This document shows, one piece after another, positions 1 through 64,000 of a stretch of 64,000 nucleotides of DNA (position 1 is the first letter of the stretch; every line of letters begins with the position of its first letter). Both the position numbers and the translations under genes were made by a program. Source of the stretch: Herbaspirillum sp. RTI4 (GTDB lineage Bacteria; Pseudomonadota; Gammaproteobacteria; Burkholderiales; Burkholderiaceae_D). Below the pieces are notes generated by a model. The model was not told the origin of the DNA. It saw only the letters and a program-made list of their open reading frames with translations, and did not search any database. The DNA is taken from positions 2,604,001 through 2,668,000 of the forward strand of contig NZ_JAVIWQ010000002.1 in assembly GCF_034313965.1 (NCBI RefSeq), given 5' to 3'.

Positions 1-1455
1 CACGAAGGCGCATGGCGTTTCTCCCCATTTTTCATCGGGCTGGGCAACCACGGCGACCGCCAGCACATCGTGATGCCGGTACAGCGCATCTTCGACTTCC
101 ACGCTGGAAATGTTTTCGCCGCCAGAAATAATGATGTCCTTGCTACGATCCTTGATCTTGATATAGCCGTCCGCACTCATCACGCCCAGATCGCCGGTAT
201 GGAACCAGCCCCCGGCAAACGCTTCTTGCGTGGCTTTCGGGTTTTTCAAATAGCCCTTCATGCAGATGTTGCCGCGAAACATGATCTCGCCGATTTCCTC
301 GCCGTCGGGACTGACCGCTGTCATCGTCTCGGGATTAAGCACTGCAATCGCACTCTGCAAGTGATAACGCACGCCCTGCTGCGATTTTTTAGTGGCGCGC
401 GCCTCTTCCGATAAGCCGCCCCACCCTTCTTGCTCCGCGCAAATCGCCGCCGGTCCGTACACTTCAGTCAAACCGTAGGAATGGATCAGGTCAAAGCCCA
501 TTGCTTCTATCTTGGACAATACGGCCGGCGGCGGCGGCGCACCGGCAATCATGCCGCGCACCTTCACCGGCAAATCCTGACGCCAGCTTGCCGGCGCATT
601 CGCCAGCGCCGCATGCACAATCGGCGCGGCGCAATAATGGCTGACATGGTGTTCCCGCATCAGATCAAACACCAGTTTGGGCTCGAATTTACGCAGACAG
701 ACATTCACTCCGGCGCGCGCCGCAATGGTCCAGGGAAAACACCAGCCGTTGCAATGGAACATCGGCAAGGTCCACAAATAGACCGCATGCTTGGGCAAAT
801 CCCATTCCAGAATATTCGATACCGCATTCAATGCCGCACCGCGATGGTGATACACCACACCTTTCGGATCGCCGGTGGTGCCGGAGGTGTAATTGAGCGC
901 GATAGCTTCCCACTCATCGGCAGGCGCCTGCCACTGAAAGTCAGGATCGCCGCCGGCCAGCAGGCTTTCGTAATCGGTCTGTCCGAAGGGCGCGGCGTTG
1001 TCCGGGCCAAGCAGATCGTTGACGGCAACGATATACAAGCCGGGAATCTGTTGCGCCAGTTGCTTGGCCAGTTCGGCAAATTCAGTGTCGACCAGCAACA
1101 CGCGGGCCTCGCCATGACGCAGCATGAAGGCGAGCGAATGCAGATCGAGCCGGATATTGAGGGCATTGAGTACCGCTCCCGACATAGGCACCCCAAAGTG
1201 CGCCTCCACCATCGCGGGCGTATTGGGCAACATGACGGCGACCGTATCGCCCTTTTGCACACCAAGTTGACGCAAGGCACTGGCCAGTCTGCGTGCGCGC
1301 AGATACGTCTCGCGCCAGTTCTGCCGCAAACTGCCATGCACGATGGCCAGACGCTCGCCATACACTTCCGCGCTGCGGGCAAGGTAATCGATGGGGCTGA
1401 GTGAGGCAAAATTGGCGGTGTTTTTGCCGAGGCCGGATTCGTAATCAACTGTCAT
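1..1455 (-). CDS. Acyl-CoA synthetase (AMP-binding), C-terminus beyond window
   Basis: Reading from the ATG at 1455 gives 485 uninterrupted codons to the window edge. Residues about 189-199 form the P-loop-like AMP-binding motif YTSGTTGDPKG; HTGDLG and the hinge region RSKDIIISGGEN follow near residue 430-455. These are hallmarks of the ANL adenylating family, which activates a carboxylic acid to an acyl-AMP and then an acyl-CoA. The sequence most resembles the medium/long-chain AlkK/DmdB-type acyl-CoA synthetases of about 545 residues, so roughly 60 C-terminal residues with the catalytic lysine lie outside the window. The exact substrate cannot be read from sequence. It is divergent from the SulP gene. 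Confidence 0.9.
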   Translation of the reverse strand, partial: MTVDYESGLGKNTANFASLSPIDYLARSAEVYGERLAIVHGSLRQNWRETYLRARRLASALRQLGVQKGDTVAVMLPNTPAMVEAHFGVPMSGAVLNALNIRLDLHSLAFMLRHGEARVLLVDTEFAELAKQLAQQIPGLYIVAVNDLLGPDNAAPFGQTDYESLLAGGDPDFQWQAPADEWEAIALNYTSGTTGDPKGVVYHHRGAALNAVSNILEWDLPKHAVYLWTLPMFHCNGWCFPWTIAARAGVNVCLRKFEPKLVFDLMREHHVSHYCAAPIVHAALANAPASWRQDLPVKVRGMIAGAPPPPAVLSKIEAMGFDLIHSYGLTEVYGPAAICAEQEGWGGLSEEARATKKSQQGVRYHLQSAIAVLNPETMTAVSPDGEEIGEIMFRGNICMKGYLKNPKATQEAFAGGWFHTGDLGVMSADGYIKIKDRSKDIIISGGENISSVEVEDALYRHHDVLAVAVVAQPDEKWGETPCAFV

Positions 1456-1641
1456 GGTGCGGGGGTCTCCTGATGAACGCTGTATCCTCTGTTTAAAACA
1501 GGGCTTTTGTCGAGCGTATCACTGATACCTGCAGCGGGATGTCATTCCGGCGACAAGTGGGCAATCAGTCTCAATGTAAGTCCGTCAATCAATTCATTCC
1601 TCGTCTCTTCAATTGAGCAGGCAATACCGTAGAAAGCCATT

Positions 1642-3156
1642 TTGACTGACCACTTTTCCACATTTCAACGTTACGTCCAGCGTCAAAAACACCTTCTCCC
1701 CGATAGACAAAAAAACCTCCTGGCAGGCCTGACTTCCTCCTTCGCCCTGGTTCCTGAGTGCATCGCTTTCGCGCTGGTCGCGCATGTTCACCCGCTGATG
1801 GGACTGTACGGCGCGATGATTATCTGCACCGTTACCGCCTTGTTTGGCGGACGTCCCGGCATGATTTCCGGCGCGGCGGGGTCGATGGCCGTCGTCATCG
1901 TGGCGCTGGTGGTGCAGCATGGGGTGCAATATCTGCTCGCCACCGTCATCCTCAGCGGTCTGTTGATGTTGCTATTCGGCGCATTAAAGCTGGGCAAACT
2001 GATTCGCATGGTGCCGCACCCGGTGATGCTCGGTTTTGTTAATGGGCTGGCGATCATCATTGCCATGGCGCAGCTGGAACAATTCAAACAAGCCACGCCT
2101 CAGGGGGTGCAATGGCTGCAAGGGATGCCGCTACTGATCATGTGCCTGCTTGTCGCCGTGACCATGCTGATTGTCTATTTTTTGCCGCGACTGACCAAGG
2201 CCGTGCCGCCGGCGCTGTTAGCGATTGTCGGCGTGGCTCTGGCCAGCCAGCTGCTGCAATTGCCGACGCGCACCTTGGGCGATATGGCGCATATTTCCGG
2301 CAATCTGCCCTCGTTTCATCTTCCACTGGTTCCCTTCAGTCTGGAAACGCTGCGGATTGTGCTGCCGTATGCGGTACTGATGGCGCTGGTCGGCTTGCTG
2401 GAAACGCTGTTGACCTTCAATTTAACCGATGAACTCACCGAAACCAGAGGCCAGCCTAATCGGGAGTGTCTGGCGCTAGGTGCGGCCAATGTGATGTCTG
2501 GATTTTTTGGCGGCATGGGCGGTTGCGCCATGATTGGCCAAACCATGATTAACCTGAGTTCCGGCGGCAGGTCGCGCCTCTCGGGCATCACCAGCGGGGT
2601 CATGATTTTGTTATTCGTCTTGTTTCTATCGCCGCTGATCGAGCGCATCCCGCTGGCGGCATTGGTCGGGGTGATGCTGGTGGTGGCGCTGGAAACTTTT
2701 TCCTGGTCGTCTCTCAAGGTACTGGGCAAAGTGCCGCGGCACGACGCCATGGTGATCGTTGCCGTCACTATCATCACCGTACTGACCGATCTGGCCATCG
2801 CCGTACTCTGCGGTATCGTGATTGCCGCACTCAATTTCGCCTGGCAGCATGCCCACGACATTCGTACCGACTCGGATACCAGCCAGGAAGGTGAAATCAC
2901 CTACACGCCGCATGGCACCTTGTTTTTTGCCTCCACGTCCCACTTTCAGGCGCTGTTCCATCCTCAAAATGATCCGTCCCGCGTGATACTCGATTGCCGC
3001 TATCTGCATTTCGCCGACCATTCCGCTATCGCCGCATTGGAAGGTTTGCATAAGCGTTACAAAAAAATCGGGACGCTCATGCAGGTCACGCATTTGTCGG
3101 AACGCAATCGATTGCTGTTGCAGCGTGCCGGGCTTGAAATAGCGTATCCAAGGTAA
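1642..3156 (+). CDS. SulP-family anion transporter with STAS domain
   Basis: A 504-residue inner-membrane protein with about ten or more hydrophobic segments from residue 25 to 395, then a soluble C-terminal STAS domain (about 410-504). The N-terminal transport core with ALVPECIAFALVAHVHPLMGL and the GGMGGCAMIGQT segment is typical of the SulP family, which moves sulfate, bicarbonate or other anions, often with Na+ or H+. The substrate is not assignable. An in-frame stop lies at 1630-1632 and no ATG occurs before the conserved N-terminus, so the start is probably the TTG at 1642 (an ATT is the only other option). Confidence 0.85.
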   Translation: MTDHFSTFQRYVQRQKHLLPDRQKNLLAGLTSSFALVPECIAFALVAHVHPLMGLYGAMIICTVTALFGGRPGMISGAAGSMAVVIVALVVQHGVQYLLATVILSGLLMLLFGALKLGKLIRMVPHPVMLGFVNGLAIIIAMAQLEQFKQATPQGVQWLQGMPLLIMCLLVAVTMLIVYFLPRLTKAVPPALLAIVGVALASQLLQLPTRTLGDMAHISGNLPSFHLPLVPFSLETLRIVLPYAVLMALVGLLETLLTFNLTDELTETRGQPNRECLALGAANVMSGFFGGMGGCAMIGQTMINLSSGGRSRLSGITSGVMILLFVLFLSPLIERIPLAALVGVMLVVALETFSWSSLKVLGKVPRHDAMVIVAVTIITVLTDLAIAVLCGIVIAALNFAWQHAHDIRTDSDTSQEGEITYTPHGTLFFASTSHFQALFHPQNDPSRVILDCRYLHFADHSAIAALEGLHKRYKKIGTLMQVTHLSERNRLLLQRAGLEIAYPR

Positions 3157-3251
3157 AAATAACTGACGATCCCCTTTTCAAGGCTTACGACTGAAAACGG
3201 GCTTGTCGATGCTATCCTCAAGCACCAAAAAACTTTCGCCCCCCATCAAAC

Positions 3252-4070
3252 ATGCGCTACTGGCGTCTGGCCCCCCTACCACCGGCAGGACAACTGGATC
3301 TTTCCCGAGTGACAGGACTGGTCGCGGCGATCGGAAATGCGGATTCCGGTTCACTGGCCACGGCAATATTGCAAATTTTGGGCGACGAGATATCGGTTTC
3401 TCAATGCACCATCTTCGCCTATGAGTTTGGTAATCGCCCCAGAACGGTGTCGGTTGCGGACTATCGCGGGGGGCGATTTTTACGCGATGTGGCCGATACG
3501 TACACCCGGCTGTTCTATGCGCTGGACGGAAATCAGCAGATACTTTCGGCGGCCAATCTCCGTCAGCCCGAATCCGCCATCCTGCTGCATCAGCAAACAG
3601 AAACCGATATTGAGCACGAAGGCTATCGCGCCGCCTGCTACCAGCAACCGAACGTGTCGGACCGCCTGGCACTGCTGGTGCAACCGGCAGAAAACATCTG
3701 GCTGTCCATCAACCTCTACCGGCATCGCGATCAGGGAAATTTTCTGCGCGGAGAAATCGCCTTCATTGAAGCACTTGCCCCTTTGATTACGCAGGCGGCA
3801 AAGCATCACTATGCGCTCTGCGGCCAATATCAAATGGGCATTCCGCAAATGATGCTGGCGCGCGTTCGTACGCTCTGCCCGCAACTTTCCAAACGTGAAT
3901 TGGATGTCCTCCGTGGCGTGCTGGAAGGTCAGTCGGCACTGGAGATTGCGGAGACAATGGGCATCCAGCCGTCCAGCGTCGTGACGTATCAGAAACGGGC
4001 TTACCACCGACTCGGCATTTCCAGTCAGCGCCAGTTGTTTTCCCTCTGCCTGTCTTGCGGCAAAACCTGA
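3252..4070 (+). CDS. LuxR-family transcriptional regulator
   Basis: A 272-residue protein with a C-terminal LuxR/GerE helix-turn-helix at about 208-265 (LSKRELDVLRGVLEGQSALE, then a recognition helix around SSVVTYQKRAYHRL). The first 200 residues are an unassigned sensor-like domain without membrane segments or a receiver motif, so it is not a classical response regulator. It lies 95 bp after the SulP gene and about 190 bp before an FAD-dependent aromatic hydroxylase on the same strand, which makes regulation of that hydroxylase plausible but unproven. No good ribosome-binding site precedes the ATG, so the start is uncertain. Confidence 0.8.
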   Translation: MRYWRLAPLPPAGQLDLSRVTGLVAAIGNADSGSLATAILQILGDEISVSQCTIFAYEFGNRPRTVSVADYRGGRFLRDVADTYTRLFYALDGNQQILSAANLRQPESAILLHQQTETDIEHEGYRAACYQQPNVSDRLALLVQPAENIWLSINLYRHRDQGNFLRGEIAFIEALAPLITQAAKHHYALCGQYQMGIPQMMLARVRTLCPQLSKRELDVLRGVLEGQSALEIAETMGIQPSSVVTYQKRAYHRLGISSQRQLFSLCLSCGKT

Positions 4071-4073
4071 AGC

Positions 4074-4094
4074 CTGTCCCCCAATTGGGGACAG
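4074..4094 (+). terminator. Stem-loop after the LuxR-type gene
   Basis: CTGTCCCC (4074-4081), loop CAATT, GGGGACAG (4087-4094): a perfect 8-bp stem four bases after the stop codon. There is no U-tract, so it is at best a weak or factor-assisted terminator, or a transcript-stabilising hairpin. Confidence 0.4.
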
Positions 4095-4152
4095 CGCACT
4101 GTTTCTAACTCCCTATACTCTTTCTTTCGCTCCACATCTCTCCGCGCGCGCC

Positions 4153-4175
4153 ATGCTGATCAATGCTGATCAATG
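4153..4175 (+). repeat. 10-bp tandem repeat upstream of the hydroxylase
   Basis: ATGCTGATCA occurs twice back to back and is followed by ATGCC. It lies about 85 bp upstream of the hydroxylase start. It could be a small regulatory repeat or simple slippage. Confidence 0.5.
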
Positions 4176-4260
4176 CCGCCCCGAGAGTGCGCCGCGTTGC
4201 AAGCTGATCCGACATAGCCGCTGTTTTCTTCGGCCATCGGTTGAATATAAGGAAATGAAG

Positions 4261-5955
4261 ATGCATCAACCCACGACGCAAGCCCGCCCTTCCCTCTATT
4301 ACCGCTACCAGATTTTCCAGCCCTGGCTACCCTCGGCACATCCGGCGCAGGATCGCAAAAAAGTGGTCATCGTCGGTTCCGGTCCTGCGGGCATGGTGGC
4401 GGCACTGGAACTGGCCCGACTGGGTGTGCCCAGCGTCATTCTGAGTTCTGAACAGCAAGTATCCCAAGGCAGCCGCGCCATCGTTTTCACCCGTCGCTCA
4501 ATGGAAATCCTGCAACAGGTGGGTGTAGCCGAGCGCATGACGGAAAACGGGCTTCCCTGGCGTTTTGGCAATTCCTACTACCGTGGCCAGCGGGTGTTTC
4601 GCATGGAAGCCCCGCACGATCCGGACGACCGCTTCTTTCCAATGCTCAACATCCAGCAGCAATTTATGGAGCAATACCTGTTGGAGACCTGTCAGGCCAG
4701 CCCTCTGATCGACTTCCGCTGGGGCAACAAAGTGACGCAGGTGGCGCAGGATTCCGAACTGGCGCGTGTGAGTGTCGATACCCCCGAAGGGCCGTACACG
4801 CTGGAAACCGATTGGCTGATCGCGGCCGACGGCGGTCGCTCCGAAATCCGCGCCGCCATGAATCTGAAGATGGAAGGTTCCTCTTACGAGGGCTTCTTCG
4901 TCATCGCCGATATCCGCATCGATCTGCCGCTGCCGACGGAACGTCTGGCTTACTTCGACCCCGATTGGAACCCCGGCAACACGATCCTGATGCACCGCGA
5001 ACCGCATGGCATCTGGCGGGTAGACTACCAATTGCCACCTGGCGAAACGCCAGAAGAGGCGCTCAGACCCGAGTCGCTCAAACAGCGCATCGATGCTCAA
5101 CTGGCCATGATCGGTCACGCCGGCGTGCCCTGGGAGATGGATTGGAACTCGGTCTATTCCGCCCGGAACCTGACGCTGCCGGATTACGTGCAAGGTCGCG
5201 TCCTCTTTACCGGCGATGCCGCTCACCTGCTACCGATTTTCGGCGTGCGCGGCGCAAACACAGCGTTTCAGGATGCGCAGTCGCTGGCCTGGCATCTGGC
5301 GTTTGTGGTCAAAGGACTGGCGAGCAAAAAGTTGCTGGCCAACCACAGCAGAGAGCGCGTCGGCGCAGCGCGTGAAATTATCGCTGAAGCGGGTAAAAGT
5401 ACGCGATTCATGGCACCGCCCAGCCCGGGCTTTCGTCTGCTGCGCGATGCGGTGTTATCGCTGTCGCTGACAGAAGCCTTCGTGCGGCCGCTCTACCACT
5501 GGCGCACCTCGCGTCCACACGAGTATGCGGATTCGGCGCTCAATAGTCTGGGCGACGACAACGCCTTGTTCCAATCCGGCCCCGCCCACGGCGCGCCGCC
5601 ACAAAATATTTGTCTGGGGTCCAACGACTTCTTGCTCGATCACTTGGGAGGGGGTTTTGATTTGCTGTATTTCACGCAAGCTGCGACGATTCCTGAATCC
5701 CTGCAACAGGTCGTGACGGCCATACGCGCTCGCGGTGTGCCGCTAAAGATCATCGCCATCGGCAACACCGAGCGCGTGGCCGGTGCCGATCTCACGCTGG
5801 CAGATGCCGATGGACATTTCCGCCAACGCTATGGTGTATCAACCAGCGGGGCCGCTTATCTGCTGCGTCCCGATCAGCACGTCTGCGCGCGCTGGCTGAC
5901 GCTGGACGCCAATCGCCTGCAAGCCGCCCTGAACATCGCCCTGCCCCAGTCATAG
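4261..5955 (+). CDS. FAD-dependent aromatic hydroxylase (PheA/TfdB/MhpA class)
   Basis: Group A flavoprotein monooxygenase, 564 residues. The Rossmann FAD motif VGSGPAGM lies at about residue 37, the second FAD-binding DG motif in AADGGRSEIR near 190, and the GD motif in FTGDAAHLLPIFGVRGAN near 318-334. A C-terminal thioredoxin-like region (about 440-564) is typical of the phenol hydroxylase/MhpA subgroup. Such enzymes use NAD(P)H and O2 to hydroxylate an aromatic ring; the substrate is unknown. AAGGA at 4249-4253 fits the ATG at 4261 (7-nt spacing) better than the ATG at 4255. The DUF2783 gene follows 9 bp later, a common pairing for this monooxygenase subgroup. Confidence 0.87.
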   Translation: MHQPTTQARPSLYYRYQIFQPWLPSAHPAQDRKKVVIVGSGPAGMVAALELARLGVPSVILSSEQQVSQGSRAIVFTRRSMEILQQVGVAERMTENGLPWRFGNSYYRGQRVFRMEAPHDPDDRFFPMLNIQQQFMEQYLLETCQASPLIDFRWGNKVTQVAQDSELARVSVDTPEGPYTLETDWLIAADGGRSEIRAAMNLKMEGSSYEGFFVIADIRIDLPLPTERLAYFDPDWNPGNTILMHREPHGIWRVDYQLPPGETPEEALRPESLKQRIDAQLAMIGHAGVPWEMDWNSVYSARNLTLPDYVQGRVLFTGDAAHLLPIFGVRGANTAFQDAQSLAWHLAFVVKGLASKKLLANHSRERVGAAREIIAEAGKSTRFMAPPSPGFRLLRDAVLSLSLTEAFVRPLYHWRTSRPHEYADSALNSLGDDNALFQSGPAHGAPPQNICLGSNDFLLDHLGGGFDLLYFTQAATIPESLQQVVTAIRARGVPLKIIAIGNTERVAGADLTLADADGHFRQRYGVSTSGAAYLLRPDQHVCARWLTLDANRLQAALNIALPQS

Positions 5956-5964
5956 GAGAACTTG

Positions 5965-6198
5965 ATGAATGCCACCAACAACGCCACTAACAATGCGACC
6001 AACAACGCGACCAACAAGGCCCTGAGCATCCCCGATCTGGAAACGGTGTATGACGCACTGGCCACCGCCATTGATCAGGCCGGTCCCGACAAAGCCCAGC
6101 TATTTCTGGTGAAACTGGCTTTGCTCAACGCCAACGTCCTGGCTAATCCTGCGATTTTTGAGGCGCATATCAAAGCGGCCATGCGGGATCTGCATTGA
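5965..6198 (+). CDS. DUF2783-type small protein
   Basis: A 77-residue soluble protein that follows the hydroxylase gene by 9 bp, with AGGAG at 5954-5958 positioned for the ATG at 5965. The C-terminal 55 residues (LSIPDLETVYDALATAIDQ, then an alpha-helical stretch to AAMRDLH) match the DUF2783 proteins usually found beside FAD monooxygenases. The N-terminus is odd: ATNN is repeated as tandem 12-bp units, giving a low-complexity Asn/Thr tail. The function is unknown; co-translation suggests an accessory role for the hydroxylase. Confidence 0.75.
   Translation: MNATNNATNNATNNATNKALSIPDLETVYDALATAIDQAGPDKAQLFLVKLALLNANVLANPAIFEAHIKAAMRDLH
5971..6018 (+). repeat. 12-bp coding tandem repeat (ATNN units)
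   Basis: Four near-identical 12-bp units (GCCACCAACAAC and variants) encode Ala-Thr-Asn-Asn repeats at the N-terminus of the DUF2783 protein. The units preserve frame, so copy-number change would alter the tail length only. Confidence 0.8.
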
Positions 6199-8789
<2,591 letters not shown>

Positions 8790-8846
8790 TCTGAGAATAG
8801 AGGCCTCTACCAATCCTCTATTTTGCAGCCCTAGCTGGATGTCTGT

Positions 8847-8880
8847 TGATTTTTGATTTTTGATTTTTGCTTTGATTTTC
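8847..8880 (+). repeat. TTGATTT heptamer repeats
   Basis: Three consecutive copies of TTGATTT followed by a degenerate copy. Simple-sequence DNA just after katG. Confidence 0.65.
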
Positions 8881-8889
8881 GAAGTCCGT

Positions 8890-8992
8890 TTCCCCCAGAA
8901 CTGTGTTGGCACGGTGTAGAGCGTAGCCGGTGGTAGTTTCACCGGCTGCGTCATACGTTGCAGCCAACGCATTTTCTGGGGGAATTTTTTTT
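8890..8992 (+). ncRNA. Candidate folded katG 3' element ending in a U-tract
   Basis: Three nested inverted repeats are visible: outer TTCCCCCAGAA (8890-8900) with TTCTGGGGGAA (8974-8984), middle GTTGGC (8905-8910) with GCCAAC (8963-8968), inner AGCCGGTG (8925-8932) with CACCGGCT (8940-8947), the last extendable to about 12 bp with wobble pairs. Eight T residues follow at 8985-8992, so a plus-strand transcript would end like an intrinsic terminator. It may be the katG terminator, a 3'UTR-derived small RNA, or a miniature inverted-repeat element. Only the structure is seen; the RNA is inferred. Confidence 0.45.
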
Positions 8993-8996
8993 AGGG

Positions 8997-9016
8997 CAGA
9001 CGACAAGCGTCGTCTG
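8997..9016. repeat. Perfect 8-bp hairpin between katG and alkB
   Basis: CAGACGAC, loop AAGC, GTCGTCTG. It lacks a U-tract on either strand, so it is not a standard terminator for alkB, whose stop codon lies about 75 bp away. Confidence 0.6.
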
Positions 9017-9090
9017 AAGCGCGACCACAATCCCACATGAACGGCTAACAGGTCTTGCTTTTTGCGACCAGATACGCATGACGTATCTGC

Positions 9091-9738
9091 TCAACCAGCC
9101 TTTCGAAAAGTGAAATTGATGCGTTGGCTTCCCAGCAAGGGATGCGGCTGATCCTTGAGCGGCAGGATGCCGTGGAAACGCAGCCGGTCTTCTCCGCCCC
9201 ATACGACGACATCGCCATGTTGTAGCGGTATGCGCTGGCTTTTGTCAGCACGCGCATGTCCGCCGAAGAGGAAAACGGCGGGCATCCCCAAGGAGACAGA
9301 GACAATCGGTGCCGAAAAATCCTGTTCATCTTTGTCCTGATGCAAGGACATTTTGGCTCCAGGGACATAGCGATTGAGCAGGCAGGCATCGGGTTCAAAG
9401 TGGTCGAAGCCGGCGGCAGTTGCCGCCTCCTTTGCCAGCGAACGGAAGGAAGGCGGCATGTCCGGCCAGGGCAAGCCGCTAGCGGGGTCGGTTTCGGTGT
9501 AGCGATAACCGCGCCGGTCGGTGGTCCAGCCCAGACGACCGCAGTTGGTCAGCGCAACGGACATCGTGAAACCGCCGGGCGTGACCATGTGGCGACAAGG
9601 TGCCTGCTGTTCCACGGCCTCGATGGCCGGCAGTAATTGCGTCACATAGGGCAAGGCAAAACCGCGCAGCACGTAAGCGCCCGGGCCTATGCTGATCCGT
9701 TCATCGACAATTTCACTGGCAAACAAATCAAAACTCAT
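9091..9738 (-). CDS. alkB: AlkB alkylated-DNA repair dioxygenase
   Basis: A 215-residue Fe(II)/2-oxoglutarate dioxygenase, the usual AlkB length. The iron ligands are His133 and Asp135 (SLHQDKDE) and His189 (LRFHG); Arg206 and Arg212 in RINFTFR bind 2-oxoglutarate. The NRYVPGAKMSLHQD block and the hydrophobic nucleotide lid match the E. coli AlkB type, which oxidatively removes 1-methyladenine and 3-methylcytosine lesions. The ATG at 9738 is preferred over the adjacent TTG. It is separated from gntK by a strong terminator, so it has its own promoter. Confidence 0.95.
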   Translation of the reverse strand: MSFDLFASEIVDERISIGPGAYVLRGFALPYVTQLLPAIEAVEQQAPCRHMVTPGGFTMSVALTNCGRLGWTTDRRGYRYTETDPASGLPWPDMPPSFRSLAKEAATAAGFDHFEPDACLLNRYVPGAKMSLHQDKDEQDFSAPIVSVSLGMPAVFLFGGHARADKSQRIPLQHGDVVVWGGEDRLRFHGILPLKDQPHPLLGSQRINFTFRKAG

Positions 9739-9751
9739 CAATCTCTCACAT

Positions 9752-9783
9752 AAAAAAAGCCGGCAACCATCAGGTTACCGGCT
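9752..9783 (-). terminator. Intrinsic terminator of gntK
   Basis: Read on the minus strand: an 11-bp stem with one mismatch (AGCCGGTAACC / GGTTGCCGGCT), a 4-nt loop and a run of seven U. It follows the gntK stop by about 40 bp and precedes alkB. Confidence 0.9.
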
Positions 9784-9824
9784 ATTCATGCTGCCATGTT
9801 GGGACAGGGCTGCGCGAGCCAGGA

Positions 9825-10352
9825 CTAGATCAACTGCGTTGTTATCTGCGCAATCAACTGTTGCGGTGCCAGCGCAATATCGAGGCGGAAACCGCGTTCG
9901 TCGTTTTCCAGCGGTTCCAGATCACGAAACTGGCTATCGAGCAGCGAGACTTTCATGAAATGCCCGGCCCGGCTGATCATGCGCGAAGCGATTAACTCGC
10001 GCGTGCCTTCCAGGTGGATGAAGACCAGCGCAGGATCGCCCTCGCGTAATAAATCCCGATAGCGCCGCTTCAGTGACGAACAGGACAGCACCAGACCGGT
10101 CCCGTTTTGCTGTGCGTTTTTGATTCTGGACTGGAGGCAAAGCAACCAGTCTTTGCGGTCGTCGTCGTTAAGCGGCGTACCGGCGGCCATCTTGGCGATA
10201 TTGGCGGCCGGATGGTCGCTATCGCCCTCGATATAGGTAAGGCCTAGTGCCGCACCAAGCCGTTGCCCGATTTCGCTTTTGCCGCAGCCGCTGACTCCCA
10301 TGACGATCCAACGGGTGGTCGAAGCGACTGTCCTGACTATCTGTTCATTCAT
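9825..10352 (-). CDS. gntK: Gluconokinase
   Basis: A 175-residue small P-loop kinase. The Walker A motif GVSGCGKS is at residues 19-26, EGDSDHPAANIAKMAAG at about 42-58 contacts gluconate, and LSCSSLKRRYRDLLR near 88-103 is the family signature. It phosphorylates D-gluconate to 6-phosphogluconate, feeding the Entner-Doudoroff or pentose phosphate route. It is divergent from a GntR-type regulator, with an operator-like palindrome 24 bp upstream of its start, and ends at an intrinsic terminator. Confidence 0.95.
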   Translation of the reverse strand: MNEQIVRTVASTTRWIVMGVSGCGKSEIGQRLGAALGLTYIEGDSDHPAANIAKMAAGTPLNDDDRKDWLLCLQSRIKNAQQNGTGLVLSCSSLKRRYRDLLREGDPALVFIHLEGTRELIASRMISRAGHFMKVSLLDSQFRDLEPLENDERGFRLDIALAPQQLIAQITTQLI

Positions 10353-10375
10353 TGTTGTCTCACATTCTTCATGCT

Positions 10376-10391
10376 ATGTTAGCGCTAACAT
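10376..10391. promoter_or_regulatory. GntR/LacI-type operator
   Basis: ATGTTAGCGCTAACAT is a perfect 16-bp palindrome between gntK and gntR, matching the classical gluconate operator (ATGTTA-N4-TAACAT). Its position close to the gntK start suggests gluconate-relieved repression of gntK and probably of gntR itself. Confidence 0.85.
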
Positions 10392-10588
10392 TGCCTCGCA
10401 TTTTAATGTCGATCCAGTATTTGTAAAGCAATTTCAATGTCGCGGCGCAACAAAAAAGAAGGCAATTCTGGCACTTGCCTCTACGCTGTGAACTGCACTT
10501 GGTAAAAACCAGGAGCAATATCCACCCTGCCCAGGGAAAAGAACCTATAGTCATCCACTTTGCCGTTCTGCTACTACAAAGATTGATT

Positions 10589-11611
10589 ATGCCGATTCGA
10601 AAATCTGCCCCGACGCAATCCAAAAGACCGACGCTGGCCGATATTGCCGCCCGTGTCGGGGTAAGCAGCATCACGGTCTCCCGGGCCATCAGTTCACCGC
10701 AGCTAGTGTCTGAAGAACTACGCTCGCGCATCGACATCGCCATCGCTGAACTTGGCTACATACCGAACCGGGCCGCGCGGGCGCTGGCACGCGCGCATTC
10801 GGACAGCGTGGCGGTCTTGATACCGTCGCTGTCGAATACCGTTTTCACCGATGTACTGGCCGGCGTACACGATGTGCTGCACGCCAACGGATACCGCACG
10901 CTGATTGGCAATACCCGCTATTCGCCGGAGGAGGAAGAAAATATCTTCCGCGCCTATCTGGAACATTCGCCGGACGGCGTGTTGCTGGCGAGTTGCGATC
11001 AAACGCCGATGGTGCAGCAATTGCTGCAACACACCCGCATCCCGGTCGTGCATATGATGGATTTGTCTGACCCGCAGTCGTGTTGCGTGGGATTGAATCA
11101 GTTCGATGCCGGCTACGCCATGGCAAGGCATTTATTGCAGCGCGGGTACCGTCGCATAGGCGCGCTCGGGGCGCAGCTGGACCCGCGCGTACTACAGCGA
11201 CTCGATGGATATCGCACGGCATTGCAGGAAGCAGGACTGGCTTTTCCGAAAGGAGAAATTCTGGAAGCGATACCCTCCTCCATCGGGCTGGGAGTGGGCA
11301 TGCTGGGAAGAATAGTGGAACAGGCACCAGAGTGCGATGCCTTGTTTTGCTGCAATGACGATCTTGCCCTAGGCGTGCTGTTCGAAGCGCAGCGGCGTCA
11401 GATTCGCGTTCCTGAGCAGCTGGCTGTAGCGGGGTTCAATGATCTGGCTGCGTCGGCGTGGAGCAGCCCTTCCCTCACCACGATCGCTACGCCTCGTTAC
11501 GATATCGGCCATGCCGCAGCGACCATGTTGCTGCAAAAAATGCGCGGCGAGACACCGCCAGAATCCCACATCGACCTCGGATTCTCTCTCATGGCGCGGG
11601 AAAGTACCTGA
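10589..11611 (+). CDS. gntR: LacI-family gluconate repressor GntR
   Basis: A 340-residue LacI-family regulator. The N-terminal helix-turn-helix (TLADIAARVGVSSITVSRAI, about 14-33) is followed by the hinge helix region PNRAARALARAHS and a periplasmic-binding-protein-like effector domain (about 70-335). Context with gntK and the GntR-type palindrome supports gluconate as effector. An upstream start at 10475 would add 38 residues with no family similarity; the ATG at 10589 places the HTH where it normally lies. A 7-bp inverted repeat (11621-11627 with 11638-11644) follows the stop. Confidence 0.9.
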   Translation: MPIRKSAPTQSKRPTLADIAARVGVSSITVSRAISSPQLVSEELRSRIDIAIAELGYIPNRAARALARAHSDSVAVLIPSLSNTVFTDVLAGVHDVLHANGYRTLIGNTRYSPEEEENIFRAYLEHSPDGVLLASCDQTPMVQQLLQHTRIPVVHMMDLSDPQSCCVGLNQFDAGYAMARHLLQRGYRRIGALGAQLDPRVLQRLDGYRTALQEAGLAFPKGEILEAIPSSIGLGVGMLGRIVEQAPECDALFCCNDDLALGVLFEAQRRQIRVPEQLAVAGFNDLAASAWSSPSLTTIATPRYDIGHAAATMLLQKMRGETPPESHIDLGFSLMAREST

Positions 11612-11666
11612 TGCGAATGGGAGGTTTTGATATCTCGAAACCTCGACGCATCGTTCCCCTGGCAAC

Positions 11667-11900
11667 CTACCGGATCTTGCCCTTCTGCTCCGGCATCAGG
11701 ATGAGCGAACAAGTCAGCCCACTCGCCAGCGCGCCGCAAAACCAGAAAAAGAAAAACCCCAATGTGTATACCGCATTGACTGTGGACGCATCGTTCGACA
11801 TCGCCAGCTGGCGCGGATCGACCAGCGAAAAGAAACACCCTTCCGCAAAAATCGCCACGAGAAAAGAGGGCCACAAAATACGCATTAACAGTTTCAGCAT
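11667..11900 (-). CDS. 77-aa membrane protein at the end of the cco operon
   Basis: Small hydrophobic protein with two predicted membrane helices (about residues 5-25 and 43-67) and a short basic tail. AGGAG lies 7 nt before the ATG at 11900; the in-frame upstream ATG has no such site. It begins 25 bp after ccoH and is the last gene of the ccoNOQPGH transcript. I do not recognise a named family. By position it may be an assembly or stability factor of the cbb3 oxidase, but that is inference. Confidence 0.75.
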   Translation of the reverse strand: MLKLLMRILWPSFLVAIFAEGCFFSLVDPRQLAMSNDASTVNAVYTLGFFFFWFCGALASGLTCSLILMPEQKGKIR

Positions 11901-11925
11901 GGCTTTCTCCTGATGGATATCCATA

Positions 11926-12459
11926 TCAAGAAGGCAAATCTGCTTTAATGGCGACCGAGGTCACATGCGGCCACTTCCATATGCCCAACAAACGCCAGTC
12001 GCGCCGCTCATTTTCGATTTGCACGCGCCAGCGTGTCATTTCAAGCATAGGCAAGGCCGCAGTAAAGTTGCCATGCGCATCGGGAGTGATCGTGAATTGC
12101 AAATCCTTTTCCGGCTGCGAGGCATGCGCCAGATGGATCAGGATATTGCCGAGAACCGGGGCGCCAAAACTCAGAAATTTGCCATTCAATCGACCATCCG
12201 CAGCATCGTAATGCAGCTCAGCGGTCAAACTCAAGGCCGTCGCAGCGCGATCACGCGCCAGATCCTGATTGATCGCTTTGCCTTCCATGTAATAGTTATC
12301 CACCACCATCGCATCCTGACGTGAAAATGCCAGGTAAATGGTGAACGCACACGCAATCACTACCGCCAGCGGCCCGCCGATCAGCAACCATGGCCAGCGT
12401 TGCGCATACCAAGGTGGCGGTGCGGATTTTCTTTCGTTCAAGGTGCTTGTCACATTCAT
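11926..12459 (-). CDS. ccoH: FixH/CcoH cbb3 oxidase assembly protein
   Basis: A 177-residue protein with one N-terminal membrane helix (about 22-45) and a periplasmic FixH domain containing VDNYYMEGKAINQDLARDR, the family signature. CcoH helps assemble and stabilise cbb3-type cytochrome oxidase. AGGGAG lies 8 nt before the ATG. It follows ccoG by 17 bp in the same transcript. Confidence 0.92.
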   Translation of the reverse strand: MNVTSTLNERKSAPPPWYAQRWPWLLIGGPLAVVIACAFTIYLAFSRQDAMVVDNYYMEGKAINQDLARDRAATALSLTAELHYDAADGRLNGKFLSFGAPVLGNILIHLAHASQPEKDLQFTITPDAHGNFTAALPMLEMTRWRVQIENERRDWRLLGIWKWPHVTSVAIKADLPS

Positions 12460-12476
12460 GAGGTCTCCCTTTTTAT

Positions 12477-13928
12477 TTATGGCATTTTTGAGGCTAAAAA
12501 TACGGCGCTTTCCGTGACATGCAAGCGAGGATCATCATCGGCTTGCAACACAAACGATATCTTGTTTGAACCTGCCTTGCCCTGCCCTCTTTTAACCTGC
12601 ACCCGCACTGGTACTGCCCGTGAACTGGCACCGTCCAGCATCACCTCATCCGGCGTAGCCAGAACGATGGAATCAATGCCGGAAACCGAAATCCGATAAC
12701 GATGTGGCGCTTCGGAAGTATTCATGATCTGCAAGCGGTAGACGTTCTCTATCATGCCGCCTTCGACTTCACGCCCGAAAGCACCGCGGTCGCGGATGAC
12801 GTCCAGTTTGACTTGGGTGCGGAAAAACAGGCTACTAAAAAAGACAGAAATAATAATCAGCAGTAAACCAGAATAAATCAACACCCGTGGCCGCATGACA
12901 TGGCGTCGGATTTGCGCAATCGACCAGCCTTCGGTCATGGCATGCTCACTGGAATAGCGAATCAATCCGCGTGGCGCACCGGTCTTGTCCATCACGCTGT
13001 TGCAAGCGTCGATGCAGGCGGCACAGCCTATGCACTCATATTGCAAGCCGTTGCGGATATCGATACCGACAGGACACACCTGAACGCACATCGAACAATC
13101 GATGCAGTCTCCCGGAGGGGGACTCGCTGCGGCGGTTGCAACGGCAGCGTTTACCGTTGCAGCCTTGGCAGGCGCATCGGTAACGCGACGCGCAGAACTG
13201 CGGGGTTCGCCACGTGCCGTATCGTAAGTAATGACCAGTGTGTCTTTATCCAGCATCGCACTTTGGAAGCGGGCGTAAGGACACATGTATTTGCAGACCT
13301 GTTCACGCAGCCAGCCAGCATTGCCATAAGTAGCAAATGAATAGAAAACAACCCAAAACCACTCCCACGGCCCAAGAGACAAGCCTGCCGCTTCCTGAAG
13401 CAGTGAACGTATCGGCGTGAAATAGCCGACGAAGGAAATCCCGGTCCATAAAGCAACCGTTCCCCATGCCGTATGTTTCGCGGTTTTTTTAGCGATTTTC
13501 TGTATCGACCACGGCTGACGGGCCAGCCGCATCCGGGCGCTGCGCGTGCCTTCGATGCGGCGCTCTATCCACAGGAACAACTCGGTATACACCGTTTGCG
13601 GACAAGCGAATCCGCACCAGACCCGCCCGGCAATCGCCGTCACCAGAAACAGGGCATAGGCGCAAATAATGAGCAGCACAGCCAGATAGATGAAATCCTG
13701 CGGCCACAACACAATGCCGAAAATATAGAATTTCCGCGCAGCCAGATCGAACAAAACTGCCTGGCGGCCATTCCACTGCAACCAGGGCAAACCGTAAAAC
13801 ACCAGCTGCGTCAGCCAGACACACAACCAGCGCAGGCTAGCGTAACGGCCGCTCGCTTCGCGCGGATAAATTTCTTCGCGCGAAGCGTACATCTTGATAA
13901 CAGCAACATCGTCAGGAGCGGTCTTCAT
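12477..13928 (-). CDS. ccoG: CcoG (RdxA/FixG) ferredoxin-like assembly protein
   Basis: A 483-residue polytopic membrane protein. Several membrane helices in the first 220 residues include GRVWCGFACPQTVYTE, and a 4Fe-4S ferredoxin domain follows with CIDCSMCVQVCPVGIDI and CIGCAACIDACNSV near 265-310, then a C-terminal periplasmic immunoglobulin-like part. CcoG family members reduce Cu(II) during copper delivery to cbb3 oxidase. The start at 13928 (MKTAPDD) is preferred over the ATG 12 bp upstream because of ribosome-binding-site spacing. The linker after residue 240 is Ala/Pro-rich and longer than usual. Confidence 0.94.
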   Translation of the reverse strand: MKTAPDDVAVIKMYASREEIYPREASGRYASLRWLCVWLTQLVFYGLPWLQWNGRQAVLFDLAARKFYIFGIVLWPQDFIYLAVLLIICAYALFLVTAIAGRVWCGFACPQTVYTELFLWIERRIEGTRSARMRLARQPWSIQKIAKKTAKHTAWGTVALWTGISFVGYFTPIRSLLQEAAGLSLGPWEWFWVVFYSFATYGNAGWLREQVCKYMCPYARFQSAMLDKDTLVITYDTARGEPRSSARRVTDAPAKAATVNAAVATAAASPPPGDCIDCSMCVQVCPVGIDIRNGLQYECIGCAACIDACNSVMDKTGAPRGLIRYSSEHAMTEGWSIAQIRRHVMRPRVLIYSGLLLIIISVFFSSLFFRTQVKLDVIRDRGAFGREVEGGMIENVYRLQIMNTSEAPHRYRISVSGIDSIVLATPDEVMLDGASSRAVPVRVQVKRGQGKAGSNKISFVLQADDDPRLHVTESAVFLASKMP

Positions 13929-13959
13929 GAATGGCCGCATCCTGAACAGTTAAAAACAC

Positions 13960-14901
13960 TCATTTTTGTGCCTCGGATCCCGGTTCGTTCGACAGGCTCC
14001 ACACATAAGCTGCCAGCACATGCACTTTGGGTTCGCCGAGGAAATCCCTGAAGGCAGGCATCTTGTTGTTACGGCCGTTGCGAATCGATTCCATGATGAT
14101 TTCCATAGGATTGTCCGCGCTGCCATGCAACCAGATATGGTCGGTCAGATTCGGTGCGCCCAAGGCCTGATTGCCGCGTCCATCGGCACCGTGGCAAGCG
14201 GCACAAGCGCCGAATTTGGCTTTGCCCAACACCGTCTTGACCGGATCACCCTCCACACCGGACAAACTGGCCACGTAAGTCGCCACGTTCTTGATGTCTT
14301 TATCGGAACCCAATGCTGCAGCCATCGATGGCATCACGCCGTTACGGCCCTCCAGGATGGAAGTCTTGATCGTTTCCGGTTCACCGCCATAGAGCCAGTC
14401 GTGGTCGGTCAGATTCGGGAAACCCTTGCTGCCACGCGCATCGGAACCGTGGCATTGCGCGCAGTAAGTCAAAAACATGCGCTCGCCCATCAGATGCGCC
14501 TGCGGATCGGCCGCGACGGTTTTCAAATCCTGCTTCAGATATTTGGCGAACAAGGGACCGTATTCGGCATCCGCTTTTTTCAATTCTTCCTGATAAGCGG
14601 TACTCGATTTCCAGCCCAGTTTGCCGGCATACGTTCCCAGTCCAGGATAGAGCGTGAGATAGATCAGCGCAAAAACGATAGTGATATAGAACAGCCACAT
14701 CCACCAGCCGGGCATCGGTGTATTGAGTTCGGTGAGGTCCTCATCCCATACATGGCCGGTAGTTTTAACCGGAACGCCATCGGCATCCAGCTTGACCTTG
14801 TGCTTCGATTGCGACCACAGCAATGCGCCGCAACCGAAAATACTCACCAGCGTCAGGACGGTAATAAAGATATTCCAGAAACCGCTCGTAAAATCAGACA
14901 T
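13960..14901 (-). CDS. ccoP: cbb3 oxidase subunit III, diheme cytochrome c CcoP
   Basis: A 313-residue membrane-anchored diheme cytochrome c. Two hydrophobic segments are visible (about 8-28 and 60-80), and two heme c motifs, CAQCH and CAACH, lie in the C-terminal half with distal Met ligands. CcoP passes electrons from cytochrome c to CcoO and CcoN. AGGAG lies upstream of the ATG at 14901, which overlaps the ccoQ stop by 8 bp, indicating translational coupling. Confidence 0.96.
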   Translation of the reverse strand: MSDFTSGFWNIFITVLTLVSIFGCGALLWSQSKHKVKLDADGVPVKTTGHVWDEDLTELNTPMPGWWMWLFYITIVFALIYLTLYPGLGTYAGKLGWKSSTAYQEELKKADAEYGPLFAKYLKQDLKTVAADPQAHLMGERMFLTYCAQCHGSDARGSKGFPNLTDHDWLYGGEPETIKTSILEGRNGVMPSMAAALGSDKDIKNVATYVASLSGVEGDPVKTVLGKAKFGACAACHGADGRGNQALGAPNLTDHIWLHGSADNPMEIIMESIRNGRNNKMPAFRDFLGEPKVHVLAAYVWSLSNEPGSEAQK

Positions 14902-15085
14902 GGTGCTGCTCCTTCTTGAGCTCAGGACCGTCACCGTCGTCATCATCGAACGGCAGATGCGCGGCTTCATTAAAATCGTTATCGCGCCGCTTGCTGAACG
15001 CCCACCACAAAATGCCCACAAAAGTGACCAGGCTGATGACCGTCATCGTGCTGCTTGCATGCGTCATAATATTGTCGAGTGCCAT
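14894..15085 (-). CDS. ccoQ: CcoQ/FixQ small subunit
   Basis: A 63-residue protein with a single membrane helix (about 14-30), then FSKRRDNDFNEAAHLPF, the FixQ signature, and an acidic tail. It stabilises the interaction between CcoP and the core oxidase. It starts 1 bp after ccoO and overlaps ccoP. Confidence 0.93.
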   Translation of the reverse strand: MALDNIMTHASSTMTVISLVTFVGILWWAFSKRRDNDFNEAAHLPFDDDDGDGPELKKEQHHV

Positions 15086-15086
15086 G

Positions 15087-15701
15087 TCAGTTCCTCGTCT
15101 TGATCAGCGTGCCCAGCCCTTGCAGATAGGCAATCAATGCATCCTGCTCGGTCTTGTCCTGCAGTTCGGCCGGTGCCACACGGATTTCTTCATCCGTATA
15201 AGGAACACCCACACGACGCAGTGCTTTCATTTTCGGAATCACTTCCGCTGGCACCAGTTTATTGACCGACAACCATGGATAACCCGGCATGTTCGATTCA
15301 GGAACCATGTCGCGTGGATTATTCAAATGGATCTTGTGCCACTCATCGCTATAACGATCGCCAACACGCGCCAGATCGGGACCGGTACGCTTCGATCCCC
15401 ACTGAAACGGATGATCGTAGACAAACTCACCGGCCACCGAGTAATGACCATAGCGTTCAGTTTCTGCACGGAACGGCCGGATCATTTGCGAATGGCAGTT
15501 GTAACAACCTTCGCGAATGTAAATATCGCGGCCGACCAGCCGTAAGGGCGAATACGGTTTGAGACCCGCAATCGGCTCGGTTGTCGAGCGTTGAAAGAAC
15601 AGCGGCACGATTTCCACCAGACCGCCAACACTGACCACCAGCAACACAAGGGCAATCAGCAACCAGGGATTTTTTTCAATCCACTCATGGGAAAATTTCA
15701 T
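15087..15701 (-). CDS. ccoO: cbb3 oxidase subunit II, monoheme cytochrome c CcoO
   Basis: A 204-residue protein with an N-terminal membrane anchor (about 13-33), then the heme c motif CYNCH in [18 protein letters not shown] near residue 70 and a family-typical C-terminus. The ATG at 15701 yields [15 protein letters not shown]. It starts 16 bp after the ccoN stop at 15718, within one transcript. Confidence 0.96.
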
Positions 15702-15717
15702 TGTTCGTTCCTGTGGT

Positions 15718-17145
15718 TTAGGCGTTGGCAGACAACAGCGCGGGGATCGGGGCATCGACTGCCTTGCTGCCGCTCATCGTCTTAAAGGTATTGAAAGCCA
15801 TCATCAGCATGCCGGACAAATACAACAGCCCGCCGCCGAAACGGATCACGTAATACGGATAAGTCGCTTTGACGCCTTCGACGAAGGTATAGGTCAGCGT
15901 GCCGTCGGCATTGACTGCGCGCCACATCAGACCCTGCATCACACCGGCAATCCACATCGAGGCGATATACAGAACGACGCCGATGGTAGCGACCCAGAAA
16001 TGCAGGTCAATCAGCCGCACGCTCCACATTTCCTTTTTGCCGGACATGCGTGGAATCAGGTAATAGATCGAACCCATCGTGATGAAGCCTACCCAACCGA
16101 GAGCGCCGGAATGGACGTGGGCAATGCCCCAGTCGGTGTAATGCGACAGCGAATTGACGGTCTTGATCGACATCATCGGACCTTCAAACGTCGCCATACC
16201 GTAGAACGACAGCGAAACGATCAGGAATTTCAGAATAGGATCGGAGCGCAGTTTGTGCCAGGCACCCGACAAGGTCATGATCCCGTTGATCATCCCGCCC
16301 CATGACGGTGCCAGCAAGATCAGCGAAAACACCATGCCGATTGATTGCGTCCAGTCAGGCAGGGCCGTGTAGTGAAGGTGATGCGGGCCGGCCCACATAT
16401 AAGTAAAAATCAGCGCCCAGAAATGGACGATGGATAAACGGTAGGAATACACCGGCCGTTCGGCTTGCTTAGGAATGAAGTAGTACACCATACCGAGGTA
16501 GCCGGCGGTCAGGATGAAGCCCACCGCATTGTGGCCGTACCACCACTGGATCATTGCATCCTGCACGCCTGAATAAGCGGAATAGGATTTCCACAACGAA
16601 GCCGGGCTGCTGGCGCCATTGACGACGTGCAACAAGGTGACCGCAATGATGTAGGCCCCGAAGAACCAGTTGGCGACATAAATGTGCTTCACGCGGCGCT
16701 TGACCAGCGTGCCGAAAAACACCACGGCATAGCTGACCCAGACAACGGCAATCAACAGCGAGATCGGCCATTCAAGTTCCGCATATTCCTTGCCGCGTGT
16801 AATCCCCAGCGGCAGAGTAATGGCGGCAGAGACCAGCACCAGTTGCCAGCCCCAGAAAGTGAACTCAGCCAGTTTGTCGCAAAACAAGCGTACCTGGCAG
16901 GTGCGCTGCACCACGTAATACGACGTGGCGAACAAGCCGCAAATACCGAAGGCGAAAATCACCGCATTGGTATGCAGCGGACGCAGACGCCCGTAAGTCA
17001 GCCACGGTATGTCGAAATTGAGCGCCGGCCAGGCCAGTTGCGCGGCGATGATCACGCCGACCAGCATCCCCACTACCCCCCACACTACAGTAGCGATCGT
17101 GAACTGCTTGACGATCCTGTAGTTGTAGTTCAGTTCTGTGTTCAC
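15718..17145 (-). CDS. ccoN: cbb3 oxidase catalytic subunit I CcoN
   Basis: A 475-residue heme-copper oxidase subunit with twelve membrane segments. Conserved histidines for low-spin heme b, high-spin heme and CuB are visible in [44 protein letters not shown] and [14 protein letters not shown]. It reduces O2 with high affinity in the inner membrane under microaerobic conditions. A perfect FNR box lies 132 bp upstream and fits oxygen-responsive control of the ccoNOQPGH run. Confidence 0.97.
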
Positions 17146-17276
17146 AAATATTCTCCAGAATAATAACGACGACAGCTAAGAACCCGTTAACGATAAATTG
17201 GCATTCGCCACACCATTGTTAACAAGCCTCAATCACAATGACGCCCCGAGAGTAAAAGTTCGGCGCGTCTGCGTCC

Positions 17277-17290
17277 TTGATACATATCAA
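17277..17290. promoter_or_regulatory. FNR/Anr box upstream of ccoN
   Basis: TTGATacatATCAA matches the FNR consensus TTGAT-N4-ATCAA exactly. It lies in the ccoS-ccoN gap. On the minus strand a -10-like TTTACT follows about 20 nt downstream, compatible with class II activation of ccoN. Confidence 0.88.
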
Positions 17291-17306
17291 ATTGACGACT
17301 TTCTTT

Positions 17307-17498
17307 TCAAACTTCGGGAACTTCTTTCTCAAAATCCTTCTTATCGGCTGTCACCGGCCTGTCATCGTCATGTAACAGACGCAAAGAAGGTCCCACCATG
17401 TCGTCGAACTGACCGCTGTCGGACATGGCAAAAAATACGCGGATGGCGATAAAAACGATGATGATGCTGAGCGGCACCAGAAGATAAAGAGATTCCAT
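17307..17498 (-). CDS. ccoS: CcoS cbb3 oxidase assembly protein
   Basis: A 63-residue protein with one N-terminal helix (about 4-26) followed by AMSDSGQFDDMVGPSLRLLHDDD, typical of CcoS (FixS). It is needed for cofactor insertion into cbb3 oxidase. It starts 2 bp after the ccoI stop. Confidence 0.93.
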   Translation of the reverse strand: MESLYLLVPLSIIIVFIAIRVFFAMSDSGQFDDMVGPSLRLLHDDDRPVTADKKDFEKEVPEV

Positions 17499-17500
17499 GA

Positions 17501-20050
17501 TTAGCGCCCTTGCTCAAAAAGAGAATGCGCAGAAAGAGCGGCTGGCGCACTTGCCTCGTCTGGCGAAATGTCATCCCATTGATGCATCTTGGGAATGCGC
17601 CGTAAACGCAGCGCATTGAGTACCACGACCGCTGAACTGAGCGACATGCCTATCCCGGACAGCCACGGATTGAGCAAGCCAAAGGCCGCAGCAGGAATCG
17701 CAATCAGGTTGTACAGCGTTGCCCACGCCAGATTCTGGCGGATCACCCCGACGGTCTGCGTAGCCGTTTCTGCAACCTCACACAAAGTGGATAGCTTCCC
17801 GGACAAGAGTACGCAATCGGCATTCATCTGCGCCAATGCCGCCCCGCTCCCCATGGCAAACGACACGTCGGCCGCACGCAAAACAGCGGCATCATTGATG
17901 CCATCGCCGACCATCGCCACCACTGCACCGCTCGCTTGCAATGCCTGCACGTAGTTCAGTTTGTCTTGCGGCAGATGATCGCCCAGCGCGTGAGCGATAC
18001 CTAAGCTGTCGCCTATTTTTTGCGCCACCATCTGCGCGTCGCCGCTCAATAAAATGACCGTTTTCCCCAAAGACCGGAAGTACCGGACCACCGCAGCGGC
18101 ATCGGTCCGCACGCCGTCGGCCAGATCGAAACGCGCCAGCCAGTTCCCGTCACCACCCAGATAAATCGAGCTCATCTCGGCGGCAGCCGGATCACTGGTC
18201 GTTACATCAGCGACACCGGCAATCTCTGCGACGTAAGCCGCCCGACCCAACCGGTAGCGCACTCCCTCCAGAACGCCCTCGACGCCCTGACCGGCCACAT
18301 GCTCCGGCGCGCTCACCAAACAATCCTGCACAGAAAGTTCGGTTTCACGAGCTGCCTGTGAAATGGCCGCAGCCAAAGGATGTGCGCTGGATGCCTCAAG
18401 CGCCGCAGCAATCTGCAAACAACGGCGGAACGCTGATGCCCCCAGAATCTGGGTATGGAGCAAGACAGGTTTGCCGGCCGTCAGCGTACCGGTCTTGTCG
18501 AAGACGATATGGGTAGCGCGATCCAGCGTTTCCAGCACATGCGATTGCACAATCAAAGCGCCCTGCCGCACCAGCCTGTCGGTCGCAGCGGCCAAGGCTG
18601 CCGGAGTGGCCAGCGATAAGGCGCAAGGGCAAGACACCACCATCACCGCAATCGCAATCGGCCAGGCACGCGCCGGATCAATGGCGTGCCAGACCAGAAA
18701 TACCAGCACGGCAAACAGCAGCAAGACCGTCACAAACCACGCAGCGGCGCGATCGGCCCACATTGCCAGACGGGGCTTGCCCTGCCCTGAACGCTCAATC
18801 AGTTTGACCAGCACCGACAAAGTGCTCTTGTCCGCCGGACGACTTACCCGCACCGTGACCGGCTGGCTCACGTTGATCGCGCCACCCGGCAAATCAGCGC
18901 CGATAGATTTTTGTTGCGCCCGACTTTCGCCGGTCAGCAGCGAAGCATCAATGCTGGTCGCCCCTTCCAGCACCACGCCATCGGTCGCGATAGCGTCGCC
19001 GGGCCGGATCAGAATCACATCACCTTCACGCAACTGGCCGGCGGCAACTAACACCGTGTCGCGGCGATTTGGATAATCCGGCATCAGCAAGGCCGAAGCG
19101 GGCAAGGCCCGCTGCAAATCATCCAGCGCGGAAGCGGCTTTGCGGCGCGCCACCAGTTCCAGATAGCGACTGCACAGCAACAGAAATATGAACATCGTGA
19201 TGGAATCGAAATACACGTCGCCGGCACCACGCAAGGTGGCATCAACGCTACCGAGGAAGGCCGCCGAAATACCCAGCGCCACTGGCACATCCATGCCGGG
19301 CATTCGATTTTTCAGCGCCACCCACGCGCCTTTGAAGAAAGGCTGGGCCGAATACAGCACCGCCGGCAAGGTCAGCAACAAGCCCGCCCAGCGCATTAAA
19401 TCTTCCATGCTGCGATCCATGGTGCCGTCCGTTGCCAGATACACCGGCAAGGCATACATCATGACCTGCATCATTAACAGCCCGGCAATGAACAGGCGGC
19501 GGAACAAGGTCTTGCGCGATTGTTCCAGTCGCGCGCCATGCGTGACCGGATCGAAAGTAAAGGCGACATAGCCGATTTCTCGCAGCGCTTTCAGAATCAC
19601 GCCCGACTGACACGTCGGCCGCGTCCAGCGCATCTGTAGCCGCTCAGTAGCCACATTCATATCGACCGACAGCACGCCCGGCAAACGCGCCAGTCGACGT
19701 TCAATCAGCCAGACGCAAGCGCCGCAGCGGATACCTTCAATGGAAAAAATGGCTTCATCGATACTCTCGCCAACTCCGGCTTCGGTCTGAGCTATGGCGT
19801 CGTCAAACAGCAATTCGGGCGGCACCAGCATCGCATCGCCAGCGGTCGCACCAAAACCGGTGCGGGTATCGTAATAATCGGCCAGCCCGTTATCGACAAT
19901 GCTTTGCGCCACCGCCTGACAGCCGGGGCAGCACATGGGTTGTCGCTTGCCAGCAATCACTACCGTCCAGCGCATACCGGCGTCGGTATCGGTGCCAACA
20001 GCAGCATTGGCAGGAACCGGCAAACCGCAATGGAAACAGGCGCTCGTCAT
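17501..20050 (-). CDS. ccoI: Copper-translocating P-type ATPase CcoI/FixI
   Basis: An 849-residue P1B-type ATPase. The N-terminal cysteine-rich region (CFHC, CCPGC) and a heavy-metal-associated domain with CGACVWLIE near residue 108 precede eight membrane helices. The SCPCALSLATP membrane motif, phosphorylation motif DKTGT and GDGINDAAVL hinge are all present. The CcoI subgroup delivers copper for the CuB centre of cbb3 oxidase. The ATG overlaps the stop of the upstream exporter gene (ATGA), indicating coupling. Confidence 0.95.
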   Translation of the reverse strand: MTSACFHCGLPVPANAAVGTDTDAGMRWTVVIAGKRQPMCCPGCQAVAQSIVDNGLADYYDTRTGFGATAGDAMLVPPELLFDDAIAQTEAGVGESIDEAIFSIEGIRCGACVWLIERRLARLPGVLSVDMNVATERLQMRWTRPTCQSGVILKALREIGYVAFTFDPVTHGARLEQSRKTLFRRLFIAGLLMMQVMMYALPVYLATDGTMDRSMEDLMRWAGLLLTLPAVLYSAQPFFKGAWVALKNRMPGMDVPVALGISAAFLGSVDATLRGAGDVYFDSITMFIFLLLCSRYLELVARRKAASALDDLQRALPASALLMPDYPNRRDTVLVAAGQLREGDVILIRPGDAIATDGVVLEGATSIDASLLTGESRAQQKSIGADLPGGAINVSQPVTVRVSRPADKSTLSVLVKLIERSGQGKPRLAMWADRAAAWFVTVLLLFAVLVFLVWHAIDPARAWPIAIAVMVVSCPCALSLATPAALAAATDRLVRQGALIVQSHVLETLDRATHIVFDKTGTLTAGKPVLLHTQILGASAFRRCLQIAAALEASSAHPLAAAISQAARETELSVQDCLVSAPEHVAGQGVEGVLEGVRYRLGRAAYVAEIAGVADVTTSDPAAAEMSSIYLGGDGNWLARFDLADGVRTDAAAVVRYFRSLGKTVILLSGDAQMVAQKIGDSLGIAHALGDHLPQDKLNYVQALQASGAVVAMVGDGINDAAVLRAADVSFAMGSGAALAQMNADCVLLSGKLSTLCEVAETATQTVGVIRQNLAWATLYNLIAIPAAAFGLLNPWLSGIGMSLSSAVVVLNALRLRRIPKMHQWDDISPDEASAPAALSAHSLFEQGR

Positions 20051-20829
20051 GGCGTTGTCTGCACGGACATGGGAGTAATGCACACCGCATCCATCCAGCT
20101 TCCGGGCAAGCCGTGCGAGGCACGCAACAATCCCAGCACACCAAAAATCACGATCACCAGTCCGCTAATGACGCGCACAGCACGCCGCTGCATCCAGCTT
20201 TTCAGGCGGGTACCGAGCATGCCCATGGTGATTAATGTCGGCAAGGTACCCAGACCAAATGCCACCATCACCGCCGCACCCGATACGGCAGTACCGCTCA
20301 ACATGGCTGTTAGCAGCATGCTATAGACCATGCCGCACGGCAGCCATCCCCACAACACGCCGAGCGCCATGGATTTGGGAATGCTGTTGATCGGTAATAA
20401 GAAGCGGGTAAACGGTTGAATGTAACGCCACAACATGCCGCCGACGCGTTCGAGCTGGTTCAGTCCCTGCCAGATTCCGGTCAGATAGAGTCCAAGGGCG
20501 ACCAGCAGTAAATTGACAAACCAGTAGGCCTCGACCTGAAACACGGCAATCCCCGTCAGGGTGCGTGCGCCCTGCAGAACCCCGCCGGCAATCGCCCCGG
20601 CCGTTGCGTAGCTGGCGATCCGTCCGGCATTGTAGGCAAGCACAGTCGGCAGATTTCCTCGGCTTGGGCGGGAGGAGTTCGTCGCATTATTAACCACCTT
20701 GATTGGTATGGTGCGCCGTGATGTGGCGCTGAAAGAAAATGCGCTGACAATGCCGCCGCACATGCCAACGCAATGCACGCTGCCGAGCAAGCCAATCATG
20801 AAAACCGGTAGCAGGCTCACTACATTCAT
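20047..20829 (-). CDS. SafE/DsbD_2-like membrane protein in the cco cluster
   Basis: A 260-residue polytopic protein with about six membrane helices. The N-terminal GLLGSVHCVGMCGG and the later LWGWLPCGMVYSML are conserved cysteine-containing segments of the DsbD_2 (PF13386) proteins annotated as sulfite exporter TauE/SafE. Members beside ccoI are thought to act in metal handling or cytochrome oxidase maturation; this is inferred from context. It lies between hemN (11 bp) and ccoI (4-bp overlap). Confidence 0.82.
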   Translation of the reverse strand: MNVVSLLPVFMIGLLGSVHCVGMCGGIVSAFSFSATSRRTIPIKVVNNATNSSRPSRGNLPTVLAYNAGRIASYATAGAIAGGVLQGARTLTGIAVFQVEAYWFVNLLLVALGLYLTGIWQGLNQLERVGGMLWRYIQPFTRFLLPINSIPKSMALGVLWGWLPCGMVYSMLLTAMLSGTAVSGAAVMVAFGLGTLPTLITMGMLGTRLKSWMQRRAVRVISGLVIVIFGVLGLLRASHGLPGSWMDAVCITPMSVQTTP

Positions 20830-20840
20830 GGCATACCGCC

Positions 20841-22274
20841 TCAGATGGTTTTGGAGTAACGCTGCTGCCCGGGTCCGATATTGAGATAGCGGTCAAACAC
20901 CATACAAATATTGCGAATTAACAGGCGGCCTCGGGGAGTCACGGACAACCATTCGCCGTCAATAGTGAGCAGACCGTCGGCCACCAGCTCTTGCAAGCGC
21001 ACCAGCTCCGTCGAAAAATAGGTGGCAAAACTAATCGGATACGCCATTTCTATGGACGTCATCGATAATTCAAAGTCACACATCAGCCGCTGGATAATCA
21101 GACGCCGGATCAGATCATCCATCTGCAAGCGGATACCACGCACGATAGGCAATTCGTTTTTATCGATCGCCTCGTAGTAGGCATCCAATGTCTTCGCGTT
21201 CTGACTGTAGGTAGCGCCGACGGCGCTGATGGCCGATACGCCGAACGACACCAGATCCGATTCTGCATGCGTCGAATAGCCCTGGAAGTTGCGATGCAAT
21301 CGTCCCTGCTTTTGCGCGACGGCGAGGTCGTCGCCAGGCAGCGCGAAATGATCCATGCCGATATAGACATAACCCGCCTCGGTCAGACGGGCAATGCACA
21401 GCGCCATCATGTCGAGTTTGGTTACCGGCGCGGGCAAATCTTCATCGGCAATGCGCCGCTGCGGCTTGAACAGGTGCGGCAGATGCGCATAGTTGTAGAC
21501 GGCAATCCGGTCTGGCGCGGCACGAATCACTTTCTCCAGCGTTTGCGCAATACTCGCCATGGTTTGCTTGGGCAAACCGTAGATCAGATCAATGCTGACC
21601 GAACGGTAACCGGCGTCACGCGCGGCGGCAATAATTTCCAGCGTCTGACTTTCCGGCTGCCTGCGATTGACGGCTTCCTGTACTTCCGGATCAAAATCCT
21701 GCACACCCAGACTGATGCGATTGAAACCCTGTTCGCGCAATCGCTGCACCCGTTCACGCGAAACCGTGCGCGGATCAACCTCAATCGAAAATTCGCCGAT
21801 AGCATCGGGCGCAAACTGGAACCAGCGCCGCAGATGTTGCATCAACTCGTCCATTTGCACATCCGACAAATACGTCGGCGTGCCACCACCGAAATGCAAT
21901 TGACCGATCTGGTTCATGCCGGCGAACAAGCGGCCTTGCATTTCTATTTCGCGTTTGAGGTAATCGAGGTAAACCACCGCCTTGTGGCGGTTTTTGGTCA
22001 CAATTTTATTGCAGGCGCAGTAGTAGCAAACCGTGTCGCAAAAGGGAATGTGCAGGTAAAGCGACAAGGGATTGCGCGCGCCGCGCGCTTGTAAGCCGGC
22101 GACTGTCTGCAAATGGTCGCGATAGGAAAATGCTTCCGTGAAGCGATCAGCCGTCGGATAAGACGTGTAACGGGGGCCGGACTGACTGAGTTTGCGAATC
22201 ATGTCCGCATCGAAGCGCACCAATGGCGCTAAGGGGAGCATCGCTGCCGGCAACTCGGAAACTACCATGTTCAT
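20841..22274 (-). CDS. hemN: Oxygen-independent coproporphyrinogen III dehydrogenase HemN
   Basis: A 477-residue radical SAM enzyme. The [4Fe-4S]-binding CxxxCxxC motif is in YLHIPFCDTVCYYCACNK near residue 78, and FGGGTPTYL follows near 127. It converts coproporphyrinogen III to protoporphyrinogen IX without O2 in heme synthesis. Full length. It follows the desaturase gene by 6 bp and precedes the exporter and ccoI, linking heme supply to cbb3 oxidase production. Confidence 0.96.
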   Translation of the reverse strand: MNMVVSELPAAMLPLAPLVRFDADMIRKLSQSGPRYTSYPTADRFTEAFSYRDHLQTVAGLQARGARNPLSLYLHIPFCDTVCYYCACNKIVTKNRHKAVVYLDYLKREIEMQGRLFAGMNQIGQLHFGGGTPTYLSDVQMDELMQHLRRWFQFAPDAIGEFSIEVDPRTVSRERVQRLREQGFNRISLGVQDFDPEVQEAVNRRQPESQTLEIIAAARDAGYRSVSIDLIYGLPKQTMASIAQTLEKVIRAAPDRIAVYNYAHLPHLFKPQRRIADEDLPAPVTKLDMMALCIARLTEAGYVYIGMDHFALPGDDLAVAQKQGRLHRNFQGYSTHAESDLVSFGVSAISAVGATYSQNAKTLDAYYEAIDKNELPIVRGIRLQMDDLIRRLIIQRLMCDFELSMTSIEMAYPISFATYFSTELVRLQELVADGLLTIDGEWLSVTPRGRLLIRNICMVFDRYLNIGPGQQRYSKTI

Positions 22275-22280
22275 TCTTTC

Positions 22281-23387
22281 TCAGGTGCCGGTCTGTGCCA
22301 GCGGTGGTGCAAGCAAAGATGTCGTGGTTTGCCGACCGTCAAAATCCAGCCAGCAGAGGCGGTCAAAGTCATACAGCTTGCAACGGCGTGCGGTATCGAA
22401 GTACCAGCGCCACGAAAATTTCTGAATCACGATGCGCCCCGGCAGCATGGTTTCGAGCAGCTTTTGCGCTTTCTTCAGCCGGTACAAAGGCACACTCATA
22501 TCAACGTGATGCGCGGTGTGTTCCATGATGTGGTGCAAGGCTGTGCCCATGCCGTAATCGAATTTCAGATGCACGGTGGTTGAAACGAAGGGCTGCGACG
22601 CTGCCCATGCCGTCTTGTCCTGATACCAGGCAACATCGTCATGCGTGTGATGGACGTAGACCACAAAACCGATCATGGCTTTCCAGAAAAGCAAAGGCAC
22701 GACAAAGCCCGTAACCAATATCAGCCATACCGACTGTCCGCTTTCGGCGGCAGCCCACACTAAACCGGCAACCCAGAGGACGGCGGCGGCGCTGACCAGT
22801 AATCCATCAAGTAAAAATTCGGCGCGACGCGTCGGCATTTGTTTTTTTGAAGGAAAGTACATCCGCTTCCACCACATTTCCAGCGTGTAATACAGACCGG
22901 GGGCCCAGCCGCTGCGATACAGGCGCTCCAGCCTTTGCCTCCATTTAGGCAGCGCCTGAAATTCCTGCAAGGAATGCGGCTGCCAGACGAAATCGAAATC
23001 TTTGACATTGGTGTAGCCGTGATGCACCACATTGTGTCCTATCGACCACAAGCTGTATGGCGTCAACGACGGCAGAAAAACCAGTCGGCCCAGCCAGGCG
23101 TTGAGCTTTCTGTGGACGGTAAAACTCTGGTGACAGGCATCATGTCCCAAAATAAAAAGCCGTCCGATTATGAAACCGGTAAGCATGCCCAGCAGCACTT
23201 TTCCTAACCAGTTAGATACCCACACCGTCGCTGCCAACGCAATCGAAAACAGGCAGAGATCAAGTACTACCAAGGACAAGGCAATCGGCGTGCTGCGCTC
23301 ACTGATAGGTTGCGTCCAGGAACGGATTATTTTTCGATGCGGAATTGGTGCACCGGGCGGGACCGGTTGGAATTGAATAGTCGGCAT
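22281..23387 (-). CDS. Membrane fatty acid desaturase
   Basis: A 368-residue membrane di-iron enzyme. Three histidine boxes are visible: HDACHQ (about 83-88), GHNVVHH (about 117-123) and HHIMEHTAHH (about 285-294), between clusters of hydrophobic helices. It introduces double bonds into acyl chains using O2, probably for membrane fluidity. It is the first gene of the block running into hemN and the cco genes. Regiospecificity cannot be read from the sequence. Confidence 0.88.
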   Translation of the reverse strand: MPTIQFQPVPPGAPIPHRKIIRSWTQPISERSTPIALSLVVLDLCLFSIALAATVWVSNWLGKVLLGMLTGFIIGRLFILGHDACHQSFTVHRKLNAWLGRLVFLPSLTPYSLWSIGHNVVHHGYTNVKDFDFVWQPHSLQEFQALPKWRQRLERLYRSGWAPGLYYTLEMWWKRMYFPSKKQMPTRRAEFLLDGLLVSAAAVLWVAGLVWAAAESGQSVWLILVTGFVVPLLFWKAMIGFVVYVHHTHDDVAWYQDKTAWAASQPFVSTTVHLKFDYGMGTALHHIMEHTAHHVDMSVPLYRLKKAQKLLETMLPGRIVIQKFSWRWYFDTARRCKLYDFDRLCWLDFDGRQTTTSLLAPPLAQTGT

Positions 23388-23460
23388 TACGTAACAACCT
23401 CAGCAAAATAGGCGGCAACAAAGAAGAAGCAGAAAAAAATAAGCGAAGGGATAGGGATTT

Positions 23461-23503
23461 TAAAAAAGAAACCCCTTGGTCATAACGCTATGTAACCAAG
23501 AGG
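23461..23503 (-). terminator. Probable terminator on the minus strand
   Basis: On the minus strand, CCTCTTGGT pairs with ACCAAGGGG (9 bp with one G-U), followed by TTTCTTTTTT. It lies about 210 bp after the ompW stop and would isolate ompW from the desaturase operon. Confidence 0.6.
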
Positions 23504-23581
23504 CTGGGATGCCGGAGCAGCATTCGATGCGGGACGCAGTTCCTGTTCAGGACGAACGACCAGTGCGTTTTAGAATCCGGA

Positions 23582-23609
23582 TGCCCTGCTTCCTATACGA
23601 AGCAGGGCA
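23582..23609. repeat. Perfect 11-bp hairpin downstream of ompW
   Basis: TGCCCTGCTTC, loop CTATAC, GAAGCAGGGCA. No U-tract follows on either strand. A further copy of GCCCTGCTTC occurs at about 23686-23695, near the ompW 3' end. Confidence 0.6.
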
Positions 23610-23710
23610 ATCAAAATGTCCGACGGTCTATTCTTTCTACTTAAGCAGAAGAACGTATCGAAAAATTCTGCCGGATGCCGACCACAGCCCTGCTTCAGCG
23701 GATGTGGCCT

Positions 23711-24328
23711 TTAGAACCGGTAGCCGACGCCAGCGCCGATCAGCCATGGATCGATCTGCACGCTGCTGACCTTGGCACCCGATGCGGCATAAACATCGCT
23801 GCCCATTTGGACTTTCTTCACGTCCACATTCAGCGACCAGTGACGATCCAGTTTGATATCCAGACCGGCTTGCAAAGCAGCGCCGATGCTGTTGCTCTGT
23901 AGCGTCATGCCACTTGCCAGGCTCACATTCGAAATGCGGGTGTAATTAAGACCGACACCAACATAGGGACTAAATGTTTCCTGCGGCATAAAATGGTATT
24001 GCATCAGCAAAGTAGGAGGCAATTGCTTGAACGTACCGATGCTGCCACCGTCCAGATAAACAGTATGCGTTTGTGGATAGGTCAATACCAATTCAGCAGC
24101 CCAGTTTGGCGTGAAGAAATAGCTGATATCGCCTTCAGGAATGGTCTTGGAGCTGATCGAAATCCGGTTTGGCGCGCCAACACCGCCCACCGCATCAGAA
24201 CCGTTTGCAGGATTGATCTGCACTGCGCGCAAACGAACCAGCCACGGGCTCTCGGCATCGTCGGCAAAAGCAAGTTGAGGGGCAATTGCAGCCACAATCA
24301 ATGCGACTAATGCGATATTCTTTTTCAT
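23711..24328 (-). CDS. ompW: OmpW-family outer membrane protein
   Basis: A 205-residue protein with a signal peptide (MKKNIALVALIVAAIAPQLAFA) and an 8-stranded beta-barrel pattern ending in the C-terminal aromatic GAGVGYRF, the outer-membrane sorting signal. OmpW porins pass small hydrophobic compounds and are often oxygen regulated. A perfect FNR box 60 bp upstream supports this. The ATG at 24328 is chosen because it starts the signal peptide. Confidence 0.92.
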   Translation of the reverse strand: MKKNIALVALIVAAIAPQLAFADDAESPWLVRLRAVQINPANGSDAVGGVGAPNRISISSKTIPEGDISYFFTPNWAAELVLTYPQTHTVYLDGGSIGTFKQLPPTLLMQYHFMPQETFSPYVGVGLNYTRISNVSLASGMTLQSNSIGAALQAGLDIKLDRHWSLNVDVKKVQMGSDVYAASGAKVSSVQIDPWLIGAGVGYRF

Positions 24329-24387
24329 TTTATTTATCAAACGGAGTGGGGACGGACGAAGCTTACTTGCGACGCATAGAAATCCTT

Positions 24388-24401
24388 TTGATGTGGATCA
24401 A
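24388..24401. promoter_or_regulatory. FNR/Anr box upstream of ompW
   Basis: TTGATgtggATCAA is a perfect FNR consensus, ending 60 bp before the ompW ATG. The site is close enough to activate from a class II position. Confidence 0.85.
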
Positions 24402-24507
24402 AAAAAATTCAGCTTCCATGAGTACATCATTGCAGCATCGCATTGATGCTTCAGGTTCACACATCCCGCCAACGGCGGCATCGGCCATCTCGATGCCGCA
24501 CATATCC

Positions 24508-25296
24508 TTATGAAAAAGCGTAAGCGTCCATCGCCAGAACGCCGTATTCATGGCTGGCGTGCAAGCGTTCCGATCGCACTAATCCACCTGCCGCACCCAT
24601 CGCCACAAACAGCGGCAGCAGGTGCTCGTCAGTAGGATGATTGCGTTCGGCCGAAGGCGCCTGGGCGCGGTAATCGAGCAGCATGTCGAGTTGATTGTGA
24701 TCGATCCGCGCTTTGATCCACTGATCAAATTCACTGACCCAGCCAGGGACTTCTGCGTCAATGCCTTCGCGCCGCAACTCATACAAATTGTGCGTCAGTG
24801 AACCAGAGCCAATAATCAATACGCCCTCTTCTCTCAATTTACTCACGGCCTGTCCTAGCTTCAGATGCTCGGCCGGCGAAGCGCCGCGCAGAATGGAAAT
24901 TTGCACTGTCGGTATATCTGCATTCGGATACATCAGACTCAAAGGCACCCACGCACCATGATCAAGACCGCGTAAGGCACTGCGTTTCACGCTAAATCCC
25001 GCCTGTTCCAGCAAGTTCACTGCGCGGGCGGCGATATCGGGTGCGCCGGGTGCCGGATATTGAATCGCGAACAGCGCATCGGGAAAACCGCCAAAGTCAT
25101 GAATGGTTTCCGGTTGCTCAGCAAAACTCACCGCAGGAGTGCCTATCGTTTCCCAGTGGGCAGAAAACACGACGATGGCGGTGGGCCGAGGCAATTGACC
25201 ACCCAGCGCCAAAAGAAAGCGCCGCGCCGGACTGTCGCTGAGCGCCAGCATGGGAGAACCATGCGAAATGAACAGACTGGGTAACAAGGTGGTCAT
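24508..25296 (-). CDS. DODA-type extradiol ring-cleavage dioxygenase
   Basis: A 262-residue member of the LigB-superfamily 4,5-DOPA dioxygenase (YgiD-like) group. Zinc or iron ligand regions are visible in LFISHGSPMLAL (His13), FSAHWET (near 47), LDHGAWVPL (near 112) and NHPTDEHLLPLF (near 220). Bacterial members cleave catecholic rings; the true substrate here is unknown. Single gene, separated from ompW by its own intergenic region. Confidence 0.88.
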   Translation of the reverse strand: MTTLLPSLFISHGSPMLALSDSPARRFLLALGGQLPRPTAIVVFSAHWETIGTPAVSFAEQPETIHDFGGFPDALFAIQYPAPGAPDIAARAVNLLEQAGFSVKRSALRGLDHGAWVPLSLMYPNADIPTVQISILRGASPAEHLKLGQAVSKLREEGVLIIGSGSLTHNLYELRREGIDAEVPGWVSEFDQWIKARIDHNQLDMLLDYRAQAPSAERNHPTDEHLLPLFVAMGAAGGLVRSERLHASHEYGVLAMDAYAFS

Positions 25297-25710
25297 GGAA
25301 AATTTTCCTGAAAGTGAATTTGATATTGAATTGAATCGTAAATGGTGTGCTGATGCGAATTTACATCGTGCGATATCCAGACTCAGCCAATATTGTAGAG
25401 GGAGTAGCCGTCCTTTGTTTTATCCCCACTTTTCCCTGAGAGCCGTAAGTGGGAAATACGCAATTCAAAGGATTCGATAGATACATATTTTCACTCCATA
25501 AATATTCCACTTCCGAAATCAAGATGACATATATCCCATGTAAAATTACAATTAAATGATTTGGCCTTATTGGTCGTCATACCTGTTTTAAAGGCCGAGT
25601 CATTTGTCTAGGGTCTGTTGACGTTTCCCGAAAAAGGAATAAAGAGATAAATAAACCACAAAAATAGCCACTATTTCCTTTTTAAAAAACATATCCCGGG
25701 AGAAATCAAC
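25297..25710. other. 414-bp region before the chemoreceptor gene
   Basis: No gene supported. It is distinctly AT-rich. It contains an IS5-like terminal sequence preceded by CTAG at 25608-25626. TTGACG (25618) followed 16 bp later by TAAAGA may serve as a promoter for the chemoreceptor. A ribosome-binding site (GGGAGAAATC) precedes the ATG at 25711. Confidence 0.55.
25608..25626 (+). mobile_element. Solitary IS5-like terminal inverted repeat
   Basis: AGGGTCTGTTGACGTTT directly after CTAG, a known insertion target of part of the IS5 family. Its reverse complement matches 15 of 17 bases at 50881-50897, next to a transposase relic. No transposase gene follows here, so at most an isolated end remains. 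Confidence 0.4.
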
Positions 25711-27561
25711 ATGCTCTTTTCTACTTTACGCACCCGGCTTATCGCCATTTGCACGTCGATTGTCGTCCTCGCGATGCTGGCGGTTGTCGGCACAAATTTC
25801 ATCACGACCAAGTCGCACGTCATGGAATCGCTCGACAATCAGACGAAAGAGCTTTCTCACAATCATGCGGCCATGATTGCGGAGTGGGTAAAAGCAAATA
25901 AAGCGGTTGTCTCATCAATCCGCCTGGCGGTGGATTCTCCGGAGCCATTGGCGGCCGTCAAGCAGGCCGAACAGGCCGGCAGATTTGATCTGACGTACAT
26001 CGGCTATGCCGACAAGCACACCGTGTTTTCGCAGGAAAGAACCCGCGCTGCGAATTACGATCCGACAGCGCGCCCCTGGTATATCAAGGCGGCCCAGACC
26101 AACGGCCCTATCGTCACGGCACCGTATACCAGCGCCAGTACCGGCAAGCTGCTGGTGACGTTTGCCGAAGCCATCGGTGCGCCCGGCAGCGTCACAGCAG
26201 TGGTTGGTGCCGACGTGCTGCTCGATACGGTGGTGAAAAACGTCGTTGCGATCAAACCGACACCCAACAGTTTTTCCTTCCTGGTCGACAATACCGGCAA
26301 AATCATTGCGCATCCCGATGAAAAACTGCGGATGAAACCTCTGACCGATCTGGACCCGGCCTTGTCGGGAGCAAAACTCACCGATATCGAAAACACAGGA
26401 AACGATGAGCCGATTCGTTTAAACGGCCGCGATACTTTTTTGAATGTCACCAAGGTCGAAGGAACCGACTGGTTACTGGTAATCGCCCTCGACAAGAACG
26501 ATGCCACCATCCCTCTGACGGCTTTACTGAAATCATCGGCAGTCACGGCCTTTCTTGTGATGTGCCTGGCCACTATTGCACTTGGCCTGTTGATTTCGAC
26601 AGCGCTGAAAAGACTGCAACTGGTGCGTGACGCACTGGCGGAAATTGCCACCGGCGACGGTGACCTGACGCGTCGTCTGGATGCGGAAGGCACGGATGAG
26701 CTGGCCCAGATTGCCGTGGCGTTTAACCGATTCGTCGACAAGATCGCGACGGTGCTGCGAGAAATCCGTAGCGCCAGTGAATCCGTCAAAGGCGCGACCG
26801 GCGAAATCGCCGACGGCAACGCCGATCTTTCGGCACGCACGGAAGCGCAGGCCGGGTCACTGGAAGAAACCGCATCAGCGATGGAAGAACTGACGGAGCA
26901 CGTCAAAAAGAATGCCGACAACGCCCGTCTGGCGCATCAACTATCGGGTTCCACATCGGAAGTTGCGACCAAGGGCGGCGTGATGGTGACGCAAGTGATT
27001 GAAACCATGAGTTCGATCAATGAGGCTTCGAAAAAAATTGTAGACATCATTGGCGTTATCGACGGCATCGCATTCCAAACCAATATTCTGGCCTTGAATG
27101 CCGCCGTAGAAGCTGCGCGTGCGGGCGAACAGGGGCGCGGCTTTGCCGTCGTCGCCAGCGAAGTGCGCAGTCTGGCGCAGCGTTCAGCAACGGCGGCCAA
27201 AGAAATTAAAATCCTGATCGACACCTCAGTATCGCGAGTGGACGAGGGCGGAACCTTGGTTCAACAGGCCGGCGAGACGATGACGCAGGTCGTGGAAAGC
27301 GTCAAACGGGTTAATCATGTGGTATCGGAAATTACGACTGCCAGCGCAGAACAAAGTCAAAGTATCGAGCAAATCAATCAGGCCATCGGACAAATGGACG
27401 ATGTCACGCAGCAAAATTCCGCACTGGTGGAACAAGCTGCTGCTGCCGCTGAATCCTTACAGGAACAAGCCACGATGCTGGCGCACGCCGTCAGTACATT
27501 CAGGCTGGACGCGGCCGCACCGCATGGTGGCAGTGCAAGACTGGTCGAATCAGGCCATTGA
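25711..27561 (+). CDS. Methyl-accepting chemotaxis protein with dCache sensor
   Basis: A 616-residue chemoreceptor. Membrane helix about 10-30, periplasmic dCache domain about 35-270 ([20 protein letters not shown] is a Cache signature), second helix about 275-297, HAMP about 300-350, then the signalling domain with the highly conserved hairpin tip [20 protein letters not shown] near 455. The class is the 36-heptad type common in Burkholderiales. The C-terminus ends unusually in [11 protein letters not shown] and is directly followed, in another frame, by the end of a second chemoreceptor, suggesting the original C-terminus was replaced by a deletion. Confidence 0.93.
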
Positions 27562-27835
27562 AGAGATGGACGGCGTAACGCAACGCAATGCTGCGCTGGT
27601 AGAAGAGGCCGCCGCCGCCGCACAAAGCATGCAAGAAGAAGCGCGAAAATTATCGAATGCCGTAAGCATTTTTAAATTGGATGACGTGTATGCATCCGCT
27701 TTACTGCAGCCAAAACCTCTGGCAACCCCTGCAAAATTCACCACAAAAACGATCGTGCCGGGACAAAGAAAAGCGATCTCGTCTGCGGTCGAGAGAAAAG
27801 TGATCAACAAAGCAAATGAATGGGAAGAATTTTAA
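27545..27835 (+). pseudogene. 3' remnant of a second chemoreceptor gene
   Basis: In a frame different from the preceding chemoreceptor the sequence encodes [20 protein letters not shown], then AAAAAQSMQEEARKLSNAVS and a tail ending in NKANEWEEF. This is the standard end of a methyl-accepting chemotaxis protein. It has no start codon or ribosome-binding site. It repeats the region the first gene already has at 27363-27510. The shared string AATCAGGCCAT at both places marks a likely recombination junction between tandem paralogues. Confidence 0.8.
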
Positions 27836-27942
27836 CGCCAGCGACAAGCGCCCATCCGGGGCATAGCCATGAGCGAGGGGAAATATCGATGTTAATGTCA
27901 TATCGGCCGCCCCCACTCACCTCATCGACTACCTTCATCCGT

Positions 27943-28620
27943 TCACGACACGGATGGCTGCCCCCAACTATCCTCGTACACCATGTCGGCCAAAGAAGCG
28001 CGTGCCGCCCATTTTTGTTCTTGCAGCATGGGCGCGGCATAAAACGCATCGACCGGTCCCAGGCATAAAACAGCAATCGGTTTCGCCCCTGTGGGCAGCG
28101 CCAGAAAATCTGCCAGCGCAGCCGGATCGAACAGCGATACCCAGCCCATGCCCAATCCTTCGCAACGCGCTGCCAGCCAGAGATTCTGAATAGCGCAGGC
28201 AGCCGAGGCGAGATCCATTTCGGGCAGCGTGCGTCGACCAAAAATATGTTGTTCACGACCCGGCGGAAGCGCCACCACCAGTACTTCTGCCGCATCCAGC
28301 ACACCCTGTACTTTGAGCCGCATGAATTCATCTTCCCGCTCACCCATTGCGCGGGCCGTCAGAATGCGCTCCTGCTCGACCATACGGTGCAGCCCGATAC
28401 GTCGTTCCCGGCTTTGCATGCGAATGAAGCGCCAGGGCTGCATGAGGCCTACGCTGGGCGCATGGTGCGCGGCTTGCAGCAAGCGTTGCATCACCTCTTG
28501 CGCCACCACGCCACCGCTGAAGTGGCGCATATCCCGTCGCTCATCAATGGCGCGATAAACAGCCGCTCTTTCTTCCGCAGAAAATGCCAGAGGTTCTGTC
28601 GCGGGATTGTTAGTGTCCAT
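27943..28620 (-). CDS. bluB: 5,6-dimethylbenzimidazole synthase BluB
   Basis: A 225-residue flavin-destructase of the nitroreductase fold. The BluB signatures RRDMRHF (about 28-34), APSVGLMQPWRFI (about 54-66), GRRTLPEMDLASAACAIQNL (about 128-147) and GMGWVSLFDPAALADFL are present. It converts FMNH2 and O2 to the lower ligand of vitamin B12. No other cobalamin gene and no B12 riboswitch was seen nearby. It follows the acetyltransferase gene by 58 bp; that spacer is a 13-bp tandem repeat with short upstream reading frames. Confidence 0.92.
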   Translation of the reverse strand: MDTNNPATEPLAFSAEERAAVYRAIDERRDMRHFSGGVVAQEVMQRLLQAAHHAPSVGLMQPWRFIRMQSRERRIGLHRMVEQERILTARAMGEREDEFMRLKVQGVLDAAEVLVVALPPGREQHIFGRRTLPEMDLASAACAIQNLWLAARCEGLGMGWVSLFDPAALADFLALPTGAKPIAVLCLGPVDAFYAAPMLQEQKWAARASLADMVYEDSWGQPSVS

Positions 28621-28669
28621 GCTTAGTATTCATGCTTGGTATTCATGCTTGGTATTCATGCTTAGTGTC
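28618..28669 (-). repeat. Four 13-bp tandem repeats at the bluB start
   Basis: Units of CATGCTTGGTATT with one or two variants, four in a row. Read on the minus strand each unit carries an ATG; the last is the bluB start codon. The three upstream ATGs open very short reading frames (MNTKHEYQA, MNTKHEY, MNTKHGH). Confidence 0.85.
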
Positions 28670-28678
28670 CACAAACTG

Positions 28679-29137
28679 TCAGGTCTTGCTTACGTACCGC
28701 ATGACGATGTGAGGTATCCCTGCATCCATGAACTGTGCGCCTTCCGCAACGAAGCCGTAGGCGGCATAGAACGCTTGCGCATGCCACTGCGCATTCAACG
28801 CAATAACCGCATCGCCGCGTTGCAAAGCGGCCTGCAACAAGGCTTTCAATACCAGCGCACCAATTCCAGACCCGCGTGCTTCTTTCATAACGGCCATGCG
28901 GCCAATATGACCGTCCGGCAGCAAACGCCCGGTCGCCAGCGCAACGCCGGCGGCATTGCGTGCGACGGCATGCAGACAGACCGCATCGAGCGCGTCGTTT
29001 TCCAATTCCACCGGCACATTCTGTTCCAGCACAAATACGGTGTGTCGAATCGCGCTGGCTTCCTGTTGCAAAGTATCCCAGCCGCCAAGGACCAGAAAGA
29101 TGTCGCCCTTAGTCGGTGTTTCGCTGAAAATGCTCAT
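28679..29137 (-). CDS. GNAT-family N-acetyltransferase (ElaA-like)
   Basis: A 152-residue GNAT protein. The acetyl-CoA binding motif A is IGRMAVMKEARGSGIGALVL (about 78-97), followed by ALNAQWHAQAFYAAYGFVAE near 114-133. The acceptor substrate is unknown. The ATG overlaps the thioesterase stop in an ATGA arrangement, which fixes the start and indicates coupling. Confidence 0.87.
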   Translation of the reverse strand: MSIFSETPTKGDIFLVLGGWDTLQQEASAIRHTVFVLEQNVPVELENDALDAVCLHAVARNAAGVALATGRLLPDGHIGRMAVMKEARGSGIGALVLKALLQAALQRGDAVIALNAQWHAQAFYAAYGFVAEGAQFMDAGIPHIVMRYVSKT

Positions 29138-29586
29138 GCCCAAATCTCCGTCGATGCACCTAGCAGCTTGCGGGTAATTTCCGAACTGCGCAGGTATTTG
29201 AAAGTGCCGCTCGATTTGGCAACCAGCTGATCGCCATTCCATAAGCCGGCGTCGCAAAAGCACATGGTGACGGAGCGATGCACAATCTGCGCTCTGGCCA
29301 CCAGTCGATCACCCGGATGACCGCCCGGCTGGAGGAAACTGGTACTCATGTCCACGGTGGCGCAGGACTGTTCTTTCGATACCGCCGAACGCGCCGCTAC
29401 GCCCATCGCCACATCCATCATGGTCACCGACAGTCCACCCTGCGCGACTTGCCAGCTATTCATATGATGCGGCAGCAACAGCAAGCCTAATTCAGCCTTG
29501 CCGTCACCGATCAGATCCACCTCGACCCCCAGCCAGCTAAGAAAAGGATTGCCCAGCGGAAAAGCGTCGGTAAAGGGAATGGCCAT
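29134..29586 (-). CDS. PaaI-family hotdog thioesterase
   Basis: A 150-residue hotdog-fold protein. The HMNSWQVAQGGLSVTMMDVA segment (about 41-60) and the later TVDMSTSFLQPGGHPGDRLV are typical of the PaaI/YbgC-like acyl-CoA thioesterases. It hydrolyses acyl- or aryl-CoA; the substrate is unknown. It is the first gene of a run with the acetyltransferase and bluB. Confidence 0.85.
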   Translation of the reverse strand: MAIPFTDAFPLGNPFLSWLGVEVDLIGDGKAELGLLLLPHHMNSWQVAQGGLSVTMMDVAMGVAARSAVSKEQSCATVDMSTSFLQPGGHPGDRLVARAQIVHRSVTMCFCDAGLWNGDQLVAKSSGTFKYLRSSEITRKLLGASTEIWA

Positions 29587-29700
29587 GGAGCCTCTTTCGG
29601 TGGCACTGTCCCGCTGCGTTGGCGGGACGGTCGGTTACGGTGGGATTACGGTGGGATTGCAGTGGGTTGTGGAGCTTGCAGCCGGGATCAGTCTTCGCAA

Positions 29701-30006
29701 TCAAAGCACTTCGTAGTCAAAGCACTGACGCGCTTCGCGTACGGCGACGGCAAACGGCTTCATCGCGGCATGCTGCGGATGCGACGAATAAGCCGCAAGT
29801 GCCTCACGCGACACAAATTCCGAATAAAGCATGACATCGTAAGTGGCTTCCAGCCCCGGCTGCGCCAGCGCAGTTTCAAATTTCAACATGCCGGGAACGA
29901 TGGCCGCGCAAGCATCCAGTTGTTCTTTGAACAAACGCATGTTGGTAGCCTTGTCAGCGCCTTCCGCATGCTCTTTCAGCTTCCACATCACAATATGCTT
30001 GAGCAC
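29701..30006 (-). CDS. Dabb-domain protein
   Basis: A 101-residue stress-responsive A/B-barrel (Dabb) protein. The N-terminus VLKHIVMWKLKEHAEG and the central DVMLYSEFVSREALAAYSSHPQH are family hallmarks. The GTG at 30006, preceded by GGGAG 6 nt upstream, starts the domain exactly; an ATG 30 bp further upstream would add an unrelated stretch. Small dimeric proteins of unclear biochemical role. Confidence 0.8.
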   Translation of the reverse strand: MLKHIVMWKLKEHAEGADKATNMRLFKEQLDACAAIVPGMLKFETALAQPGLEATYDVMLYSEFVSREALAAYSSHPQHAAMKPFAVAVREARQCFDYEVL

Positions 30007-30102
30007 CCTGAACTCCCGATCAACTGAACGCGCCATGATAAGCGAAAGCCGTACAGAACGTCGGCAATACCCCTTTCCGAGGGTTTGTTTTTCGTAAGCT
30101 TC

Positions 30103-30135
30103 TGTAAGTTTCAAGCAAGCGCTATGTAAGTTTCA
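30103..30135. promoter_or_regulatory. Paired 11-bp direct repeat upstream of the MHS transporter
   Basis: TGTAAGTTTCA occurs at 30103-30113 and 30125-30135, 22 bp apart (two helical turns). This spacing suggests a dimeric or cooperative regulator, either for the transporter gene or the divergent Dabb gene. Confidence 0.4.
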
Positions 30136-30294
30136 GGCTGCACACTGGCAACGTGCCTAAAAAGGTGCGGATTGATGCAGAGCAAGCGCTGAGATCTACT
30201 ACATAAAGAACCACTGATTAAGTTTAACGAGCGGCGCAAGCCCAAAACGAAGCGCTTAATCAGGGATTCCATAAATATAATTAAGGAGACAAGC

Positions 30295-31962
30295 ATGGCG
30301 ACAACTTCGGTTACCGCGGCAGATCGCGGCATTACGGCAGAAGAACGCAAAGTTATTTTTGCATCTTCTCTGGGAACCGTTTTCGAATGGTATGACTTTT
30401 ATCTGTACGGCTCGCTGGCGGCAATTATCGCCAAGCAGTTTTTCTCCGGCACTGATCCCAATACCGGCTTCATTTTTGCCCTGCTCGCTTTTGCAGCAGG
30501 CTTTATCGTGCGACCGTTCGGCGCACTGGTGTTTGGTCGCCTCGGCGACATGATCGGCCGCAAATATACTTTCCTGGTAACGATCCTGATCATGGGGGCC
30601 TCGACCTTCATCGTCGGCATCTTGCCGAACTACAACTCCATCGGCATCACCGCTCCGATCATTCTGATCGTACTGCGCATCCTGCAAGGGCTGGCACTGG
30701 GCGGCGAATACGGCGGCGCAGCGACCTACGTGGCAGAACATGCACCGGCCAACAAGCGCGGCGCGTTCACTTCATGGATTCAGACGACCGCCACACTGGG
30801 CCTGTTTCTGTCGCTGCTGGTGATTCTTGGTGTGCGTACCGCGATTGGCGAAGAACAATTTGCCGACTGGGGCTGGCGCGTGCCGTTTCTGGTGTCGATC
30901 ATTTTGCTCGGCGTGTCGGTATGGATTCGCTTGTCGATGAGCGAATCGCCTGCCTTCGTGAAAATGAAGTCGGAAGGCCGCACTTCCAAGGCACCGCTGA
31001 CTGAAGCCTTCGGCCAATGGAAAAACCTGAAAATCGTGATCCTGGCGCTGGTCGGTCTGACTGCCGGTCAAGCAGTGGTTTGGTACACCGGTCAGTTTTA
31101 TGCGCTGTTCTTCCTGACGCAATCGCTGAAGGTGGACGGCGCGACTGCCAATATCCTGATCGCCGTGGCATTGCTGGTGGCTTCACCGTTCTTCCTGGTG
31201 TTCGGTTCGCTGTCCGACAAAATCGGACGCAAGCCCATCATCATGATCGGTTGCCTGCTGGCGGCCGTGACGTATTTTCCGATTTTCTCAGGCCTGGCGC
31301 ACTACGCTAATCCTGCGCTGGAAGCGGCATTGAAGAACGCTCCAGTCGTCGTTACCGCAGATCCTGCCACTTGCCAGTTCCAGTTCAACCCTACCGGCAC
31401 GAAGAAATTCACTTCCTCGTGCGATATCGCCAAAGCCAAGCTGTCGGCGGCATCGGTGAACTATCAAAATGTCGTGGGTGCTCCCGGCTCCGTCGCCACC
31501 ATCAAGATCGGTGAAAAAACACTGGTTTCGTACGACTCCGGAGTCCTGTCAAAAGAAGATGCTGCCGCCAAGGACAAGTCCTTCTCCAAGGAATTGGCAG
31601 ATGACATCAAGGGTGCGGGCTACCCTACCAAAGCCGATCCGGCACAGATCAACAAGCCTATGGTCTTGCTGCTGCTGTTCATTCTGGTGCTGTATGTAAC
31701 GATGGTGTACGGTCCGATCGCCGCCGCACTGGTGGAAATGTTCCCTACCCGGATCCGCTACACCTCCATGTCGCTGCCCTACCATATCGGTAACGGCTGG
31801 TTCGGTGGTTTGCTGCCAACGACCGCATTCGCACTGGTCGCGTACAAGGGCGACATTTACTACGGTCTGTGGTACCCGATCGTCATTGCCCTGGTCACCT
31901 TCGTCATTGGTACTTTGTTCGTCAAGGAAACCAAGGACGCCAATATTTACGCGGATGACTGA
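30295..31962 (+). CDS. MHS-family major facilitator transporter with large insertion
   Basis: A 555-residue metabolite:H+ symporter (ShiA/ProP-like). The signatures GTVFEWYDFYLYGSLA (about 27-42), GRLGDMIGRKYT (about 81-92), LQGLALGGEYGGAATYVAEH (about 130-150) and SDKIGRKP (about 306) are present. An approximately 115-residue hydrophilic insertion (about 337-452) with two cysteines separates the later helices; similar insertions occur in related Burkholderiales proteins. Substrates of the family are organic acids or osmolytes; not assignable here. AAGGAG precedes the ATG and an intrinsic terminator follows. Confidence 0.9.
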   Translation: MATTSVTAADRGITAEERKVIFASSLGTVFEWYDFYLYGSLAAIIAKQFFSGTDPNTGFIFALLAFAAGFIVRPFGALVFGRLGDMIGRKYTFLVTILIMGASTFIVGILPNYNSIGITAPIILIVLRILQGLALGGEYGGAATYVAEHAPANKRGAFTSWIQTTATLGLFLSLLVILGVRTAIGEEQFADWGWRVPFLVSIILLGVSVWIRLSMSESPAFVKMKSEGRTSKAPLTEAFGQWKNLKIVILALVGLTAGQAVVWYTGQFYALFFLTQSLKVDGATANILIAVALLVASPFFLVFGSLSDKIGRKPIIMIGCLLAAVTYFPIFSGLAHYANPALEAALKNAPVVVTADPATCQFQFNPTGTKKFTSSCDIAKAKLSAASVNYQNVVGAPGSVATIKIGEKTLVSYDSGVLSKEDAAAKDKSFSKELADDIKGAGYPTKADPAQINKPMVLLLLFILVLYVTMVYGPIAAALVEMFPTRIRYTSMSLPYHIGNGWFGGLLPTTAFALVAYKGDIYYGLWYPIVIALVTFVIGTLFVKETKDANIYADD

Positions 31963-32022
31963 AACTGAAATTGCAAAACTAAAATTGTGTAACTGAAATT
32001 ACGAAACTGAAATTGCATTAGA
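31960..32022 (+). repeat. AACTGAAATT-type direct repeats after the MHS gene
   Basis: AAACTGAAATTGC and close variants occur four times within 63 bp, starting at the stop codon. Looks like local slippage or duplication. Confidence 0.7.
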
Positions 32023-32391
32023 CGGGAGGTAAGGCCGACGGCGCAAACGCAGCATAGCGGTTCGCCGCCGTAAAAAAGAGAAAGCAATCCGCGTTACTCC
32101 TGCGCACTGACCGGTCAAGCATTCCTTGACCGGTTTTTTTATGGGCGCATGTCATTGCGACATTGCACTGCCACCTTTTATTTCCATAGGGAAATCTTGC
32201 TTTATGACTCACCATCCACAGTACAATTTCGGTACAATTCGGCTCTGATTGCAGTCGCGCCCCCTGATTTTTGCCCGCCCGCCGCTTTCCACTAAAAATT
32301 ACCAATAACGATCTCTCGTCAGTAAGACGAACTGAATTCCACGAATCACGCGCTGCTTAGTTCATTTAACTGCGCACTTACCTTCGACGAC
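31963..32391. other. 429-bp region between the MHS gene and purT
   Basis: No gene. It contains the direct repeats at 31960-32022, the terminator at 32110-32140 and a possible purT promoter: GTACAATT appears twice in tandem at about 32220-32240, and TACAAT could be a -10 box. Confidence 0.6.
32110..32140 (+). terminator. Intrinsic terminator of the MHS transporter gene
   Basis: ACCGGTCAAG, loop CATTC, CTTGACCGGT, then seven T residues. A perfect 10-bp stem, about 150 bp after the transporter stop. Confidence 0.92.
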
Positions 32392-33603
32392 ATGAAAACT
32401 CCCCTCAGAATCGGCACGCCGCTCTCCTCCACCGCTACCAAAGTCATGTTGCTGGGTGCGGGCGAACTGGGTAAGGAAGTCATCATTTCGCTGCAACGAC
32501 TGGGTGTGGAAGTCATCGCCGTCGACCGCTACCCCAACGCCCCCGGTCAACAAGTGGCGCACCGCTCGCATGTCATCGACATGACCGACGGCGACGCGCT
32601 GGCCGCCCTGATCGAACTGGAACGCCCTGATCTGGTCGTGCCGGAAATCGAAGCCATCGCCACCGATATGCTGGTAGCGCTGGAGCAAGCCGGCAAAGTA
32701 CGCGTCATCCCCACCGCGCGCGCCACCTCGCTGACCATGAACCGCGAAGGCATCCGCCGTCTGGCCGGAGAAACCCTGTCGCTGGCCACCTCCCCTTACC
32801 GCTTTGCCGATTCGCTGGAACAACTGATTACCGCCACACGCGAAATCGGTTTTCCCTGCGTCATCAAACCGGTCATGTCATCGTCCGGCAAAGGGCAAAC
32901 CAAACTCGACGACGCCGGACAAATTGAAGCCGCCTGGCAGCACGCTCTCACCGGCGGCCGGGTCGATAGCACCCGCGTCATCGTCGAAGGCTTCATCGAT
33001 TTCGACTACGAAATCACTTTGCTGACGGTGCGCGCGCTCAACGACAAAAATGAAGTCGCCACCTATTTCTGCGAACCGATCGGCCATATCCAGGTGCAAG
33101 GCGACTATGTCGAATCCTGGCAACCGCATCCCATGCATCCCGCCGCGCTGGATAAAGCACGCGACATCGCCCGCAAAATCACCGAGAACCTCGGTGGTCT
33201 CGGCCTGTTTGGGGTGGAGCTGTTCGTCAAAGGCGACATGGTGTGGTTCTCGGAAGTCAGCCCGCGTCCGCACGATACCGGGATGGTCACCATGGCCACA
33301 CAGGTACAAAGTGAATTTGAACTGCACGCCAAAGCCATCCTCGGTCTGCCGGTCAATGTCGCGCTCAAAACACCGGGCGCATCGGCCGTCATTTACGGCC
33401 AGCACGACGCGGTCGGCATTGCCTTTGAAGGCGTCGCCGAAGCGCTGCGCGTGCCCGGTACCGACATCCGTCTGTTCGGCAAACCGGAGTCGTTCAAGCG
33501 CCGTCGCATGGGCGTGGTTGTGGCCAGCGGTGAAGATATCGAAACCGCACGCATCCGCGCCAAACAAGCTGTCGCCAAGATCAAGCCCATCACCGGCAAT
33601 TGA
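32392..33603 (+). CDS. purT: Phosphoribosylglycinamide formyltransferase 2 PurT
   Basis: A 403-residue ATP-grasp enzyme that formylates GAR with formate and ATP in purine synthesis. The N-terminal nucleotide-binding turn [13 protein letters not shown] (about 19-31), [10 protein letters not shown] (about 85), the ATP-grasp loop [14 protein letters not shown] (about 156-169) and [25 protein letters not shown] (metal-binding Glu residues) are visible. Full length; no clear ribosome-binding site. A stem-loop follows the stop. Confidence 0.96.
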
Positions 33604-33611
33604 TTTGTACG

Positions 33612-33638
33612 GAGGCATCGGAGTCCTTCCGATGCCTC
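33612..33638 (+). terminator. Stem-loop after purT
   Basis: GAGGCATCGGA pairs perfectly with TCCGATGCCTC (11 bp, 5-nt loop). No U-tract follows; it may be a transcript end with a separate factor or a stabilising structure. Confidence 0.45.
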
Positions 33639-33662
33639 TCAGCAAGCCCTGGGAACGCTCGG

Positions 33663-33668
33663 TATAAT
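33663..33668 (+). promoter_or_regulatory. TATAAT -10 box before nadB
   Basis: A consensus TATAAT lies 32 bp before the nadB ATG at 33700. It overlaps the upstream in-frame ATG at 33667, which argues against that start. No good -35 was found. Confidence 0.5.
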
Positions 33669-33699
33669 GCAGCTTCCTCTCCTTCTTTCGTCTCCCCTC

Positions 33700-35298
33700 A
33701 TGAACATGAAATTCGACGTTGCCATCATCGGCAGCGGATTGGCCGGTCTTTCCGTCGCGCTGCATCTTGCCAACACGCACAGCGTCGTCGTGATTTCAAA
33801 AGGGGAACTGCTCGATGGCGCGAGCAACTGGGCGCAAGGCGGCATCGCTGCGGTACTGGACTCGGGCGACAGCTACGACCAACACATCGCCGATACGCTA
33901 ATCGCAGGCGGCGGTCTGTGCGATGAAGCCGCCACGCGCTACATCGTCGAACATGGCAAAGAAGCGATCCAGTGGCTCATCGATCAGGGCGTCCCCTTCA
34001 CCCGCGACGACAGCGCGGAAATGGGCTACCACCTCACGCGGGAAGGCGGGCATAGCCAGCGCCGCATCATCCACGCAGCCGACGCCACCGGACACGCGGT
34101 ACAGGTCACGCTGGAACAACTGGTTCGCACTCACCCCAACATCACCCTGCTCGAACATCACTGCGCCATCGACGTCATCAATGCCGCCAAACTCGATACC
34201 GACAGCGCGCCGCGCTGCGTCGGCGTCTACGTGCAGAGCGTCAAGGACGACAAAGTACTCGCCATCTCCGCCGGCCACACCGTGCTGGCCACCGGCGGTG
34301 CCGGCAAAGTGTATTTGTACACCTCCAATCCCGACTCCTCCACCGGCGACGGCATCGCCATGGCCTGGCGCGCCGGATGCCGGGTGTCCAACATGGAATT
34401 CATCCAGTTCCACCCGACCTGCCTGTACCACCCGTTCGCCAAATCTTTTCTGATCAGCGAAGCCTTGCGCGGCGAAGGAGCGCAACTCAAATTGCCGGCT
34501 GGTGCCGGTACCGCTGCCGGACAGCGTTTCATGCCGCAGCATGATGTGCGCGAAGAACTCGCCCCGCGCGACATCGTCGCCCGCAGCATCGACTTTGAAA
34601 TGAAAAAGCGCGGCCTCGACCATGTCGACCTCGACATCAGCCACCTGCCAGCCGCTTTCATCCACGAACATTTCCCGACGATTCAGGCGCGTTGCCTCGA
34701 ATTTGGCATCGACATCACCAAGCAAGCAATCCCGGTCGTGCCTGCCGCTCACTACACCTGCGGCGGCGTCCTCACCGACCTGCATGGCCGCACTGACCTG
34801 CCCGGCCTGTACGCCGTTGGCGAAACCGCCTGCACCGGCCTGCACGGCGCCAACCGGCTGGCCAGCAACTCCTTGCTGGAATGCCTGGTACTGGGCCGCG
34901 CTGCCGCGCTCGATATCGAACAACACCCTGCGCCGCCCACACCCGCCTTGCCCGCATGGGACGAAAGTCGCGTCACCGACGCCGACGAAGAAGTCGTGAT
35001 TTCCCATAACTGGGACGAACTGCGACGCTTCATGTGGAATTACGTCAGCATCGTGCGCACCGACAAACGGCTGGAACGCGCCCAGCACCGCATCCGCCTG
35101 CTGAAAGAAGAAATCGACGAATACTATGCCCACTTCCGCATCACCCGCGACTTACTGGAATTGCGTAATCTGGTGGAAGTGGCCTCACTGATCGTCAACA
35201 GCGCGCTCTCCCGCAAGGAAAGCCGCGGGCTGCATTACAGCCGCGACTATCCTGAAACGCTGGAAAAGGCCGTGCCGACGGTGTTGACGCCGGATTGA
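33700..35298 (+). CDS. nadB: L-aspartate oxidase NadB
   Basis: A 532-residue flavoprotein oxidising L-aspartate to iminoaspartate for NAD synthesis. FAD motif AIIGSGLAGLSVALHLA lies near residues 7-23, followed by SNWAQGGIAAVLD, HPTCLY, the glycine-rich YTCGGV and GANRLASNSLLECLVLGRAA. The C-terminal helical domain of the family is complete. Start at 33700 (MNMKFDVAII) because the earlier ATG lies in a promoter element. nadA and nadC are not in the window. Confidence 0.95.
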   Translation: MNMKFDVAIIGSGLAGLSVALHLANTHSVVVISKGELLDGASNWAQGGIAAVLDSGDSYDQHIADTLIAGGGLCDEAATRYIVEHGKEAIQWLIDQGVPFTRDDSAEMGYHLTREGGHSQRRIIHAADATGHAVQVTLEQLVRTHPNITLLEHHCAIDVINAAKLDTDSAPRCVGVYVQSVKDDKVLAISAGHTVLATGGAGKVYLYTSNPDSSTGDGIAMAWRAGCRVSNMEFIQFHPTCLYHPFAKSFLISEALRGEGAQLKLPAGAGTAAGQRFMPQHDVREELAPRDIVARSIDFEMKKRGLDHVDLDISHLPAAFIHEHFPTIQARCLEFGIDITKQAIPVVPAAHYTCGGVLTDLHGRTDLPGLYAVGETACTGLHGANRLASNSLLECLVLGRAAALDIEQHPAPPTPALPAWDESRVTDADEEVVISHNWDELRRFMWNYVSIVRTDKRLERAQHRIRLLKEEIDEYYAHFRITRDLLELRNLVEVASLIVNSALSRKESRGLHYSRDYPETLEKAVPTVLTPD

Positions 35299-35417
35299 GA
35301 TAGGACGTTATCCGTCTGTGCGTCGCCGAACTGGTCTGCACCCTGTTCTGCATTCGATGCACAGACTTGTTGATGCTGATTTCGAACGAAAACTCAGCCT
35401 GTTTTTGACCTTCAGTC

Positions 35418-36377
35418 TTACTGTGAAACTGCCAGCATTGCCCGCAGTTGCTCCCGCGTCGGCAAGCCATCGCAGTCCCCGGGAAACTGCACCACCCGCG
35501 CGCCGATAACATTGCCGCGCGCAACTGCCTCCGGCAAACGCAATCCCTCCAGCAAGCCGCTAATCACGCCGACAGCAAAACCATCGCCTGCGCCGACTGT
35601 GTCCACCACTTTCTTTACAGGAATACCCGGTACGATGCCGCGCCCATCCTGATCGGCGAAATAAGCGCCCTCCGCGCCGAGTTTGATGACTACCTGTTTC
35701 GCCCCGCCCTCAAGATAAAAATCGGCAATGGCTTCCATGCTGTCGAGTCCAGTCAATAGCTGCCCTTCGGACAAGCCCGGCATAACCAGATCGGCGCTGG
35801 CTGCCAGCCGGTTCATGGTTGCAGCCATGACTTGCGGCGAAGGCCACAGACGCGGCCGCAGATTGGGGTCGAACGATACGCTACGTCCGGCCAGACGCGC
35901 CTGCGCCGCCATCTCGAACACCAGCTCGCACAAACTGGCCGATACGCCGGGACTGATACCGGTCAGGTGCAAATGGCGGGAAGCGGTGCAGTAGGCCTGT
36001 GGATAATCGGCCAGATTCAAATGACTGGCGGCCGAACCACGGCGAAAGTATTCGATGGCGGGATCTTTGCCGTCGGTTTCCAGCGTTTTCAGCATGAAAC
36101 CGGTCGGGTGTTGCTGATCGGTCTGCACATGGCGGCGGTCGATGCCTTCGGCGTCAAGGAAGGCCAGCAGATGCTGTCCGAAGCTGTCGTTACCGACCCG
36201 ACTGACATAGCCCACGCTCAAGCCTAAACGGCGCAGACCGACGGCAACATTGAGCTCGGCACCGGCGGTGGCGCGATGGAAATGCGTCGCTTGCGCCAGC
36301 CCGCCGGCTTGTCCGGCGATAAACAAGGCCATGGCCTCGCCCACAGTCACGACATCGAGCAAGGGGAGCGGACTCAC
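35418..36377 (-). CDS. kdgK: 2-dehydro-3-deoxygluconokinase (PfkB family)
   Basis: A 319-residue ribokinase-fold sugar kinase. The GEAMALFI start, GAELNVAVGLRRLG, and the C-terminal VDTVGAGDGFAVG motif with the catalytic aspartate are present. It phosphorylates 2-keto-3-deoxygluconate to KDPG. The GTG at 36377 overlaps the stop of the dehydratase (GTGA), so the two are coupled; a longer GTG start would overlap further without similarity. It is the last gene of the minus-strand hexonate operon; the KDPG aldolase is not in the window. Confidence 0.87.
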   Translation of the reverse strand: MSPLPLLDVVTVGEAMALFIAGQAGGLAQATHFHRATAGAELNVAVGLRRLGLSVGYVSRVGNDSFGQHLLAFLDAEGIDRRHVQTDQQHPTGFMLKTLETDGKDPAIEYFRRGSAASHLNLADYPQAYCTASRHLHLTGISPGVSASLCELVFEMAAQARLAGRSVSFDPNLRPRLWPSPQVMAATMNRLAASADLVMPGLSEGQLLTGLDSMEAIADFYLEGGAKQVVIKLGAEGAYFADQDGRGIVPGIPVKKVVDTVGAGDGFAVGVISGLLEGLRLPEAVARGNVIGARVVQFPGDCDGLPTREQLRAMLAVSQ

Positions 36378-37903
36378 ATTACCGCCCCGACCTGCCACGG
36401 CAGAAATTCATTGTCGCCCAATCCGTGTTCTTCACTCTTGCTGTACTGGCCGGACGCGGTCGCCAGAATCAATTCGAACAACTGCCGCCCGGCATCGGCA
36501 ATGCTGAGTTCGCCGTCCACGATGCCACCGCAGTCGAAATCCATATCCATGCGCATGTGCCGGAATAAGGCCGAATTGGTCGCCAGCTTGAGCGACGGCG
36601 TGGGCTTGCAGCCATAAGTGGAACCACGACCGGTGGTAAAGCAAATCACATTGGCCCCACCCGCGACCTGACCGGTGGCGGACACCGGATCGTAACCGGG
36701 CGTATCCATGAATACGAGGCCATGCGTACTGACCGGGCAGGCATATTCGACCACGTCCATCAAACCGGTACTGCCCGCCTTGGCAACCGCGCCCAGCGAT
36801 TTTTCCAGAATGGTGGTGATGCCGCCGGCCTTATTGCCCGGCGAGGGATTGTTGTTCATGTCGCCGCCATTGATGCGGGTGTAGTGTTCCCACCAGCTCA
36901 AGCGCTGCATCAGTTTGTCGGCCACGGCTGGCGTAGCGGCGCGTGCGGTCAACAGATGTTCTGCGCCATAAATCTCGGGCGTTTCGGACAGGATGGCAGT
37001 GCCGCCGTGACGCACCACCAGGTCCACTGCCGCGCCCAGAGCCGGATTGGCGCTGATGCCGGAGTAGCCGTCCGAGCCGCCGCATTGCAGACCCACCACC
37101 AGATGGCTGGCGCTCACGGTGCTGCGCACAGCGCGATTGGCAAGCGGCAGCATGTCACGCAGGATGGCAACGCCGGCATCAATGGTTTCGCGCGTGCCGC
37201 CTTCGCCCTGAATCGTCAGTGACGCAAACAAGCCCGGCTCGCGCATGCCCAGCATTTCTACCAGCGGTGCAATCTGATTGACTTCGCAACCAAGTCCGAC
37301 CAGCAAGACGCCGGCGAAATTAGGATGATCGGCGTAGCCGCGCAAGGTCCGTTGCAACAGCGCTATGCCCTCGCCGCCGCCCGACATGCCGCAACCGGTA
37401 CCGTGCGTGATGGCGACGATGCCATCGACGTGCGGGAATTCGCTCAACACTTGCTCGTTAATCAGTTTGGCAATATGGCGGCACACGGTGGCCGAACAAT
37501 TGACGCTGGAAATGACCCCCAGATAATTGCGCGTGCCGACCCGGCCATCCGCCCGCACGATGCCTTGAAACGTGGCACCGGGCTGCGTCAGCGTTACCGG
37601 TTGATAGGCACTGCCCACGCCGTGTGTAGCCGCCGACGGTACCATTCCCAGGTTGTGTACGTGGACATGCTCACCGGGCAGAATACCTTGCGTCGCCACC
37701 CCGATGATCTGGCCGTACTTGAGTACCGGCTTACCGATCTCCACCGCCTCCATCGCCAGCTTGTGGCCAGCGGGAATGGCGTCGCGCAGTACCAGCGGCT
37801 TGGCATTGATGGTCACGGTCTGTCCGGCGCTCAGCGCGATACGGGCAACGGCCACGTTATCGGACTCGCTCAGACGGATCAGCAGTTTGTTTTCAGTTGG
37901 CAT
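36374..37903 (-). CDS. uxaA: Altronate dehydratase UxaA
   Basis: A 509-residue, full-length UxaA/GarD-family dehydratase with both the N-terminal SAF domain (about 1-95) and the catalytic part. THGTGCGMSGGGE near 170-182, GLQCGGSDGYSGISANPALG near 285-305 and TTGRGSTYGCKPTPSLKLAT near 425-444 mark the active site. It dehydrates D-altronate to 2-keto-3-deoxygluconate. AAGGA upstream fits the ATG at 37903. It follows uxaB by about 55 bp. Confidence 0.9.
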   Translation of the reverse strand: MPTENKLLIRLSESDNVAVARIALSAGQTVTINAKPLVLRDAIPAGHKLAMEAVEIGKPVLKYGQIIGVATQGILPGEHVHVHNLGMVPSAATHGVGSAYQPVTLTQPGATFQGIVRADGRVGTRNYLGVISSVNCSATVCRHIAKLINEQVLSEFPHVDGIVAITHGTGCGMSGGGEGIALLQRTLRGYADHPNFAGVLLVGLGCEVNQIAPLVEMLGMREPGLFASLTIQGEGGTRETIDAGVAILRDMLPLANRAVRSTVSASHLVVGLQCGGSDGYSGISANPALGAAVDLVVRHGGTAILSETPEIYGAEHLLTARAATPAVADKLMQRLSWWEHYTRINGGDMNNNPSPGNKAGGITTILEKSLGAVAKAGSTGLMDVVEYACPVSTHGLVFMDTPGYDPVSATGQVAGGANVICFTTGRGSTYGCKPTPSLKLATNSALFRHMRMDMDFDCGGIVDGELSIADAGRQLFELILATASGQYSKSEEHGLGDNEFLPWQVGAVM

Positions 37904-37958
37904 GGTCAACATCCTTGGTAGGGAATTTCTAATGGAGTGGCGAGCGATTTAGCCTTGC

Positions 37959-39119
37959 TTATTGCTGCGCCAGCGCTGCCTGCAAGCGCGGCTGCAACAG
38001 TGCGGGCCGGACTTTTTCAGCCATCGCCACCACCGGGCCTAAACGACGCTGCTTTTTCTGCACATGATTTTGCGCAATATCAGCCAGTCGATGGGCCAGA
38101 TAGGGATTGAGAAAGCGTTCGCGCAAATCGACCAGATAGGCCAGCGCTTGATCGCGCTCGCCCAGCGCCTCGAACACGGGCAGTATTTCCTCGTTCCACA
38201 GCGCTTCCAGATCGGCGCGCAATACGACATCTTGCATGGCCTGCGCCACCGTTTCGTCGGCGGCGCGCTGATCCTGTTGCCAGCGTTCGGCCAGATAGGT
38301 GTGTCCGGCGTTGAGCAGGAAAAGTTTGAGTCGTTCGTGCCGTTCCAGATCATCAGTCAGCACAATGGCAGCGTGACGGCAAGGCAACACCAGACCTTCC
38401 TGCTGTTCGATGGCCCACAGCGCGTAAGGCTCGGCAACGGCGCCCACCGGATACAAGGCTTCGGAAACAATGCGGTCGACCAGTGAATTGGCCCACACGC
38501 AATGCGTGCGCAGCCAGACGATGAAAGCCGCAGGCAAGGCCCATTCGCTGGCCAGGGTGCAGACCAGATCGCGCAAGGTGTCGCCGTTGCGTTCTATCAG
38601 TTCACAAGGAAAAATCGACAGCGGCACAGCGGCCTGGCGCTGCCAGCGGTGTTCCAGCAACACTAATAGTTTGGCGGGAAAGCTGCGCGGAACATCATGC
38701 GCATGGCCGATCAGACCGGCATGGTCTTGCGCATCGAGCTGATAGCCGCGATCCGCGGTGTTCGAGACGATCACCCTCACCTCCCCCGCCATTGCCTCCA
38801 ACAGACGCGGCCAGTGAGTCACCGCCTGAACGGCTTCGCGCACGGCGTTGCAGGTGACGGTGGTGTCAATCTGCTGACCGCGCAACAAACCCCGGATGCG
38901 TACCGGATAACCGGTATCGGCGGCCAGCGCCGCTACCCGTTGCACGTTGGCCGGATTGTCGCTGGACTGCACCACCATGATTCCACCCAGTGCAGCACCG
39001 GCAGCATTATCAGCACCGTTGGCTAGCGCCTCGGAAACGAACAGATCAACGTGGGCCTGCAGAAAACGACTGGTGCCGAACTGGAGAATCGGCTGAATCG
39101 GCTGAATAGGCTGGCTCAT
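37959..39119 (-). CDS. uxaB: Tagaturonate reductase (UxaB-like, mannitol dehydrogenase family)
   Basis: A 386-residue long-chain dehydrogenase. The nucleotide-binding start LQFGTSRFLQAHVDLFVSEA (about 12-31), TADRGYQLD, and the catalytic-helix region LKLFLLNAGHTYLAER are typical. It would reduce D-tagaturonate to D-altronate with NADH; a fructuronate reductase role cannot be fully excluded. The ATG at 39119 gives MSQPIQPIQPILQFG, with a small 9-bp repeat coding the Gln-Pro-Ile units. It starts 7 bp after the dehydrogenase stop. Confidence 0.83.
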   Translation of the reverse strand: MSQPIQPIQPILQFGTSRFLQAHVDLFVSEALANGADNAAGAALGGIMVVQSSDNPANVQRVAALAADTGYPVRIRGLLRGQQIDTTVTCNAVREAVQAVTHWPRLLEAMAGEVRVIVSNTADRGYQLDAQDHAGLIGHAHDVPRSFPAKLLVLLEHRWQRQAAVPLSIFPCELIERNGDTLRDLVCTLASEWALPAAFIVWLRTHCVWANSLVDRIVSEALYPVGAVAEPYALWAIEQQEGLVLPCRHAAIVLTDDLERHERLKLFLLNAGHTYLAERWQQDQRAADETVAQAMQDVVLRADLEALWNEEILPVFEALGERDQALAYLVDLRERFLNPYLAHRLADIAQNHVQKKQRRLGPVVAMAEKVRPALLQPRLQAALAQQ

Positions 39120-39126
39120 GATGGAC

Positions 39127-40137
39127 TTAGCACTCGATGATGGCCTTGACCACGCCTTGTGCGGGATCAAGCAGTTTTTGGAAATCGGCCGGCACATCGG
39201 CCAGATTCAAGCGATGCGTATTGAGCGCGGCGTCGGGAATCTGTCCGGCGCGCATGGCCTTGAGCACGGTCTCGAAATCTTCGACGGTGGCGTTACGGCT
39301 GCCCAGCAAGGTGGTTTCGCGCTTATGGAATTCAGGATCGGAAAAGCTGATCGTCGCACCCACCACCGAAATCAGGACATAAGTGCCGCCATGCGCGACG
39401 AATTTGAAGCCGCGCTCCATTGCCTTGGGATTGCCGGTCGCATCGAACACGACGTCGAAATAGTCGTTGTCGGTCAGTGCCGCCAGCTCCTGCTCATCGG
39501 CATCACCGATTTGCACGGCAGCATTCATGGCCAGATGCTGGATGCAAAAATCCAGCCGGTCGCGACGGGTGTCGAGCGCGGTGACAATACCGCCGCGCAG
39601 CTTGGAAAAAATCATGGCAGCCATGCCGATAGGGCCTGCGCCGACCACCAACACCCGCTGCCCGGTCTGCACGTTAGCGCGACGAACCGCGTGCGCGCCG
39701 ATGGCGAGAAACTCCACCATCGCGGCCTGATCCAGCGTCACGCCTTCCGCTTTATGGACGAAGGCTTGCGGCACGCTGAGATACTCAGTAAATGCGCCGT
39801 CGCGATGTACGCCCAGCACCTGAATATGGGAACAGCAATTCGTCTTGCCCTTGCGGCAGGCCACGCAGACACCGCAGGTCAGATAAGGCATGACGTAGAC
39901 CGTGTCGCCAGCGCTCAGAGGCGATCCCTCGGGTGCCTGTTCAACAATGCCGGACAGCTCATGACCCATGACGCGCGGGTAGCTGAGATAAGGCTGATTA
40001 CCGGTAAAAATGTGCAGATCGGTGCCACACACGCCGACGCGCTTGACGCGCAACAGCACTTCGCCCTCGCCGCGTGGCGGTATCGGACGTTGCTCGGCAC
40101 GCAAAATGCCCGGCGTTTCGCAAATGACTGTCAACAT
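39127..40137 (-). CDS. Zinc-dependent dehydrogenase, L-galactonate 5-dehydrogenase-like
   Basis: A 336-residue medium-chain dehydrogenase. Catalytic zinc site: Cys37 and Asp40 region in GVCGTDLHIF and His59 in MGHELSG. Structural zinc site: CGVCVACRKGKTNCC near 88-102. Rossmann motif VVGAGPIGMAAM near 164-175. It resembles LgoD/YjjN, which oxidises L-galactonate to D-tagaturonate, exactly the substrate of the next gene product. Other hexonates such as L-gulonate remain possible. AAGGAG precedes the ATG. Confidence 0.8.
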   Translation of the reverse strand: MLTVICETPGILRAEQRPIPPRGEGEVLLRVKRVGVCGTDLHIFTGNQPYLSYPRVMGHELSGIVEQAPEGSPLSAGDTVYVMPYLTCGVCVACRKGKTNCCSHIQVLGVHRDGAFTEYLSVPQAFVHKAEGVTLDQAAMVEFLAIGAHAVRRANVQTGQRVLVVGAGPIGMAAMIFSKLRGGIVTALDTRRDRLDFCIQHLAMNAAVQIGDADEQELAALTDNDYFDVVFDATGNPKAMERGFKFVAHGGTYVLISVVGATISFSDPEFHKRETTLLGSRNATVEDFETVLKAMRAGQIPDAALNTHRLNLADVPADFQKLLDPAQGVVKAIIEC

Positions 40138-40176
40138 GCATGACTCCTTGAATTCGTTAGTAGGTTTTTAGAAACG

Positions 40177-40246
40177 GCTGATGAAGCACTTACGCCATCC
40201 TGCGTATGGGATTCGTTGCGTGTGATGCGTGCCACACTTCATCAGC
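40177..40246 (-). promoter_or_regulatory. Long-range inverted repeat between binding protein and dehydrogenase genes
   Basis: GCTGATGAAG at 40177-40186 and CTTCATCAGC at 40237-40246 are perfect complements flanking 50 bp. The pair fills the 123-bp gap after the binding-protein stop. Such structures often protect the binding-protein message and set its excess over downstream genes; that role is inferred. Confidence 0.5.
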
Positions 40247-40260
40247 GTTGGTTCCTCACA

Positions 40261-41037
40261 TCAGCCGTGGAAACGCTTGAAAATTTTGACCAGATTGCCG
40301 TTCTCGTTGTTCTTGGCGACCCAGGCGTTGATCCACTCCTGCAGCTTGGTTTCGCCCTTACGCATGCCGACTCCCAGCGGGAAGCTTTGCATCACGAATT
40401 TGATTTCTATGCCGAGTGCGGGGGCTTTTCCGATCACCGTGTTAACGATAGAAGGCGAAGTGGCGAAAATATCGACCTGGCCGCTGGCAATTGCCGTGAC
40501 CAGGGTGGCGTCATCATCGAAGCGGACAATTTGCGCGCCTTTGGCACCGTCGGTAGCGAGCCGGTCGTTGGTGGTGCCGCGTGCAGTGGCAACGCGTTTT
40601 CCGGCCAGATCAGCAAAGCTCTTGATGGCAATGGGCTTAGGTCCGGCGACCACGGCCTGAATCTGCGCATACGGCGCGGAAAAATTAATAACCTTTTCAC
40701 GTTCCGGCGTGACCGACAGGGAAGAAATCACGATGTCGGCTTTGCCGGTTTGCAGAAACGGAATGCGATTGGCGCCCGTGGTTTGTACAATTTCCAGTTC
40801 CACGCCCAGATCCTTGGCCAGCAAACGGGCAGTCTCGACATCAGAACCGGTTGGCTTCATTGCGCCATCGGTGGTACCGAACGGCGGTGAGCCGAGGTCG
40901 ATAGCGACGCGGATTTTCTTGGCGGCACGGACGTCATCGAGCTGGTCGGCGTGGGCGACGGTCGCCGCGCCGGCGAACGACATCAGGACAACTGCCGACA
41001 GAAGGCGGCGTGCAAATGGGGAACGCTTGATCATCAT
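40261..41037 (-). CDS. ABC transporter periplasmic binding protein (family 3)
   Basis: A 258-residue solute-binding protein with a signal peptide (cleavage probably after GAATVAHA, about residue 30). IRVAIDLGSPPFGTTDGAMK and GSDVETARLLAKDLGVELE are typical of the polar amino-acid family 3 type. In ordinary amino-acid binders an Arg-Asp pair binds the zwitterion; the context of hexonate enzymes instead suggests an acidic sugar ligand. AAGGAG precedes the ATG. It belongs to the operon with permeases and ATPase upstream. Confidence 0.88.
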   Translation of the reverse strand: MMIKRSPFARRLLSAVVLMSFAGAATVAHADQLDDVRAAKKIRVAIDLGSPPFGTTDGAMKPTGSDVETARLLAKDLGVELEIVQTTGANRIPFLQTGKADIVISSLSVTPEREKVINFSAPYAQIQAVVAGPKPIAIKSFADLAGKRVATARGTTNDRLATDGAKGAQIVRFDDDATLVTAIASGQVDIFATSPSIVNTVIGKAPALGIEIKFVMQSFPLGVGMRKGETKLQEWINAWVAKNNENGNLVKIFKRFHG

Positions 41038-41060
41038 TTCATCTCCTTGGTTTTATGGAT

Positions 41061-41121
41061 GGCACTGCTTTGATGGCAATGCTTTAGCTGCAACGCCTTA
41101 GCTGCAATGCTTTCACTGCCC
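41061..41121 (-). repeat. Imperfect 15-bp tandem repeats between ATPase and binding-protein genes
   Basis: GGCAATGCTTTAGCT and variants occur about four times (GGCACTGCTTTGAT, GGCAATGCTTTAGCT, GCAACGCCTTAGCT, GCAATGCTTTCACT) in the 129-bp gap. Origin by slippage is likely. Confidence 0.65.
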
Positions 41122-41166
41122 TACTGAAAAACATACCTCACCGCTCACTGCGCGGCCTTGCTGAAA

Positions 41167-41895
41167 TTAAAGTCCGCTGCCGACAAAATTGCGCAGCTCG
41201 GCGGTTTGCGGCGCATCGAGCATCGAGCCCGGGCCTTGCTCCCATACCTTGCCGCCATGCATGAAAATCACTTCGTCAGCGACCTTGCGGGCAAATGCCA
41301 TTTCATGCGTGACGAGGATCATGGTCATGCCATCGGCGGCCAGTTTTTCCATCACGCGCAGCACTTCGCCGGTTAATTCCGGATCGAGCGCGGAAGTCAC
41401 TTCATCAAACAGCATGACCTTCGGCGCCATCGCCAGCGAACGGGCAATCGCCACGCGTTGCTGCTGGCCACCGGACAACTGCGACGGATAAGCATCGGCT
41501 TTGTCGGCCAGACCGACCTGCGTCAAGACCTTGTGGGCGCGTTCGCGCAGTTCGGCACGTTTGCCCTTGAGTACCAGGCGTGGCGCGAGCATGATGTTTT
41601 GCTCGACGGTCATGTGCGGAAACAGGTTATAGCTTTGAAAAACGATGCCGACGTCGCGGCGTAGTTGGTGCAAGTCCAGTTGTGGCGAGGTGACTTCATG
41701 TCCGCAAACTTCGATGCGGCCGCTGTCGACCGATTCCAGCCGGTCGATGCAGCGCAAGGCTGTGCTTTTGCCGGAACCGCTGCGGCCGATGATGGCGACT
41801 ACCGAGCCTTTTTTAACGTCGAAGGACACGCCATCCAGTACACGGACCGGGCCGAAGCTCTTCGAGATGGACTCGACCTTAACGATTTGCGACAT
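41167..41895 (-). CDS. ABC transporter ATP-binding protein (polar amino-acid type)
   Basis: A 242-residue ATPase with Walker A GRSGSGKST (about 36-44), Q-loop FQSYNLFPH, signature LSGGQQQRVAIARSLA (about 137-152), Walker B VMLFDEVTSALDPE and switch His in VTHEMAFA. It powers the importer formed with the two permeases and the binding protein. The ATG at 41895 lies within the upstream permease gene (17-bp overlap). Confidence 0.93.
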   Translation of the reverse strand: MSQIVKVESISKSFGPVRVLDGVSFDVKKGSVVAIIGRSGSGKSTALRCIDRLESVDSGRIEVCGHEVTSPQLDLHQLRRDVGIVFQSYNLFPHMTVEQNIMLAPRLVLKGKRAELRERAHKVLTQVGLADKADAYPSQLSGGQQQRVAIARSLAMAPKVMLFDEVTSALDPELTGEVLRVMEKLAADGMTMILVTHEMAFARKVADEVIFMHGGKVWEQGPGSMLDAPQTAELRNFVGSGL

Positions 41896-42529
41896 TGAAT
41901 TTCCTTTCGAGGCGGCGGCTCCAGACCGACAGCGGGTAGCACAGGGCAAAATACAAAACAGCGGTCAGCATGAAAATCAGGAACGGCTGGAAGGTAGCGT
42001 TGTTAATCACCTGCCCGGCGCGCGCCAGCTCAATGAATCCTATGGCTGAAGCCAGCGAGGTGTTCTTGACGATCTGCACCATGAAGCCCACGGTGGATGG
42101 GGTGGCGATCTTGAGCGCTTGCGGCAGGATCACATGGATCAGCCGCTGTCCCCAGTTAAGCGCCAGACATTCGGCGGCTTCGGCTTGAGTGCGCGGTACC
42201 GATTCGATGCAGCCGCGCCAGATTTCGCCCAGATAGGCCGATGAGTAAATGCTCAGACCGATAGCGGCGGCAGTCAGCGGTTCGATGTTGAGGCCCAGCG
42301 TCGGCAAGCCGAAGTAGGTCAGCGACAGCAATACCAGTAGCGGCGTGCCTTGCACCAGTTTGATATAGAGCATGGTCAGGTTGCGCGTGAAAGCGGGTCC
42401 GTAGACGCGCAGTATCGCGACGATGAAACCGAGCACGCCGCCGCCGACGAAGGCGATCAGCGACAGTCCCACGGTCCAGCAGAAACCCTGAAGCAGGAAT
42501 TGCAATTGCGGTACGGTCAGTAAAGTCAT
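41879..42529 (-). CDS. ABC transporter permease (HisM/GlnP type) 2
   Basis: A 216-residue inner-membrane permease with about five helices and the EAA loop EAAECLALNWGQRLIHVILPQ near 137-157. YIKLVQGTPLLVLLSLTYFGLP is the polar amino-acid permease signature. It pairs with the next permease upstream to form a heterodimeric channel. Starts 10 bp after the first permease. Confidence 0.92.
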   Translation of the reverse strand: MTLLTVPQLQFLLQGFCWTVGLSLIAFVGGGVLGFIVAILRVYGPAFTRNLTMLYIKLVQGTPLLVLLSLTYFGLPTLGLNIEPLTAAAIGLSIYSSAYLGEIWRGCIESVPRTQAEAAECLALNWGQRLIHVILPQALKIATPSTVGFMVQIVKNTSLASAIGFIELARAGQVINNATFQPFLIFMLTAVLYFALCYPLSVWSRRLERKFNVANR

Positions 42530-42539
42530 GGCGGCCCCT

Positions 42540-43223
42540 TCAGATCGGCTGGCCGAGACGGCGGCGGCGCGGGAAGGCGAGGTAACTGGCGCACCAGAAC
42601 ATCAGCCGCATGATGAGCGACAGCACCAGATAGGCTGCGGCGACGATCAGATAAGTTTCGACCGAGCGGAAAGTATCCGACTGAATGCGGTTGGCAACGG
42701 CGGTCAGTTCTTCCGCTGAAATCTGCGAAGTGATCGACGAGGCCAGCATCAGCAAAACGTATTGGCTGGTCAGCGCCGGGTAGACCCGCTCGATAGCCGG
42801 CGGCAGCACTACATGCAGCATCACTTGCCAGCGCGACAGACCCAGACATTCGGCGGCTTCCAGTTGCCCGCCATGAATGGATTGAATACCGGCGCGCACA
42901 ATTTCCGAGGTATAGGCACCGACGTTGATAATCAGTGCGGCCGTGGCAGCGGTAAAGGCGTCCACCTTGATGCCGACTGTGGCGAGTCCGAAATAGACGA
43001 TGAACACTTGCACCAGCAAGGGGGTATTGCGGATGCTCTCGACATAAATCCCGCAGAATCGGGACAGCCAGACTGAACGGCCGGAACGCCCCAGTGCGCA
43101 AAATACGCCGAGCAAAAAGCCGAACACGGTCGCCGCTACCGACAAACCCAGCGTGGTCGCCGCACCCGCCAGAAAATCCGGCCAGTACGCCAGAGGCGCG
43201 CTGAAATCGAAGTCATACCGCAT
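42540..43223 (-). CDS. ABC transporter permease (HisM/GlnP type) 1
   Basis: A 227-residue permease with about five helices, the signature YVESIRNTPLLVQVFIVYFG and the EAA loop EAAECLGLSRWQVMLHVVLPP. It is the first gene of the eight-gene hexonate run. The divergent region upstream carries three GGCCTGACCA boxes, so the operon is probably controlled by the adjacent FadR-type regulator. Confidence 0.92.
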   Translation of the reverse strand: MRYDFDFSAPLAYWPDFLAGAATTLGLSVAATVFGFLLGVFCALGRSGRSVWLSRFCGIYVESIRNTPLLVQVFIVYFGLATVGIKVDAFTAATAALIINVGAYTSEIVRAGIQSIHGGQLEAAECLGLSRWQVMLHVVLPPAIERVYPALTSQYVLLMLASSITSQISAEELTAVANRIQSDTFRSVETYLIVAAAYLVLSLIMRLMFWCASYLAFPRRRRLGQPI

Positions 43224-43281
43224 AGTTGGTCTCCCGGTTGGTCAAAACAGCCGGGTAAGGCCGCTTTGCCGTTTATTTTAA

Positions 43282-43294
43282 TTGGCCTGACCAA
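43282..43294. promoter_or_regulatory. Operator box 1 of the hexonate module
   Basis: TTGGCCTGACCAA, an imperfect palindrome sharing the decamer GGCCTGACCA with two further boxes. It lies 59 bp before the permease start. Confidence 0.7.
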
Positions 43295-43368
43295 GAATAC
43301 CTTAAAATTGCGTATTAACACTATTTATTCAGCAAAAATTCTTTTATTTAGCCTAAACTAAGGGCTTC

Positions 43369-43378
43369 GGCCTGACCA
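43369..43378. promoter_or_regulatory. Operator box 2 of the hexonate module
   Basis: GGCCTGACCA, second copy. With box 3 it forms a 33-bp inverted repeat just before the regulator gene. Confidence 0.7.
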
Positions 43379-43391
43379 ATTTCGATTACTC

Positions 43392-43401
43392 TGGTCAGGC
43401 C
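43392..43401. promoter_or_regulatory. Operator box 3 of the hexonate module
   Basis: TGGTCAGGCC, the inverse of boxes 1 and 2, 39 bp before the regulator ATG. Autoregulation is likely. Confidence 0.7.
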
Positions 43402-43439
43402 AATACTGCTGTAATGTACCGAATTGAAGGAAAAACCTC

Positions 43440-44150
43440 ATGCTGGATCAAATCAAACCGGTGGATACCCGCCGCCTGTATCAACAAATCGCCGATCGGA
43501 TACGCGCACTTATCCTGGAGGGCAATTTCCCCGCCGGTGCGCGTTTGCCGCCGGAACGCGACCTGGCGCAGCAATTGGGAGTATCGCGACCATCTGTGCG
43601 GGAAGCGCTGATTGCTCTGGAGCTGCAAGGCAGCGTAGAAGTCCGAATGGGCGCGGGGGTGTATGTGTGCAATCCCACCGAACGCACGCCACAAACGACG
43701 GCGGCGATGGGCGAGAGTCCGATTGAGTTGATGCAGGCGCGCTCGGCGCTGGAAGGAACGGTGGTAATGCTGGCTTGCGCGCGCATTACCCCGGAGGGGC
43801 TGCTGTCGCTGCGTCGGGTGCTGGAGGAAATGCGTTCGGCGATTACACAAAATCGCCCCACCCTTCCCTACGACAGAGAATTCCACTTGCTGATCGCTGC
43901 GAGTACCGGCAATTCGGTGCTGGAGCGGCTGGTGCGCGAGCTATTCGATGAGCGCCACAGTCCGATTTCGTCGCAATTACGGGAGCGCACAGAAACCAGT
44001 CAGACATGGGACGCTGCGCTGGAGGAACATGAGGCGATTCTGGTGGCGCTGGAAAGCCGGGATGTGCTCAACGCACAAACAGCCTTGCGCTCGCATCTCA
44101 ATGGATCGCTGAATCGCTGGGTGGAAAGCAATCGGCAGGAGTGGTCTTGA
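43440..44150 (+). CDS. FadR-subfamily GntR regulator of the hexonate module
   Basis: A 236-residue regulator. Winged HTH (about 10-75) with LPPERDLAQQLGVSRPSVRE and the wing GAGVYVCNP, then an all-helical FCD ligand domain with metal-binding residues in REFHLLIAASTGNS and EEHEAILVAL. The FCD domain usually senses a carboxylate, here probably a hexonate intermediate. Divergent from the ABC and catabolic operon, with three matching operator boxes between them. Confidence 0.9.
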   Translation: MLDQIKPVDTRRLYQQIADRIRALILEGNFPAGARLPPERDLAQQLGVSRPSVREALIALELQGSVEVRMGAGVYVCNPTERTPQTTAAMGESPIELMQARSALEGTVVMLACARITPEGLLSLRRVLEEMRSAITQNRPTLPYDREFHLLIAASTGNSVLERLVRELFDERHSPISSQLRERTETSQTWDAALEEHEAILVALESRDVLNAQTALRSHLNGSLNRWVESNRQEWS

Positions 44151-44200
44151 AAAAGACCTTGCCGTAGCTCGCAATGCGCCGAACATGGCGCATTACAGTA

Positions 44201-45799
44201 TCAGGTCACCGGTGCCGGATTGAACAGGGTCAGTGCATTGTGCAGCTTCCAATGCTCGGCCCAGGTTTTTTTGCCGCTGGCGACGTCGAGCAGCATCTGG
44301 AACATTTCCCAGCCGACATCGCTGATACTGGCTTCGCCGGTGGCGATGCGCCCGGCGTTGATATCCATCAAATCATGCCAGCGACGCGCCAGATCGGAGC
44401 GCGTGGCGACTTTCAGGACCGGTACCGCGGCCAGTCCGTACGGCGTGCCGCGACCTGTCGTGAATACGTGCAGATTCATGCCAGCCGCCAGTTGCAGCGT
44501 GCCGCAGATAAAATCGCTGGCGGGCGTGGCTGCGTAAATCAGGCCCTTGCGCTTGAGTTTTTCTCCCGGTGCCAGCACACCGGAAATCACGCCGTTGCCG
44601 GACTTGACGATGGAACCCATCGCCTTTTCAGTGATGTTCGATAAGCCACCTTTTTTGTTGCCGGGAGTGGTATTGGCGCTGCGGTCGACGCCGCCTTTGC
44701 TCAGGTAAGCGTCATACCAGGCCATTTCACGAATCATTTCCTTGGCGACTTCGGCGTTCAGGGCGCGCGAAGTGAGCTGGTCAATACCGTCGCGGACTTC
44801 AGTCGTTTCAGAAAACATGACGGTAGCGCCGGCCCGGATCAGCAGCTCAGTCGCAAAACCGACCGCCGGATTGGCCGTCACTCCCGAGAAGGCATCGCTG
44901 CCGCCGCACTGCACGCCGACCACCAGTTCCGATGCCGGGCAAGTTTCGCGCTGGCGCAGATTGAGGGCGGCCAGTCGGATTTTTGCCATGTCCATGATCG
45001 AGGTGATCATCGATTCAAAGCCGACATGCTGTTCGTCCTGCAAGACAACGATGTAAGGCCCGTTCTGAATCGGGATACTGCCGGCCGGTAGCAGGCGCGC
45101 CGGTTGCAGTTTTTCGCAACCGAGGCTGACCAGCATGGCTTGCCCGCCGAAATTCGGATTGAGACTGATGTTGCGCAGCGTGCGAATGGGGATGATGGCA
45201 TCCGGCGCGTCGATCGCGACGCCACATCCATAGGTGTGTTCCAGTCCGATGACGTCATCGACATTCGGATAATCGGCCAGCAGTTCCGCTTTGATGCGCT
45301 TGACGGCATGTTCGACCACGCCGGAGACGCACTGCACCGTGGTCGTAATGGCCAGAATATTGCGTGTGCCGACGGAGCCATCCGCATTTTTGAATCCCTG
45401 GAAGGTATAGCCTTCCAGCGGCTCTACCGGCGCGAAGTGGCGATTGGCAATCGGCAAGTTGACCAGTTCCCGCGCGGGCGCCATGCGCACCAGCGATTCT
45501 TCGACCCAGCTGCCCTGCGCAATATCGCGTACGGCATAGCCGATGGTGACGTCGTAGCGGGTAATGGCGGCACCTTCGGCTAAATCGACCAGGGCAATTT
45601 TGTGTCCCTGGGGGATACGGTCGAGCAGGACGAATTCCCCAGGGAATTCGGTTCCGGCAGGCAATCCGCCATCGTTGACGACAATGGCGACATTGTCGTT
45701 GGCATGCATGCGGATATACAGGGGCGCTGTACCTGCGGCTTGCGCGACAGTCGAAACCGGCGTTGTTCCCTTGCTCGATGTTTCCATTGTATTTTCCAT
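44201..45799 (-). CDS. garD: Galactarate dehydratase GarD
   Basis: A 532-residue UxaA/GarD-family protein, close to the usual 523. The N-terminal SAF part has [20 protein letters not shown], and the catalytic part has [33 protein letters not shown] and [20 protein letters not shown]. The [14 protein letters not shown] start separates GarD from the altronate enzymes. It dehydrates galactarate to 5-dehydro-4-deoxyglucarate. The start may be 45799 or the next ATG 12 bp later, because a repeat duplicates MENT. The divergent region carries the regulon box at 45998-46012. Confidence 0.9.
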
Positions 45800-45845
45800 T
45801 GTATTTTCTATTTTTCGCTTACTTTAGCTTTCGCTTACTTTAGCG
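45787..45845 (-). repeat. Tandem repeats at the garD start and leader
   Basis: ATTGTATTTTCC occurs twice at about 45786-45809 and creates alternative start codons 12 bp apart. TTTCGCTTACTTTAGC occurs twice directly after it (about 45812-45844). Confidence 0.75.
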
Positions 45846-45997
45846 GCTCGATCTTCATCGACATTCATAAACATTCATAGACAAGGGCCCCATGGTTTTA
45901 TCTGACTGCGCTCTTATTTGTTTTATTATTGTGAGCAATACAGTACAAAAAAGCTGTGGCGGATATCATATGAACGCATTTCACCTAACCTCATATG

Positions 45998-46012
45998 TCA
46001 TCGTACAACATG
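45998..46012. promoter_or_regulatory. Galactarate regulon box, garD/regulator divergent region
   Basis: TCATCGTACAACATG, the exact reverse complement of CATGTTGTACGATGA found at two other promoters. It lies between garD and the FadR-type regulator. A TCATATG pair at 45966 and 45991 flanks it. Confidence 0.82.
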
Positions 46013-46080
46013 CTCCGAGTATAATCAGAATATGAAAACTCTGCAATCCATCTCTCATTGCGCTACTTATCCCACCACTC

Positions 46081-46863
46081 ATGTCTGAAAATCACACCTC
46101 AACCGCCTCCACGCCCTCTGCCCCGCGCAAGAAACACCGCAATCTGGCTCAGGGCGTCGTCGCGGATATTTCAGAGCAAATCCAGAATGAGATCCTGAAG
46201 CCGGGAGACAAATTGCCGACCGAATCCGAAATCATGCGGATTCAGGGCGTCAGCCGCACCGTGGTGCGCGAAGCCATTTCCCACATGCAGGCCGCCAAAC
46301 TGGTGGAAACCCGGCATGGCATCGGTACCTTTGTGCTGGAACCACCACCAGCGCAAGCCTTTGGCATCGATCCCGATACGGTCATCACCATGCGCGATGT
46401 GCTGGCGATTCTGGAGTTGCGCATCAGTCTGGAAACCGAAGCCGCTTATCTGGCCGCAAGCCGACGCAACGAACAGCAACTGCAAGAACTGCGCGCGGCT
46501 CTCGATGCATTACTGAACCATACCCCCGAGGACGGAGATGCCATCTCGCCCGATGTCCATTTTCATCTGCTCATCGCGCAGACGTCCGGCAATCGTTATT
46601 TCTACGACATCCTGCACCAGCTCGGCACCAACATTATTCCGCGCTCGCGCATTAACGCCGCCAAGATGACGCATGACGATCCTGCGGCCTATCTGGAGCG
46701 CGTCAATCACGAGCATGAAGATATTTTCAACGCCATCCTGCGCGAAGATCCTGAAGCAGCACGCGCCGCGATGCGTACCCACCTGAGCAATAGCCGCGAG
46801 CGTTTGCGACGGATTCAGGAATCGAACGAAATCAAGTCTTCGTCAGACAACACGCGCCAGTAA
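46081..46863 (+). CDS. FadR-subfamily GntR regulator of the galactarate module
   Basis: A 260-residue regulator with an N-terminal winged HTH (about 22-92; LPTESEIMRIQGVSRTVVRE and HGIGTFVLEPP) and a helical FCD domain (about 105-245) with the metal-binding DVHFHLLIAQTSGN and HEHEDIFNAI motifs. Similar regulators bind sugar acids such as galactarate or glucarate. Matching 15-bp boxes upstream of garD, the semialdehyde dehydrogenase and kdgD imply that this protein controls all of them. Confidence 0.88.
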   Translation: MSENHTSTASTPSAPRKKHRNLAQGVVADISEQIQNEILKPGDKLPTESEIMRIQGVSRTVVREAISHMQAAKLVETRHGIGTFVLEPPPAQAFGIDPDTVITMRDVLAILELRISLETEAAYLAASRRNEQQLQELRAALDALLNHTPEDGDAISPDVHFHLLIAQTSGNRYFYDILHQLGTNIIPRSRINAAKMTHDDPAAYLERVNHEHEDIFNAILREDPEAARAAMRTHLSNSRERLRRIQESNEIKSSSDNTRQ

Positions 46864-46901
46864 GGTCAATCCGGCTGCGCCAGGCTTGCACATTCACAAG
46901 T

Positions 46902-46916
46902 CATGTTGTACGATGA
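46902..46916. promoter_or_regulatory. Galactarate regulon box before the aldehyde dehydrogenase
   Basis: CATGTTGTACGATGA, identical to the copy before kdgD. It lies about 216 bp before the TTG start of the dehydrogenase and 39 bp after the regulator stop, so the dehydrogenase has its own controlled promoter. Confidence 0.85.
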
Positions 46917-47131
46917 CCGGTGATGTCGTCAGCGCTGCGTGTTGGCCGTACTAACCAGGTGAATATCCCATTCCTTCGATAGTGCGCCCCTCTCCGGTCG
47001 ACTGACATCACGCCCAGGCATCCGGCGCCTCTGACCGGAAGCCGCCCCCATTTTCGATGCGCCACAAGCTCTCCTCCCGTTGCAAGACGGCAGGTCTTGC
47101 TGCTGCTTCAATCAACCTTCTGGAGAACCTA

Positions 47132-48727
47132 TTGACCACGCCAACTCACGCCACTATCACCGGTGCCATGCTGATCGGAAAAACTGCCCACTTTGGTACT
47201 GAACGCCAGTTGCACGCCATCGACCCTTCCAGCGGCTTGCCTATCGAACCGCCATTCGGCACCGGCACCACAGCCGATACCGATACCGCCTGCACATTGG
47301 CCCAGCAAGCATTCGACAGCTATCGTGAAACGACGCTGGAACAGCGCGCCCAGTTTTTGGAGCAGATCGCCACTAACATCCTGGAAATCGGCCACGCCCT
47401 GATCGAGCGCGCCATGCAGGAATCCGGTTTGCCGCAAGCTCGCCTCGAAGGCGAACGCGGCCGCACCGTCGGTCAGCTGCGTCTGTTTGCCAAAGTCGTG
47501 CGCGACGGCCGTTTTCTCGACGCCACGCTGGATTCGGCACTGCCGGAACGCGCACCGCCACGGCCTGATCTGCGCTTGCGCAAAATCGGTCTGGGCCCGG
47601 TCGCCGTTTTCGGCGCCAGCAATTTTCCTCTGGCGTTTTCAGTCGCCGGCGGCGATACCGCTTCCGCACTGGCCTCAGGTTGCCCGGTAGTGGTCAAGGC
47701 GCACAGCGCCCATCCCGGCACCTCGGAACTGGTCGGTAAAGCCATTCAGGCGGCGGTTGCCACTTGCGGCCTGCATGAAGGCGTGTTTTCCTTGTTGTTC
47801 GGCGACGGCAACATCGTTGGTCAAACGCTGGTCAGCCATCCCTCCATCAAGGCAGTCGGATTCACTGGTTCGCGTCAAGGCGGCGTAGCACTGATGCGCG
47901 CAGCGGCGCAACGCAAGGAACCCATCCCGGTCTATGCCGAAATGAGCAGCATCAACCCGATGTTCCTGCTGCCGGATGCAATGGCCAACGGCGCACGCAA
48001 AATCGGCGCGGCCTTCATCGATTCCCTGACCATGGGCGCAGGACAGTTCTGTACCAACCCGGGTCTGGTGATTGCAATGGAAGGTGGCGATCTGACAGCA
48101 TTCAGCGAAGCGGCCGGCGAAGCGCTGCAAGCCAAAGTGGCGGCAACCATGCTGACTCCGGGCATCCATGCTGCTTACACCAAGGGCGTAGAGCAACTGG
48201 CGGCCACTGCCGGTGTGCGTCTGCTGGCACGCGGCCAGGTCGCCACCGGCCCCTGCGGCGGTCAGGCAACTTTATTCATTACGGACGCGGCCACATTCCT
48301 GGCCACGCCTTCGTTGGAAGATGAAGTGTTCGGTGCTTGCTCGCTGATCGTCAGTTGCAACAACATCGCGCAATTCCGGCAAGTGGCGGAACATGTGGCG
48401 GGTCAGTTGACTGCCACCTTGTTCCTGACCGCTGCCGACCATGCCGCCGCCAAGCAGTTGCTGCCGGCGCTGGAACGCAAAGTGGGCCGCATTCTGGTTA
48501 ACGGTTTCCCGACGGGCGTCGAAGTGTCCCACGCAATGGTGCATGGCGGCCCGTTCCCGGCAACATCGGACAGCCGCAGCACATCGGTCGGCGCTGCCGC
48601 GATTGATCGTTTCCTGCGTCCGGTCAGCTATCAGGATATTCCGGCAGATTTGTTGCCGGCATCGCTGCAGGATGGCAATCCGCTGGGATTGTGGCGCGTC
48701 ATTAATGGCGATCTGGTTCAGGCTTGA
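47132..48727 (+). CDS. 2,5-dioxovalerate (alpha-ketoglutarate semialdehyde) dehydrogenase
   Basis: A 531-residue aldehyde dehydrogenase of the KGSADH type. NAD(P)-binding region [20 protein letters not shown], catalytic Glu270 in YAEMSSINP and nucleophile Cys307 in [11 protein letters not shown] are present. It oxidises alpha-ketoglutarate semialdehyde to 2-oxoglutarate, the last step of galactarate degradation. TTG at 47132 is preferred: GGAG sits 6 nt upstream and the resulting length matches the family; an ATG at 47057 lacks similarity. Confidence 0.92.
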
Positions 48728-48780
48728 TCGTCGTGTTTGATCCCCGGGACTTGGCGTCCCGGATTTTGACCGCGCAATAG

Positions 48781-48818
48781 AAAAACGGGAGCCGATCATA
48801 CGGTTCCCGTTTTTTTTT
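48781..48818. terminator. Bidirectional terminator
   Basis: AAACGGGAGCCG, loop ATCATA, CGGTTCCCGTTT with one mismatch, flanked by A-runs and nine T residues. It serves the plus-strand dehydrogenase and the convergent chemoreceptor gene. Confidence 0.9.
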
Positions 48819-48863
48819 ATGACGCTTGAGATTGTGGCGTCCGAATACTGCAACGCCATCCGC

Positions 48864-50483
48864 TCAGTGAGGTAATAGGCTGTGCGGCGTGTGGATATCT
48901 TTCATGGCAACGCGACGAGGCTGTGCCAAGTCGCCGTCGAGCTTGAAGACCTGCACCAGTTCGATCAGGGTATTGGCCTGATCCTGAAGCAATTTCGCTG
49001 TTCCGGCTGATTTCTCGACCAATACCGCATTGCGTTGCGTGACACTGTCCATCTCGATCACTGCGGAATTGACCTGCTCGATGCCCGAGGTTTGCTCACG
49101 CGAAGCGGCGGCGATTTCCAACACGGTGTCTGTCACCTTCTTGATGCCCGCCACGATGTCGTCCATCGTGTCCCCTGCCTTGTGTACCAACTGGGTACCG
49201 GTGGAAACCTTATCAACGGAATCGTCTATCAGCGATTTGATTTCCTTGGCCGCCGTTGCCGATCGCTGCGCCAGACTGCGTACTTCCGACGCCACCACCG
49301 CAAAACCACGACCTTGCTCACCGGCACGCGCTGCTTCGACAGCGGCGTTCAGCGCCAGAATATTCGTCTGAAAGGCAATGCTGTCGATGACCCCGATGAT
49401 GTCGACGATTTTTTTCGAAGAGGCGCTGATTGCCTCCATCGTCAGCACCACATCTGAAACGACCGTGCCGCCCTGGGAGGCCACGGTCGAGGCCGCTGCC
49501 GCAAATTCGCTGGCGTTTTGCGCATGCTGCGCGTTATTTTTTACCGTGCTGGTCAGCTCTTCCATTGATGCGGCGGTCTGCTCAAGCGCACTGGCTTGCG
49601 ATTCGGTGCGCGAAGACAGGTCGATGTTGCTGGTCGCGATTTCCGTCGCTGCCACATGGATTTCCTGCGCGCCTTTGCGCACTTGCGATACGGTGTCAAT
49701 CAGGCCCTGTTGCATGCGCTGCATGGCGCTGTACAGACGGCCTATCTCGTTATTTCCAGTCTGGGCGATATGAGTGCTCAGATCGCCCAGGGCGACCTGA
49801 TCCAGCAGCAATACGGCATGGCTCAAGGGGGTCAGGACAATTCTTTTCAGGCCGAAATGCGTCAGCAGAATCAGACCCAGCGCGAGCAGCAGGCCCACTG
49901 ACACCAGTTCCTTGACCAGCGTGTATTCAAATTCCTTGCGATTGGTCTGTTCGCTTGTCAGCGCATTCACGTGCGCCTGGAATTTTTCCATGTTGGCAGA
50001 GTACAGGCTGCCGGTGGCGGTAACCGGACCATCGTTAAGGACGCTGAATGCGGCCGTATCGTCCGCACGCAGGGCTTCAATGGCTTTTGCGAGAGCCAGC
50101 GACATGGCTTGTCCCGATGTCACTACATTTTGCTTGAGGGTATTGTCCAGTCCTTCAAACGCTGGCTCATCAGCGAATGCCTGCAGTCCGGCGTTGTAAC
50201 GGTCAAGAAAAGGCAGGCTGCGCTTGACTGAAAAATCCTTGGCGGCGATATCGTTTTTTTCTTTTAGCGATGCGTAGGCAGACAACAACACAACCCGGGT
50301 GCGCATCGCATTTTTGTAACTCTCGGTGATCTGAGAGGATTGCGCGCTTATCTGTCGCAGTAACAATGCTGAATCATTTGCCCTTCCCAGGGCCAGCACG
50401 CCGGCGGCTGCGCCGAATACCAGCATGATGGCGAAAGAAATAAGTACGGCGATCAAACTGGTTCTGATGGTGACGTTTTTCAT
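48864..50483 (-). CDS. Methyl-accepting chemotaxis protein with four-helix-bundle sensor
   Basis: A 539-residue chemoreceptor. Membrane helix about 10-32, periplasmic helical TarH/4HB-like domain about 35-190, second helix about 192-212, HAMP about 215-268, then a signalling domain with [20 protein letters not shown] near 380. The ligand is not readable from sequence. It sits between two genes of the galactarate module, which suggests taxis to sugar acids, but it does not carry a visible regulon box itself. Confidence 0.92.
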
Positions 50484-50634
50484 TTTTGTCTTTTGTATTT
50501 ATTAATTCCTATCATTATATATTGATGAAATACAACATTCCCTATTTCAACGTCGCGGTCATTCAGAACGGGGACGGCAAGGACTCCTTCGTCAATCAGT
50601 TCGCTTTGCGCTTGCGTCTACCGACAGCATCGGG

Positions 50635-50897
50635 TTGGATGTATTACCAGGTGCCGGTGCCCAGCGGGACAACGCTACATCGCACAACAGGCAGATCGTT
50701 GGGATTTATGCGGCGCTGTCCGGTAAGGTCGACAGAGGCTTGTATCGCTATCGTCATCTGATGAAAACCGTTTTCACACGACTCAAACACTATCCGGCCT
50801 TGGTCACCAGATTTGATCTACTGAAAAAAATGACCAGAGCGTCGTCGCCATTGCACGTGGCTTTCTATGGCGTCTCGGTGAAACGTCAACACGCCCT
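50635..50897 (+). mobile_element. Relic of an IS5-family transposase and its right end
   Basis: In one frame residues such as YRYRHLMKTVFTRLKHYP and then ALVTRFDLLKK resemble the conserved C-terminal Y-(2)R-(3)E-(6)K region of IS5-family transposases (RHLVEN-FARLKHFRAIATRYDK), with the catalytic Glu replaced. No intact upstream part exists. AAACGTCAACACGCCCT at 50881-50897 matches, inverted, the IS5-like end at 25610-25626 in 15 of 17 positions. The relic lies directly upstream of the kdgD promoter. Confidence 0.6.
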
Positions 50898-50919
50898 GCT
50901 CCCTTGCAAATTTTCAATT

Positions 50920-50934
50920 CATGTTGTACGATGA
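50920..50934. promoter_or_regulatory. Galactarate regulon box before kdgD
   Basis: CATGTTGTACGATGA, third copy, 70 bp before the kdgD ATG and 23 bp after the IS relic end. Confidence 0.85.
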
Positions 50935-51003
50935 CTGACTTCAAGTGAGCGAAATGCATGTGACGCCCACTTTTATTCACCCTTTCTATCGGCCAGGCAC
51001 ACC

Positions 51004-51915
51004 ATGAACGCTCAAGAACTCAAAAAAACCCTCTCCTCCGGCTTACTCTCCTTTCCTGTCACCGACTTCGATGCCGAAGGTAATTTCCGCCCAAGCACCT
51101 ACGCTGATCGCCTCGAATGGCTGGCACCGTACGGCGCGACGGCCTTGTTCGTCGCTGGTGGCACGGGTGAGTTTTTCTCGCTGACTCCGGCCGATTACAG
51201 CAACGTCGTTAAAGTGGCTGTCGATACCTGCCGCGGCAAAGTGCCTATCCTGGCCGGTGCCGGTGGCCCTACCCGTGTGGCGATCGCTTACGCGCAGGAA
51301 GCCGAACGTCTGGGTGTTCAGGGTATCTTGCTGATGCCGCATTACCTCACGGAAGCCAGCCAGGACGGACTGGTCGCCCATGTGGAAGAAGTCTGCAAAT
51401 CGATCAAAATCGGCGTGGTGATTTATAACCGCAACGTCTGCAAACTCAATGCTGAATCCTTGCTGAAGCTGGCAGATCGCTGCCCTAACCTGATCGGCTT
51501 CAAAGATGGCGTGGGCGATATCGAATCGATGGTTACCATCCGTCGTCGTCTTGGCGATCGTTTTTCTTATCTGGGTGGCTTGCCAACTGCTGAAATTTTC
51601 GCCGCTCCATACAAGGCGATGGGCGTGCCGGTCTATTCGTCGGCGGTGTTCAACTTCATCCCGAAAACAGCAATCGAGTTCTACGAAGCCATCAAGAATG
51701 ATGATTTTGCGACTTCCGAACGCCTGATCGACACCTTCTTCCTGCCTTACCTGGAAATCCGCAACAAGAAGGCTGGCTATGCCGTCAGCATCGTCAAGGC
51801 AGGGGCAACGATCATTGGGCATGATGCAGGTCCGGTCCGCGCACCGTTGGTCGACCTGAATGAAGAAGAGCGTGAACAACTGAAGGCGTTGATTGTGGCG
51901 CAAGGTCCTCAGTAA
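51004..51915 (+). CDS. kdgD: 5-dehydro-4-deoxyglucarate dehydratase KdgD
   Basis: A 303-residue DapA-superfamily TIM barrel. [11 protein letters not shown] (about 51-61), catalytic Tyr141 in [11 protein letters not shown] and Schiff-base Lys167 in [10 protein letters not shown] are present. It decarboxylates and dehydrates 5-dehydro-4-deoxyglucarate to alpha-ketoglutarate semialdehyde, joining GarD and the semialdehyde dehydrogenase. Single transcript with its own regulon box. Confidence 0.95.
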
Positions 51916-52247
51916 CCAGGGCAATTGCGGCTTATTCTGTAATCTGACTAAGCTGATAATGCATCCCCTGCCAAGCAGATTCTCACAAGATATCCGCTTG
52001 GTAGGGTTAAACAGCGCGCGGGAGCGAACGCAGGTGGAACGTCACAGAGCGTTTTAAATCGTCTGCGATTGGGCTACGGCACACGCTCACCTCCAACTTC
52101 GTCGAGAAAAAAGCATATTCCGGATTTGATAAATAGTTCCAGAAATTAAGGCAATACCAATCAACCGTCTGAAATTTAAGCGTTTTGTGAAAGGTTATTC
52201 ACCCCGTATTTTTTATCTTCTGGATACCCCATCCACAGGAGATCACT
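51916..52247. other. 332-bp region after kdgD
   Basis: No gene supported. A hairpin (CCCTGCCAAGC at 51966-51976 with GCTTGGTAGGG at 51996-52006, one G-U) lies about 50 bp after the kdgD stop but has no U-tract; it is the only terminator candidate. Ribosome-binding site AGGAG (about 52235) precedes the orphan gene. Confidence 0.55.
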
Positions 52248-53189
52248 ATGCCGAAACCCGTTACACCCCGCCTCTCCCCACACGTTCTTTTTTCTCTCCC
52301 CTCACTACCAAGCACGTCCAGTTCCACTTCGACCTCCTCTCCCATAACAAGTCATCTCTCAGCAGCGACTACCAGCCATGCGTTTTGTTCAACCGGCAGA
52401 CAAGCGGCTCCCCTGCAACAAAACTCAATACGAATGGAAGTTGAAACATTTTTGCACCGTGGCGGCAAGCTCACGGTATTGGATGTCTCGACGGCGCCGA
52501 ATAGGGTCCGGGTACCGCTCGATCATCCGGTAAGCGATATTCTCAACGCGCAAAACCAGGAGGTCTTTCGCAACACCGATGGCAGTTACGATTTAGCAGG
52601 ATATGAGCGGTATGTGATTTTTTATAAGGCTTATCGGGAATTCTGCATCGGGCAACTCTCCCCGCAAAATTCGCCCTCCGCTCCCAACATGCTGACTGGC
52701 TGGAAATGGCCGAAGGTCGACCCGCAAACTGGCAAACCCGCGCTTAACACTCCTATCCTTACCCATCAAAATCCTTCCGATACCTTATGGGATATCAAGC
52801 AATCGGGCGTCAGACAAACATTTCTCTTTGCCGACGGCACGCTGGACGCCGAACGCTTTACCGATTGCGTAGATTTATTCGAGCAGTTTTCAGAGGATTA
52901 TTTTTCGCTCTACCGAGGAAGCAGGACGATGAAAGCGACAACGTCTGCATTGACTGCAAACGTGCCGCCCGTATTGTCTCGCTGCCTACAACGATGCTGG
53001 AGCGCAATGAACTGCTTTGAAGATTGCCTTGGCGACCATCGGGCTAAACCACTCCCCATGACCGAGGCAAAATCAGAACAAAAAGGAAATCAGGCAACAC
53101 TGCCGATGTCCATCGCCACTACAAGGTCAGCCAACCCACTTGCGGGCATTGCGGAACATGCGCATCCATGGCGAGTCCTCACCCCATGA
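52248..53189 (+). CDS. Orphan protein of unknown function, probably frameshifted
   Basis: I do not recognise this gene. A good ribosome-binding site (AGGAG, 8-nt spacing) precedes the ATG. The first 60 residues are very rich in Ser, Thr and Pro, as in exported or injected effector N-termini, followed by a folded-looking region (about 65-218) with no signal peptide or membrane helix. As read, the frame runs 313 codons and overlaps the 3' end of purL by 63 bp. From about 52900 codon use worsens, while another frame gives [20 protein letters not shown] and ends at 53020. One base lost in the T5 run at 52899-52903 would restore a 257-residue protein. Confidence 0.5.
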
Positions 53190-56100
53190 ATCCGGGTGCC
53201 ATGACTGCGTGACGCTGCGAAATCCCCGCTCGGCATGCGGCATGAGTACCGTGAAACGACCATCCGGCGTGGTCACCGCCGTAATACCCTGTGGTGAACC
53301 GTTAGGATTATTCGGATACGCCTCCGTAGGCTGTCCGGCGTTGTCGACGAAACGCATGGCAACCAGCGCCTCATCGATGGCACCGGTTTGCGAGAAGTCG
53401 GCATAGCCTTCTCCATGCGCCACGACGATAGGGCTTTGCGTGCCGGCCATGTCCTGGAAGAAAATCGAAGGCGAGTCGAGTACTTCGACCATCGTGAATC
53501 GCGCCTCAAACTGCTCGGATTTATTGCGTGTGAATTTCGGCCAGGCCTGCGCCCCCGGAATGATCGATTTCAGATTACTCATCATCTGGCAGCCGTTGCA
53601 AATGCCGAGTGAAAAGGTATCGCCGCGCTGGAAGAAACGCGCAAACTGATCGGCCATGCCGGCGTGGAACAGAATCGTTTTAGCCCAGCCCTCTCCTGCT
53701 CCCAGTACGTCGCCGTAAGAAAATCCCCCCACCGCAATTACCCCGGCAAAATCATCGAGCCGCGCACGACCAGCGATCAGATCGCTCATGTGCACATCGA
53801 CGGCCTCGAAACCGGATTTGTGCATGGCATAGGCCGTTTCAATATGCGAGTTGACGCCCTGCTCGCGCAGAATCGCTACCCGGGGACGGGCGCCGGTCGC
53901 AATGAACGGTGCGGCAATATCCTGTTGCGGATCGAAACTCAGACGGGCGCTCAAGCCGGTATCGGCAGTATCGAGCAGGCGATCGTACTCGGCATCGGCA
54001 CAGGCTGGATTGTCGCGCAGACGGGCGATGCGCCAGCTGGTTTCGCTCCATACGCGATGCAATTTGCTGTGCGGCTGGCTATAAATGGTTTTAGCGTCAC
54101 GCGTGAATTCAATCAGGCCGCGGGCGTCTGGCTTGCCGATAATGTGGCTGCAGGCACCCAGACCGTGACTGCGCAAGACGTTCATCGCTTCCGATTTTTC
54201 CGCTGCGCGCACCTGGATCACGGCACCCAGTTCCTCGCTGAACAAAGCCCGCAAGGTCATTTCGTTGCGCCGTTCCGAAACTTGTCCGGACCAGTTCTTG
54301 GCGTCGCCCCAATCGGCGGCGTGCTCGCTTTCCATCGTCAGAATATCCAGATTGACGACTAAACCGGTATGTCCGGCAAACGCCATTTCAGCCAGCGTCG
54401 CGTACAAGCCGCCATCGGAGCGGTCGTGATACGCCAGCAGCTTGCCTTCGCCATTCAATTGCTGAATTGCCGCGAAAAACGCTTTCAGATCATCCGCGCT
54501 ATCCACATCGGGCGTGGCATCGCCCAGTTGTTGCAGAACCTGCGCCAGAATCGATGCGCCCAAACGGTTTTTACCCCGGCCAAGATCGATCAGGATCAGG
54601 GAAGTCTCACCCAAGTCCGTGCGCAGTTGCGGTGTCAGGACGCGCCGCACATCGTGTACCGGCGCAAAGGCCGAGACAATCAGCGAGACCGGCGACGTTA
54701 CCGATTTGGCTTCTCCTGCGTCGTCCCATGTCGTGCGCATCGACAGCGAATCCTTGCCGACCGGGATACTGATTCCCAGCGCCGGGCACAATTCCATGCC
54801 GACGGCACGCACGGTATCAAACAGCGCCGCATCCTGCCCCGGCTGACCACAAGCGGCCATCCAGTTGGCTGACAGTTTGATGTCCGAGATATCGGCAATC
54901 GGCGCAGCAGCAATATTGGTGATCGATTCACCCACCGCCATGCGACCCGACGCAGCGGCATTGATCACAGCCAGCGGGGTACGCTCGCCCATCGCCATTG
55001 CTTCCCCGAGATAACCCTCGAAACTCATGGTCGTGACCGCGCAATCGGCCACCGGCACTTGCCACGGGCCGACCATCTGATCGCGCACGGTCATCGCGCC
55101 CACGCTACGGTCGCCAATGGTAATCAGGAAAGATTTGTCCGCCACGGTCGGCTGACGCAATACGCGCTCTGCCGCGTCTGCCAGATCGACGCCAGTCAGG
55201 TCCAGTACAGGGAATGTTTGTGGCAAACGGGTCGTGTCGCGATGCATTTTCGGCGGTTTGCCGAGCAGTACTTCCATCGGCATATCGACCGGGACGTTAT
55301 CGTGCGCCGGATCGATTACTTGCAATTGACGTTCGGCGGTTGCCTTACCGACGACGGCAAACAGGCAGCGCTCGCGCTCGCACAAATAACGGAACAAGGG
55401 CAATTCATCCGGAGAAATAGCCAGAACATAGCGCTCTTGCGATTCGTTGCTCCAGATTTCCTTCGGTGCCATACCGCTTTCTTCCAGTGGAATTGTCCGC
55501 AGATCGAAGATCGCGCCGCGTCCGGCATCGTTGGTGATTTCGGGGAAGGCATTGGACAAACCGCCGGCACCCACGTCATGGATCGACAAAATGGGATTAG
55601 CCTCGCCCATTTGCCAGCAGGCGTTGATGACTTCCTGCGCGCGCCGCTCCATTTCGGGATTGCCGCGCTGCACAGAGTCGAAATCGAGATCGGCCGTATT
55701 GGCGCCCGTCGCCATCGACGACGCTGCACTGCCGCCCATGCCGATGCGCATGCCGGGGCCGCCCAATTGGATAAGCAGGCTACCGACCGGCAAACCCAGC
55801 TTGCTGGTATGTCCGGCAGCGATGCTGCCAATACCGCCGGCAATCATGATCGGCTTGTGGTAGCCGAATACTTGACCGCCGACATTTTGTTCGTAACTGC
55901 GGAAGTAACCCGCCAGATTCGGACGACCGAATTCGTTATTGAATGCAGCGCCGCCAAGCGGGCCGTCGATCATGATCTGCAAGGCCGAAGCGATACGGTC
56001 CGGTTTGCCATACGTAGAAGTGTCTGCGGCTGCGTCCGCTGTCGCGCGCGCCGTGGGTGGAACGGTCACGTCCACCGTGTTTTCCCATGAACGGCGTGCG

Positions 56101-57155
56101 TCAGGCAAGTCCAGAGCGGAGACCGTGAAACCCGACAAGCCTGCTTTCGGCTTAGCGCCGCGCCCGGTTGCGCCTTCGTCGCGGATTTCACCACCGGCAC
56201 CGGTGGAGGCACCGGGAAACGGTGAAATGGCCGTCGGATGGTTATGCGTTTCCACCTTCATCAGGATATGGGTCAGCTCGTCCGAGGCCTGATACACATT
56301 GTCCTGTTGCTGCCCACGCGGGTAAAAGCGCGATACGGTCGCGCCTTCGATCACCGAGGAATTGTCGCTATAAGCAACGATGGTGCCCTTGGGATGCAAC
56401 TGATGCGTGTTCCTGATCATGCCGAACAGGGAACGCTCCTGCGCTTGACCATCGACGGTCCAGTCGGCATTGAAGATTTTATGGCGGCAATGCTCGCTAT
56501 TCGCCTGAGCGAACATCATCAGCTCTACATCTGTTGGATTGCGGCCGGCGCGGCCGAAGGCTTCAAACAAGTAATCGATTTCATCGTCCGACAGGGCCAG
56601 TCCAAGCTCGGCATTCGCCAATTCCAACGCCGCTTTGCCGCCACCCAGCATGTCGATGCTGGCCAGGGGCTGCGCGTCGAGTTCTCGGAACAAGCCAACA
56701 GCATTTTCTGGCTGCTCCAGCACTGACTCGGTCATGCGGTCGTGCAACAGAGCGATGACGGCCTGCACGCTGTCTGCCGTCAGTTTTTTTGCGCCACCCA
56801 ACAGACCGGACTTGAGTTGCACGCGATAGACAATGCCGCGTTCGATGCGATGCACTGAGGCCATGCCGCAATTACGCGCGATATCGGTCGCCTTGCTGGC
56901 CCAGGGCGAAATCGTCCCGAAACGCGGGATGACGACGAATTGCCTCCCCTCTTCGCTGCCGACGAAGGGTTCGCCGTAGGTCAGCAAGCCGTCAAGCCGG
57001 GTACGGTCTTCGGTCGAGAGCGCTGCACTGCTATCGACAAAATGCACATAGCGGCCGGTAACGCCGGCAATGGCGGCGTCGATGGCTTGCAGTTGGGATA
57101 GCAGACGTTGGGTACGGAAGGCGGAAAGGGCATTGGAGCCCGGCAGAATCAGCAT
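53127..57155 (-). CDS. purL: Phosphoribosylformylglycinamidine synthase PurL
   Basis: A 1342-residue single-chain FGAM synthetase, the large gammaproteobacterial/betaproteobacterial type. The N-terminal PurS-like region, two AIRS-like ATP-binding halves ([36 protein letters not shown]) and the C-terminal glutamine amidotransferase domain with Cys in [13 protein letters not shown] and GEGYADF are visible. It makes FGAM from FGAR, glutamine and ATP in purine synthesis. The ATG at 57155 matches the family start; a GTG 12 bp upstream is possible. A folded leader lies 32 bp upstream. Confidence 0.96.
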
Positions 57156-57601
57156 GGAGGAGATCACTCAAGGCGGTGCGGGAGGCTGTCGGATTAAGGT
57201 GATCGGATCGTAGCGATACGGTCTGATCCGACAAGTTCCCGAGGTAGGGTTAAATCGGAAACCGCGATTATACCGTGCCATCCCCGCCCCGGTACGGCGG
57301 CTTTCACCTGCCTCGTTTCCTGGCTCCGACAGGCGCCAGGGGCATTTTTGCCGAGGGAGGACTGCGGTTTGTTTGAAGAGCGCATAAAACGGGCCCAATT
57401 TGAATCAAAGGCAGCATGATTTAACCCGCACATAGCCCGTTTGCTCAGACATGGCGCGGGCCTCTGCAGCCCGCAATATGCGGCTCACTCAGGTTTCGAT
57501 GTATCATGCTGCCCGCGACGGACAAACCCCCCGACCTTGCGCTGTAATGGCGCCCCACTACAAAATCGGTAACATCCGGCCGCTCATCGATAATATAAAC
57601 A
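57156..57601. other. 446-bp divergent region purL / DadA-like gene
   Basis: No gene supported. It holds the folded purL leader (57187-57233) and a -10-like ATAATAT about 10 bp before the GTG at 57602. Nothing else stands out. Confidence 0.55.
57187..57233 (-). promoter_or_regulatory. Strongly folded purL leader element
   Basis: Outer stem TGTCGGAT (57187-57194) with ATCCGACA (57226-57233), inner hairpin GATCGGATCG, loop TAG, CGATACGGTC (9 of 10 pairs, one G-U). It occupies the purL 5' leader, 32 nt before the ATG. There is no U-tract, so translational control or RNA stability is more likely than termination. It resembles no riboswitch I know. Confidence 0.5.
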
Positions 57602-58945
57602 GTGACGCAAATTTCAATCAATCCTCTTTCTTCCATAGATAACGCAGCTGCGCAGTCGCCCATACCAATGGCTGTTCGTCCCTCTGCGGACGGCGTCGGC
57701 AGACGTATCGCCATCATTGGCGGCGGCCTTGGCGGCGTATGCAGCGCTTATTTTCTGGCGAGGGACGGGCACGAGGTAACTGTCATCGAGCGGCGCAATA
57801 ATGTGGCTGAAGAAGCGACTCTCGGCAATTCCGGCCTGATTGCGCCCGGTGCGTCCATTCCTCTGGCAACGCCGGACATGGCGCGTCAAACCTTTTACAG
57901 TCGTTTCCGCGCAGAAGCACCGCTGCTCATGCCAAGAGGTATTGATCCCGCACTCTGGCGCTGGCTGCGTCAATGGCGGCTTGAATGCCAGCTCGAACAC
58001 CATTTGAATAATAAAGAGCGCAGCACGCGCCTGGCGGCCTATGGCCAGAAAATGATTCATCAGTTGCAGCAGCGTTATGCGCTGGAACATGAAAATAATG
58101 CAGGCGTAGTGCGGATGTTCAGAACTACCCGCGAGCTGGAACTGGCTTTGGCGCAGCAGGAAGTACTGATGCGCCACGATATCCCGCACAGCCCTCTCAG
58201 CGCAGCGCAAATGGAATGGTTTGACCCTGCTCTGGCGGGTGGCATGCTGTTCGCCGGTGATGAATCCGGCAATTGCGTCTTGTTTGCCAAGCAGCTCAAA
58301 ACAGCCGCTCAAGCATTAGGGGTGCAATTTCACTTTGGGAAATCGGTCAGCGCGCTGCGCACTGAATCGAATGGTGTGCGCCTTGAAATCGCTGGGAGCA
58401 ATACAGCATTCAGTGCTGATGCCGTCGTCTTAAGTGCCGGCATGGAAAGCGCGACTCTGCTCAAGCCCTTGGGCATCCATCTGCCGCTCTATCCGGTGCA
58501 AAGCTATAGCGGATTGGTCAATATCAAAAATCCTGAATTTGCGCCCAAACACGCATTGATAGACGATCACTACCGGGTCTCCATTGCCGCCATAGGTAAT
58601 CGCATCCGCATTGCCGGTGTGGCGGGGTTCGTCTCCCACAGCAGCGAAATCCATAAAAAAGCATTACGTACTATGCTCAAGGTTGCGCAGGACTATTTTC
58701 CAGATGCGGCCAACTACAACACGGCCCAATTCTGGAGCAACAGCTTTGCGTCTACACCTCATGGTCTTCCTCTGCTGGGCCCGACTGCGCTGACAGGTGT
58801 TTACCTCAATCTCGGGCATGGTGCCAACGGCTGGGCCAGTACGCTCGGCGGCGCCCGGCTGGTAGCCGACTGCATCTCGCGAAAAGACTTTGATATCAAC
58901 GCCGAAGACTTGATGGCGGCGAGGTTGTCGCTCAACCCCAGATAA
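57602..58945 (+). CDS. FAD-dependent D-amino-acid dehydrogenase-like oxidoreductase
   Basis: A 447-residue DAO/DadA-family flavoprotein. FAD motif IAIIGGGLGGVCSAYFLARD near 36-55, NSGLIAPGASIPLATPDM near 76-93, and the C-terminal GHGANGWASTLGGARLVADC are family features. It likely oxidises a D-amino acid or other secondary amine, feeding electrons to the chain. Start uncertain: GTG at 57602 or ATG at 57668 (MAVRPSADGV), neither with a clear ribosome-binding site. Confidence 0.82.
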   Translation: MTQISINPLSSIDNAAAQSPIPMAVRPSADGVGRRIAIIGGGLGGVCSAYFLARDGHEVTVIERRNNVAEEATLGNSGLIAPGASIPLATPDMARQTFYSRFRAEAPLLMPRGIDPALWRWLRQWRLECQLEHHLNNKERSTRLAAYGQKMIHQLQQRYALEHENNAGVVRMFRTTRELELALAQQEVLMRHDIPHSPLSAAQMEWFDPALAGGMLFAGDESGNCVLFAKQLKTAAQALGVQFHFGKSVSALRTESNGVRLEIAGSNTAFSADAVVLSAGMESATLLKPLGIHLPLYPVQSYSGLVNIKNPEFAPKHALIDDHYRVSIAAIGNRIRIAGVAGFVSHSSEIHKKALRTMLKVAQDYFPDAANYNTAQFWSNSFASTPHGLPLLGPTALTGVYLNLGHGANGWASTLGGARLVADCISRKDFDINAEDLMAARLSLNPR

Positions 58946-59033
58946 CGCGACCTGCATCTGTTTTACTAAGCCACCCAATCAACGCATTGGCGGCCTTGCG
59001 TGGCGTGGCAGCACACTTTCCAAAGAAACGCTT

Positions 59034-59062
59034 CTTGCAAACGCCTATTGCAAACGCCTCTT
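59034..59062. repeat. Short direct repeat between DadA-like gene and pbpC
   Basis: TTGCAAACGCCT occurs twice, 16 bp apart, in the 179-bp convergent gap. No terminator was found there. Confidence 0.5.
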
Positions 59063-59124
59063 GAAAATTAAGGCTCAACGAACCTCAGTGAAACCGCGAG
59101 GCCCGGAGCCATTTTCTGCTTGAA

Positions 59125-61521
59125 TTATTTGTTTGCACCGGTCAAATGCACACTGATTCTGTCGTAATTTCCCTCTTCATCCACACTCGTAATGTCATAC
59201 CGCCCGGTCTCTGCGAACTTGAGCATATAGCTCGCATCGGGAGCCGTATGGGCCATGAAACGCCCATTCACGATCCAGCTGATGTTGCTTTCCGCCCCAC
59301 GCGTGCTCAGATTGACGGTAGGCATAGGCGCCCCTGCTGCCCGCCTTAGCCATTCGCCATCATCCAGCCCGATGATATGAATCGATACAACGTTTTTATA
59401 AAGCGAGGAGCAACGCGGCGACCAGCCTGGGGGCGTACTGCGCTCACGCAAGGCAGGAGAAATCCAAGGTAACAACGAGGACGGCCAGCGTGCCGTTTCA
59501 AATGCCGTGTAGGCTGAGGTAGTGCAATCCGGCATGACCCGTTTGCGACTCATGTTATCCACGTAATAGCTCATGCTGGCGGCAGCACCCTTGCCGGCAT
59601 CCGGGAAGGTGGGCGGAGCCGCGCCATTGAGCAGCCAGGCATTCAGACGAATCGGACAAAGCGCGGCGCGCCTTTTATCCTCAATGTCGGCAATACTAAT
59701 CCCCATCGGCCAGCATATGCTCTGCTGACTGACCGTCGCCGGAACCGGACGAGGCTTGGGCGTTCGCTGGTCTGGATTTGCCTCGAAAATGGACAGCAAT
59801 AAGGGCGCGGCCACGTTGGCACCAAAAAATCCGGGATTAGGTGTCCCGTCAGGGCGACCAACCCATACGCCAACAGTGAAGCGATCATTCACACCGACCG
59901 CCCACGCATCGCGGAATCCAAAACTGGTACCGGTTTTGTAAGCCACCCCATGCGTATTGGCACGCAGTTCCACCGCACGCGCCACCTGACCGCCGCTCTC
60001 AAGAATATCTCGGATGATATAAGCGGCACCGTCGCTCATCATCCTGCGCTCCTGCAATGGTGCATCGGGCAACAAGCGCGGCTTGCCGCTCATGCCATTT
60101 CTTGCCAGTGAAGTGTAAGCTCCCACCAGATTTTCCAATGTGGTCGCAGCGCCTCCGAGAATGACAGAGAGATTCGGTGTCGCGCCGCGTGGAAAATCCA
60201 GTTTCAATCCGCCCTGCCGTAATTGCGCCACAAACCGATCCACGCCGAGTTGATTCAACACTTCCACCGCCGGCACATTCAATGAACGAATCAGCGCCTC
60301 GGACAAACCCACCGGGCCATTGAAATTTTCCAGGAAATTACGCGGCCGATAACCGCCAAAGGATTGGGGGGTATCCGACAGCAATGATTCCGAATGCACC
60401 AATCCCTGATCCAGCGCGAAAGCGTATAAAAAAGGTTTGAGCGTAGACCCGGGTGAGCGCGAGGCCTGTGCCATATCCAGATAAGCAAAGCGGCGCTCGT
60501 CGCCAAAGTCCGCGGAACCAGCGTAAGCCAGCACCTCCAGGGTATGGTTATCCACGACCAGAGCAGCAGCTGAAACACGCGCCGGAAATCCCCGCACCCG
60601 CTCCTGCAAGAGCAACTCCACAGTTTGCTGTATGTCCGCATCGATCGTGCCATCAATCCGCCGCGCCCCCGGCTTCATTCGCTTGACGCGCTCCGCATAC
60701 AAGGGTGCCAGTAAAGGCTCGCGGACAGTCCTGGCGATCACAGGTTCGAGCATCGCATCGTCCACCTGCGCATCAGGCAAAATACCTCGCAATCTATTGA
60801 GCACTTTGTCTCGGGCCGACTGCGCGCGCGCCGGATAGCGGTCGGGACGCAACCTTGACGGTGATTGCGGCAATACCGTCAATAAGGCCGTATCCGCCAG
60901 CGTCAATTTCAGCGCTGACTTCCCTAAATAAGCGCGACTGCCCGCTTCCACGCCCTCCAGGACACCTCCCATGGGAACGTAGTTGACATACAAGGTCAGG
61001 ATTTCGCGCTTCGAATAATGCAGCTCCAGCTGTAAAGCTCTTAGTATCTGTCGCAGCTTTCCGGAGGGGGTGTGCCGGGTATTGTCGATAATGCGCGCCA
61101 CCTGCATCGTCAGCGTGGAACCACCTGAAATGACGCGCCCATTCCGCAACCATTGCCATACGGCACGCAACAATGAGAACGGATTAATTCCAGGGTGATA
61201 AAAAAATGCTCTGTCTTCAAAATACACCAGCGTATCAATGTACTGAGGTGCCAGATCCTGTAGCGTTACCGGATAACGCCACACATGCTCCTGATCCGGA
61301 AAAGCCCGCAACGGGGTACCGTCGCGCGCAACGACGAGTGTCGAAAAAGGCGCACCGCGGCCAGGTATCGGCAGAGGAAAAATACGGTCCAGAACGCCTA
61401 TCAACAGCACGAATGCCGTCAACACCATCAAACCGTATTTGATCCGTCGGCTGCGCACCAGACAGCTTAAAAAACGTGCGCATCCTGGAGGGAGTATGAA
61501 AAGGCGAGCCATCTTTCCCAT
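59125..61521 (-). CDS. pbpC: Penicillin-binding protein 1C
   Basis: A 798-residue bifunctional peptidoglycan synthase. N-terminal membrane helix about 28-45, glycosyltransferase domain with EDRAFFYHPGINP (catalytic Glu) and GGSTLTMQVAR, then a transpeptidase domain with SxxK in SPGSTLKP, SxN in SLNVPA and KTG in YKTGTSFGFRDAW, and a C-terminal BiPBP_C domain. Acts in the periplasm. It lies 22 bp after the alpha-2-macroglobulin gene, the usual pbpC-yfhM pairing. Confidence 0.95.
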   Translation of the reverse strand: MGKMARLFILPPGCARFLSCLVRSRRIKYGLMVLTAFVLLIGVLDRIFPLPIPGRGAPFSTLVVARDGTPLRAFPDQEHVWRYPVTLQDLAPQYIDTLVYFEDRAFFYHPGINPFSLLRAVWQWLRNGRVISGGSTLTMQVARIIDNTRHTPSGKLRQILRALQLELHYSKREILTLYVNYVPMGGVLEGVEAGSRAYLGKSALKLTLADTALLTVLPQSPSRLRPDRYPARAQSARDKVLNRLRGILPDAQVDDAMLEPVIARTVREPLLAPLYAERVKRMKPGARRIDGTIDADIQQTVELLLQERVRGFPARVSAAALVVDNHTLEVLAYAGSADFGDERRFAYLDMAQASRSPGSTLKPFLYAFALDQGLVHSESLLSDTPQSFGGYRPRNFLENFNGPVGLSEALIRSLNVPAVEVLNQLGVDRFVAQLRQGGLKLDFPRGATPNLSVILGGAATTLENLVGAYTSLARNGMSGKPRLLPDAPLQERRMMSDGAAYIIRDILESGGQVARAVELRANTHGVAYKTGTSFGFRDAWAVGVNDRFTVGVWVGRPDGTPNPGFFGANVAAPLLLSIFEANPDQRTPKPRPVPATVSQQSICWPMGISIADIEDKRRAALCPIRLNAWLLNGAAPPTFPDAGKGAAASMSYYVDNMSRKRVMPDCTTSAYTAFETARWPSSLLPWISPALRERSTPPGWSPRCSSLYKNVVSIHIIGLDDGEWLRRAAGAPMPTVNLSTRGAESNISWIVNGRFMAHTAPDASYMLKFAETGRYDITSVDEEGNYDRISVHLTGANK

Positions 61522-61543
61522 TTCCGATCAAGGCATTAGAAAT

Positions 61544-64000
61544 TCAAGCACCATCCTTGGAGATGAGCGGCCTCGCCTTATCAGCGACGGAAGGCAATAT
61601 TTCGATCACTGAAGCCTCCCCGCCGACACCGCGAAGCTGAGGTGCATACATATCTTCTGCATACACAGGCGGCAGAACGAAGCGGCCGGGCGTCACGACG
61701 CGAGCGCGATAAAACAGCGTAATCGCATTATTCCACCAGGTTCCAAGGCGTACTGCGGCAACGAACCGGTTGTCGCGGAACTCCGTATGGAGAATGCGCG
61801 AGTCGCTCATTGCTTCATGGGGACTCATACCGTCAATCGACAGCGTAGTGCCAAGCTCACCCTGGATCAGCTTAGTATTTTCAATTTCCAGTCCGGCCGG
61901 TATGCGATCAACCAACATCGTATTAGTCGCGTCGTAGGCACTCGATGCCGTCAGCCTGACCCATACCGTGTCCCCCACCTTCAGTTGTCTGTCCCCAAGC
62001 GGCGTGCCATCACTTCCAAAATAACGACGCGTCAGTTTGATGTCCCCTCCCGCAGGCGGATTTTTCTTTGGATAGCCGCTATTGCGGACCTGGACATAGA
62101 GTCGGCTCGGAGAAGTATTGTTAATTTGTATGCCGCCGTTGAGTTCGGCATACGTGATTCCTGGGTAAAGATGACCGTTTCCCTTCAGTTCACGTATCTT
62201 GCCGCCGGCATCAAGCTGCGCACTCCAGGAACTGGCCGGTGTTGCCTCCATTCCCCGCGCCGCCAGAAATAAAGCCAGCTGATCTTGCGTGGACAAGCCG
62301 CGCCCCTCTTTCATCAGTGCTGCGATACGACCCACCAGCCGACTGGCATTAGGTGCATCTGGCTTATGCTTCAATAACAGCGCATACGATAAGGCTGCAT
62401 CACGCAGATCGCTGCCGTAATCGTGACTCCAGGCGCTATTGTTACGCGGCTTGTCGATGCCTTCCGCGATGGCTGTTTTAGAGCGCGCGGTATCGCCCAT
62501 CAATTGCAATGCGATGCCAAGCTCGATCAGGGACAAGCCGCTAGTGGCGTTGGCACGTACCTCATACAACTGCCGCAGCGAGGCCAGAGGTGCCTGACGG
62601 TCCTGCGCCAAGACATACGCGCCATGCGTGAGCCCGGAAAAACTGTTGTTGCGACCTGCCCATATCTTTTCCCAGCGCTGACCAGCGTCATTGACTGGCT
62701 GCTTGATATGAAGCGAAGCGATACCGACCGGGAGTTGCTTGCTCAGAAATTCACTTGCCTTGCGATACATGGCGTCAGGAACTTCAAACCCATTGCTGCG
62801 CGCATCCTGCAAGAATCGGGTTGTGTAAGCCGAAAGCCAGTATTCATAAGCGGAAGCGTCGCCCCACAAGCTGAACCCGCCATTGGGCGCTTGTCGCGTA
62901 GCCAGACGTGCTATGGATTTTTCGATGATGGCAAGTCGTTGTTCTCGGCTAAAGGGTTTCAAGCCGTAACGACGGGCAGTTTGCTCATCAATAAACACAT
63001 GCGGATAACTGGTGCTGATCGTTTGTTCCGTGCAGCCATAAGGATAGACAAGTAAATCGCTGATGGCGCTTCGTATATCCAAAGGCGTGCGGTCAGTGAT
63101 CATTATTTCCGCTGATTCGGACCCGGGATACCATTCGGACGACTCCGCCGCAGTCTTAAGTTGCACGCTGGCACCTGGGTCAACGATGTGCAATGCCGTG
63201 ATATTTTGTGGAGCAGTCGGCGCCTCTACCTGCAATTTGAACTGGCGATCCACACTCAGATTCTGCCCTGCCACCTGGACTCGTATTGTGTTTAATTGCG
63301 GCGCACCGCTTGCAGTCAGACGAAAGCGCAGCGTAGTTTTCCCCTGATTTGCGAGCGACAATTCCCGCTCCGCCTCCTGCAATTGCAAGCCACGCTCACC
63401 GCTGAGCCTGATTTTCAATTGCTGATTCGAGCCTGACATATTGTGCAGATCCAGGGCCAGCGTCGCGCTATCGCCAAGGTTGACGAATCGAGGCGTCGCC
63501 AATTCCACAATTAAAGGAGCGGCGACGGTCATTTCACGTTCCGCAGAGCCGAACCGGTCGGCACTGGAAACGACTGCCATCAATCGCAGCTTGCCATTAA
63601 AGTCGGGCAAAGGGAGTGCGATATCCGCTTCGCCATTGGCGTTCAATGCAACCGGTCCAGAAAAAAGATCAAGCAGTTTGACTTTTTGCGGCAAGCCCTT
63701 GGTTGGGACCATGGTGCTGGCATCACCACCAAATTTCAGCGTCCCTTTTTTTCCTGCCATTTTTTCAATCAGCCGACCGTAAATATCATGCAGATCGGCG
63801 CCATAGCGCAATTGACCGAAAAAATAGGCATAGGGATCGGGCGAGATGAAATTAGTGATGTTCAAAATACCCGTATCCACCGCAGAAACTGTCACCATCG
63901 CATTTTTGCCGCGGGCCGCCGGAACTTTTACTTTTATCTTGACGGTCGTTTCCGGGCGTACTTTTTCAGGGGCATCGATTTGCACGTCGAATTTTCGGTC
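61544..64000 (-). CDS. Alpha-2-macroglobulin family protein, N-terminus beyond window
   Basis: 818 codons of open frame to the window edge, the C-terminal half of a YfhM-like bacterial alpha-2-macroglobulin (about 1600-1900 residues in full). The thioester motif CTEQ lies in YPYGCTEQTISTSYPHVFID, followed by the alpha-helical thioester domain and a C-terminal receptor-like domain. Such periplasmic lipoproteins trap foreign proteases and work with PbpC in envelope repair. Confidence 0.93.
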   Translation of the reverse strand, partial: DRKFDVQIDAPEKVRPETTVKIKVKVPAARGKNAMVTVSAVDTGILNITNFISPDPYAYFFGQLRYGADLHDIYGRLIEKMAGKKGTLKFGGDASTMVPTKGLPQKVKLLDLFSGPVALNANGEADIALPLPDFNGKLRLMAVVSSADRFGSAEREMTVAAPLIVELATPRFVNLGDSATLALDLHNMSGSNQQLKIRLSGERGLQLQEAERELSLANQGKTTLRFRLTASGAPQLNTIRVQVAGQNLSVDRQFKLQVEAPTAPQNITALHIVDPGASVQLKTAAESSEWYPGSESAEIMITDRTPLDIRSAISDLLVYPYGCTEQTISTSYPHVFIDEQTARRYGLKPFSREQRLAIIEKSIARLATRQAPNGGFSLWGDASAYEYWLSAYTTRFLQDARSNGFEVPDAMYRKASEFLSKQLPVGIASLHIKQPVNDAGQRWEKIWAGRNNSFSGLTHGAYVLAQDRQAPLASLRQLYEVRANATSGLSLIELGIALQLMGDTARSKTAIAEGIDKPRNNSAWSHDYGSDLRDAALSYALLLKHKPDAPNASRLVGRIAALMKEGRGLSTQDQLALFLAARGMEATPASSWSAQLDAGGKIRELKGNGHLYPGITYAELNGGIQINNTSPSRLYVQVRNSGYPKKNPPAGGDIKLTRRYFGSDGTPLGDRQLKVGDTVWVRLTASSAYDATNTMLVDRIPAGLEIENTKLIQGELGTTLSIDGMSPHEAMSDSRILHTEFRDNRFVAAVRLGTWWNNAITLFYRARVVTPGRFVLPPVYAEDMYAPQLRGVGGEASVIEILPSVADKARPLISKDGA

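Follow-up and report, generated by a model that had tools for sequence, protein, structure and literature searches.

Three identical 15-bp words lie among the galactarate genes of Herbaspirillum sp. RTI4, which raises the question of what these words are and which protein, if any, reads them. We analyzed them in the window, the whole 64,000-nt stretch of DNA under study, in the complete genome and in related genomes. Computation gives the sites, a conserved promoter-like geometry, and an association of the sites with a regulator and with pathway genes. Based on these observations, we propose with considerable confidence that the boxes serve as operators for the FadR-type regulator whose gene lies at 46081-46863; this protein would repress galactarate catabolism through a 20-bp element on or just beside the promoters. 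The genes concerned are:

44201..45799, minus strand: garD, galactarate dehydratase (TIGR03248, 901 bits, cut-off 731; PF04295, PF20629)
46081..46863, plus strand: FadR-type regulator, proposed cognate repressor (GntR HTH + FCD; co-occurrence with the box)
47057..48727, plus strand: aldehyde dehydrogenase, presumed 2-oxoglutarate semialdehyde dehydrogenase (PF00171)
51004..51915, plus strand: kdgD, 5-dehydro-4-deoxyglucarate dehydratase (decarboxylating) (TIGR03249, 441 bits, cut-off 374)

The first-pass annotation took the three enzymes to form a complete route from galactarate to 2-oxoglutarate. This holds for GarD and KdgD, which exceed their cut-offs, but the dehydrogenase is not a curated KGSADH: it scores 94 bits against the KGSADH GucD equivalog NF042993 (cut-off 770), and its assignment to the last enzyme step therefore derives from context. 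A dehydrogenase homologue is found downstream of kdgD in relatives, and the closest solved chains are 3v4c and 1eyy. Many relatives' dehydrogenases align from about residue 33, so that the start may instead be the TTG at 47132. Glucarate dehydratase is represented in the RTI4 genome by just a 25-bit partial match, and the name galactarate regulon therefore holds in this organism.

Exact matching confirmed the three boxes and their placement ahead of the garD/regulator, aldehyde dehydrogenase and kdgD genes. The 15-mer CATGTTGTACGATGA occurs at 45998-46012 (minus strand), between garD (start 45799, minus) and the regulator gene (start 46081, plus); at 46902-46916 (plus), 3' of the regulator stop (46863) and 5' of the aldehyde dehydrogenase gene; and at 50920-50934 (plus), 84 bp 5' of the kdgD start (51004). 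All three copies are followed by C, giving a common 16-mer, and CATGTTGTACGATGA and the overlapping ATGTTGTACGATGAC are the sole 15-mers with at least three copies in the window; of 200 dinucleotide-shuffled versions of the window, 1 contained any such 15-mer. The suggested search for further copies, run over the whole genome (3,986,208 bases), returned three exact copies, all at galactarate genes, and none with one mismatch. With two mismatches there are 8 copies, against 6 at up to two mismatches for a reversed control pattern, and thus no clear excess of weaker copies; the 13-mer core with up to two mismatches gave 61 matches versus 90 in the control. The copy anticipated before a transporter gene was not found in the RTI4 genome, and the 12-kb region surrounding the top-scoring one of 34 TIGR00893 matches contains no match of at least 11/13. 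A scoring matrix built from relatives' kdgD sites only, and applied to all window positions, ranked the garD/regulator (27.5), kdgD (26.8) and aldehyde dehydrogenase (15.3) sites first to third, the next best position scoring 2.1.

The 15-mer had been treated as the entire operator. A plain 15-bp recognition site was rejected, since conservation at the kdgD sites runs to column 20; the word belongs to a 20-bp element, GTTGTACGATGAC-nn-AYAAC (generalised, GTTGT-nnn-AYRAC-nn-AYAAC), which is the predicted operator. Judged by its bases, this element is a FadR-type TTGT-N3-AYRA core with a third half-site: an inverted half-site pair at positions 1-5 and 9-13 with 3 bp between, and a third, weaker one at 16-20, 11 nt from the centre. 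A perfect 20-bp palindrome was rejected as the sole model (the best dyad centre, 10.5, is 56% complementary and the next one 42%); the TTGT-N3-AYRA pair agrees more closely with the subfamily, and the third half-site is therefore taken as additional. The core is TTGT-ACG-ATGA at all three sites, versus TKGT-N3-ACMA for the subfamily, and relatives have ATGA, ACGA, ACAA and others in its second half. As a FadR palindrome GTTGT-ACG-ATGAC is imperfect, with 2 of 5 pairs broken, which counts against the operator reading. The predicted operators are:

45990..46009, minus strand: operator 1, garD/regulator divergon, GTTGTACGATGACATATGAG, 20-bp element with exact box (12 bases of 45998-46012 included); matrix 27.5, rank 1
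46905..46924, plus strand: operator 2, aldehyde dehydrogenase, GTTGTACGATGACCGGTGAT, exact box, third half-site degenerate; matrix 15.3, rank 3
50923..50942, plus strand: operator 3, kdgD, GTTGTACGATGACTGACTTC, exact box; matrix 26.8, rank 2

The elements lie on or beside likely promoters, all read from the bases:

50904..50932, plus strand: likely kdgD promoter, -35 TTGCAA (50904-50909), 17 bp, -10 TACGAT (50927-50932) inside the box
46886..46914, plus strand: likely dehydrogenase promoter, -35 TTGCAC (46886-46891), 17 bp, -10 TACGAT (46909-46914) inside the box
46018..46046, minus strand: likely garD promoter, -35 TTGCAG (46046-46041), 17-bp spacer, -10 TATACT (46023-46018)
46020..46025, plus strand: candidate regulator -10 TATAAT, read from the bases, with a weak -35 and overlapping the garD promoter

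The kdgD geometry is supported by the logo of 44 kdgD sites, and the dehydrogenase promoter has the same geometry as relatives' kdgD. Operator 1 starts 8 bp downstream of the garD -10 TATACT, a spacing near that in relatives, and lies just upstream of the candidate regulator -10. At TATACT-type places, for which the search required TATACT and the box core only and not TTGC, TTGC stands exactly at the -35 position in 23 of 26 distinct places (own included). All three promoters match the sigma-70 consensus weakly, and a generic scan (thresholds 4/6 per hexamer and 9/12 in all) missed them because their hexamers fall below these thresholds, while listing 4 other promoter-like sites in the region where 2.6 are expected. 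This miss counts mildly against the promoter reading, which is based on conserved spacing and not on the scan.

We then turn to the relatives: 145 genomes of the family, in which all 50 kdgD genes over the cut-off were examined. In regulator-positive genomes (own included), a box core of at least 11/13 lies upstream of kdgD in 44 of 46 cases, 56-133 bp away and on the coding strand; the two exceptions, with no box nearby, are the kdgD of G097 and the second copy of G023. The regulator-negative genomes have the box upstream of kdgD in 0 of 4 cases, with best scores of 8-9. Of 47 genomes with the regulator, 39 contain the strict box pattern, as do 6 of the 98 without the regulator (Fisher p 5e-21, with no correction for kinship; the genomes are related, so the counts are not independent), and in each of the 8 regulator-positive genomes lacking the pattern a kdgD upstream region still scores 12-13.

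In the family, garD does not as a rule have a box directly upstream: 4 of 43 garD upstream regions reach 11/13, one of them via the kdgD site (own garD, G106 and G003 left out of 46 matches). In the two loci inspected for this (L225, L228), garD lies behind a transporter with the box upstream, the element accompanying a transporter-garD-lactonase-like arrangement. Elsewhere it stands with gudD (L229) or with gudD, a GarL-like aldolase, a tartronate semialdehyde reductase and a glycerate-kinase-like gene (L226). Where the pathway differs among relatives, the element thus goes with the pathway genes, and the relatives' regulon, as predicted from these sites, also covers glucarate genes (glucarate dehydratase), the aldolase branch and transporter-garD operons. 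Box-like elements also lie beside genes for regulator homologues in other families of the order, where 7 of 24 regulator loci have none or only a weak one.

The co-occurrence in relatives supports the earlier choice of the 46081 protein as the probable binder of the box. Both of its domains score above cut-off (PF00392, 66.9 bits; PF07729, 89.2 bits), and none of 25 matches reaches its cut-off; among the named FadR equivalogs (LldR, NanR, ExuR, PdhR, UxuR, GlcC) the best is LldR with 111 bits (cut-off 311). His162, His212 and His234, which would belong to the putative metal/effector pocket of the FCD domain, are fully conserved (1.0) among 58 aligned sequences (own included). Among plasmids, regulator homologues occur at 60-80% identity in 5 records and at <60% in 392.

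Could the box be mainly a promoter element, conserved as a common -10 region and not as an operator? TACGAT does lie inside it, 17 bp from TTGC, at kdgD and the dehydrogenase gene, but at garD and the relatives' TATACT-type places the element is downstream of a separate -10. At kdgD-type sites column 6 is A in 43/43 and column 7 is C in 42/43; at the TATACT-type sites (n = 27) column 6 is A in 15 and C in 12, and column 7 is C in 9, G in 7, T in 6 and others, with A in 26 of 27 at columns 16 and 19, which were left free in the search. The -10 constraint is therefore separable from the operator, and together with the absence of the box from kdgD of the four regulator-negative genomes this makes a pure promoter element very improbable. 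That the three copies are mere recent duplication without function has a negligible chance of being right. A 57-bp alignment of the surroundings of the dehydrogenase and kdgD boxes has 77% identity and the 15-nt promoter spacers have 11/15 bases in common, but the garD copy sits in a different promoter context and the element is kept across genera and families. The two promoters are nevertheless probably copies of one block, as judged from this alignment, and the three sites are then not fully independent. The earlier argument from a chance triple match accordingly takes the sites as more independent than they probably are. The dehydrogenase copy of the block appears to have lost its third half-site, and tblastn found no kdgD remnant in the dehydrogenase leader at E up to 5. 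Part of the likeness of the two blocks may come from their common TTGC and A/T-rich spacers.

Another regulator might bind the box, such as the second FadR-type protein (43440-44150), encoded 2 kb away, or one encoded elsewhere; we consider this quite improbable, as the box adjoins 46081 homologues in relatives' loci, tracks them and flanks them in several other families of the order, and the best match of the 43440 protein there, where any, is the 46081 homologue at ~30% identity. It is also unlikely, though slightly less so, that the regulator activates. Some FCD regulators are activators and the sign cannot be told from sequence; against this, the elements overlap the likely -10 or just follow it, a position from which a bound dimer would obstruct polymerase. 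The GntR-type repressor NanR acts from downstream of the polymerase site (PMC8012715).

For repression by the 46081 regulator we infer promoter activity, binding, effector and oligomeric state as follows. The protein would repress the galactarate catabolism genes and probably its own. At kdgD and the dehydrogenase gene, element and promoter would be fused, since bases 5-10 of the element make up the -10 hexamer; at the garD/regulator divergon the element would begin just past the garD -10, near the expected transcription start. A bound dimer could block RNA polymerase in both positions, and an element overlapping or just following the -10 fits such steric repression. Galactarate or a downstream dicarboxylate, e.g., 5-keto-4-deoxyglucarate, might bind the FCD domain and cause release.

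This kind of gene control is familiar; the galactarate-box instance is new and well supported, and titles and abstract openings of the open-access papers searched yielded no description of the motif. B. subtilis YcbG is a GntR-type regulator beside kdgD, aldehyde dehydrogenase and garD homologues (gudP/garD region), a similar neighbourhood but in a distant organism. The published consensus of the FadR subfamily is TKGT/ACMA, with GT and AC as a rule 3 nt apart, and in many groups a further, weaker half-site lies 7-12 nt from the centre (PMC4494728). The galactarate element resembles these operators in its half-sites with a 3-nt gap, its extra half-site and its divergon placement, but differs in a core that is often TTGT-N3-AYGA, an imperfect palindrome, in a fixed third half-site and, at one class of promoters, in a shared -10. 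E. coli NanR (PMC8012715) is likewise a GntR-type repressor at a promoter with several adjacent half-sites, but its operator, (GGTATA)3, consists of direct repeats, whereas the galactarate half-sites are one forward and two reverse. GguR of Halomonas (PMC5507952) is likewise a GntR-family regulator, predicted by comparative genomics to control a galactarate/glucarate operon; its cluster, unlike the present locus, has a TTT-family transporter.

The result is a testable map of regulator, operator and promoter that covers galactarate/glucarate (aldarate) utilisation in one group of betaproteobacteria, with a regulator/operator pair usable as a predicted biosensor part. An exact repeated word may merge promoter and operator signals, which comparison of promoter classes separates. 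More tentatively, and with less than even probability, promoter and operator might form a single portable cassette in which bases 5-10 are at once the -10 hexamer and the core of a FadR-type operator with three half-sites, so that induction control and promoter strength could not evolve apart. If so, a gene receiving the cassette as a block would join the regulon at once, as seems to have occurred when the kdgD-dehydrogenase pair split in RTI4, and the dehydrogenase gene, having lost the third half-site, would be repressed less strongly.

We confirmed the three exact 15-bp boxes described in the first-pass annotation: CATGTTGTACGATGA occurs at 45998(-), 46902(+) and 50920(+) of the window, and is followed directly by C at all three sites. 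The whole genome of Herbaspirillum sp. RTI4 (3,986,208 bases) holds no further exact copy and no copy with one mismatch; two-mismatch copies number eight, against six matches at up to two mismatches for a reversed control pattern. Within the window, CATGTTGTACGATGA and its one-base shift are the only 15-mers with three copies, and 1 of 200 dinucleotide shuffles of the window held any 15-mer present three times. The boxes lie in the garD/regulator divergon and upstream of the aldehyde dehydrogenase and kdgD genes:

44201-45799 (-): garD, above the curated cut-off of TIGR03248
46081-46863 (+): regulator, with GntR and FCD domains
47057-48727 (+): aldehyde dehydrogenase ORF, role from context
51004-51915 (+): kdgD, above the curated cut-off of TIGR03249

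The regulator matched none of the named equivalogs over cut-off. The aldehyde dehydrogenase, most similar among solved structures to chains 3v4c and 1eyy, scores 94 bits against the curated 2-oxoglutarate semialdehyde dehydrogenase model (cut-off 770). In relatives, kdgD is followed by a homologue of this enzyme; in the same-genus locus L228, a different dehydrogenase adjoins kdgD, and its best match is the 2-oxoglutarate semialdehyde dehydrogenase model at 528 bits, also under cut-off. Of the complete route from galactarate to 2-oxoglutarate proposed earlier, the garD and kdgD steps hold; the final step is likely, since the role of the dehydrogenase is judged from this gene context.

The box overlaps a 20-bp element with three half-sites: GTTGT (columns 1-5), and AYRAC (9-13) and AYAAC (16-20) in reverse orientation. 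In a logo of 44 kdgD sites, which were selected at a core match of at least 11/13 and owe part of their conservation to that selection, columns 1-13 and 15-20 are conserved and column 14 is variable, with the dyad centre of highest complementarity at 10.5. A TTGC block stands at -18 to -15, separated from the element by variable sequence; TTG[CT] is found exactly there in 34/44 sites, and the seven genus mates and three others deviate. Suvorova and colleagues (PMC4494728) describe the FadR-subfamily form as a TKGT and an ACMA half-site whose GT and AC are typically 3 nt apart, and weaker additional boxes 7-12 nt from the centre. The pair 1-5/9-13 has this form, and the third half-site, 11 nt from the pair centre, falls inside the published range. 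We predict that the element is a FadR-type operator plus an extra half-site.

Conservation of the element follows the regulator. Among 145 family genomes, the regulator (E up to 1e-50) is present in 47, KdgD over cut-off in 47 and GarD over cut-off in 44. The strict pattern DWGTTGTACGAYRAC, present in 45 genomes, occurs in 39/47 regulator-positive versus 6/98 regulator-negative genomes (Fisher p 5e-21, uncorrected for kinship). In the 450 bp upstream of all 50 kdgD genes over cut-off, the core GTTGTACGATGAC matches at 11/13 or better for 44/46 genes of regulator-positive genomes (RTI4 included), 56-133 bp upstream and on the coding strand in every case, the two that fall short being the G097 gene and G023's second copy; none of the four genes from regulator-negative genomes exceeds 9 of 13. 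In 21/29 relatives' regulator loci (L033-L061), kdgD adjoins the regulator with the element in between, and in 13 of those 21 the dehydrogenase homologue comes next, as visible within the short loci. Elements also precede second kdgD copies in L167 (genome G083; 13/13) and L162 (genome G143; 12/13). Few garD upstreams reach 11/13 (4 of 43, one of them via a kdgD site; RTI4's own garD, G106 and G003 were left out of 46 hits), so some genomes, RTI4 among them, have the box directly before garD. Two other loci were looked at in detail, L225 and L228; there garD lies behind a TIGR00893 transporter with the box upstream of the transporter.

The candidate promoters fall into two classes. In the first, that of kdgD and the dehydrogenase, the arrangement is TTGCA(A/C)-N17-TACGAT, with the candidate -10 hexamer coinciding with element columns 5-10; in the second, that of garD, TTGCAG-N17-TATACT is followed after 8 bp by the element. 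The latter arrangement was found at 26 distinct places in relatives and RTI4, with a gap of 9 bp in 18, 8 in three, 10 in three, 7 in one and 13 in one, and with TTGC exactly at -35 in 23/26. The search pattern fixed columns 1-3, 5, 8, 9 and 13 and limited 4 and 10, where conservation is partly by selection, and left 6, 7, 11, 12 and 14-20 unconstrained. Columns 6-7 are near-fixed in the kdgD-type class and free in the TATACT-type class, whereas columns 16 and 19, which the pattern left open, are A in 26/27 TATACT-type sites. Most simply read, the AC of columns 6-7 would be a promoter constraint and the half-sites the operator. Against this promoter reading count the hexamers of the three candidate promoters, which are weak consensus matches, and their absence from the list of a generic promoter scan. 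Both positions of the element relative to the -10 would be compatible with a repressor.

Scored with a matrix built from relatives' kdgD sites without the RTI4 genome, the garD, kdgD and dehydrogenase sites reach 27.5, 26.8 and 15.3; the 43 relatives' sites, favoured as the source of the matrix, score 25.4-36.7. The third half-site is degenerate at the dehydrogenase site. RTI4 kdgD has its own element, behind the chemoreceptor gene and away from the dehydrogenase. The kdgD and dehydrogenase promoters can be aligned along 57 bp (77%); the score of the upstream flank taken by itself was reached by 0/5000 shuffles, and the spacers have 11/15 bases in common, as compared with at most 10 for either against any relative. 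The two are likely a duplicated block, which is not certain because the common TTGC and A/T bias raise similarity.

When 300 genomes of the order were searched, 24 of the loci L232-L259 proved to be new regulator loci outside the family; the remaining four belong to family members. As judged by matrix scores taken without a shuffled control and on a background slightly unlike that used for the window's sites, the best site scores at least 24 in 13/24, 13-20 in four (L243, L249, L251, L257) and weakly in two (L232, L246); five (L236, L245, L250, L258, L259) show nothing above 8. In L226, the element lies upstream of glucarate dehydratase (TIGR03247, 852 bits, cut-off 829), a GarL-like aldolase, tartronate semialdehyde reductase and a glycerate-kinase-like gene, and in L229 upstream of glucarate dehydratase. 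The predicted regulon is wider in relatives than in RTI4, taking in glucarate genes; the RTI4 genome yielded no glucarate dehydratase over cut-off, and the surroundings of its best transporter match contain no element. Remoter regulator homologues (54-55%) in L027, L028 and L030 retain the TATACT-type element, although kdgD was not detected there.

Nothing in the RTI4 system amounts to a new kind of control. GguR, of the GntR family, was predicted as a regulator for galactarate/glucarate in Halomonas (PMC5507952). As far as the literature was searched, three things are new: the motif in betaproteobacteria, the proposed fusion of this motif with the -10, and the map of its predicted targets; no paper found names the motif in its title or the start of its abstract.

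Between the dehydrogenase and kdgD lies a TarH-type chemoreceptor gene, 48864-50483(-), with galactarate or some similar acid as its possible signal; the galactarate cluster of L228 also has one (5890-7437), 52% identical. Upstream of it the sole box-like word is a three-mismatch match at 50677-50691(-), within reach of chance, and the short overlapping open frames between chemoreceptor and kdgD (50486-50934) may be gene remnants. The adjoining sugar-acid cluster (35418-44150) has KDG-kinase-like, altronate-dehydratase-like (384 bits to TIGR03248, under cut-off) and tagaturonate-reductase-like genes, a Zn-dehydrogenase resembling PRK10083 (LgoD), amino-acid-type ABC transporter genes and a second FadR-type regulator, and looks like one for L-galactonate or galacturonate use. 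The galactarate cluster may have been acquired horizontally; its regulator is 75% identical to that of G070, from another genus, versus 60-62% to own-genus regulators, and in G142, of the same genus, the dehydrogenase next to kdgD belongs to a different family.
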